A stretch of DNA of 39,393 nt, taken from positions 1 to 39,393 of the forward strand of contig JAGXQV010000140.1 in NCBI GenBank assembly GCA_018336195.1, written 5' to 3'. Positions 1 to 39,393 of this stretch are shown here, piece by piece. Position 1 is the stretch's first letter. Each line of letters begins with the position of its first letter. The DNA is from Sulfuricella sp. (GTDB lineage: Bacteria > Pseudomonadota > Gammaproteobacteria > Burkholderiales > Sulfuricellaceae). The notes under the pieces are model-generated. The model saw only the letters and a program-made list of their open reading frames with translations, was not told the DNA's origin and ran no database searches. The position numbers and the translations under genes were made by a program.

Positions 1-3000
1 CTGGCGCGCCGCGCGCGACGGGGGCGGCGCGGCCAGCCGCTGCGCCGCTTCGCCGGGGCGCAAGAAACCGGCCAGCGAATTCACGGTGGGGTACTGGAAC
101 ATCGTGACCAGCGGGAATTGCAGTCCGAATTCCGCTTCGACGCGGCGATGCAGGCGCGCCATCAGCAGCGAATGGCCGCCCAGTTCGAAGAAATTGTCGT
201 GGATACCCACGTTGTCGCGTTGCAGCACTTCCTTCCACAGCGCGGCAATGCGGCTCTCGGTGGCGCTGCGCGGCGCTTCGCCGGCGGGCGAGGCGCTGGC
301 CGGCGCATCCGGCGCGGGGAGCGCCTTGCGGTTCACCTTGCCGTTGGGCAGCAGCGGGAAATGTTCGAGGAACACCACGGCGGGCGGCACCATGTGCACC
401 GGCAACGCTTCGCCGGCGAAGCCGCGCAGAACGGCGGCGCTCAAGCTGGCGCCGCTTTCGGGCAGCACGTAGGCGACCAGCGCTTTCGCCGCGCCCTCGC
501 CGCGCGCCACCACCAGCGCCTGGCGCACTTCGGGATGGCGCATCAGCACTGCCTCGATTTCGCCCAGTTCGATGCGGAAACCGCGAATTTTCACCTGGTC
601 GTCGTTGCGCCCCAGGCATTCGAGATTGCCGTCGGGCAGCCAGCGCCCCTGGTCGCCGGTGCGATAGAGCACCGCGCCCTTGCCGTCGGCGGCATAGGGA
701 TTGGCCACGAAAGCGGCGGCGGTCTTGTCGGGCTTTTGCCAATAGCCTTCGCCGACGCCAATCCCGGACACGCAAATCTCGCCGGGTATGCCCACCGGCA
801 CCAGTTGCAGGCGCTCGTCGAGGACATACAGGGTGAGATTGCCCAGGGTCTTGCCGACCGGCACGTTGTGGGTGGCGGCGGGCAACGGCTCGCGGATCAC
901 GTATTGGCAAATGTCGTCGGCGGCTTCGGTGGGGCCGTAGGCGTTGACCAGCGGCACGTCGGGGAACACCCCGAACCAGCGGTTCACCAGCGCCACTGAG
1001 GCAGCTTCGCCGGTCACCATCGCCCATTCCAGCGCGTCGAGTTGGGCGTCGGGCAGCGCGCGCGCCTGGCCGATCAACTCTTCCAGCACCACCGGCACCA
1101 GTTCGATGAGCGTCACCCGCTCCTCGCGGATCAGGCGGTACAGGCTGTCGGCGCTGCACACCGTGGCGAAATCGGCGATCACCGTGCGCCCGCCGATCAG
1201 CAGCGCGGCAAGGAACTGCCACACCGAAATGTCCGACGAGGACGGCGCGCTCTGGAGGAACACGCTCTCCTCATGGAAAGCCAGTTCCTCGAACTGGGCG
1301 AAGATGTGGTTGAGCGCCCCGTCGTGGCGGACGATGGCGCCCTTCGGCGCGCCGGTGCTGCCCGAGGTGTAGATCATGTAGGCGCGGTCGCGCGGGCCGC
1401 TGCGTGGCGGCGGATTCGCCTCGCTTGCCCGCGCCAGTTCGGCGGGGCCGTGGAAGCTCAAATCGGGATGGGCGGCGGCGAGTTCCGCGCCCTCGCCGTC
1501 GAGCAACAGCACATGGCGCAACGCCGGGGAAGGCAGCACGCCGCCGACGAATTCCGCCCGGCTGATGAGCACCGCCACCCGGCTATCCTCGACCATGTAG
1601 CGGATGCGCTCGTCGGGGTAATCGGGGTCGATGGGCACATAGGCGCCGCCGGCCTTGAGGATGCCCAGCATGGCGGCGAGAAAAGCGTCGCCGCGCATGT
1701 CGAGGATACCCACGAAATCCCCGACCTTGACGCCGCAACCCAGCAACGACGCGGCAATCCGGTTGGCCTGGGCATTCAGCTCGCGGTAGGTTTTGCGCGT
1801 GCCGTTGAAGACCACCGCGAGCTTGTCGGGAGTCTGCTCCACCTGCGCTTCGAATAGCCGGGAAATGCTGGTGTCGGTCGGGTAGTCGCGTGCCGTGTCG
1901 TTGAAGCCGTACAGCAGCAGGTCGCGCTCGTTCGCCGTGAGCAGCGGCAGTTCGGAAATTTTCTGTTCCGGCGCTGCCAGGATGGATTCCAGCAGCGCGC
2001 GGAAATGCCCGCCCATGCGCGCCATGGTCGCGGCGTCGAAGAGGTCGGTGTTGTATTTGAGGAAGCAGAAATAGCTGCCGCTGCCCTCGACCGCCTCGAA
2101 GGAGATATCGAACTGGCCTTCCTGCTGGGCGATCTCGTAAGGCACCGGTTCCAGAGCGCCCCAGCGCAAGCCCGGCCCGTCCATGCCGTCGGGGATCATC
2201 ATGTCGATGATTTCTTTCGACTGCTGCGGGCGTTGCAGGGTGAAATCGGTCTGGAACAGCGGCGAGCGGCTGGGGTCGCGCTCCGGCTGGAGCTTCTCGA
2301 CGATCAGCGGGAAGGGGTATTCCTGGTGGGCCAGCGCATCCAGCACCACCTGGCGGGTGGCACGCAGGAAATCGGCGAAACTCGGGTCACCGGACAGGTC
2401 GCTGCGCAACACCACCGGATTGATGAAATGCCCGACCACCCCGGTAAGCTGGCCGCTGCTGCGCCCGGAAGTGGGACAGCCGACCAGGAACTCGCTCTGC
2501 CCCGAATAACGGTGCAGCAACACGTTGTAGGCGGCGAGCAGCAGCATGTAATCGGTCGCCCCATAGTGGCGCGCCAATTCGTTGAGGCGGGCCGCCAGCT
2601 CGCGCGGCAGGAGGAAGCGCTCGGTCGCCCCGGCATAAGTCTGCACCAGCGGACGGGGCCGGTCGGTGGGCAGGTTGAGGGTGGGCAGGTCACCGGCCAG
2701 GCGCTCGCGCCAGAACGCCCACAGGCGCTCGCCCTCGGGGCTATTCAGAAGATTTTCCTGCCAGCGCGCGTAATCGGCGAAGGTGTAGGGCAGAGGGGCG
2801 AGGCCTGCATCGCTTTCCTGGCAAAGTATCCCGAACTCCTCGATCAAGATCCACAGCGACCAGCCGTCGCAGACGATGTGGTGGGCGACCAGCAGCATCA
2901 CGTGGTCGTCCGGCCCTCGCGAAAAAATATGCACGCGGAACAGCGGCCCGTTCGCCAGATCGAAGGGGCGGTCGTAAGCCGCCGCCACGCCCTCTTTCAA

Positions 3001-6000
3001 GCGCTGCTCGTCCCACCCGGCGGCATCGACCACCTCGAAGCCGAAGCGAGCTTCGGGCAACACCCGTTGCACGACCTTTTCCCCGGCAGGCGTCATCACC
3101 GAGCGCAGCGCGGCATGGCGTTCCACCAGCACGCGGAAGCGCTCGCGCAGGGCGGCGAGATCGAGCGGCGAGTCGAAACGCAGGGCGAAAGCCACATGGT
3201 AGGCGGCACTCTCGGGCGCCAGTTCATGGATCAGCCACAGCGCGCGCTGGCCGTTGGTGAGCGGCACGCTGTCCGTTGCCGCCCCGGCGACCAGCGCCAC
3301 GCCGGGCGCGGTGTCGTTGGCGGCGCGCTGCGCCAGGCTGGCGGCCAGTTCGCGAATGGCAATGCCGCCCATCAGTTCGACGATGGGCATCGGCAGTCCC
3401 AGGCCTTTTTCGATGGCGTTGCGGATTTCCAGCGCCATCAGGGAATCCATGCCCTGCGCGCTCAAGGGTTCGTCGAGCGACAGGTCTGCGGCGATGCTCC
3501 CGAAAATTCCCGCGATCCGGGCGGAGAGCCAATCCAGGAGCCATTCTTCGCGCTTATCCAGGGGCAGTTCGAGGAGTGCGGCGGCTTCCGCGCCTTGCGG
3601 CCCGGCGCCTGCGACGCTTGCCCCGCTCGCCTCAATCAACTCGGACAACAGCGGCACGCCCGCCGCCGACGGATAATGACGCGCCCACACGCCCCAATCC
3701 ACGGGCAGCACCGCCACATAGCCGCTCGCCGCGTTCCACAGCCGCCCCATCAGCGCCAAGGCTTCAACGGCAGGCAGCGCGCGTATCGCCTTGAACTCGT
3801 CGGAGAAGCCTTCCGCCGCCATCCCCGCGTCTTTCCACGGTCCCCAAGCGATGGACAGTGCCGGTTTGCCTTGTGCGCGGCGTGCCACCGCCAGCGCATC
3901 GAGGAAGGCATTAGCGGCGGCATACGCCCCCAACTCCGGCGAACTGAGCAGCGCCGAGGCCGACGACAGCATCATGAAGAAATCCAGCGGCGCGTTCGCG
4001 AGGCAGCGGTCGAGAACCAGCGCGCCGCCCATTTTCGGCGCCAGATGGGCCGCCAGCGCTGCGGCGTCGAGTTCCGCCACCGGCTTGCGGTCGGCAAAAC
4101 CGGCGGCATGGACCACGCCGCGAATCGGTGGCTGGCCGGCACTTTCAAACGCCGCGAGCCAGGCGCGGAACGCCGTTTCATCGGCAATATCCAGCGCCAC
4201 AGCGACCACCGTCGCGCCTTGGCTTTCGATGTGGCGAATCGCCGCAATCCGTTGCCCGTCGCGGCTCTCGGGCGCGATGGTCTGCCATGCGGCGCGCTCC
4301 GGCAGCGGGGTTCTGCCGATCAGCACCAGCGTTCCCGCGCCGCGTTGCGCCATGTCGCGAGCGATTTCCAGGCCGATGTTGCCCAAGCCGCCGCTAATCA
4401 GATAGCTGCCGTCTTTGCTGAGCGCTTGGGGCTCGCTCAGCACCTTCTCGGGCGCTACCCCGGCGAGGCGCGCCACCTGGCATTTCCCGTCGCGGAACAA
4501 CAGTTGGTCTTCGTTCCACTCGCGACCCAAAGCGTCAGCCAATTGCCGCGCCGCATCCGCCGCGTCGGCTTGGGGATCGAGGTCTGCCAGCCCGCCCCAC
4601 AACAGCGCGTGTTCGAGCGCCAGCGTCCGCCCCAGCCCCCACACCACCGCCTGCTGGGGCGCGATATTCCACGCGCCCCGAGTGACCAGCCACAGCCGCG
4701 CGGCACGGACGCCGTGCAAGGCAACCACGGTTTGGGCGATGCCCGCCGCGACATTGGCGGCTTCATCGACCGGGTTTTCTTCGAGGATGTCCAGGCCGCG
4801 CAGATCGACGACCCGTAGCGGTTGGCTGCTACCCGTGTATTGAAATTCCGCGCCCGGCGGGATCACGGTCGCAGTCGCGCCGCGCTCGTCCAGCGCCGCG
4901 ACGAAATGGGCGGTGAAGCCCTGCCGGTCGGCGAGGATGATCCAGTCTTTCCTGGCGGGGTCGGGAATGTCGGGGGATGCCGCTTCCCGCCATTCCACGG
5001 CGTATAGCGAGTCTTGCGCAGCGACCGCTTCCGAGTCGGCCATGTCGATGAATTCGAAGCGGCAATCCTGCACCTGGGCGAGCACCTGTCCGGTCTCGTC
5101 GCTGATCTCGATGCTGCCCGACAGGCTGCGCCCCCCTTCGCCGGATTCGCGCAGCCACGCCCGGCTCCACAACCGTTCCCCGCGTAGCGGCGCGTACAGG
5201 CAGATGTCGCCCATCCGGCGCGCCATGAAGCGCCCCGCCTGGCCTTGTTCATCCGCAAAAGTGGCGAGCAGTTGCCCGCAGGCGTCGAGCAGCGCCGGAT
5301 GGGCGCGATAGCGATCCAGCGAGGCGCGGATTTGCGCGGGCACGGCAATCCGCGCCAGCACTTCCCGGTCGCGCCGCCACAGCCGTTCGATGCCCTGAAA
5401 TCCGCCGCGCCAGTCGTTGCCGCGCGCTTCCCAGCTTGCATAAAAGTCGCCGCCGGCGGTTTCGCCGTGCCATCCGTCGTGCGGGTCGGGCAGCGCCACG
5501 GCTGGCGGTTTTTCGCCGGCTGGGGCGATCCGTCCGGCGGCGTTGCGCAGCCACGGGCGTTGGCCCAGGCGGCTGGCGATGACGAAGGTGTAGCCGCCGT
5601 CGGGGTGTTCGGTGAAGGTGGTTTCAAGTTCGCAGGGGCTATCCGCATCGAGCAGCAGCGGGCGCTCGAAGGTGATTTCCGGGATTGTTCCGCTGCGCTC
5701 CGGGTACAGCGAAGTAAAGGCCGCCGTCGCCATTTCGACATAAGCCACTGCCGGGAAAACGCTTTGCGCGCCGATGCGGTGATCGCGCAGCCAGGCGAGG
5801 TCGGCAGGGGCGACGACAGCGCGCCACACCAACGCCGATTCGCCGACCGGGCTGCCGAGCAACGGATGATGCGCGCCATTGTCCGGCGCGCCGGGAAACC
5901 GGGTGTAGGCAAAGGCCGGACGATAGCTTTTGCGCTGGAAAGGATAACCGGGCAGCACCACCCGGCGGCACCCGGCGTCGCGGTACCACTCGCGCCACTC

Positions 6001-8316
6001 GGGGTCGATGCCGTTCACGTACAACTCGCCCAAGACCGCCAGCAGACGGGCGTTGGCACTGGCCGTGGCGCGCGGGGTCGGGAGCAACAGAGATTGCCCG
6101 AACTCGTCACCGGCAGAGGGGAACGCATCGAGCGTCATCGCCAGAAAGACCTCCTCTCCCGCTGCAACGCTGGCGCGCAGCGCATCGGTCAAGCATGCCG
6201 GGCCGGAAAGCAGCTTTTCCCAATAATGGAAATCAACGACTTCGCCGCTGACCAAAGCCCCGGCAGCCCCCGACCAGTAAGGAATTTCCGGCTCGCGGAA
6301 TGCCCCCGTCGCCTGCCCGCAAATCAAGGCCAGCGCCTGTTCCGGGCCGAACACCCCGGCCACGCAGGCGGCGGCATATTCCCCGGTTGTCTCGCCGAGC
6401 ACGGCGGCGGGAACAATGCCCAGCGATTTCCATAATTCGGCCAGCGCGTATTGCAAGGCGAAGTGTGCCGCCACGGCAAAGGCGCCGGACTCGTCGTGCC
6501 CGTCAAGCGCATCTGTCAGGGAGCGCGGGAGCAGCGGTTGTGCGATCTCCGCGCAAGCATCGAAAGCGCGCCGGAATGTCGGCTGGGTTTCGTACAGTTC
6601 CCGGCTTTGCGCTGCGCCTTCTCCCGCGCCGGGAAACACGAACACCACGCCGCGCCGCTTGGCCCCGGCATTCCCGCGAAACCCGCCCGGCACGGCGGTG
6701 TTATCCGCATACGCCTGGAGCGCTTCCCGCACTTCCTCGCGCGAGGAAACCGGCGCGGCGAAGCGTTGCTCGAAATGGCTGCGGGTGGTTGCGGCGCTGA
6801 AACACAGGTCGGCGACGCCAAGCTCGGGATGCTCCTCGACGAAAGCCGAATAACGTTCGACCAAGTGCTCCAGCGCTGCGGCGGATTTCGCCGAGAGCGT
6901 CAACAACTGTGGGCCTTGCGCAGGAGCGGCGGATTCCGCCTGAACCGGCGCCTGTTCCACCAGCAGATGAACATTGGTGCCGCTGAAACCGAAGGAACTC
7001 ACCCCGGCAATCCGGCTTACCCCCCCCGGCCAAGGGACGTTGCGCCCCACAGGAATGCGGATGGCGAGGTTGGCCCAGTCGATGTGCGGATTGGGCTGCT
7101 TAAAATTCTGGTGCGGCGGAATTTCGCCGTGCTCCAGCGCCAGCGCGGTTTTAAGCAGCGCCGCGATGCCCGCCGCGCCTTCCAGGTGGCCGAGGTTGGA
7201 TTTCACCGAGCCGACCAGCAGCGCGTCGTCCTGGCTGCGGTTGCGGCAATACACGCTCTTCAGGCCGTCGATTTCGATGGGGTCGCCGAGCGGGGTGCCG
7301 GTGCCGTGGGCTTCCACGTAAGCGACCTGCTCGGGCTGCACGCCGGCATTAGCAAGCGCGGCGCGCATCACCTCGGCCTGCGCCAGCGGACTGGGCACGG
7401 TCAGGCCGCTGGCCTGGCCGCCATGATTGACCGCCGAGCCGCGGATCACCGCGACGATCCGGTCGCCGGCGGCGACCGCGTCGGAAAGGCGCTTCAACAA
7501 CACCATCCCGCAGCCCTCGCCGCGCCCGTAGCCGTTGGCCGCCGCATCGAAAGTCTTGCAGCGCCCGTCCGGGGCGAGCATGTTGGCGGCGCACTCGGCC
7601 ACCCCCATCAGCGGCGAAATCATCACGTTCACCCCGCCCGCCAGCGCGGCATCGCACTCGCGCAAACGCAGGCTGCGGCAGGCCAGATGCACCGCCACCA
7701 GCGACGAGGAACAGGCGGTATCCACGGTCAGGGTCGGGCCGTGGAAATCCAGCAAATACGAGAGGCGCCCCGCCGCCACGCTCAACGCGGAACCGGTGCC
7801 GCTATGCAGGTCAATGAAGGAAGGATCGGTCATCAACTGGAGGAAATCGTAGCTCATGCTGCCGACGAACACCCCGGTCTGGCTGCCGCGCAAGCTATCC
7901 GGGGGAATCCCGGCGTTTTCCAGAGCCTCCCAGGCCACCTCCAGCAGCAGGCGCTGCTGCGGGTCCATCATCAGCGCCTCGCGCGGCGAAATTCCGAAAA
8001 AGCGCGGATCGAAACCGTACACGTCCGCCAAAAAGCTCCCGGAGCGACAATACATCTTGCCCTTGGCGCCGGAAGCCGGGTCGAAGAACCCCGCCACATC
8101 CCAGCGGTCGGGGGGAATCTCCCCTACCCCATCCACGCCATTGCTGAGCGCCTCCCAAAACGCCTGCGGGCCATCGCCGCCGCCGGGAAAACGGCAACCC
8201 ATGCCGACGATGGCGATGGGTTCATTGGCCCCTCGCTGCGCTACGCCGAGCTGCGACTGCAACTCGTCGATGCGGGCCAGGGCTTTGGTCATCAGGTCTT
8301 TGTAGCGGGTTTCCAT
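1..8316 (-). CDS. Hybrid PKS-NRPS, KS-AT(degenerate)-DH-KR-ACP-C-A-T (partial, runs off left edge)
   Basis: This modular megasynthase adds one reduced polyketide unit and then one amino acid; 2772 residues are visible. The KS has Cys202 (DTACSSS), His337 and His377, so it looks active. The AT region (about 555-790) is short, reads FPGAG where FPGQG is usual, and has GETTGE at 641-646 instead of GHSxGE, so it looks dead. The DH has His846 and Asp1011 (DACGQ). The KR has Tyr1465 in GAYAAAN. The ACP serine is Ser1625. The C domain has HHIVCDG at 1812-1818. The A domain has A3 [10 protein letters not shown] at 2317-2326 and my hand-read specificity residues are D-I-W-E-M-T-A-D-D, which I cannot assign. 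The T-domain serine is Ser2716 (GGHS), followed by a Pro/Ala-rich linker into the edge. The ATG at 8316 opens a helical [19 protein letters not shown] N-terminus just before the KS. The reading frame was checked at all these motifs and stays open. The Shine-Dalgarno sequence is weak. Confidence 0.93.
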
Positions 8317-8380
8317 GGGAGAGACTCTTATTCGGCTAAGTCTTTGCGTTTCACGGCAAAGGTATTGATTTTATGTTCAT

Positions 8381-8392
8381 ACACAGCTGTGT
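8381..8392. promoter_or_regulatory. 12-bp palindrome upstream of the PKS-NRPS gene
   Basis: ACACAGCTGTGT is a perfect palindrome in the 174-bp gap between the helicase stop (8491) and the PKS-NRPS start (8316). The gap is AT-rich compared with the synthetase. On the minus strand a TTGTCA box lies just upstream and TATGAA just downstream, with a spacing of about 15 bp that is short for a sigma-70 promoter. A promoter must lie here if the PKS-NRPS gene is not read through from the helicase operon. A role as operator is inference. Confidence 0.3.
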
Positions 8393-8490
8393 TGTGTGAC
8401 AATCCATTTAAATATCAAAATCAGTATATGTAGCCGGCCTTATCTACGTGGCGGCAGACCGAATCCATTGCGTAGTTCGACTCGAAGTTC

Positions 8491-10410
8491 TTATCCGGTT
8501 AAAAGCACAACCTCAGAATCATCGAACCATCCTTCTTTCAATACTTGCAGCCTCACTAATTCAGGCTGCTCCGAATACGCCACAATTGCCAAGCTACTCT
8601 CGGCACGACTACAAGTGACGTAAAAAAGCCGGCGTGTGCGATCTATGGTCGTCTCTTCACCGGTGCTTTCATGTTTGAGGTCTGTCGGACTTTTGGCCTT
8701 TGCACCAAAAAGCTTGTCATAGCTGAATAGAAAGCCTTTGGCTTCATCGTCACTGATGATGACCATTACCCGATGGAATTGGAGGCCTTTGACCCCTTGA
8801 TGCGTACCAAATGACGATGTACCACTTACATACTCTGCATATGCGCCGATCTGATCGAATGGTGATGCAAGAAATTCGCGCCAAGCGGCAAACTCTATAT
8901 CTTGCTCAGCCGCATCCTCTTCATCGCCATCAGCGTTACTTTTGGACGTAATTTCAGGTTCGGCAACGCTATTACCCACGAACATTTGGAGTGCGTCCGG
9001 GATCGCAAAAAGGTTGGTTTCTGCAATAGAATTCAGTACGTCTTGAAACGTCGGATTGGCATTGTTTCCCCATAGGCACATAAGTAAGTCTACAGCAGCT
9101 TTCGCTTTTGCAAGCGGACTCGACCGGTCGCCACCCCAAGCAGCCAGCGCTTTCTCACTCAAAAGGGGGGAGCGGTTTCGCACTGTCTCCGCAACCTTAA
9201 ACGGATCATTTCGACGCATCGCCTCGACAACCGGCAAGACGTCGTTACTAAATAAACGAAGGCCAGGAACTTGCCCATCAATTAGTGACGTGCGCAAACG
9301 TTCAACTTTGTGAAGTGGTGCAAACATTCCGTCAAAGCCCATGCGCCGGGCGGCCATATGATGCTCTAGGATAAGGGTCTTGTATCCGCCCAACTCTGAA
9401 GCCCATCGCATATCGGCTGATGCCTCTGCCATATACTTTGCGATCTCGGCCTCTGTGCCAGTTGCATTCATCATGGCATTTGGCAAGACGAACAACCGTA
9501 CTATTCCCTCAGGCTTGTCTGTGCGGCCCTTCTGCTCTTGCGCGTCAACGTCTTGGCGAACGCGGTTGATCAAGCGAATGACGCGTTGCGGGCAACGGTG
9601 ATTCATTCTCTTCACAGGAGTCGCCCAGCTTTCGGGAATCGCCTGGTCAAGCCCCACTTTTCCATCCGAGTAGATACGCTGCATCATGTCGCCAAATAGT
9701 CCAAGGCAAAACTGTTCGTGATGTGCTTGCTGGACCGCTAGAAAAGCGTCCATAAGATGCTTGTTCGTATCCTGGCTCTCATCGATAAACAGCACGGGGA
9801 AAGAACTGACGAGCACGTTTCGAAGGACTGCTTTGTTTATGAGGAAATGTGATGTGATGCTAATCACTTCACTGTGATTCAGTGCATCACTGCCTTTGTT
9901 GTCCCCCGTCGGGCTATAGACAAAACGCCTGATAGTTTCTAGGCGCGCCAGTCGTCGCTGCTTGCTTGCAATTGAACGCTCACGATCAATTGCAGTCTTG
10001 GTTCCCGGCCTTCCTTTGGCCGCAGCCGCTTGCAACTCAGATATCTCCGTCGCCAGATTGGTTCGCAGCCACTCCCTGATATCAGCGTCGTATCCACCGA
10101 TCAACGACCATGCGAAGGAGTGGATTGTGGAAACCTCGACCAATGGATCAAATTCAAGGCGTTTCTTTATTTCATCGCATGCGGCGTTTGTGTATGTAAT
10201 CACGGCGACACGGCGCCCTTGAAGCTGTAGCAGCCTCCGGTAGTCACGACGAACACGACTTATCGCATTCACCAGTGATCGAGTTTTACCAGATCCTGCA
10301 CCAGCGTATAGAAAAAAACTTTTGGGTTCGCTGAGATTAAGGCATGCATAGATTTCATCATCGACACCGTTGTCAATACTGTTTTCATCCAGCACAGGTG
10401 TGTCATTCAT
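8491..10410 (-). CDS. UvrD/Rep-family (SF1A) helicase, Gabija GajB-like partner of the OLD nuclease
   Basis: 639 residues. Motif I is AGAGSGKT at 36-43, motif II is the LFIDESQDT Walker B box, and the C-terminal part carries THQGVKGLQF (motif V region) and RRLFYVTCSRAE (motif VI), so it should be a working ATP-dependent DNA helicase or translocase. Its ATG overlaps the stop codon of the upstream OLD nuclease gene as ATGA (10407-10410), so the two are translationally coupled. An OLD nuclease directly followed by a UvrD helicase is the gene pair of Gabija anti-phage systems. Both proteins are longer than the Bacillus prototypes as I remember them (about 580 and 490 residues), so this is a divergent or extended Gabija-like pair rather than a clear member. 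Codon use and GC are lower than in the adjacent PKS, which suggests transfer. Confidence 0.88.
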   Translation of the reverse strand: MNDTPVLDENSIDNGVDDEIYACLNLSEPKSFFLYAGAGSGKTRSLVNAISRVRRDYRRLLQLQGRRVAVITYTNAACDEIKKRLEFDPLVEVSTIHSFAWSLIGGYDADIREWLRTNLATEISELQAAAAKGRPGTKTAIDRERSIASKQRRLARLETIRRFVYSPTGDNKGSDALNHSEVISITSHFLINKAVLRNVLVSSFPVLFIDESQDTNKHLMDAFLAVQQAHHEQFCLGLFGDMMQRIYSDGKVGLDQAIPESWATPVKRMNHRCPQRVIRLINRVRQDVDAQEQKGRTDKPEGIVRLFVLPNAMMNATGTEAEIAKYMAEASADMRWASELGGYKTLILEHHMAARRMGFDGMFAPLHKVERLRTSLIDGQVPGLRLFSNDVLPVVEAMRRNDPFKVAETVRNRSPLLSEKALAAWGGDRSSPLAKAKAAVDLLMCLWGNNANPTFQDVLNSIAETNLFAIPDALQMFVGNSVAEPEITSKSNADGDEEDAAEQDIEFAAWREFLASPFDQIGAYAEYVSGTSSFGTHQGVKGLQFHRVMVIISDDEAKGFLFSYDKLFGAKAKSPTDLKHESTGEETTIDRTRRLFYVTCSRAESSLAIVAYSEQPELVRLQVLKEGWFDDSEVVLLTG

Positions 10411-12725
10411 GCTGTAGCGCCTAACTCTTCGCTAGACAGCGGCAGGACATCTACTTGCTTCGTGCGTAGCCTTCCTTCAAGCCATTCCAACCCCTCACCG
10501 ATGTATCTTGGGCATTTAAGGTTCGTAAAATCCTTGCTCAAAATAATATCAAGCGAAAACGCCGCCTTGCTCCCATTTCGTAGCGCTTCGAACATCGCGA
10601 GGCCAATGGCTTCAGCCCCCTTGTTATTCACAAGGGCTTCTCGGAATTTGCAAACCAGTCCGTATCCTTCGAGCGTTTTGAAGAATTCAATATTCTCAAA
10701 AGCAAGTGCGTCCTCAAACGTACTAGGCAGGGCTTCTTCTATGTCTGTCCCGTCCTCCTTAGCAATATTGACAGGCAACTGGTAAGCAATGCGAACAGCA
10801 AAAAGCTGATCTCCAATACATTCTTTGTCTTCAGGTTTTGCCGAGAGCAGCCCGTCAACGTCTTTAATCCTAGGTGCCCACTCTTTCAGCGACGTGTTGT
10901 TCGTAGCTTGGCCGGAGGCACGTTTCGGCTGTGCGGCCACAGTTTTCCCTCCCTTGGCTTCCCCAGCATCCAAATCTGTGATAACCAGAGTCAAAAGGCC
11001 AAGTGCCTCAATCAGTGGTTTGAGACGATGGGCGTGACTCCCGTTAATCTCCAGCAATGTAATGTAGCACTGTGTTAAATAGGGGTAGCGCTCACGAATG
11101 AAATTGGGGACGAGCATTTTTTCAGCCGGCCCCTCAACTAATATTGCCGCATCTGCAAAAAACAAGTCGCTGTGCTGAGCACGCAGGTAGCGCGTTACAA
11201 ATCGCTCAGTCTCTGTTCCTTCTCCAAAAACACCTGAAAGATTAATTACTGTAGAAATTGGAATGGGCACAACCATGCCTGCGGGAAGCCGTCGAAAGTA
11301 CCTGAGACATGAAAAGCTAGTCTCGTGCGCGACATGGCTTGAATGTGTGCTGACGACAAGCTGTGTATGCAACGTAGAATTTGTATTCAGGTCGTTATGA
11401 TCACGTAGTACCTTGTAGGCCTTATTGATGAAAACTTGTTGAACCTGTGCGTGAAGATGAGCCTCTGGCTCTTCGACAAGGACGAGGTGTATCGGCTCGA
11501 TTTTTTCTTCTTTGATAGATTTCGCTGCTTTTCCCACACGCATCCAAGCATCCCGGAAACTCATTAGCCTAAAGATCATTGAAATGAGATTTTGATAACC
11601 CAGCCCGTTGTAACTTTCTGGTAGGTGTAAGAGTGGTGCCGCCCCTCCTGCATTATTTGACATCTCGATTTCGAAGGAAACAGCGGCCTCGTGGTCGAGT
11701 CCATCTACAGCCTTAAGCCGAGAAGCTATCTTCAATTTTGGGTTGGACACCCCTGGATATCCCATACTCTCGACCTCAGTGAATGCATCTTCAAAGCTGG
11801 CATGCAATCGCTGATCAAAGGCTTCTTGCGCGGCTTCGATTGCTTGCAAAGCCGTCAAATCAGCCACATCCGGGGTTTCAAAAGGATCAAGGTGTTTTGT
11901 GTAGTACGCACAGAGTTGGTCTGACAATTTCTGACTATCTCGGCCAACGTTAGATGTGCCGTCGATATCAACTCCGTCAGATTCGCCAAGACCGCGCTGA
12001 GCACTGATTTCGTTTACACGGATCAGTCCTTGCAAAGGATCGCTTTCGAGTGGCAAAGCACCCACTGCAAGCAACTGGGGAAAGGCTTGACCGTCTTTGG
12101 TGGGTGCTAACTTGGCTGGATCGAGGAGATATGCACGCATCACAAGGTGTTGTGATAGCTTGCGGCCCAGAAAATCAATCAGGCTTACAGGCCAGAGAGT
12201 CAGTTTCTTGCGGTTCCCGGCCTCACCGTCTTCGGCAAGTTTAGTAGTAGCCGCAGCGGCCTTGTGAAGGGCGCGAACATCACTGGTCGCTGTCCGATAT
12301 TCCCGATACAGCGCCTCCATGTCTTTTGGTTCCAGCCGCATTCGAACTCCGAGCATGCCGCCAGCCCAGTCGAGAGTGGGTAGCAGTCCTCTGACATGAT
12401 GAAGTTCGCTATCTTCAACCTTGAGCCATAAATCAAGTGATGGAAGCAGAGGTTCCCAATCTGCCGCAGATAGAGCCGGCACCTCTTCGTCGAGCAAGTC
12501 TTCCCACGTCTTGCCAAGGGCATTAATAGCGCGCCAATGAGACAGGGTGAAGTCCTGGGTTCTGAATCGTTTACCTTTATCCACCAAGAATTTGCGCAGC
12601 GCTAAAATTGCCGAGGTTTTTCCGCTGTTGTTTGCGCCCACAAAAAGGGTTGTTTCTTTGGATAGGTCAATGCGAACTGAGAGCAGTTTTCTGAAGTTGG
12701 ATATCTCAACGTAAGCGATATACAT
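10407..12725 (-). CDS. OLD-family ATP-dependent endonuclease (AAA ATPase + TOPRIM), Gabija GajA-like
   Basis: 772 residues with the ABC/SMC-type ATPase followed by a TOPRIM nuclease. Walker A is GANNSGKT at 30-37, an NGLGYQNLI signature-like segment precedes Walker B (LVLVEEPEAHLH), and STHSSH gives the switch histidine. The TOPRIM part shows ILVEGPAEK with Glu531 and LVITDLDAG with Asp584 and Asp586, the metal-binding residues. In OLD nucleases the ATPase controls DNA nicking or cleavage, and class 2 members are encoded beside a UvrD helicase as here. Start at 12725 is supported by AAGGA about 8 nt upstream. It is the first gene of a two-gene operon lying between two synthetase genes. Immune function is inferred from family and pairing, not shown by the sequence. 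Confidence 0.9.
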   Translation of the reverse strand: MYIAYVEISNFRKLLSVRIDLSKETTLFVGANNSGKTSAILALRKFLVDKGKRFRTQDFTLSHWRAINALGKTWEDLLDEEVPALSAADWEPLLPSLDLWLKVEDSELHHVRGLLPTLDWAGGMLGVRMRLEPKDMEALYREYRTATSDVRALHKAAAATTKLAEDGEAGNRKKLTLWPVSLIDFLGRKLSQHLVMRAYLLDPAKLAPTKDGQAFPQLLAVGALPLESDPLQGLIRVNEISAQRGLGESDGVDIDGTSNVGRDSQKLSDQLCAYYTKHLDPFETPDVADLTALQAIEAAQEAFDQRLHASFEDAFTEVESMGYPGVSNPKLKIASRLKAVDGLDHEAAVSFEIEMSNNAGGAAPLLHLPESYNGLGYQNLISMIFRLMSFRDAWMRVGKAAKSIKEEKIEPIHLVLVEEPEAHLHAQVQQVFINKAYKVLRDHNDLNTNSTLHTQLVVSTHSSHVAHETSFSCLRYFRRLPAGMVVPIPISTVINLSGVFGEGTETERFVTRYLRAQHSDLFFADAAILVEGPAEKMLVPNFIRERYPYLTQCYITLLEINGSHAHRLKPLIEALGLLTLVITDLDAGEAKGGKTVAAQPKRASGQATNNTSLKEWAPRIKDVDGLLSAKPEDKECIGDQLFAVRIAYQLPVNIAKEDGTDIEEALPSTFEDALAFENIEFFKTLEGYGLVCKFREALVNNKGAEAIGLAMFEALRNGSKAAFSLDIILSKDFTNLKCPRYIGEGLEWLEGRLRTKQVDVLPLSSEELGATA

Positions 12726-12906
12726 GTTTTTTCCTTGAAATCCATGTAGGTGGTGGGGTACTACTATTTCGTGGCAACGAGATAGATTCAGCTAGGCACA
12801 AAGAAACATATCCCTTACGCGATATTTCTAGGCTGAAGGGCGCGTCTGCGCCCGATCAATTGCAACCCGAGTAAGGCACAATAACCAGTGGGCATTGCGC
12901 CGAATG

Positions 12907-13035
12907 TTAACGACTGGCGATACCCCTAATTTCGTTATCTTCACCACCCAGTGCAATACCCCACGCGATTTCGGTCATCTGCACGGCAACGTCCGCTCCC
13001 CCGTATTGCCTCAGGTAATTGCACGCCCCAAGCAT
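12907..13035 (-). CDS. Possible 42-residue protein or gene remnant
   Basis: The open frame begins 3 nt after the DUF4337 stop codon and ends at 12907. The peptide starts MLGACNYLRQYGG and is moderately acidic with no membrane segment. It could be a coupled small protein or the 3' remnant of a larger gene. I recognise no family. The rest of 12726-13038 holds only the ribosome-binding site of the OLD gene and a short GC-rich hairpin at 12838-12853. Confidence 0.2.
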   Translation of the reverse strand: MLGACNYLRQYGGADVAVQMTEIAWGIALGGEDNEIRGIASR

Positions 13036-13038
13036 TGA

Positions 13039-13575
13039 TCACAAGAACATAAAGAAACCATCGGCAAAATAAACTATTCCCATCACCCCGGCCGCCACGC
13101 CGGTATACCACACGGGTTTCTTTTTCAGCAGCCCAGCTATCGAGGACAGCAGGATGGCGATCTGCAAATAGATGACCGCGATGCCAAACGTCTTGGAATG
13201 CAGTTGGGCTTCGTCGCGCGCCGCTTCCAGGCGCTTTGCCTCTTGCTGGATTTCGGTTTTCTCTTTTTCGTATTTCTCGACTTTCTTTCGGTATTCCGCG
13301 ATTTTTGCCTGGTAAGCGTCAGTTGCCGGTGAAGCGGCGCCTTTGCCCAGTCCGCGTGATTCAAGCTCCAGTTTTTCCAACTGCATTTGATACATGTAGG
13401 ACTTGATCCCCTTGGCCTGGAAATACGCCCATTGATCCGACGCCTGGGATTGGCTCATTACGGAGCGGGTGGAGTATCCCCCGCCCTTGAACGTGGACAG
13501 CGTTGCGCAAACGGCAAATAACACCGTGGTCAACGCCAGGTAATTCAGCCAAGGTTCTTTCTTGTCTTCCGCCAT
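13039..13575 (-). CDS. DUF4337 family membrane protein
   Basis: 178 residues. The N-terminus carries a hydrophobic segment (LNYLALTTVLFAVCATLSTF) followed by the family-typical stretch with GGYSTRSVMSQSQASDQWAY. The middle is a long charged, Lys/Glu-rich coiled coil. The C-terminus has two more hydrophobic helices separated by KKKPVWY. This is the layout of DUF4337 proteins: inner-membrane anchored, with a coiled coil between the membrane segments. Function is unknown. The ATG at 13575 is chosen because AGGAG lies 7 nt upstream; an upstream in-frame ATG at 13611 lacks such a site. It stands alone between the toxin-antitoxin pair and the OLD/UvrD operon. Confidence 0.8.
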   Translation of the reverse strand: MAEDKKEPWLNYLALTTVLFAVCATLSTFKGGGYSTRSVMSQSQASDQWAYFQAKGIKSYMYQMQLEKLELESRGLGKGAASPATDAYQAKIAEYRKKVEKYEKEKTEIQQEAKRLEAARDEAQLHSKTFGIAVIYLQIAILLSSIAGLLKKKPVWYTGVAAGVMGIVYFADGFFMFL

Positions 13576-13911
13576 TCGATTTCTCCTGATAAATACGGGT
13601 AAAAAGCGCATCCCTCGCGCTCCATGGCGACGATGCGCGGCAACTCGGCATTTCCCCTTCCGGACGGGTGGTCAATCGCCACCGCCCGCCATCCTACCCA
13701 CTCCCCTCTGGGAAAACACCTGATACTTTTCACAGGTTGCAAATAACCACCTAATTTTCAATATAAAAAATATTCATATTTAGCAAATGCGATTGTTTGG
13801 GAGGTACATAAGCGATAAAAACAAGCCATCGGCGTAGGTGCGTGGCTCCTGTTCCCTCGGGGAGATACGTCTGTTTCAGTCCGGACGGAATTATTGGGCC
13901 ATGCTCAACCA
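13576..13911. other. Intergenic stretch with AT-rich tract
   Basis: 336 bp between the PIN toxin gene and the DUF4337 gene. The centre (about 13745-13790) is strongly AT-rich and on the minus strand shows TTGCTA and TATATT boxes about 15 bp apart, a possible weak promoter for the DUF4337 gene. I see no convincing gene; the short open frames in it look like chance. Confidence 0.4.
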
Positions 13912-14343
13912 TCAAAGCCCCGCGTGGGTTGACCAGAATTTCGCGGGGGTCAGGATTGGGTAACGGTCCGCTAGTGCCAGCAAGTCTTTGTCCCCGGTGA
14001 TGAGATAGTTGGCTCCCGATACCGTCAATGCGGCGAGCAAGGTGTCCAGCACCGGCTGGTCATCCAGGTCGCGCAAGTCCGGTTCCTCGCTGGGTGATGG
14101 TTCGATAATTTCGGCCTGGATGAAAAGCACATCCAGCAGATCGTCTATTTCCGCCGCAGTCAAACCATGGCGGTGCGCCAAGCGTGGCAATACGCGCCGC
14201 AGTTCTTCCAGGATGTAGGCTGAGAGCAGCACATCCACGGAACCGTGGCGCCAGGCGGCCAATATCTTGCCCGGTACGCTGGCTGGATAGGCGATGCCCG
14301 ATAGCAGCACGTTCGTATCGAGCACAACGCGCAGAGTGGCCAC
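13912..14343 (-). CDS. PIN-domain toxin (VapC-like ribonuclease) of a toxin-antitoxin pair
   Basis: 143 residues. The N-terminus reads VVLDTNVLLSG with the first catalytic Asp at position 9. Further acidic residues fall in the expected places: LEELRR, then DDQPVLDTLLAA, then TGDKDLL near the C-terminus. This is the pattern of the 'putative toxin component, PIN family' proteins, Mg2+-dependent ribonucleases that block translation when free of antitoxin. The start codon is GTG at 14343, 6 nt after the antitoxin stop, so the two are co-transcribed and probably co-translated. Confidence 0.88.
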   Translation of the reverse strand: MATLRVVLDTNVLLSGIAYPASVPGKILAAWRHGSVDVLLSAYILEELRRVLPRLAHRHGLTAAEIDDLLDVLFIQAEIIEPSPSEEPDLRDLDDQPVLDTLLAALTVSGANYLITGDKDLLALADRYPILTPAKFWSTHAGL

Positions 14344-14349
14344 GGCGAC

Positions 14350-14643
14350 TCAACTCTTCCCGGCTGACGAACGCGCCTGCGCCCGTTCAATTGCAACGGC
14401 GGCGTCAATTTCGGCTAGTCCTTCCGCCTCTAGCACATTGGTGAAACCGCTTTCAATGCGTTCGCATAGCGCGTCGAAGCGGCCCTGCATACGGCGAATC
14501 CGCTCGAACAGCCTGGCATCGACCAGCGCAGCCACAGGCTTGCCATCCTTGTTTATCACCACGCTGTCGTGGCGATACTGCACTTGATTGAGCATCTCGC
14601 CCAAATTTTGCCGAAAAGTTACGGCACTGGTTTCAGTAATCAT
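14350..14643 (-). CDS. Phd/YefM-type antitoxin
   Basis: 97 residues. The N-terminus (TSAVTFRQNLGEMLNQV, then DSVVINKDGKPVAALV) is the Phd/YefM DNA-binding fold. The C-terminal half is helical and should bind and neutralise the PIN toxin encoded immediately downstream. Proteins of this type repress their own promoter, and a perfect palindrome lies just upstream (14664-14679). The start has a GGAGGGG ribosome-binding site. The module sits 105 bp from the end of the thioesterase-bearing synthetase and looks like an insertion relative to the biosynthetic cluster. Confidence 0.87.
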   Translation of the reverse strand: MITETSAVTFRQNLGEMLNQVQYRHDSVVINKDGKPVAALVDARLFERIRRMQGRFDALCERIESGFTNVLEAEGLAEIDAAVAIERAQARSSAGKS

Positions 14644-14663
14644 GACATCCCCTCCAATATAAC

Positions 14664-14679
14664 CATAATGATCATTATG
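14664..14679. promoter_or_regulatory. Likely autoregulatory operator of the Phd/PIN module
   Basis: CATAATGATCATTATG is a perfect 16-bp palindrome about 20 bp upstream of the antitoxin start. Phd/YefM antitoxins bind palindromes at this position to repress their own operon. The surrounding sequence is AT-rich and should contain the promoter. The binding itself is inference. Confidence 0.6.
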
Positions 14680-14747
14680 ACTTAATGAGAATCAAGGTTC
14701 AATTTGCATCCCCTGGCAGCCCCTCAAGACGCGGCTGACAACGTGCT

Positions 14748-17700
14748 CTACCCCAAAAATCGCCCCAACGCCTCCACCAGCACCGCCACATGCGGGTCTT
14801 CCATCATGCTGTTGTGGCTGCCGGGGACCATGCGGATGTCGGCGCCTTCCGTCGCGCAATCCGCCCAGCCCAGGGTGGAGTCGTCGGGTGCGTAGCGCTG
14901 CTGTAGCGCTTCCTCTCCCTGGGCGCGGAACAGGCGGATTTTGCCGCGATATGCAGAGGCTATCGGGCTGTGGGCAAGGCGGCAGTTGGTCTTGTAGACC
15001 TCGAAAAAGCGGCTGACTTCGGTGACGCCGAAATCCGGCGGGATGATGTCGGCTTCGATGAGGCGCTGGGTGACGTAGGCCAGCAGTTCTTCACTGGTAT
15101 AGCTGCGCAGTTCGTCGAGCGGGACGGAAGGCACTTCTTCGGTGAGCAGCGCCTTGAAAAGCTCGGCGTCGTCCTGGCGGGTCAGGTGTTCCGGCAAGGC
15201 GCTCGGGGCGTAGGCATCGACCAGGGCAAGGAGCGCGACCGGGTCGCCGGCCTCTTGCAATTGGCGGGCGATTTCGAAGGCGACGATGGCGCCGCCGGAC
15301 CAGCCGAGGATTTGATAGGGGCCGTGCGGCTGGACAGTTTTCAAGGCATTGCGATAGTCCGCCGCCATCTCGCGGATGTCGGCGTAGGGTTCCTGGCCGG
15401 TCTCGAAGCCGCGTGCCTGGAAGCCGTAAACAGGCTGGTCTTCGCCCAGCGCCTGCGCCAGTTTGACGTAGCACAACACCCGCCCGCCCGCCGGGTGGAC
15501 GCAAAACAGCGGCGCCCTGCCGCCGTCTTGCGCCGGGCGCAACGCCACCAGCGGCGACCACGCGGCGGCGGGTGCATCCTGGCGCAATGCCCGCGCCAGG
15601 GCCGCGACGGTGGGATGACTGAACAGCAGGTCGAGCGGCAGTTTGCGCGCGAAGGCTTGCTGGATGCGGCTCATCAGCTTCACCGCGAGCAGGGAATGGC
15701 CGCCCAGTCCGAAGAAGTCGTCGCTCACGCCGACCGGGCGCAGGTTGAGGACTTCTTCCCAAATCTGCACCAGCGCCAGTTCGATATTGTCCCGCGCCAG
15801 CGTGCCCTTGCCGCCCGCGCCCTTGCGCACCGCATCCGGCGAGGGCAGCGCCCGGCGGTCGATCTTACCGTTGGGCAGGAGGGGAAATTCGGCGAGCGGG
15901 ATGAGGTGGGAGGGGTGCATATACTCCGGCAGTTTTTCGCGCAGATAGCGGCGCAAATCCTCGACCGGGGTCAGCGGATCGGCCAGCACCACGTAGGCGA
16001 CGATCCACGGCTCTCCCGGACGGTCTTCGCGCACCACCACCACGGCATGTTGCACTTGGGGATGCGCGGCGAGGTTGGCGGCGATTTCGTCCGGCTCGAT
16101 GCGAAAGCCGCGCACCTTGACCTGATGGTCGATGCGCCCGAGGAATTCGATTTCGCCGCTAGGCAGCCAGCGCGCCAGGTCGCCGCTCTTGTAGAGGCGC
16201 CCGAGCGGTGTGGCGATGAACTTCTCACCAGTCAGCTCGGGGCGCTTCAGGTATTCGTGCGCCAGCCCCACGCCGCCGATGTGCAGTTCACCGGGCAGGC
16301 CGACCGGCACCGGCTGCCCTGCGGCGTCGAGAATATGGACCTGGGTGTTGTCGATGGGCCGCCCGATCAAGGGTCGCCCGCTGCCGCCGTAGGCGCTGAT
16401 GGTGGCGCATACGGTGGCTTCGGTGGGGCCGTAGGCGTTGAAGAAGCGCCGCCCGGCGCACCATTTTTCGGCGATTTCCGCCGTACAGGGTTCGCCCGCG
16501 ACGATCAGCCCGGACAAGTCGGGCAGCGCCTCACAGGGCAGCACCGCCAGCAGCGACGGCGGTAGCGTGACATGAGTGATGCGCTGTTCGCGCAGCACCG
16601 CCAGCAGCGGCGCGCCGGGCAGCATTTCCTCGCGCGTGGCGAGATGCAGCGCCGCGCCGGAACACAGCGCCATGAAGATTTCGGAAACCGAGGCATCGAA
16701 GCTGAAGGAAGCAAACTGCAACACCCGGCTGCCCGGCTCGACGCCGAACAGCCGTCCCTGGGCGCGCGCCAGATTGCACAGCCCGCGGTGACGCAACACG
16801 GTGCCTTTGGGCTTGCCGGTGGAACCGGAAGTGTAGATCACGTAAGCGGCACTTTCCGGGCCGGCCTGGGACGAACTTGCGGATGCAATCTCGGCACCCA
16901 ACAGTTCCCCCGGCTCAAGCACCGCCACCGCCCCGGCGGGAATTCGGGTCGGGAACGCCGGATCGGCGATCACCAGCGCCACGCCGGAATCCTCGACCAT
17001 GTAGGCGAGCCGCTCATCCGGGTAGGCCGGATCGAGCGGCAGAAATGCGCCCCCCGCCTTCAAGACGCCGAGGACGGCGAGGAGGGTTGCCAGCGGGTCT
17101 TGCAGGCAGATCCCCACCAACACTTCCGGCCCGACTTGGCGGCTTTGGAGATGGGCGGCGATGTTCGCGGCACGCGCCAATACTTCGCGATAGGACAGGC
17201 TTGTTCCCGCGTAAACCAGGGCCGGGGCAGCAGGTGTTTTTTGCGCCTGTTCCTCGACCAGGTCGAGAATGTTGTGCCGGTCGGGATAGTCGCGTTGGGT
17301 GGCGTTCCACCCTGCCAGGGTGCGCACCAGTTCGGCGTCGGGAAGCAGGCGCAGTTCGCCGAGGGTCTGGGTGGGGTCACTGACGCCGGCACCGAGGAGG
17401 TTGAGGAAGTACCCGGCCAGCAAGGCCATGCTGTCGCGCCGGTAGAGTTCCGGGTTGTAGATGAGCCAGCCGCTCAGGCCATCGGCAGCGGCGGAGAAGG
17501 AAAAGGTAATGTCGTTGCCGAGTGCCGGCAGCGGATCGTGGATGGCGTCAAAAACCAGCGCCACGTCGAATAGCGGGCAACGGTTCGGCGTCGGCTCCCA
17601 GCCCAGATCCTTGAGCAGGTGGTCATGGGGATAACGCTGGTTGGCATAGGCGTCGAGCAGGGTCTGGCGCAGGCGCATCAGCAGTTCACGGAAGGTCAGT

Positions 17701-18074
17701 TCGGGGCCGAGCTGTTCCATGATCGCCAGCGCGTTGTTGACGCTGCCGGTCTCCGGCTTGCGCGACGGAGTGCCCACCACCACGGTGGGGCTGCCGGTAT
17801 ATTTGTGCAAACACGCCATCAGCGCCGCCAGCAGCACCGTCCCGGTGAGGAAGGCGCCCTTGGTCAACTGGGTGATCCGGCCATACAGCTCGCCTGAAAC
17901 AGCGACAGCCACCCGCTCGGTTCTGCCGCCGGGGACGTTGGGACGCGGTTCATCGAGGCGCGGCGCACAATACACCGGCCCGCCGCCCAGGCGCTGGAGC
18001 CAATAGTGCTTTTCCTCCAGCAGTTTTCTGTCGAAAATCAGGGTGTTGTTGTTTTCCTGCTTTTTTTCAGTCAT
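14748..18074 (-). CDS. NRPS, half C-A-T-TE, tyrosine-like specificity, chain-releasing
   Basis: 1108 residues from the ATG at 18074, preferred over one 45 nt upstream because CAGGA lies just before it and because it overlaps the nuclease stop as ATGACTGA. The first part resembles only the C-terminal half of a condensation domain (VVVGTPSRKPE, YPHDHLLKDL); no HHxxxDG is present. The A domain has A3 TSGSTGKPKG at 415-424. Specificity residues read by hand are D460, A461, S464, T503, I524, A526, A547, V555, C556, one change from the tyrosine code DASTVAAVC as I recall it. The T domain has Ser794 in GGHS. The thioesterase has GWSGG with Ser926 and a C-terminal GSHNSMM with the catalytic His. It adds the last, probably aromatic, residue and releases the product. 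Condensation is probably supplied in trans by the C domain ending the upstream synthetase. Confidence 0.93.
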   Translation of the reverse strand: MTEKKQENNNTLIFDRKLLEEKHYWLQRLGGGPVYCAPRLDEPRPNVPGGRTERVAVAVSGELYGRITQLTKGAFLTGTVLLAALMACLHKYTGSPTVVVGTPSRKPETGSVNNALAIMEQLGPELTFRELLMRLRQTLLDAYANQRYPHDHLLKDLGWEPTPNRCPLFDVALVFDAIHDPLPALGNDITFSFSAAADGLSGWLIYNPELYRRDSMALLAGYFLNLLGAGVSDPTQTLGELRLLPDAELVRTLAGWNATQRDYPDRHNILDLVEEQAQKTPAAPALVYAGTSLSYREVLARAANIAAHLQSRQVGPEVLVGICLQDPLATLLAVLGVLKAGGAFLPLDPAYPDERLAYMVEDSGVALVIADPAFPTRIPAGAVAVLEPGELLGAEIASASSSQAGPESAAYVIYTSGSTGKPKGTVLRHRGLCNLARAQGRLFGVEPGSRVLQFASFSFDASVSEIFMALCSGAALHLATREEMLPGAPLLAVLREQRITHVTLPPSLLAVLPCEALPDLSGLIVAGEPCTAEIAEKWCAGRRFFNAYGPTEATVCATISAYGGSGRPLIGRPIDNTQVHILDAAGQPVPVGLPGELHIGGVGLAHEYLKRPELTGEKFIATPLGRLYKSGDLARWLPSGEIEFLGRIDHQVKVRGFRIEPDEIAANLAAHPQVQHAVVVVREDRPGEPWIVAYVVLADPLTPVEDLRRYLREKLPEYMHPSHLIPLAEFPLLPNGKIDRRALPSPDAVRKGAGGKGTLARDNIELALVQIWEEVLNLRPVGVSDDFFGLGGHSLLAVKLMSRIQQAFARKLPLDLLFSHPTVAALARALRQDAPAAAWSPLVALRPAQDGGRAPLFCVHPAGGRVLCYVKLAQALGEDQPVYGFQARGFETGQEPYADIREMAADYRNALKTVQPHGPYQILGWSGGAIVAFEIARQLQEAGDPVALLALVDAYAPSALPEHLTRQDDAELFKALLTEEVPSVPLDELRSYTSEELLAYVTQRLIEADIIPPDFGVTEVSRFFEVYKTNCRLAHSPIASAYRGKIRLFRAQGEEALQQRYAPDDSTLGWADCATEGADIRMVPGSHNSMMEDPHVAVLVEALGRFLG

Positions 18075-19185
18075 CGCCGATTCCTGCTTCTTGAAGTTTC
18101 GCGGCAAGGAAACGCTCAATCTCCTCGCGCTTGGGTAATTCCAACTGATATTTGGAAACGAACAGTTGATTATCCATGCCGGCCAGCGCGAATTCGGCCA
18201 GCGAATGTTTCTTGTGCGTACACAGCAGGATGCCGATGGGCGGGTTATCGCTTTCCTGCATCACGTGTTTCTTGTACCAACTTACGTAGGTATTGAGTTG
18301 GCCGATGTTTTCATGGCTGAACTCGGCCAGTTTCAACTCCACCAGCACATGGCATTTCAGAATGCGGTGGTAGAAAACCAGGTCGATGAAGTAGTGCTCG
18401 TCGCCGATCAAAATCCGCTTCTGCCGGGCCTCGAAACAGAAGCCGTGCCCCATTTCCAGGAGGAACTGCTGAAGATTATCGAGGATCGCGTCTTCCAGGT
18501 CCGACTCGTACATCACTTCCTGGGGTTTCAGGCCCAGGAATTCGAAGATGTAGGGGTCGCGGATATTCAAGGCCGTCGCGGATTGCTCGGCATGGTCGTG
18601 CACATGAGCGGCCAAGGCATTTTTGTCGGTTGATAGGCCGCTACGCTCGTAATACAAACTGGCAATCTGGCGCTTCAACTCCCGCACCGACCAGTTGCCG
18701 AGCAGGCATTCGATCTCGTAAAAGCGCCGCTTGAGATCGTCGTCCGTATCCACCAGCAGTTCCAGTTGGCTATATGAAAGCTGTGACACCAGCCTTTCGA
18801 CAGGAACGTTTGATTGTGGGGACGCCGTACCCACTTTAGAAGCCGCATGATCCACCAGCAGCAAGCCTCGCAATTTGGGGGACAGTGTCCCCACAATTTG
18901 CGGATAGGTGCGAAAGAACCGCAGATAGCGATACAACTGGCGCTTGTTGCAGTTGCTCAGACTGGCCGCCGTCAGTTCTTGCGCCAGCTTGGCGAACAAC
19001 TCGTCACCATAATCGGCACGATTCGAACCACGCAGTTCAAACGCGTCAATGTAATAGCCGATCATCCAATTGCGCAGCGTGAGGCTCAGATTGACCGCAC
19101 GTGAAGCCTGAGCACGCAGTTCCTGATGAACGTCGACAATCGAGCGGACGACATCCATGAATTCGAAGCGCGCTGCATCACTCAT
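18067..19185 (-). CDS. DUF1016 / PDDEXK nuclease family protein (YhcG-like) inside the NRPS operon
   Basis: 372 residues. The N-terminal half matches the DUF1016 helical domain (LSLTLRNWMIGYYID, then KRQLYRYLRFFRTYP). The C-terminal half is a PDDEXK-type nuclease with Asp268 in FIDLVFYH and Glu283-x-Lys285 in LVELKLAEF. Family members are found near restriction-modification and mobile-element genes and are thought to act on DNA. Here the gene lies 33 nt after the radical SAM gene and its stop overlaps the ATG of the next NRPS gene by 8 nt (18067-18074), so its translation is coupled to the synthetase. No methylase or specificity gene is nearby. A biosynthetic role is not evident; it may be a passenger that became fixed in the operon. 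Confidence 0.88.
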   Translation of the reverse strand: MSDAARFEFMDVVRSIVDVHQELRAQASRAVNLSLTLRNWMIGYYIDAFELRGSNRADYGDELFAKLAQELTAASLSNCNKRQLYRYLRFFRTYPQIVGTLSPKLRGLLLVDHAASKVGTASPQSNVPVERLVSQLSYSQLELLVDTDDDLKRRFYEIECLLGNWSVRELKRQIASLYYERSGLSTDKNALAAHVHDHAEQSATALNIRDPYIFEFLGLKPQEVMYESDLEDAILDNLQQFLLEMGHGFCFEARQKRILIGDEHYFIDLVFYHRILKCHVLVELKLAEFSHENIGQLNTYVSWYKKHVMQESDNPPIGILLCTHKKHSLAEFALAGMDNQLFVSKYQLELPKREEIERFLAAKLQEAGIGDD

Positions 19186-19218
19186 CTAGTGTCGCTTCCG
19201 GGTTAAGACAGCCAAATT

Positions 19219-20931
19219 TCAAAACTGGAACTCCTCGCTCTCGTCCTCGCTGCGTTGCCGGGAGATTTCTTCCTGCGCGGCATCCGTGGACTGGGGATTG
19301 TACAGCGGCGCATTTTCTCCCGCGGCGGGAAGGTCTGCTTCGTGCTGAATTTTCCCCCAGCGCTGGAGGTTTTCGACGAGTTGCGGTGTGGGTTCGCGGG
19401 CGTCTGGAAACAGCAGTTTCTCGCGGATCGCATCGTTGAAGGCGCGGACGAACCCCTTGATCTGAGCGAGGGAAAAACCCTTGCGCTGCAGGTAGAAAAC
19501 GCTCCACAACTCGAATCCCTGTTGCGGTAGCCAGATGGCGTTGCGCACGGTGAGGAACATCTGCTCGACGTATTGCGAGGCGGTGCGGAAATCCATGGTG
19601 TTGTGGCGCCAGTTGAAGGCGAAATCGCGAATGCCGAATTCCTCGCGCTTCTGCCAGATCGGGGTGATCGGGTCGCAATACCACAACTGGGCGCGGAAGA
19701 AATCGGGGCGCGCTTCTTCGATCAGCGAGACGGTCTCCGCAACGGTCTCCGCAGTCTCTCCGGGAAACCCCACCAGCAGGTTGGCGTGGGTGACGATGCC
19801 GTTGTCGCGGAAGTGGCGGATCGCCTCCAGATAGTTTTTCCGCCGCGAGGTCTTGTTCATCGCTGCCAGCATGACGTCGCTGCCCGACTCGATGCCCAGG
19901 AACACCCCTTCGCAGCCGGCCTCGGCCATCAGGCGGATGGTTTCCGCGTCGCCGTGGTCGGAGCGATAGAACGAGTTCCAGCGGAAGCCGTAGCGCTTGT
20001 CTATCATCAGCCGCAGGATGTCGCGGAAGCGTTTTTTCGGCACGTTGAAGGTGTCGTCGAGGAAGGTCACCGTCGTCACGGTGCCGATGGCGCGGATCGC
20101 GTCCAACTCTTTTTCGACATGGGCCAGGTCAAGATACCTGTACTTGCCGGCACGCTCGGAAAAACCGCAAAAAGCGCAGGCGAAGGGGCAGGATTTGGCG
20201 GTGCGGATCGACAGGAATTCGCCGATCTCCGCCGTGGGGAACAGCGTGTAATCGACCGGGTTGTCTTCCAGGGGATTTTCCTCCAGCGCTCGCTCATTCA
20301 GGACGAAATCCGCGCCATCGCGGTAGGCGACGTTGCGCACCCCGGAAAAATCCCCACCCTCACGCAATGCCTGGAGAACGGCCACCAGGGCGGCTTCACC
20401 CTCGGCGCCGATGACGTAATAGTCACCCTCCAGATAGGCGAACAACTGGCGCAGCGATTCGTCGTCGAGCATCGCGGCCTGGCTGGCGATGTACGGCCCG
20501 CCGATGATGATTTTTACGTCTGGGTTGCATTCCCGGACGAACGCGACAATTTCGATGATCGGCTGGGGCGACACGTACAGCGTGGTAGTGATGGCGACGC
20601 TGCGGACGTCCCCCGCCGCCAGCTTGGCGCGCAGCTTGTCCTTTTCCAGGTGGAACAGGTTGACGTAGTCGAAACTGAATCCGTGGCGCGCCAAATAGCT
20701 GCCCAGGTAGAGGATCACCGGCCACAGGAAATCGGCATTGTGGTAAGGCGTCGCCAAGCTGCCGTTGACTTCGTTGAGGATGTCCATGGCGCGGCGTTCC
20801 TTGCCGTCGCGCGTAATGAAGGCAAGGTTAAGGTCGCGGTAGGCCCCTGAACTGGGATCGTTGCCGCGAATGGCCGTCACGGTTTTCCCGAAATCGTAGT
20901 CGTTGAAGCCGATAAGGAGGCAATCCGTCAT
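19219..20931 (-). CDS. B12-binding radical SAM protein, PhpK-like, NRPS-associated
   Basis: 570 residues. The N-terminal part (MTDCLLIGFNDYDFG, SSGAYRDLNLAF) and the following alpha/beta region with IIIGGPYIASQ and GAEGEAALV look like a cobalamin-binding domain. The radical SAM domain follows with the cluster motif C248-x3-C252-x2-C255 and LLVGFPGET further on. This order is normal for B12-dependent radical SAM methyltransferases, which methylate unactivated carbon or phosphinate phosphorus. The opening resembles, from memory, the PhpK group, but a P-methylation role would need phosphonate genes and none are seen. It lies between two synthetase genes and probably modifies the peptide or a tethered residue. 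The C-terminus ends SEEFQF, nearly matching the tail of the upstream NRPS (AEEFNF). Confidence 0.85.
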   Translation of the reverse strand: MTDCLLIGFNDYDFGKTVTAIRGNDPSSGAYRDLNLAFITRDGKERRAMDILNEVNGSLATPYHNADFLWPVILYLGSYLARHGFSFDYVNLFHLEKDKLRAKLAAGDVRSVAITTTLYVSPQPIIEIVAFVRECNPDVKIIIGGPYIASQAAMLDDESLRQLFAYLEGDYYVIGAEGEAALVAVLQALREGGDFSGVRNVAYRDGADFVLNERALEENPLEDNPVDYTLFPTAEIGEFLSIRTAKSCPFACAFCGFSERAGKYRYLDLAHVEKELDAIRAIGTVTTVTFLDDTFNVPKKRFRDILRLMIDKRYGFRWNSFYRSDHGDAETIRLMAEAGCEGVFLGIESGSDVMLAAMNKTSRRKNYLEAIRHFRDNGIVTHANLLVGFPGETAETVAETVSLIEEARPDFFRAQLWYCDPITPIWQKREEFGIRDFAFNWRHNTMDFRTASQYVEQMFLTVRNAIWLPQQGFELWSVFYLQRKGFSLAQIKGFVRAFNDAIREKLLFPDAREPTPQLVENLQRWGKIQHEADLPAAGENAPLYNPQSTDAAQEEISRQRSEDESEEFQF

Positions 20932-20963
20932 TTCTGTAACCCTGTTTTAGCCTGCCACGATAG

Positions 20964-20989
20964 CCCCTCTCCCGAGGGAGGGAGAGGGG
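20964..20989. repeat. Perfect 10-bp stem hairpin between NRPS and radical SAM genes
   Basis: CCCCTCTCCC at 20964-20973 pairs exactly with GGGAGAGGGG at 20980-20989 around a 6-nt loop, in the 69-bp gap between the two genes. There is no T-run on the minus strand, so it is not a typical intrinsic terminator. It could stabilise the mRNA end, partly attenuate the downstream genes, or be a dispersed extragenic palindrome. Confidence 0.6.
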
Positions 20990-21000
20990 AGTGCATCCCA

Positions 21001-24000
21001 CTAAAAATTGAATTCCTCGGCTTCGTCGAGCGCCGGTGTTTCGCCACCCGCGACCAGGGAAATATCGACCACCTTGGCGTCGGGATGGGCGGCGGCGCTT
21101 TCCAGAATCTCCCCGAAATGCCCCACCATCGCGGCGACCTCATCCGCGTTGAACAGCCCGGCGTCGTATTCGAAAACCCCGTGGAGAATACCGTCCGCTT
21201 CCGACATGGAAAGGATCAGGTCGAATTTCGCCGCGCCGCCGGGGGTGGGCAGCAGCGTCATGGCGATTCCCTCGTCCAGCGGGACATCGGCTGCCGGGGC
21301 ATTTTGCAGGGCAAACACCACCTGCACCAGCGGTGTGCGGCTCTCGCCCCGCTCGGGGCATACTTCCCGGACGATCTGCTCGAAGGGGACATCCTGGTGA
21401 GTGAACGCTTCCAGCGCCGTTTTCCGCACTCGTTTCAGCAGGTCGCGATAACTCGGCTCGCCCGCCAAGTCCACCCGCATCGGCAGGGTGTTCACGAAAA
21501 AGCCGATCAGCGGCTCGATTTCCTGGTAATGGCGGTTGGCGATGGGCGAACCGACCAGGATGTCCTCGCGCCCGGTATAGCGGAACAGCAGCGTGGCATA
21601 CGCCGCCAATAGCGCCATGTAGAGGCTCACCCCTTCGTGCAGGCAGAGTTTCTTGATTTTCCCGGTGAGCGTCCGGGTCAGGGCGAAGGAGGCCGTGCGG
21701 CACGGCGCGGCGCCCAGCGGGGCGTTGCGGCGGGACACCTGAAGTAGCGGCGGAACCCCGGCCAACTGCTTGCGCCAGTAATCGAGGCGGGCTTCCAGCG
21801 CCGCGCCGCTCAGCCAGTGGCGCTGCCAGCAGGCGAAATCCTGGTACTGCACCGCCAGTTCGGGGAGCGGCGCGCCGGTTTGCTGCCGGTGAAAAGCCTG
21901 GTAGAACTGGGTCAGTTCATGGATGAACACCCCGGATGACCAGTTGTCGGCAACGATGTGATGCATCGCCAGCAGCAGGATATACCCGCCCTTGCCCGCC
22001 CCATCGACGGGCAGCTTGAGGAGGGTGCCCTTGAGCAGCGGGCCGTTTTCCAGGTCGAAGGGCGTCACCGCCTCACTAGATATCCGCCGCTCGACTTCGG
22101 CGTTTTGTTGGTCAGGCGGATAGGCGCCGATATCCACCAGCGGCAGCGGCGCCTCCTTGTAAGAGGCAATCACCGCCACCGGTTGGCCGCCTTCTTCATG
22201 AAAAGTGGTGCGCAGCACGTCATGGCGGCGCACGATTTCCGCGATACTGCGGCGCAGCGCATCTTCGTCGAGTTCTCCGTCGATGCGGATGGCTGCCGCC
22301 ATGTTGTAATTGGCGCTGTTACCTTGCAGGCGATCAAGGAACCACAGTCTTTCCTGGGCGAAGGACAGCGGATATTCGCTGCGGCGCGGCACGCGCAGAA
22401 TGGGCGGAACCTGCAAGCCCCCCTGCCTGGCGCAACCCTCGATGTGGCGGGCAAGCCCCTGGATGGTCGGCGTGTCGAAGATTTGCCGCACCGGGATATC
22501 CAGGGCAAACGCCTCGCGGATCCGCGAAATCAATTGAGTGGCGAGCAGCGAGTGGCCGCCCAGCTCGAAGAAATTGTCGTGGCTGCCGATGGCGTCGATT
22601 TTCAGCACCTCGCCCCAGATGGCGGCCAGCACTTCTTCGACGGGGGTTGCGGTGAGCGGGGAAACCGCAGCCTCGCGTTTTTCGTCGCCGCCGGGATGGG
22701 GCAGGCGGCGCCGGTCCACCTTGCCGCTGGAGGTGACGGGCAGTTGTTCCAGCGCCACGAACGCGGACGGAACCATGTATTCGGGGAGCTTGGCTTTCAC
22801 GTAGTCGCGCAGCGCGGCGCAGTCGATCTCCTGCCCCGCCGATGCCACCACGTAAGCGGCGAGACGGCGGTCGCCGGGGCCGTATTCGACATCCACCACC
22901 ACCGCTTCGCCGACCTCGGGATGGGCATTCAGCAGCGCTTCAATCTCGCCCGGCTCGATGCGGAAGCCGCGGATTTTCACCTGGGTGTCGGCCCGCCCGA
23001 GAAACTTGAGGTTGCCGTCCGGCTCCCACAGAGCCAGGTCGCCGGTCTTGTACAGGCGCTGCCCGTCCCCGCCGAACGGATTGGCGACGAAGCGCTCCGC
23101 GGTCAGCGCTTCCTGGCCCAGATAGCCGCGCGCCAGGGCCACCCCGCCGACGAACAGTTCGCCCGGAACGCCCGCCGGAACCGGCCTTCCCGCCGGATCG
23201 AGAAGGTAGATTTCGCTATTGGCGAGCGGCTTGCCGATGGACGGCAGCGCCGGCCAGTGCGCGGCGTCGCCTTCCAGGGTGTAGGCGGTCACCACGTGGG
23301 TCTCGGATGGCCCGTAGTGATTGTGCAGGCGGCAATTCTCCAGCCCCGCGAAAAAGCCCGCGATGGCCGGGGATATGCGCAATTGCTCGCCGGCGGTGAT
23401 GACCTCCTTCAGGCTGGCCGGGTAGCGCGAACGCTCCACCGCCACCGTGGCCAACTGCTGCAAGGCCACGTAGGGGAGGAACAGGCGCTCGATGCGCTCT
23501 CTCTCCACGTAATCGAGCAAGGCCAGCGCATCACGGCGCAACTCGCTGGAAGCGAGATGCAGCGTGCCGCCGGCACTCCAGGTCGAAAACACCTCCTGGA
23601 AGGACACGTCGAAGGTGTAGGGGGCGAACTGGAGGGTACGGGCGGGAGCCGCGAAAGCCGGCTGATCGAGATGCCAGTGGATGAGGTTGGACAGGGCATG
23701 GCGGGCCATCGCTACGCCCTTGGGCTTGCCGGTCGAGCCGGAGGTGTACAACAGATAGGCGAGGCTGTCCGCCCCGTCGTTGCGCAGCGGGTTGGATGCA
23801 GAGCGGGCGTCGATATGCTCCTGCACGAGGTCCAGGTAGACGATTTCCCGTCCCGGCGTCGTACTTTTTTTACTGCGTGGAAGGAAGGCGATGCCCTGTA
23901 TCGTTTCCAAAATCTCGTCGGAGGGAAGCGCTCCGCCGTTCTCGGCGACTTTTCCGACCAGTTCGTCGAAAGTAAGCTCGCCTTCCCGCAGCACCACCAC

Positions 24001-27000
24001 GTCGACGCTGCGGTTCGCCAGGATCGTCGCGAATTCGCTGCTCGCGTAAGGGCCGCCGGTGACGATGGGAACCCCCGGCAGCCAATTCCTCAAGAGGCTC
24101 ACCGTTTCATGGAAAAAATCGCGGAACCGCGACAAGGTCCGAATCCCGACCAGTTGCGGCCGGCATTCCCCGAGCAACGCCTGGAGTTCGGCGAAGGATG
24201 CGAAGTCGATCCGCGATTTGGCAACCTGGGTGGCAACCCGGCTCCCCTGCGTCTGTTTCAGATAGGCCGCCAGACACATCAGCCCCAGCGGCGGCTCGAC
24301 CATGTCGTATTGCATGCCCTCGGCGGCGTCGGCGAACAGCAGGGAAAGGTCGAGCAGCAGGATGCGGAAGGGGTTTTCCAGCGGCGCGTCCGGTCGCACG
24401 GCGCGCGGCGCAACGTAAGTCCGGTCGAAGTCGGGGGCGGCCATCGGGTCCCCGGTCACCGGCCGCGCCCCGCCCAAATCCTCGGGAGTCAGCCCGGCGG
24501 CATCGAGCAGGTCGGCAAGGCTGGCGATCTTCATCGGCAGATAGCTGTCGTATTTGAGGATCAGCTCGTCTTCCGTCATCAGCTTCATCTGCGACGGCAG
24601 CACCTGTTTGAGGCGCTCGCGATCCATGAAATAGTCGCTCATGAAGCGCGACTGGAACTCCCGCGCGAAGCCCTTGGAAAACGGCAGGGTATCGGGAAGC
24701 TCGTGGTAGGCGAGATTGGTGGAACGGCGGATCGCCTCGCGGGTAATCCCTTGCTCCAGCGCCATCGCCTCCATCTCGGTGTCCGGGTAGATTTTCAGGA
24801 TGTGCAGATTGGGGAAATGCAGCCAATGAAAGTTCTTCACGAAATCGAGGGTGGCGTAGGCTTCTTCCTCGGTTTCGGTGGGGAAGCCCGTCATGATCTG
24901 CATTTCGAGGATCAGGTCGGGATAGGTTTCGGTGATGTAGGAAACGCTCTCCCCAAAGCGGTCCAGGCGCAGATTCTTCTTGATTAGCCTCTGGATGCGC
25001 GGCGAGGCCGATTCCAGGGCGACCGCGAGGTTGACCGTTCCCGCTTCCACCAGCAAGTCGATGTAGTCCTTGGAAAGAATGTCGCCGCGCAGGCCGTTGG
25101 GAAAGAACAACTGGATACCCAGTTTCGCATCGATGATCTTGCGCAACAAGCGGCTGGAGCTTTCCTGGTCCAGGTTGAACACGTCGTCGACCACCACGAA
25201 ACGCCGCGCGCCGGCCGCGTAACAGCGGGAGATTTCGGCGAAGATGTTCTCGGCGCTGCGAAAGCGCGTCTTCCGCGACATGATCTTGTGGCAATACAGG
25301 CACCCGTAGGGACAGCCGCGCGACGCCTCGATGGAGAAGGTGTGGCGGACCGGGGCGATGCCGATATGTTGGTGATATTTCGCGTAGGAAACCGCGGCGC
25401 GGTCGGGGTGGGGCAGATCGTCGTAATTCGCCACCATCGGACGCGGCGTGGTGATGACCGGCTCAACCGCCCGATGCTGCTGCAACAGGGTAAAAGGAAT
25501 GTCCCGGCACACCCGCTGCTCGGTCAGCAGCAGCGCGGTGCCGCTGTCCTCCAGCATCGCCAGGATTCTTTCCTGCGGATACTCGGGGTCGATGGGCAGA
25601 TAGCCGCCGCCCGCTTTCAATATCGCCAGCAAGGCCACCGGCAGCGCTTCGCTGCGCGCCATCATCAAGCCCACCACGGAATCCGGCCCGACGCCCTTTT
25701 CCCGCAGATAACCGGCCAGACGGTTGGCGCGGGCGTTGAGTTCAGCGTAACTCAGGGTGTTCCCTTCGAACGTCAGGGCAGGGGCGTCGGGCAGGGCGAC
25801 AGCCCGTTCCTCGAACAGCGCTTCCACCGGAATCCGGTAGGAATACTCCCTGGGCAGGCGGCTCCACTCCTTCATGATCCGCGCCGGCTCGCCATCCGCC
25901 ACCAGCGGATAGGCGCCGACCTCGCAGTGGGGATTTGCCGCGATGCCTTCCAGGAGGAATTGGAAATGCGCCAGCAAGCCTTGCGCAACGGCAGGTTCGA
26001 AAAGGTCTTCGGAATATTCGAGAATCCCCAGATAGCCGTCGTCGCGTTCCAGTAAATACATGACCAGGTCGAAGTGGGAGACGCCGCTGTCCACCGAGAC
26101 CGTCTCGATGGCCAGCGCCTGGTCGTCGCTGGTCCGGCTGAGCGGGGCGTTCTGCACCACCAACATCACCTGGAACAGCGGGGCGTGGCTGAGATTGCGC
26201 TCAGGCGCCAATTCCTTGACCAGTTTTTCGAAGGGCAAATCCTGATGGGTATAGGCTTCCAGGGCGCGCGCCTTGACCCGTTCCAGCAAGGTTTGGAAAG
26301 TCGGGTTACCCGCCAGGTCGATGCGAAACGCCAGGGTGTTCACGAAAAAACCGATCAGCGGTTCCAGTTCGCGGCGCCCCCGGTTGGCGATGGGCGAGCC
26401 GATCACCAGATCGTCGCCCCCGCCGTAGCGGGAAAGCAGCAGGCCGAAGGCCGCCAGCAGGGTCATGAAGGAGGTCGCTGCGGCGCTCTGGGCGATCTTC
26501 TCCAGCCCTTTCCTAGCGGTTGCGCCGACCTGGAAAGTGGCGAGTTTCCCCCGGTAGGTCTGCTCCGCCGGACGCGGTTTGCGGCAGGGCAACTCCAGAA
26601 CCGGTGGGGCGCCCTCCAGCAGCTTGCGCCAGTAGGCCATCTGGCTTTCCAGAAGCGTTCCGTCGGAGAAACGGTCGCGCTGCCATGCCGCGAAATCGGC
26701 GTACTGGACCGGCAACGCCGCCAGCGGCGAGGGCTTGCCGTGCGCGAAAGCGTCGTAAAGTGCGGTCACTTCGCCGGCGATGACACCGGTGGACCAGCCG
26801 TCGGAAACGATGTGGTGCATGGTGACCAGCAGGATATGTTCTTCCTGCAGGTCCGCTCCACGCGCCAGACGCAGCAGGCGCCAGCGCAGCAGCGGCCCGG
26901 TGGCCAGATCGAAAGCTTCCTGGACATAGGCAACGGCAATCCGGTTCACCTCGATGGATTCTTCATCGCCCCCCGAAAATGGCGGCAAATCGGTGACGCT

Positions 27001-27378
27001 GAGCGGCAGGAACAGGCGCTCGGCAATCCGCTGAAATGGCTGGCCGTTCTCCGCGAAAAAGCTGGTGCGCAATACCTCGTGGCGGCGGATGATCTCGTTG
27101 AGCGCCGCTTCCAGCGCGCCGACGTTCAATGGGCCGCGCAGCCGATAAGCGGCGGGAATGTTGTATACCGCGGCGGCGACCTGGCTTTCCAGTTCGTGTA
27201 GGAACCACAGGCGCTCCTGGGCGAAGGAAAGCGGAAGCGGCGCACTTCTCGGCACCAGCGGAATGGATGATTCCCCGCCCTCCCCTTGGCTTTTTCTCTC
27301 CTCCAGGTGTTTTTCCCGGAGTTTTTTCAGGAGCAGTTCGCGTTTTTCCGGGGATAACCCCTTCAGCCTTTCCTGCAT
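21001..27378 (-). CDS. NRPS C-A(interrupted by radical SAM + B12-binding cassette)-T-C, proline-type
   Basis: 2125 residues. The first C domain has HHIVSDG at 188-194. The A domain starts normally, with A2 (LKAGGGYLPIDPEYP) from 587. Then about 540 foreign residues intervene, and A3 resumes at 1211 (YTSGSTGKPKG). Downstream, NHYGPSETHVV (1353-1363), YKTGDL, the A8 loop and a TSSGKVDRR lysine motif are intact, so the A domain should fold. Specificity residues D1257, V1258, Q1261, F1300, I1327, A1329, H1354, V1362, V1363 read DVQFIAHVV, the published proline code. The T-domain serine is Ser1610 in GGHS. The second C domain has HHIVADN (1806-1812, last Gly changed to Asn) and no T domain follows it, so it should join this residue to one on a separate protein. 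The protein ends AEEFNF. It likely activates proline, and the inserted cassette probably modifies it. Confidence 0.94.
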   Translation of the reverse strand: MQERLKGLSPEKRELLLKKLREKHLEERKSQGEGGESSIPLVPRSAPLPLSFAQERLWFLHELESQVAAAVYNIPAAYRLRGPLNVGALEAALNEIIRRHEVLRTSFFAENGQPFQRIAERLFLPLSVTDLPPFSGGDEESIEVNRIAVAYVQEAFDLATGPLLRWRLLRLARGADLQEEHILLVTMHHIVSDGWSTGVIAGEVTALYDAFAHGKPSPLAALPVQYADFAAWQRDRFSDGTLLESQMAYWRKLLEGAPPVLELPCRKPRPAEQTYRGKLATFQVGATARKGLEKIAQSAAATSFMTLLAAFGLLLSRYGGGDDLVIGSPIANRGRRELEPLIGFFVNTLAFRIDLAGNPTFQTLLERVKARALEAYTHQDLPFEKLVKELAPERNLSHAPLFQVMLVVQNAPLSRTSDDQALAIETVSVDSGVSHFDLVMYLLERDDGYLGILEYSEDLFEPAVAQGLLAHFQFLLEGIAANPHCEVGAYPLVADGEPARIMKEWSRLPREYSYRIPVEALFEERAVALPDAPALTFEGNTLSYAELNARANRLAGYLREKGVGPDSVVGLMMARSEALPVALLAILKAGGGYLPIDPEYPQERILAMLEDSGTALLLTEQRVCRDIPFTLLQQHRAVEPVITTPRPMVANYDDLPHPDRAAVSYAKYHQHIGIAPVRHTFSIEASRGCPYGCLYCHKIMSRKTRFRSAENIFAEISRCYAAGARRFVVVDDVFNLDQESSSRLLRKIIDAKLGIQLFFPNGLRGDILSKDYIDLLVEAGTVNLAVALESASPRIQRLIKKNLRLDRFGESVSYITETYPDLILEMQIMTGFPTETEEEAYATLDFVKNFHWLHFPNLHILKIYPDTEMEAMALEQGITREAIRRSTNLAYHELPDTLPFSKGFAREFQSRFMSDYFMDRERLKQVLPSQMKLMTEDELILKYDSYLPMKIASLADLLDAAGLTPEDLGGARPVTGDPMAAPDFDRTYVAPRAVRPDAPLENPFRILLLDLSLLFADAAEGMQYDMVEPPLGLMCLAAYLKQTQGSRVATQVAKSRIDFASFAELQALLGECRPQLVGIRTLSRFRDFFHETVSLLRNWLPGVPIVTGGPYASSEFATILANRSVDVVVLREGELTFDELVGKVAENGGALPSDEILETIQGIAFLPRSKKSTTPGREIVYLDLVQEHIDARSASNPLRNDGADSLAYLLYTSGSTGKPKGVAMARHALSNLIHWHLDQPAFAAPARTLQFAPYTFDVSFQEVFSTWSAGGTLHLASSELRRDALALLDYVERERIERLFLPYVALQQLATVAVERSRYPASLKEVITAGEQLRISPAIAGFFAGLENCRLHNHYGPSETHVVTAYTLEGDAAHWPALPSIGKPLANSEIYLLDPAGRPVPAGVPGELFVGGVALARGYLGQEALTAERFVANPFGGDGQRLYKTGDLALWEPDGNLKFLGRADTQVKIRGFRIEPGEIEALLNAHPEVGEAVVVDVEYGPGDRRLAAYVVASAGQEIDCAALRDYVKAKLPEYMVPSAFVALEQLPVTSSGKVDRRRLPHPGGDEKREAAVSPLTATPVEEVLAAIWGEVLKIDAIGSHDNFFELGGHSLLATQLISRIREAFALDIPVRQIFDTPTIQGLARHIEGCARQGGLQVPPILRVPRRSEYPLSFAQERLWFLDRLQGNSANYNMAAAIRIDGELDEDALRRSIAEIVRRHDVLRTTFHEEGGQPVAVIASYKEAPLPLVDIGAYPPDQQNAEVERRISSEAVTPFDLENGPLLKGTLLKLPVDGAGKGGYILLLAMHHIVADNWSSGVFIHELTQFYQAFHRQQTGAPLPELAVQYQDFACWQRHWLSGAALEARLDYWRKQLAGVPPLLQVSRRNAPLGAAPCRTASFALTRTLTGKIKKLCLHEGVSLYMALLAAYATLLFRYTGREDILVGSPIANRHYQEIEPLIGFFVNTLPMRVDLAGEPSYRDLLKRVRKTALEAFTHQDVPFEQIVREVCPERGESRTPLVQVVFALQNAPAADVPLDEGIAMTLLPTPGGAAKFDLILSMSEADGILHGVFEYDAGLFNADEVAAMVGHFGEILESAAAHPDAKVVDISLVAGGETPALDEAEEFNF
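23851..25461 (-). other. Radical SAM + cobalamin-binding-like cassette inserted between A2 and A3 of an adenylation domain
   Basis: Residues about 640-1176 of the proline NRPS. A DLPHPDR linker, typical of what precedes the radical SAM barrel in B12-type enzymes, leads into RGCPYGCLYC with C689-x3-C693-x2-C696. A complete-looking barrel follows (FVVVDDVFNLD, FFPNGLRGD, ALESASPRIQ, TGFPTETEEEA). From about 1002 comes a Rossmann-like part with RILLLDLS, VEPPLGLMCLAAYL, VTGGPYASS and GELTFDEL, the usual look of the cobalamin-binding domain of radical SAM methyltransferases. The order, radical SAM before B12 domain, is the reverse of the usual one. A-domain sequence flanks both ends in one frame (LEDSGTALLLTEQ before, REIVYLD...DSLAYLLYTSG after). 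Role as an on-line C-methylase of proline is inference. Confidence 0.88.
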
Positions 27379-27824
27379 TTTCGCGCTACCCTTTTGCTTA
27401 AAGCCAAATGTTGGCGTTTCCGGAGAGTCCTGCGTCGAAACGACATGACCGCCCCTGAGATGGTTTATCTACGAGGGTTTTCCCCCTCTCAGGCAGGTAT
27501 GACAAATGGGAGCCGTCATCCCGGCGAAGAGTTTGCGGTTTGAGGCACAAATAATCAAGAAAGTGATATTTGGCCAAGACCACGTTGCGCCAGATCCTCA
27601 TTTACGATGAGAATCCAGCCAACTTTCTCCACGCGCTTTTCAAAAGTACCACACCCGGCTCGCTGAACGGATAAGGGCATCCCCTATTTAACAATAAGCA
27701 ATTTCTCCGCGCCTGTTTTAGGCGTTTGTGCTGGACGCAACACTTTATGGCATATACATTATTAGGCGTTAAGTGAGCCACCTCCAGGTTTAACTTAATG
27801 AAGCACGAAGGTCTCCAATCATTT

Positions 27825-27854
27825 AAGCCGTCAGCACATCGACGGCTTTTTTTT
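27825..27854 (+). terminator. Strong Rho-independent terminator with no evident gene in front
   Basis: AAGCCGTC (27825-27832) pairs with GACGGCTT (27841-27848) around an 8-nt loop and runs into eight T residues. It reads in the plus direction. No plus-strand protein gene precedes it within the window, so it may end a small RNA or be left over from a lost gene. Confidence 0.75.
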
Positions 27855-28063
27855 GCGCTGGGCCGGGTGAGCTTGATGATTTTCGGATACCCCGGATAGG
27901 GCTTATGCCGCAAGTTTTCGGTGGGTAAGCCAAGCGGCGGAATACTCTGCCGGGCTGCCTTATCCCGACGTGGAGTAGCGGCATCTTCAGTTATTAAAAT
28001 CGAAGATTCAGCGCCGGGCGGCTTGAACCCAAGTGACTTCTTCTTTAATGTTCCAGGGAACGG

Positions 28064-28094
28064 GAACAAGGGAACAAACCCTGTTCCCTTGTTC
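28064..28094. repeat. 13-bp perfect inverted repeat with GGGAAC iterations
   Basis: GAACAAGGGAACA (28064-28076) and TGTTCCCTTGTTC (28082-28094) are exact reverse complements around a 5-nt loop. A further GGGAAC copy immediately precedes the left arm. It could be an RNA hairpin, a protein-binding site, or part of a mobile-element end. Confidence 0.6.
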
Positions 28095-28261
28095 TCCAGA
28101 AGCATGACCAACCCGACACTGTTCTGGACACGGTGCGCGATACCAGCCGCCACCCGGACACTAATAGCGTAGATGTCACGTAACAAGTCGTTGATGTTGG
28201 AATACCCTAATCGAAGTCTGGGGGGCGATGTCTGACTTCCCTGTCATCCGAGGAACATAGC

Positions 28262-28747
28262 ATGCTGGATTTCCATTCTCAGGATACCAATGTATTCCTG
28301 AAAAATTTGGTTCAACAGAAACCTTTGTTCGATGAACTGACGTTGGATGAACTCTACCTGCTCTTTGCCAATGCAAACAAAAAAACATTCCATGCCGGCG
28401 AGTACATATTGCGGGAAAACGAACTTGGGGACTCCATGTTCATCGTATGGTCTGGCCGAGTCTCAATAATGAAGGCAACCCCAGACGGTCTTGAAGTCGA
28501 AGTCACCTATCTCGGCCCGTATGAGGTTTTTGGCGAAATGGCCATCATTGAAAATCTGGTCCGTTCAGCATCGGTTCGGGCTGACACGGATTGTTCGGTC
28601 ATGGAAATAACCCGCAACAATCTGGCACAAATGCCGGTCGGCGGACGCGAAAAACTATTCCGTAATCTCGCCCGAATCCTCTCTGCACGGTTGCGCGAGA
28701 CCAATGTGTTTTTGTCTATGATGCTGGCGGGACAAAAGGATATCTAA
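28262..28747 (+). CDS. Cyclic nucleotide-binding domain protein (no DNA-binding domain)
   Basis: 161 residues. A single cNMP-binding fold of the CRP type covers about 25-130: GEYILRENELGDSMFIVWSGRVSI, then the phosphate-binding cassette FGEMAIIENLVRSASVRA with Glu92 and Arg101. The remaining residues form a short helix and there is no helix-turn-helix, so it is not a CRP-like transcription factor by itself. It probably binds cAMP or cGMP and acts through a partner. The start has GAGGAA about 8 nt upstream. It stands alone on the plus strand between the NRPS operon and the integrated element; its stop overlaps the integrase remnant on the other strand. Confidence 0.85.
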   Translation: MLDFHSQDTNVFLKNLVQQKPLFDELTLDELYLLFANANKKTFHAGEYILRENELGDSMFIVWSGRVSIMKATPDGLEVEVTYLGPYEVFGEMAIIENLVRSASVRADTDCSVMEITRNNLAQMPVGGREKLFRNLARILSARLRETNVFLSMMLAGQKDI

Positions 28748-28926
28748 AACTTCCGCTCATCCAGAATCGATTGTGAAGTTGGGTTGATGAGCTTGATGGC
28801 TTCCCGCTTGTCGCTGGTGCGCAGGCTGAACGCGAGTTCAGACTTGGGGTGATAGTGGGATTTTAGGCCGGAAAGAACTTTGGCACGGAAATAGTAGACA
28901 CTGCCACGTCGCGAGAGACGAGTTTG
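28744..28926 (-). pseudogene. N-terminal fragment of a tyrosine integrase (DUF6538-type arm domain)
   Basis: About 60 residues beginning TRLSRRGSVYYFRAKV and continuing to SLRTSDKREAIKL match, from memory, the N-terminal DUF6538 region of phage-type integrases. The frame ends at 28744 with no core-binding or catalytic domain, so the gene is a remnant. Its original start cannot be fixed. It lies on the opposite side of the tRNA-end-like sequence at 29041 from the intact integrase, as expected for an earlier insertion at the same site. Confidence 0.6.
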
Positions 28927-29040
28927 ATAGTTAATGTCAAACACTTTTAGCCAGGGTGCAGCATCCCGGTGTAACACTAAAAGCTCTGCAAGCCCCTGAT
29001 TATGATAACTTACCAATCAAATCAAAAGAAAAAATGGGAT

Positions 29041-29054
29041 TGGCGGAGAGGGTG
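29041..29054 (-). other. Possible attachment site: tRNA 3'-end-like sequence
   Basis: Read on the minus strand the 14 bases are CACCCTCTCCGCCA, the acceptor-stem end of many bacterial serine tRNA genes including CCA. No full tRNA precedes it, so it would be a duplicated core left by integration. It lies 170 bp upstream of an integrase of a class that commonly uses tRNA 3' ends. I did not find a second copy in the window. Confidence 0.35.
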
Positions 29055-29172
29055 TCCGCTTTCCGCCCATTTCACGCCGTCTCAGGCTGAGCAAAAATCC
29101 CTTTCGTTTCAATAAGTCGCCATTTCCATCTGTTCCAACTTGCATCATCTTGACGCATGTAATAGCATATCC

Positions 29173-29220
29173 TTTGAGGGGTACTTTGAGGGGTACTTTG
29201 AGGGGTACTTTGAGGGGTAG
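29173..29220 (+). repeat. Four tandem 12-bp repeats abutting the integrase start
   Basis: TTTGAGGGGTAC occurs four times head to tail (last base of the fourth copy is G) and ends 3 nt before the integrase ATG at 29224. Similar GGGGTA repeats precede many P4-type integrase genes as I recall. They may be arm-type binding sites for the integrase, giving autoregulation. The last copy also supplies the ribosome-binding purines. Confidence 0.75.
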
Positions 29221-29223
29221 GAA

Positions 29224-30456
29224 ATGCCTAAGTTTGCTGCGGAAATGTCCGCCATAGTCGTTAGTCGCCTGACCAAGCCGGGGTATCACCGTGTCGGTGG
29301 CGTTGCCGGTCTGATCTTGCAGGTTGCCGAAACCGGCGCGAGGAGTTGGATTCTGTGGGCGACCGTGGGCGGGAAGCGCCGGGAAATCGGCCTAGGTGGT
29401 TATCCTACGGTGACGCTTGCAGGTGCGAAGGAAGCGGCACGTATTGCTCGTGCCAAGATTAAGGAAGGCATTGACCCGGTAGAGGATGCCCGAGCAAGAC
29501 GCAGTGAGCTTGCCGCCGCCCGTGCCGCCGCCATGCCATTTCGAGAAGCCGCCGCCGCATACATCGCCGCGCATGAATCAGGATGGAAGAACGCCAAACA
29601 CGCGGCACAGTGGGGCGCAACGCTCGAAACCTACGCCTATCCCACCCTGGGAAATATCGCTGTTGCCGACATCGAGACGGCACACGTTGTGCGGGTGCTG
29701 GAACCTATCTGGACGACGAAAACAGAGACGGCAAGCCGACTGCGCGGACGTATCGAGTCGATTCTGGGCTGGGCAACGGTGCGCGGCTACCGCAAGGGCG
29801 ACAACCCGGCGCAATGGCGTGGTCACTTGGACACACTGCTACCCGCCAGAAACAAAGTCCAGAAAGTTGAGCATCACGCGGCCATGAATATGGATGCGCT
29901 TCCCGGATTCATGCTCGCATTGCGCCAGCAGGCTGGGACGGGCGCGCGCTGCCTTGAGTTCGCCATTCTGACGGCGGCACGATCTGGAGAAGCTCGCGGT
30001 GCGACTTGGGCAGAAATCGACTTGGATGCCGCCGTCTGGGTGATCCCAGCTTCGCGCATGAAGGCGGCGAAGGAACACAGGGTGCCGCTATCCGATTCCG
30101 CATTGGAATTGCTCCGAAACCTGCCGCGAATGGCCGGGACTGACCTTGTTTTCCCGAACACAAAAAACGCGCCCCTCAGTGATATGACGTTAACCGCTGT
30201 CCTGCGCCGCATGGCCGTTGACGTAACCGCGCATGGCTTCCGCTCGACGTTCAGGGATTGGGCCGGGGAAACGACGGCATACCCGCGTGAGGTCATCGAA
30301 CACGCGCTGGCGCACCAACTTAAAGACAAGGCGGAAGCGGCTTATGCGCGTGGCTCCCTATTCAACAAGCGGCGCAGACTCATGGCGGATTGGGCGAAGC
30401 ACTGCACCACTGTGGGGACTGTGGCGACCGTGACCCCGATAAGGAAGTCAGCATGA
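29224..30456 (+). CDS. int: P4-type tyrosine integrase of the integrative element
   Basis: 410 residues with the usual three parts: an N-terminal arm-binding DUF4102-like domain (GARSWILWATVGGKRREIGLG), a helical core-binding domain, and the catalytic domain. Catalytic residues are Arg253 (TAARSGEARG), His337 and Arg340 (AHGFRSTFRDW), His364 (LAHQ) and the nucleophile Tyr374 (EAAYARG). It should integrate and excise the element, probably at a tRNA 3' end. The start follows four 12-bp repeats. The stop overlaps the next gene as ATGA. Confidence 0.93.
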   Translation: MPKFAAEMSAIVVSRLTKPGYHRVGGVAGLILQVAETGARSWILWATVGGKRREIGLGGYPTVTLAGAKEAARIARAKIKEGIDPVEDARARRSELAAARAAAMPFREAAAAYIAAHESGWKNAKHAAQWGATLETYAYPTLGNIAVADIETAHVVRVLEPIWTTKTETASRLRGRIESILGWATVRGYRKGDNPAQWRGHLDTLLPARNKVQKVEHHAAMNMDALPGFMLALRQQAGTGARCLEFAILTAARSGEARGATWAEIDLDAAVWVIPASRMKAAKEHRVPLSDSALELLRNLPRMAGTDLVFPNTKNAPLSDMTLTAVLRRMAVDVTAHGFRSTFRDWAGETTAYPREVIEHALAHQLKDKAEAAYARGSLFNKRRRLMADWAKHCTTVGTVATVTPIRKSA

Positions 30457-31160
30457 TCGAGGAAACGCCCGAAACTGTGGCCGCATACCGGGATTGGCTG
30501 GCGAGTAACGACGTATCGAGGCCGCATAGGTCGGGGCGATGGCGCGTTAGGTTGTCCGATACCACGACGGTCAACTTGCTCCCCTACGCGCTGGAGGTCG
30601 GAGGCTACTCTTCCGACAATCCGACCCGAGATGATTACGAATTTTTCTGCAAATGGCGCGATTCCGACGAACGACGCCAAAAGCAGAACGCCGCCGGTTA
30701 TCTGCGTTTCGCGTTTGGCCGCCGCCACAAGTGTGACGGCAACGGCGTATCGCAACGGGGACGAGTGCGCGATATTGCCGCCGACATCCACACTGCCATG
30801 CGCTGCTTCGCACAAGGCGACGACCAGGGCGGCAAATCGTCTATGGCTTCGGCGTGGGGTAGCTATATCCTCATGCAGTTCATCGAACAAAAACCAATGG
30901 CGACACTCGGGTATCGCGTCACGGAAGCCCATAAAAACCGCGATGACGCGAAGGACAAGCAGGACTTCATCGGCATCGTTCGGGAACTGTCCAAAACACT
31001 TTCGCCCGTTCCTCGCACCGTCAAAGAATGGACAGAGCGCCCGGAACTCGCCGCCTACAAGAGAAAATACCCTGGCCGTGACACGCTGCGCGGTTGGATC
31101 AAGGAAGCCCTCCCCGGCAGCTTGAAACCCGGCGCACCCAAGAAACATACCGTTACCTGA
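30453..31160 (+). CDS. Hypothetical protein of the integrative element
   Basis: 235 residues from the ATG at 30453, which overlaps the integrase stop (ATGA). The protein is basic and hydrophilic, with no signal peptide or membrane segment. RGWIKEALPG near the C-terminus and the regular helical pattern could be a DNA-binding domain, but I recognise no family. Tight coupling to the integrase suggests a role in integration, excision or early control. Confidence 0.72.
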   Translation: MIEETPETVAAYRDWLASNDVSRPHRSGRWRVRLSDTTTVNLLPYALEVGGYSSDNPTRDDYEFFCKWRDSDERRQKQNAAGYLRFAFGRRHKCDGNGVSQRGRVRDIAADIHTAMRCFAQGDDQGGKSSMASAWGSYILMQFIEQKPMATLGYRVTEAHKNRDDAKDKQDFIGIVRELSKTLSPVPRTVKEWTERPELAAYKRKYPGRDTLRGWIKEALPGSLKPGAPKKHTVT

Positions 31161-31237
31161 TAGCGGCAATATTGTTAGTCAAAACAACGTCCTACACTGT
31201 GTCTACTCAATTCAACGTAGAGCACAGGAGTAAGACA
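31161..31237 (+). promoter_or_regulatory. Likely promoter region of the alpA-primase operon
   Basis: The 77-bp gap holds TTGTTA and TACACT boxes about 15 bp apart and a small inverted repeat (TTGTT...AACAA). A CAGGAG ribosome-binding site lies 7 nt before the next start. This is the only gap between the integrase pair and the following four genes, so a promoter here is plausible. Confidence 0.35.
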
Positions 31238-31462
31238 ATGAGCCACACCACCACACCACGCGCCGTCCAACAATTCGACAATTTTCCAAATTCCGCGCTT
31301 GTTAGCCTCGCAGACGCGGGAACCATCACAGGGCGCTCCCGCGCCAGTCTGTACCGCCATTTCAAGGCCGGAGAACTTACGCTGGTCAAAGTGGGCTGTT
31401 CCAGCCGCATCCGAGTTGGCGAGCTTCGCCGTTTGATTGGCGTGGGGGGTGGCGCGCAATGA
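31238..31462 (+). CDS. AlpA-family helix-turn-helix regulator / excisionase
   Basis: 74 residues. SLADAGTITGRSRASLYRHFKAGEL followed by LVKVGCSSRIRVGELRRLI is the winged helix-turn-helix of AlpA/excisionase proteins, which in P4-like elements control integrase expression and assist excision. The start at 31238 is fixed by CAGGAG 7 nt upstream. Its stop overlaps the next gene. Confidence 0.85.
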   Translation: MSHTTTPRAVQQFDNFPNSALVSLADAGTITGRSRASLYRHFKAGELTLVKVGCSSRIRVGELRRLIGVGGGAQ

Positions 31463-31866
31463 AAAATACTGAGCAAACCGCCCTTGCCGCCATCGTCCGC
31501 TCGACGCTAGACGCGCACCAAGACCTGGGGATTCACGGATTTTTGTGCCGCTACACCAATTCCGCAGCCGGCTTTCAGGCCGACCGTGAAGCTGCATTCG
31601 GGCCGGAGTTCGCGCTCGACGTTTCCGCCGTCCTGGAAAGATTGGCAGAACGAGGTTCGGGGGCGCTTACCTTTGCCAAGACGGGCATTAGCCTCGCTTC
31701 GTTTTGTTCTCCCACGGTGGACGATTTCACGAAGTGCCCCCCCGTCCGCAAACTTGTGCGCGAAATCCCCCTGGGCGCTGCCATCGTTGCGTGCCTCGTT
31801 GCCGGGGTTCCCTTTCGGCGAATTCCCGGAAGTCCAGATGTCAAAATTGGAAGGGGACGGGCATGA
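31459..31866 (+). CDS. Hypothetical protein between alpA and primase genes
   Basis: 135 residues with no domain I recognise. Both ends overlap its neighbours by ATGA (31459-31462 and 31863-31866), so translation is coupled through the operon. The C-terminal part contains a short hydrophobic stretch (LGAAIVACLVAGVPF) but is not clearly membrane-spanning. Confidence 0.65.
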   Translation: MKNTEQTALAAIVRSTLDAHQDLGIHGFLCRYTNSAAGFQADREAAFGPEFALDVSAVLERLAERGSGALTFAKTGISLASFCSPTVDDFTKCPPVRKLVREIPLGAAIVACLVAGVPFRRIPGSPDVKIGRGRA

Positions 31867-34202
31867 TTGAAGCCTTGAAACCGTATCCCCAATTCGTCTT
31901 GTTCCGCGCACAACCGAGCACAACGCGCAGCGGCAAAACCGACAAAATTCCCTGTGACGCCACAGGGCGACCCTGCAACGCGCACGACCCCGCGAATTGG
32001 TGCAACGCGGCCACGGCGGAGGCCGCCGCTCAAGCCCAAGGTCTAGGTATCGGATTCGTTTTGACCGACGCTGACCAATTTTTCTGCTTAGATATTGACG
32101 CCTGCCGGGACGGCGAAGGATGGAGCGCCGCCGCGCTTGCCCTCGTTGCGCGCTTTCCTGGCGCGGCTGTCGAAGTCTCCCAATCAGGAAACGGGTTACA
32201 TATCTGGGGCCGATACATAGGCCCAGCGCCCGTCCACGGCTGCCGCTGCGCTCAACTCGGGGCCGAACTCTACAGCTCGCGGCGATTCATCGCATTGGGC
32301 CTTCCCGGTGCGACCGGCGACGCTTCGACTGACTGCACGGCGGCACTCGCCACTGTGGTTGCCGATCTGTTCCCGACGACCGCGCCGACCACGGCAACCA
32401 CAACCACATGCACGGACGGCGGCGCTGATCCTGCCGACGATGACGCCCTTGTGGCGCGAATGCTCGCGGCGCCGCAATCGGCTGCTGCCGCATTTGGCGG
32501 CAAGGCGAGCTTCAAAGAGTTGTGGGACGCCGACGCCGACGCGCTAGGCCGTGCATTCCCCGATGCTGGCGGTGGCCGCGCCTTTGACGCCAGCGCCGCC
32601 GACGCTGCCCTGGCCCAGCACCTCGCATATTGGGCCGCCAAGGACGCGGCGCAGATGGAACGATTGATGCGCATGTCCGGCCTGGCGCGTGAGAAATATG
32701 ACCGCCCGGACTACCTGGCGCGAACCATCACGAAGGCCATTGAGCGGCAAGAGAACGTGTATCGCCCGCCTGTGGCCACCGCCACGGCTTGGACGATTGC
32801 GCCCTTCGAGGACGCCTTGACGCCCGACCTGAGCCACGACCAACTTGCCCTTGACCTGGGCCGCGCAGGCTGGGCGCGGGATGCCCGGCACGTCCCGGCG
32901 TGGGGGTACTGGTTATTTTGGAACGGTGCGCGATGGGTGAAGGACGACCGCTTGCAGGCTATGACGGCGGTCAGGGATTTCCTCAGAGCCAAGGCGGGGC
33001 AGCTTGTCGCGTGGTCAGAACGTAAGGCCGCCGCCAGCCCGCCCGACGACGCGCAGAAGCTGCTGGCGGCTACGAAACGGAAGGCCGCCGATTTGCGTAG
33101 CGCCGCGACGCGCGCCGCCGTTGAGCTGACGGCACGTAGTAACGCCGATCTAGTGGCGGCGGTCGAACAATTCGACGCTTCCGCCGATCTGCTGGGTGTA
33201 CCTGGCGGCGCGGTAGATTTGCAGACCGGCGAGCTACGCGCCCCAGCCCGTGGCGATTACATCACCAAAAGCGCCGCGCTTGACCCCGCACCTCCCGGAA
33301 CCGCTGCCCCCCTGTGGATGGCGTTTCTCGCCCGCGTCTTTGGCGGCGACACGGCCATGATTGCTTTCGTCCAGCGAGCGGCAGGCTATGCGTTGACCGG
33401 CCACACGCGGGAGCAAAAGTTGCTGTTTCTCTATGGGAACGGCGCGAACGGAAAAAGCGTGTTTTTGAACACATTGCAATGGCTTCTCGCAGACTACGCC
33501 AAGCGAGCACCCGCTGAAACCTTCCTCGACTCGAAGGGTGAACGCCATCCCACGGAACTTGCCGGTCTTCGCGGTGCGCGCCTTGTGGTCGGCAGTGAGT
33601 TGCCACCTGGACGCACATGGAACGATGCCGTCATAAAAGATTTGACGGGCGGCGACATTATCACGGCGCGATATATGCGCGGAGATTTTTTCGAGTTTGC
33701 GCCGCAGTTTTCCCTGTTCATCGCCGGGAACCACCTGCCGACATTCCGGGGAGTGGATGAGGCTATCCGCCGCCGTGTCCTTCTCGTGCCGTTTACCGTA
33801 ACTATTCCCGCCGGGGAACGTGACCTGGAATTGCCCGACAAGCTCAAGGCCGAGGGCGCGGCAATTCTTCGCTGGTGCATTGATGGCGCGGTAGCGTGGC
33901 ACCGCGAAGGCTTGAACCCGCCCGCAAGCGTGGCCGCCGCAAGCGCGGACTACCTGGACGGCGAGGATATGCTTGGTGAATTCTTGGCCGACTGCATGAT
34001 TCAATCGACCAGCGGCGCCGCAAAGATAGCGGACATCTACCAGCGCTTCGCAAGCTGGACTGCCCAGCGTGGCTTGCATACACCTTGGAGCCAACACGCC
34101 TTAACCCGGTCACTTGGGGAGCGTGGCCTATCGGTGCAACGCAAGACAGACGGGCGCTACCTACTTGGCCACACGTTGCGAGGTAGTGCGTGGGGCGGGT
34201 AG
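31863..34202 (+). CDS. P4-like primase-helicase (replication protein of the element)
   Basis: 779 residues from the ATG overlapping the previous stop. The N-terminal part (FCLDIDACRDGEGW, then EVSQSGNGLHIWGRY) has the acidic LDID motif and the SGxGxH motif of archaeo-eukaryotic/PrimPol-type primases. The C-terminal half is a superfamily 3 helicase of the phage/plasmid P4 group: Walker A GNGANGKS at 525-532, the SELPPGRTWNDAVIKDLTGGD segment, and FIAGNHLP with RRRVLLVPF. One such protein can prime and unwind at the element's own origin. The nested inverted repeats 530 bp downstream are a candidate for that origin. Confidence 0.9.
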   Translation: MIEALKPYPQFVLFRAQPSTTRSGKTDKIPCDATGRPCNAHDPANWCNAATAEAAAQAQGLGIGFVLTDADQFFCLDIDACRDGEGWSAAALALVARFPGAAVEVSQSGNGLHIWGRYIGPAPVHGCRCAQLGAELYSSRRFIALGLPGATGDASTDCTAALATVVADLFPTTAPTTATTTTCTDGGADPADDDALVARMLAAPQSAAAAFGGKASFKELWDADADALGRAFPDAGGGRAFDASAADAALAQHLAYWAAKDAAQMERLMRMSGLAREKYDRPDYLARTITKAIERQENVYRPPVATATAWTIAPFEDALTPDLSHDQLALDLGRAGWARDARHVPAWGYWLFWNGARWVKDDRLQAMTAVRDFLRAKAGQLVAWSERKAAASPPDDAQKLLAATKRKAADLRSAATRAAVELTARSNADLVAAVEQFDASADLLGVPGGAVDLQTGELRAPARGDYITKSAALDPAPPGTAAPLWMAFLARVFGGDTAMIAFVQRAAGYALTGHTREQKLLFLYGNGANGKSVFLNTLQWLLADYAKRAPAETFLDSKGERHPTELAGLRGARLVVGSELPPGRTWNDAVIKDLTGGDIITARYMRGDFFEFAPQFSLFIAGNHLPTFRGVDEAIRRRVLLVPFTVTIPAGERDLELPDKLKAEGAAILRWCIDGAVAWHREGLNPPASVAAASADYLDGEDMLGEFLADCMIQSTSGAAKIADIYQRFASWTAQRGLHTPWSQHALTRSLGERGLSVQRKTDGRYLLGHTLRGSAWGG

Positions 34203-34307
34203 GGCGGTCGGTATCTCTGGGGCTTTTTATCCGGGACACCGAGTGGTATCTCATTTGGGGAAAAAATTCCCCCCATGAACCAAATCAACAAATGAAAGGA
34301 ACGAAAA

Positions 34308-34718
34308 ATGGCAGGAGTGAAGGGACGAAGCGGCGGAGCAAGAGCCAATTCAGGCGGGAAGCGCGCCGGGGCTGGTCGGAAGCCGTCCCCCAAGGTGTTG
34401 CTGACCGCCACGCCTGCACCGCAGACGGACGACGCCGACAAAGCGCCAGTGATCGAGATTCCGCAGGACGGAGAACCCGCCTCCTTGGCTTTTCTGCGTT
34501 CAGTAATGCACCACCCCGACCTTGATGTGCGCATCCGCATGGAGGCCGCCAAGACGCTCGCACCGTATGAAGCGACACGCAAGGGCGATGTGGGCAAGAG
34601 GAAGGACGCGGCAGACGCGGCGAAAAAGGCAGGCACCGGGAAGTTTGCGCCATCGTTACCGCCGCGCACGGCAAGCGTTTTGCCCTTTCCGCCACAGGAT
34701 TCCACCGAGCGGGAATAG
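34308..34718 (+). CDS. Small-terminase-like or DNA-binding protein with AT-hook-like N-terminus
   Basis: 136 residues. The N-terminus is Gly/Arg/Ala-rich (KGRSGGARANSGGKRAGAGRKP), as in many phage small terminase subunits and related packaging proteins. The centre (FLRSVMHHPDLDVRIRMEAAKTLAPYE) is helical. The rest is low complexity. AAAGGAAC precedes the start. A DNA-binding role is likely; packaging as a phage satellite is inference, and no large subunit is visible. Confidence 0.65.
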   Translation: MAGVKGRSGGARANSGGKRAGAGRKPSPKVLLTATPAPQTDDADKAPVIEIPQDGEPASLAFLRSVMHHPDLDVRIRMEAAKTLAPYEATRKGDVGKRKDAADAAKKAGTGKFAPSLPPRTASVLPFPPQDSTERE

Positions 34719-34734
34719 CCGACCGCGCTGGTGT

Positions 34735-34902
34735 TTTCATTCACAGGGGGCAGCCGTATGACTGTTATGACTGTTTCTTACTTTTTATCCGTCCTAGCAA
34801 AATTCCTCAAAAATTCACATACGGCCTATATAGAGAAAACAGTCATAACAGTCATGGAGGGGCATCGAAGCGGAAAAATGCGGCTGCCCCCTGTGAATGA
34901 AA
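34735..34902. repeat. Nested perfect inverted repeats around an AT-rich core (candidate replication origin)
   Basis: A 22-bp outer arm (34735-34756) is the exact reverse complement of 34881-34902. Directly inside it a 19-bp arm (34758-34776) is the exact reverse complement of 34837-34855. The inner arm is itself two copies of a 9-mer, ATGACTGTT. The 60 bp between the inner arms are AT-rich. Repeated short motifs in both orientations beside an AT-rich stretch, near a P4-like primase, fit a plasmid-type origin. A small non-autonomous transposon or a transcribed hairpin are alternatives. Confidence 0.8.
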
Positions 34903-34999
34903 TGGCGCTTGGCCGGAATTGAGTTTGCGCTAAAGCAAGCCAGTTTGCGGGCGGTGCAATCGTGATTGCCGCGTGTGGCGCTACGCGATACAATGAACT

Positions 35000-35281
35000 A
35001 TGATTAAAACATTCCGGCATAAGGGGCTGCAATCCTTTTTCGAGAAGGGGAGCATGGCAGGCATCCAGCCCACACATGCCCCACGGCTGGCCGCCATGCT
35101 ACGCCGCCTGAACGAAACGACCAACGCCCAAGGCATGAACTTGCCGGGTTGGCGCCTGCATTCGTTGAAGGGGCAGGAACTCAAGGGGCATTGGTCGGTT
35201 TGGGTTAACGGTAACTGGCGCATGACCTTCACATTCGAGGGGGAAAACGCTGTGCTGGTCGATTATCAGGATTACCACTGA
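35000..35281 (+). CDS. higB: HigB-type toxin (RelE superfamily)
   Basis: 93 residues. MIKTFRHKGLQSFFEKG at the start and WRLHSLKGQELKGHWSVWVNGNWRMTFTF, then VDYQDYH, are the hallmarks of HigB proteins, ribosome-dependent mRNA interferases. The order toxin before antitoxin is normal for higBA. The antitoxin gene follows after 13 nt. Confidence 0.92.
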   Translation: MIKTFRHKGLQSFFEKGSMAGIQPTHAPRLAAMLRRLNETTNAQGMNLPGWRLHSLKGQELKGHWSVWVNGNWRMTFTFEGENAVLVDYQDYH

Positions 35282-35294
35282 AAGGAAATTGAAC

Positions 35295-35621
35295 ATGGGC
35301 AAAATGTATAATCCGCCGCACCCCGGTCTGACCCTGCGTGACGACGTGCTGCCGGCGCTGGGGCTGTCTGTGACCGTGGCCGCGCAGCAATTGGGCGTGG
35401 CGCGCGTGACGCTTTCCCGTGTGCTGAATGGCCGCGCCGCTATATCCCCGGAAATGGCGCTACGTCTTGAGGCTTGGCTAGGTGTGGAGCGTGGCGGCGA
35501 AGCACGCCTATGGCTGGCCGAACAAAGCGCCTATGACATGTGGCAGGCAGAACAGCGATTCAAGGCACTTGCGCCAAAAATACAGCCCGCTCCCGCCGCG
35601 CATGAGCTGGCGGCAGCGTGA
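35295..35621 (+). CDS. higA: HigA-type antitoxin (XRE helix-turn-helix)
   Basis: 108 residues from the ATG at 35295, with AAAGGAA 7 nt upstream. PPHPGLTLRDDVLPALGLSV then QLGVARVTLSRVLNGRAAIS is the helix-turn-helix of HigA/VapI antitoxins, and ALRLEAWLG follows as usual. It should neutralise HigB and repress the higBA promoter. The Ala/Pro-rich C-terminus is ordinary. Confidence 0.92.
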   Translation: MGKMYNPPHPGLTLRDDVLPALGLSVTVAAQQLGVARVTLSRVLNGRAAISPEMALRLEAWLGVERGGEARLWLAEQSAYDMWQAEQRFKALAPKIQPAPAAHELAAA

Positions 35622-35654
35622 AAACCTTGAAAATCCTCAAGCAATAAATGATGA

Positions 35655-35679
35655 ATGTGGCTCACCCAGTGAGCCACAT
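35655..35679. repeat. 11-bp perfect hairpin after higA
   Basis: ATGTGGCTCAC (35655-35665) and GTGAGCCACAT (35669-35679) pair exactly around a 3-nt loop, 34 bp after the higA stop. No T-run follows, so it is at best a weak terminator; it may mark the end of the higBA transcript or be an operator for the next gene. Confidence 0.55.
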
Positions 35680-35742
35680 AGGTGAGAGAATGAATACATC
35701 TTTTACCGCTATAATCATTTTCCTCCCCATAAAAACAACCAG

Positions 35743-37039
35743 ATGATGAACTCCTCAGCCCTGCGTCCGCGTGACCGTGATGCCTTGATCCAATCCCTAC
35801 GTGCTGGCGTCACTCCCCGTATGGGAACCAAGCATATTCAGGTGGGGCGTGACGCCGAAATTGCCGCGCTGGATAAAGACCTTGACCGCATCGCCGAAGG
35901 CGGCGCGGCTTTCCGCCTGGTTATCGGTGAATATGGCTCAGGCAAGACCTTCTTCCTGAATCTGGTGCGCGGCGAGGCCATGGAGCGCCAAATTGGTCGT
36001 CGCTCATGCCGACCTCAACCCCGGTCGCCGCCTGCACGCCTCCGGGGGTGAAGCCCGCAGCCTGTATGCCGAACTCACCAAAAATCTGGCGACGCGCACC
36101 AAACCGGGTGGCGGCGCGCTAACTGTGGTGGTCGAAAAATTCATCACCACTGCGCTGGCCGAAGCTCGCAAAGAAGGGCGCAACCCCACCGACATCATTC
36201 ACGAGCGGCTAGAACAACTGAACGAACTGGTCATGGGATACGACTTCGCCGCCGTTATCGCCGCCTACTGGCGCGCCCACGAAGCCGATGACGACACCCT
36301 CAAAACCAACGCCATCCGCTGGCTGCGCGGCGAATTCAGCGCCAAGACCGATGCCCGCGCCGCACTTGGCGTGCGCGAGATCATCGGTGATGCCGCCATT
36401 TACGACCAGATTAAACTGCTTGCCCGTTTTTGCCGCCTGGCTGGCTACAATGGCCTGCTGATTTGCCTGGACGAAATGGTCAACCTCTACAAACTTGCCA
36501 ACACCCAGGCGCGCAACGGCAATTACGAACAAATCCTGCGCATCCTCAACGACCTCGAACAAGGCAGCGCAGAAGGCTTGGGCTTCCTGCTTGGCGGCAC
36601 CACGGAATTTCTCACCGACCCGCGCCGGGGGCTATACAGCTACCCCGCCCTGCAATCCCGCCTGGCCGAAAACCCCTTTGCCCGCAACGGACTCATCGAC
36701 CTGTCCGGCCCCGTGCTCAAGCTCAACAACCTCAGCCGCGAACAATTCGCCGCGCTGCTGGGCAAGCTGCGCGATGTTTATCAAGGCCCGCAGCCCGAAC
36801 GCATCTTGCTGCCTGATGCTGCCATTTCTGCTTTCATGGCTCATTGCGAACAACGCATCGGCGAAGCCACTTTCCGCACCCCGCGCACCACCATCATCGC
36901 ATTCCTCGGGCTGTTGGCGGTGCTGGAGCAAAATGCGGGAGCGGCATGGCAGGATTTGCTCAAACACACTACTGTCGCGGCAGATCGGGAACTGGAGATT
37001 GCCGGGATAGGCGACGAACTGGTTAACCTGACATTGTGA
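35743..37039 (+). pseudogene. BrxD-like P-loop ATPase (DUF2791), frameshifted
   Basis: The first frame reads to RGEAMERQ with Walker A (GEYGSGKT), then shifts. The second frame continues from LVVAHADLNPGRRL to the natural end LVNLTL, with the Walker B-like LLICLDEMVNLY. Removing one A from the AAA run at 35990-35992 joins the two frames into one 431-residue protein of normal length for BREX-associated BrxD/DUF2791 ATPases. Either the gene is dead or the base is a sequencing error. No other BREX genes (methylase, PglZ, BrxL) are in the window, so this is an orphan or remnant of a defence locus picked up by the element. Confidence 0.8.
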
Positions 37040-37043
37040 TGTG

Positions 37044-37106
37044 ATGGAAATCAGCCCTTCCAGCGGCAGCATCGGCGATTTTATCGATCATGGCGATGGC
37101 ACGTGA
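37044..37106 (+). pseudogene. Truncated duplicate of the DUF1566 protein N-terminus
   Basis: A 20-codon frame starting 4 nt after the BrxD-like stop encodes a peptide ending GDFIDHGDGT, then a stop. The same stretch returns as GDFIDHRDGT at the start of the real repeat protein: 21 bp are identical (37071-37091 and 37144-37164), offset by 73 bp. Because 73 is not a multiple of three, the duplication separated the original start from the body of the gene. Confidence 0.5.
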
Positions 37107-39141
37107 TCTGATAAAGCTCTTCTTTCGTTGCGCCATGGGCAGAATCGGCGATTTTATCGATCATCGCGATGGCACGGTGACGGACACCCGCACCGGGCTG
37201 ATGTGGATGCGTTGCGCGTTGGGGCAAACCTGTGATGGTACGACTTGCGTTGGAGAGGCTAAAGGCTACTCATGGGATGAGGCTATGGCGCTACGCCATA
37301 GATTTGCGGGTTATGGCGACTGGCGGTTACCGGATGTTGATGAGTTAAAAAGCATCGTCAATAAAACCGGTGGTCGCCCGACCATTGACGCCGCTGCATT
37401 TCCAAATACGCCAAAACGAAGTTTCTGGTCGGCTTCGACTTATGCCGGGGATTCGAGTTACGCGTGGTACGTCAATTTCAATAATGGCGACGGCAACATC
37501 AGCAATAGTCCGAACAACTTCACCTATGTTCGTCTCGTGCGCGGCGGACAGTCTTTGGGCGCTTTGAATTGCGATGCTATCGACAAAGCAACCATTTCGC
37601 CCGTTAAGGAAACCCCCACGGCTATTCGAGTTGAAACTCATAGGGATGCGCCTGCCAACATCATAGATTCGCCCATTCGAGAGAAATCATGCTTTGCGCG
37701 ATGGATGAGACGGAGACGATTCACCGACATCATTGATTCGCCAATTTGCGAGGAAGTATCGGGCAACTTTGTTATCCGCAGTGATGGCACGGTCACGGAC
37801 ACCCGCACCGGGTTAATGTGGATGCGTTGCGCGCTGGGACAACCCTGGGATAACACAGCTTGCGCTGGTGAGGCTCAAAAACCCAACTGGGATGGGGCGA
37901 TGGCGTTACGCCACGACTTTGCGGGTTATGGCGACTGGCGATTGCCGGATATTGATGAGTTAAAAAGTATCGTCAATAAAACCCGAGGTCACCCGGCCAT
38001 CGACACTGCCGCCTTTCCAAAAACGCCGTGCTCGATTTTCTGGTCGGCTTCGGCTTATGCAAGTGGTTCGGGCGGCGCGTGGTACGTCGATTTCGGCAAT
38101 GGCTACGACGGCACCCGCCATAAGGCACTCAGCGCCTATGTTCGTCTGGTTCGCGGCGGACAGTCTTTGGGCGCTTTGAATGGCGATGCTATCGACAAGG
38201 CAACCAACACTCCCGCCGAGGAAGCCCCTGTGGCTATTCAGAGTGAAACCCATAAGGATACTTCCATCAAGATCATTGATTCGCCCATACAAAAGGAGGT
38301 GCCAGACAACTTTGTGGCTCGCAGGGATGGCACGGTTACGTACACCCGCACTGGGTTGATGTGGATGCGCTGCGCGCTGGGGCAAACCTGGGATGGCAAG
38401 ACTTGCGTTGGAAATGCCAAAGGCTACACCTGGGATGAGGCGATGGCGCTACGCCATAGCTTTGCGGGTCATGACGACTGGCGATTACCGGATATTGACG
38501 AGTTAAAAAGCATTGTCGATAAAGCCAGAGGTTACTCAGCTATTGACACTACTGCATTTCCAAACGAGCCGGGCCGGGCTTTCTGGTCGGCTTCGGCTTA
38601 TGCCGGCAATTCAGAACTCGCGTGGATCGTCAATTCCAGCAATGGCCGCGACGGCCCCGGCTATAAGACAATCAGCGACTATGTCCGTCTGGTTCGCGGT
38701 GGACAGTCTATGGCCGCTTTGGATGTCGATGCTATCGACAAAACAATCAATTCTCCCGCCCAGGAAGCGCCCGTGGCTATTCGAGTTGAAACTCATTGGG
38801 ATGCGTCTGCCAGCATCGTTGATTTGCCTATTCGAGAAGAAACACAGAGCAACTTTGTTGCTCGCAGTGATGGCACGGTCACTGACACCCGCACCGGGTT
38901 GATGTGGATGCGTTGCGCGCTGGGGCAAACCTGGGATGGCACAGCTTGCGCTGGTGAGGCTAAAGGCTGCTCATGGGGTGAGGCGATGGCGCTACGCCAT
39001 AGCTTTGCGGGTTATGACGACTGGCGATTGCCAAGTATTGATGAGTTAAAAAGCATTGTCGATAAAACCCGAGATGGCCCGGCTATTGATACCGAAGCGT
39101 TCAAGGGCACTTCTATAAATCCACCGATTTCTCCCGCATAA
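37090..39141 (+). CDS. Four-unit DUF1566 (Lcl C-terminal-type, C-type-lectin-like) repeat protein
   Basis: 683 residues from 37090; a start at 37135 is also possible and neither has a good ribosome-binding site. Each unit runs DGTVTDTRTGLMWMRCALGQ, W-[DG]-[EG]-AMALRH, GDWRLP-[DS]-[VI]-DELKSIV, FWSAS-[TA]-YA and YVRLVRGGQS, the DUF1566 pattern. Units begin at about 37168, 37783, 38326 and 38869, with 543-bp spacing for the last two and a 72-bp insertion in the first linker. Two cysteines per unit (MRCALGQ and T/A-C-[VA]-G) are conserved. No signal peptide is seen. The fourth unit stops before its FWSAS segment. The domain is a ligand-binding C-type-lectin-like fold in surface and variable proteins. 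The stretch between FWSAS and YVRLVRGG differs strongly among the first three units. Confidence 0.85.
   Translation: MAMARDLIKLFFRCAMGRIGDFIDHRDGTVTDTRTGLMWMRCALGQTCDGTTCVGEAKGYSWDEAMALRHRFAGYGDWRLPDVDELKSIVNKTGGRPTIDAAAFPNTPKRSFWSASTYAGDSSYAWYVNFNNGDGNISNSPNNFTYVRLVRGGQSLGALNCDAIDKATISPVKETPTAIRVETHRDAPANIIDSPIREKSCFARWMRRRRFTDIIDSPICEEVSGNFVIRSDGTVTDTRTGLMWMRCALGQPWDNTACAGEAQKPNWDGAMALRHDFAGYGDWRLPDIDELKSIVNKTRGHPAIDTAAFPKTPCSIFWSASAYASGSGGAWYVDFGNGYDGTRHKALSAYVRLVRGGQSLGALNGDAIDKATNTPAEEAPVAIQSETHKDTSIKIIDSPIQKEVPDNFVARRDGTVTYTRTGLMWMRCALGQTWDGKTCVGNAKGYTWDEAMALRHSFAGHDDWRLPDIDELKSIVDKARGYSAIDTTAFPNEPGRAFWSASAYAGNSELAWIVNSSNGRDGPGYKTISDYVRLVRGGQSMAALDVDAIDKTINSPAQEAPVAIRVETHWDASASIVDLPIREETQSNFVARSDGTVTDTRTGLMWMRCALGQTWDGTACAGEAKGCSWGEAMALRHSFAGYDDWRLPSIDELKSIVDKTRDGPAIDTEAFKGTSINPPISPA
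37168..39100 (+). repeat. Tandem repeat array of DUF1566 units
   Basis: Three complete units and one truncated unit (starts near 37168, 37783, 38326, 38869). Conserved parts differ mostly by synonymous third-base changes. The hypervariable stretches (about 37408-37536, 38023-38139 and 38566-38682) differ mostly at first and second codon positions. Confidence 0.85.
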
Positions 39142-39221
39142 CGACACGGTAGTTTGAATTTGAACAAAGAGCTGTCAAACGAGAGGTTTTTGTCGTCATT
39201 GCCCCTATTTTTCGATCATAT

Positions 39222-39393
39222 TCACGCCATTCCCGGCATTGCGGACGCAGCTACCCTGCCGAACTTGAACACCTTCAGGCGAATCAGCGTCTCGGTTCGC
39301 TTGAGGTTGTACGTCAGATTCATCAAGCCCACTCCCACCGCCGCGCGCGCCGCGCCGATGCTGCGCAGGAAGATGCCGCCCATCTCGTTCTCC
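39222..39393 (-). CDS. IS5-type transposase, C-terminal end (partial, runs off right edge)
   Basis: The last 56 codons of a DDE transposase: ENEMGGIFLRSIGAARAAVGVGLMNLTYNLKR followed by a short basic tail. EMGGIFxRxIGxxRA and GLMNLxYN are the typical end of IS5-family transposases; the catalytic Glu lies beyond the edge. The insertion sequence end should fall in 39142-39221, but I could not define its terminal inverted repeat. Confidence 0.75.
   Translation of the reverse strand, partial: ENEMGGIFLRSIGAARAAVGVGLMNLTYNLKRTETLIRLKVFKFGRVAASAMPGMA

Follow-up and report, generated by a model that had tools for sequence, protein, structure and literature searches.

The window analysed here, a stretch of 39,393 nucleotides from Sulfuricella sp., encodes an NRPS subunit in which a radical SAM/B12 unit of circularly permuted order is nested between motifs A2 and A3 of the adenylation (A) domain. 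The unit most likely C-methylates the carrier-bound residue in cis, and we estimate at roughly 0.55 the probability that it methylates the residue, predicted to be proline here, which its own module would load. The sequences establish that the unit is inserted and permuted and that both features recur, and the proteins concerned represent interrupted A domains of a new sort, with radical SAM/B12 as the nested enzyme.

The subunit (2125 aa; 21001..27378, minus strand, as are all features below) has the organization C-A(interrupted)-T-C and is encoded by a single uninterrupted frame with no stop, in which Pfam identified two Condensation domains, AMP-binding as two stretches, Radical_SAM, B12-binding, AMP-binding_C and PP-binding. 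The first condensation domain (aa 48-500; 25879..27237; Pfam and the motif HHIVSDG at aa 188) is followed by the N-terminal piece of the A domain with A1-A2 (aa 515-639, start approximate; 25462..25836), assigned by Pfam, an A1-2 profile and structure. Next comes the inserted unit of 536 residues (aa 640-1175; 23854..25461), which the first-pass annotation had placed correctly to within one codon (23851-25461). It comprises a radical SAM core (PF04055; aa 684-847; 24838..25329; 58.8 bits, cut-off 29.5) with the [4Fe-4S] motif CxxxCxxC in the form CPYGCLYC (aa 689-696; 25291..25314) and, after the core, a B12-binding domain (PF02310; aa 1027-1141; 23956..24300; 38.9 bits, cut-off 32.1). The C-terminal piece of the A domain with A3-A10 (aa 1176-1560; 22699..23853), the carrier (T) domain (aa 1583-1646; 22441..22632; Pfam PP-binding) and a second condensation domain (about aa 1670-2110, boundaries approximate; 21049..22371; HHIVADN at aa 1806) complete the chain. 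Motifs A3, A4, A5, A7, A8 and A10 and the T-domain serine motif were all found downstream of the insert; hence, A1-A2 precede and A3-A10 follow a second enzyme within one chain, and the frame, Pfam and motifs together confirm the earlier reading of a radical SAM/B12 unit inside the A domain at A2-A3.

The pairing of the A-domain halves had initially been left to structure prediction. In the AlphaFold2 model, a normal, complete A domain closes around the insert (pLDDT 90.3); 473 of the 481 residues of 4d4i could be aligned with it (rmsd 1.8), and its top structural matches also include 8p5o, the core of proline-activating GrsB1. Both the A domain and the insert are predicted to fold intact. A fold search with the insert alone gave MgmA, TsrM, CysS, AprD4 and OxsB as near folds, AprD4 being the closest solved structure; the B12/radical SAM enzymes listed align only within model residues 6-340, and therefore the B12 half was barely probed structurally.

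In class B radical SAM enzymes, the B12 domain usually lies N-terminal to the radical SAM core. The insert possesses the parts of such an enzyme, a radical SAM core with CxxxCxxC and a predicted B12-binding domain, in reversed order, whereas the usual order is seen in the relatives L107 and L108 and in the product of the neighbouring gene (19219-20931). BLAST aligned the insert in two reordered pieces both with L107 (E 1.5e-60 and 1.2e-20) and with L108 (E 4.9e-47 and 2.4e-21), over nearly the full length at 30-35% identity; against a canonical-order relative, insert residues 366-534 correspond to residues 5-167, and insert residues 2-308 to residues 167-488. The B12 half matches positions 18-155 of the BchE model, and the radical SAM half begins at position 159 of the same model. 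Judged from these alignments, the inserted unit is a circular permutation with the break at the B12/radical SAM linker; the first-pass annotation had read the order of the two domains as it stands and overlooked the permutation. The canonical class B families BchE, PhpK, MgmA, TsrM and CysS share with the insert the same two domains and the radical SAM fold match, but differ from it in domain order. The permutation is a clean example of a two-domain enzyme re-cut and placed within another enzyme.

Relatives had been suspected in databases, and many were found. Counting the window's own, 347 units were collected from 338 listed proteins. Of these units, 222 (in 215 proteins) are flanked by A1-A2 and A3+, and 100 lack both flanks and are either stand-alone or from partial records; the permuted order is shared throughout. 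In every one of the 347, a B12 domain comes after the radical SAM core, and only the second copy of the tandem P0241 has a further B12 domain ahead of the core. The distance from CxxxCxxC to A3 is 511-577 residues (median 522; 195 of the 222 nested units, in which the A3 pattern was found). Strict patterns for A3, A5, A7, A8, A10 and T were matched singly in 134 to 161 of 174 nested modules and all together in 62, a shortfall that may reflect degeneration in some relatives or overly stringent patterns. The nested architecture is present in records named for Clostridium tagluense (P0281) and Paenibacillus tepidiphilus (P0326), which makes the system testable. Where names are given in the databases, those listed mostly read "amino acid adenylation domain-containing protein", "AMP-binding protein" or "radical SAM superfamily enzyme YgiQ", which makes the nested enzyme easy to miss.

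Stand-alone permuted homologues of about 550 aa have the same order as the window's insert, but are not nested; they are collinear with it, mostly at 95-100% coverage (e.g., Roseivivax P0213, 98%, and [Clostridium] polysaccharolyticum P0203, 95%), and no characterised member was found among them. One protein labelled stand-alone, P0149, carries a condensation domain, and some such tips may be partial records. After removal of 5 units with a short radical SAM part from a set of 248, the tree placed 33 of its 97 un-nested tips beside the outgroup rather than in the nested clade, with weak supports (0.38 to 0.92); P0201, which has A1-A2 and a carrier domain, likewise lies outside that clade. This placement is only suggestive of the stand-alone form having evolved first.

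Genome searches returned few matches. Among 299 genomes of the window's phylum, three matched at 1e-40, namely the window's own and two with canonical-order proteins, and no matches were obtained in sets of 396 (1e-60), 398 (1e-50), 277 (1e-50) and 14 (1e-50) genomes; in the four larger searches 3 to 5 candidates were scored per genome, and such empty results carry no weight in the absence of a positive control. A search of 61 kin genomes at 1e-30 matched the window itself only, while five of eight genomes reached through loci matched at 1e-20, by similarity irrespective of domain order. At least 80 less similar loci, with best segments at 23-39% identity, came from a contig scan. The plasmid search at 1e-30 found a single match, partial and covering 46% of the query, and the phage search at 1e-15 found none. 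A 16S gene was looked for in the genome and not found.

The proposed C-methylation would proceed as follows. The A domain would adenylate the amino acid and load it onto the T domain; the [4Fe-4S] cluster would cleave SAM to a 5'-deoxyadenosyl radical, which would abstract hydrogen at an unactivated carbon of the residue on the carrier; the methyl group would come from methylcobalamin in the B12 domain, and the downstream C domain would accept the modified residue. Among the best 25 of 28 NCBIfam matches to the radical SAM half, none reached its cut-off, nor did any of the six matches to the B12 half; among the former, ApyD and AprD4 score best, and B12 methyltransferase families occur, each of them well short of its cut-off, as does the PhpK family (TIGR04479; 68.7 bits, curated cut-off 600 bits). 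In the available text of PMC12707348, the B12 radical SAM enzymes described in RiPP pathways are mostly methyltransferases, and this majority, together with the NCBIfam matches and the near folds MgmA, TsrM and CysS, argues for kinship with methylases. Related inserts occur with different pockets (see below), so the target is probably a carbon common to many non-aromatic residues, either C-alpha or a side-chain sp3 carbon.

A minority possibility, on the whole unlikely, is that the active unit carries out a different radical reaction on the residue or peptide bound to the carrier, such as epimerisation, desaturation, dehydration, ring change or formation of a C-C link. The preponderance of methyltransferases in RiPP pathways speaks against it, as does the B12 domain, retained in every unit, whereas AprD4, a dehydratase, works without cobalamin; OxsB is a ring-contracting enzyme. 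As BipD couples aryl rings (available text of PMC12707348), B12/radical SAM kinship, these three enzymes included, is no proof of methyl transfer.

The pockets of the host A domains bear on the substrate. The nine-residue code of the window's A domain, DVQFIAHVV, corresponds by code tables to a proline-like pocket. Activation of proline, as proposed in the first-pass annotation, agrees with this code and with the 8p5o match; the insert is not tied to proline, however, since the A domains that host its relatives have a variety of other pockets (Thr-, Ile-, Leu-, Gln/Glu- and Asn/Asp-like). In a first set of 126 codes, 52 were DVQF[IV]AHVV; in a second set of 85, centred on P0049, Thr-, Ile-, Leu-, Gln/Glu-, Asn/Asp-like and unassigned codes prevailed and only four were Pro-like, and proline was rejected as the family-defining substrate. 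Among the A domains of the fetched proteins, Gly-, Cys- or Tyr-like pockets occurred in none of the 208 interrupted but in 9 of the 47 uninterrupted ones (p 1.3e-7), with classes resting on code patterns that left 17 and 19 domains, respectively, unassigned; the hosts of inserts thus appear non-random in pocket class. Mapped on the insert tree, pocket class required 18 changes over 123 tips (7 of the 130 nested tips being without a code), compared with a mean of 46.8 and a minimum of 42 in 300 shuffles, which supports in-cis coupling. At 75% insert identity or above, 1 of 37 pairs differed in pocket class, so the link may reflect plain co-inheritance; at 65-70% identity 172 of 352 pairs differed, a variety that fits badly with one specific side-chain reaction.

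It is improbable, though conceivable, that the active unit has a different target, the upstream peptide or a residue of another module, and uses the A domain merely as a docking site. Un-nested forms do occur (the 100 units above, some being partial records), and in the second list 37 of 96 un-nested proteins have one of two C-terminal tails (33 LEDE-type, 4 FxF-type), both of which also end NRPS-length proteins (2 and 47, respectively, of 120), against 6 of 240 at a control position. The tail patterns were picked after inspection of the tails. Tails common to un-nested and NRPS-length proteins suggest action in trans on assembly lines. However, 222 of the 347 units lie in cis, and pocket class tracks the insert tree. 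A catalytically dead insert, serving as a spacer or as a cofactor-sensing gate for adenylation, is very improbable: the model A domain folds normally around the insert, and nothing more direct favours this role, whereas CxxxCxxC is kept in 341 of 347 units, its cysteines (C50, C54 and C57) are invariant in alignments A1 (17 sequences) and A3 (58 sequences), and the B12 domain exceeds the Pfam cut-off in P0001, P0281 and P0326. Five of the six motif-less units begin at protein residue 1 or 2 and are therefore cut short. Finally, misassembly joining separate genes, which had been raised initially as an objection, or gene decay can be dismissed despite an assembly contamination estimate of 7% and the lack of matches at 1e-30 in the other 60 kin genomes searched, because the same arrangement recurs in 215 of the 338 listed proteins, two of them under species names, P0009 on an 87 kb contig is 82% identical across the whole insert, and the 2125 codons contain no stop and intact motifs.

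The C-methylation reading sets the insert apart from known interrupted A domains, for which N- and S-methylation, oxidation, reduction and Asn dehydration or isomerisation are described in the available parts of PMC8949500 and PMC7966384. TioN and MarQ (a2-a3) and TioS (a8-a9) are likewise A domains interrupted by a methyltransferase, and TioN adenylates Cys before its S-methylation (PMC8949500); their inserts are ordinary SAM methyltransferases acting on N or S, whereas the window's is a permuted radical SAM/B12 unit predicted to act on carbon. Oxidases, monooxygenases and reductases are also nested within single chains, e.g., in IndC, whose oxidase is flavin-dependent and located at a8-a9 rather than A2-A3 (PMC8949500). 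The AMDH domain of the CysH and AlbIV A domains resembles the insert in having numerous homologues inside A domains; it is linked to Asn chemistry (dehydration or isomerisation), and the available text, where radical SAM is named solely in references, does not describe it as a radical SAM enzyme; its reported hosts are all of the Asn type (PMC7966384), in contrast to the many pocket types of the present family. Radical SAM has no occurrence in the available text of the interrupted A-domain review PMC8949500, and literature searches, within the text accessible to them, gave no precedent for an A domain interrupted by radical SAM, in line with the initial statement that no characterised radical SAM/B12 insertion at A2-A3 was known.

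A radical enzyme at A2-A3 would let the assembly line functionalise an unactivated carbon in cis, on the just-loaded residue. More tentatively, the family may constitute a large, unnamed class of NRPS modules with a built-in permuted B12/radical SAM methylase that would C-methylate residues, perhaps at C-alpha, as they are loaded; permutation could have made the enzyme's insertion into the A2-A3 loop possible, and the unit could be a portable C-methylation cassette for many A-domain specificities. Coexistence with many pocket types makes the insert a candidate engineering part.

The neighbouring gene (19219..20931, minus strand) encodes a stand-alone B12/radical SAM protein of the PhpK family in canonical order (TIGR04479; 687.6 bits, cut-off 600). 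A phosphonate link through this neighbour found no support: a single PEP-mutase-superfamily match was obtained in the genome, on a different contig (C210), and the superfamily also matches 9 of 14 control genomes. The next NRPS subunit (14748..18074, minus strand; ATG 18074 preferred over TTG 18119) consists of the C-terminal lobe of a C domain, A, T and TE. The C-terminal tails of the PhpK-family neighbour (EEFQF) and of the interrupted NRPS subunit (EEFNF) are alike.

The NRPS subunit is encoded by an open minus-strand frame (21001-27378) of 2125 residues without a single stop. Pfam recognizes two condensation (C) domains, an AMP-binding domain split into two stretches, the C-terminal subdomain of the adenylation (A) domain and a carrier domain, together with a radical SAM core (residues 684-847) and a B12-binding domain (residues 1027-1141). 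Motifs A1-A2 lie upstream of the radical SAM/B12 unit and motifs A3-A10 downstream; the carrier serine motif and the condensation motif HHIVSDG are present, and the second C domain has HHIVADN. The insert occupies residues 640-1175 (23854-25461, minus strand), where the first-pass annotation had located it.

The insert is circularly permuted. It opens with the linker that, in ordinary B12/radical SAM proteins, joins the B12 domain and the radical SAM core, and the B12 domain stands at its end. On the NCBIfam BchE model its B12 half spans positions 18-155 and its radical SAM half begins at 159, which demonstrates the permutation. Two relatives with the canonical order, L107 and L108, from genomes of the same phylum as the window, align accordingly in swapped pieces: insert residues 366-534 match residues 5-167 of L108 (33.9% identity) and 2-308 match 167-488 (30.5%), while 365-505 match residues 6-145 of L107 (31.0%) and 2-334 match 169-502 (34.6%). 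The same swap, weaker, is seen against the stand-alone B12/radical SAM protein at 19219-20931. A relative of 1122 residues, P0241, carries two permuted units in tandem, the kind of arrangement from which circular permutation could arise.

Relatives were collected by three queries: the insert region (7994 candidates scored, of which 674 were NRPS-length proteins at E <= 1e-3), the insert alone (319 shorter proteins, many of those listed being partial records) and the Ruminiclostridium relative P0049 (569 proteins); the best 120 of each were taken. Among the matches listed, purpose-built profiles found 347 units in 338 distinct proteins, 222 of them, in 215 proteins, nested between A1-A2 and A3 onwards, so that the relatives suspected at first reading do exist in databases. 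A further 100 listed units had neither A1-A2 nor A3 onwards, 18 had A1-A2 with no A3 found, six had A3 without A1-A2, and one was a second tandem copy; because the lists take in the highest-scoring members of the family, these shares are not unbiased. The source names include Candidatus Aminicenantes, Acidobacteriota, Deferrimicrobium, Omnitrophota, Ruminiclostridium, Lutisporaceae and Bacteroidales. Two relatives are named to species, P0281 of Clostridium tagluense (longest contig 5.0 Mb) and P0326 of Paenibacillus tepidiphilus (0.42 Mb); in both, Pfam finds condensation, two-stretch AMP-binding, radical SAM, B12-binding and carrier domains. The CxxxCxxC motif is present in 341 of the 347 listed units; five of the other six start at record residue 1 or 2, and the last, within the long protein P0305, has no such motif. 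Of the nested units, 174 are followed by at least 850 residues; in these, simple patterns matched A3 (157), A5 (148), A7 (161), A8 (138), A10 (134) and T (147), all six together in 62.

When 243 units were placed in a FastTree tree, L107 and L108 serving as outgroup, one clade took in all 130 nested units and 64 of the 97 un-nested tips; outside it are 33 un-nested tips and P0201, which has A1-A2, with weak supports of deep nodes (0.38 to 0.92). Some proteins (P0127, P0143; about 725 residues) keep the A1-A2 half and lack the remainder of the A domain after the B12 domain; this looks like release from the nested state. Short C-terminal tails can serve docking. Among the matches listed, an acidic LEDE-like tail was found in 33 and an FxF tail in 4 of the 96 un-nested proteins of the second list, and in 2 and 47, respectively, of 120 NRPS-length proteins; 60 residues upstream, as a control, either pattern occurred in 6 of 240. 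The tail patterns suggest docking to assembly lines.

Read in GrsA numbering, the pocket of the window protein has the nine-residue code DVQFIAHVV, presumably proline-like by the code tables. With class patterns drawn up after the codes had been seen, and limited to the first eight columns because the ninth was out of register in some of the large alignment, 208 interrupted A domains were classified as Pro-like (76), Thr (28), Gln/Glu (18), Ile (15), Asn/Asp (10), DAHFQAHV-type (10), VMNFGII-type (10), Leu (9), Val (7), IWETAD-type (7), Ser (1) and no class (17), and 47 A domains without an insert from the proteins fetched as Pro-like (5), Val (5), Thr (4), Tyr (4), Cys (3), Gly (2), Leu (2), IWETAD (2), Gln/Glu (1) and no class (19). 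Under these patterns Gly, Cys and Tyr pockets made up none of the 208 interrupted but 9 of the 47 uninterrupted domains (Fisher p 1.3e-7). The codes DVMNFGIIN, DAHFQAHVV and DIWELTADD, none of them assigned to an amino acid, recur in interrupted domains of several relatives, and a DIWELTADD-type code (DIWEMTADI) also occurs in the PKS-NRPS of the window. On the insert tree, coarser pocket classes changed 18 times over 123 tips; 300 shuffles gave 46.8 changes on average. With codes without class left out, the class differed in 172 of 352 insert pairs of 65-70% identity and in 1 of 37 pairs of at least 75%. Partial exchange inside the A core, given as a known evolutionary mode in PMC8097286, fits inserts staying while the pocket changes.

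Judging by its pocket, the A domain would activate and load proline. The nested unit, by its kinship and by nested methyltransferases such as TioN, would use SAM, an iron-sulfur cluster and methylcobalamin to add a methyl group to a carbon of that residue, and the downstream C domain would then use the methylated residue. The weakest step of this scheme is methylation as against other radical chemistry. One study reportedly deals with putting a methyltransferase into an A domain (PMC6670151). Among the matches listed by full-text literature searches, in a collection holding few of the subscription papers, none was recognisable as describing an A domain with a radical SAM domain nested in it. 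An account of interrupted A domains names nested methyltransferase, monooxygenase, oxidase and reductase enzymes, with the TioN and MarQ inserts at a2-a3, and makes no mention of radical SAM (PMC8949500); CysH and AlbIV have a nested AMDH domain (PMC7966384), and a review of interrupted A domains is among the references of PMC9259500. In PMC4811929 a radical SAM gene is found only downstream of an NRPS cluster. The B12 radical SAM enzymes of PMC12707348 and PMC7277169 are stand-alone.

The nested unit occurs once in the genome (4.77 Mb, 211 contigs, with estimates of 99.5% completeness and 7% contamination) and had no match at 1e-30 in the other 60 kin searched; therefore acquisition is probable, or another organism may be the source of the contig. 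A tyrosine integrase with an arm-binding domain (29224-30456, plus strand), close to the NRPS region, may mark a mobile island. The stand-alone protein at 19219-20931 (minus strand) scores 687.6 bits as a member of the PhpK P-methyltransferase family, above the cut-off of 600; it directly follows the NRPS gene, and its tail EEFQF resembles the EEFNF of the NRPS subunit. No phosphonate genes were recognised among the window genes scanned.

The next NRPS subunit (14748-18074, minus strand) has at its start no more of a condensation domain than the C-terminal lobe, from 'YWL..L' on, as do P0087, P0105, P0281 and P0326; the subunit preceding it in the window ends with a complete C domain. Among the matches listed, the radical SAM part begins at residue 380-440 in 130 of the 222 nested units, which fits such short starts. 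Between the NRPS genes, on the same strand and in DNA of lower G+C, lies a YhcG-type PDDEXK nuclease (18067-19185, minus strand; PADLOC candidate PDC-S02), the end of which shares 8 bases with the next NRPS gene as read from its preferred ATG. A Gabija-type defence pair (8491-12725), GajA (10407-12725, 923 bits) and GajB (8491-10410, 840 bits), is located on the same minus strand between the NRPS genes and the PKS-NRPS gene, with G+C of about 0.50 versus about 0.65. The PKS-NRPS protein (1-8316, minus strand) has KS and DH domains; its residues 558-666, between the two, match the first third of an acyltransferase domain only (PF00698 positions 1-114 of 319).
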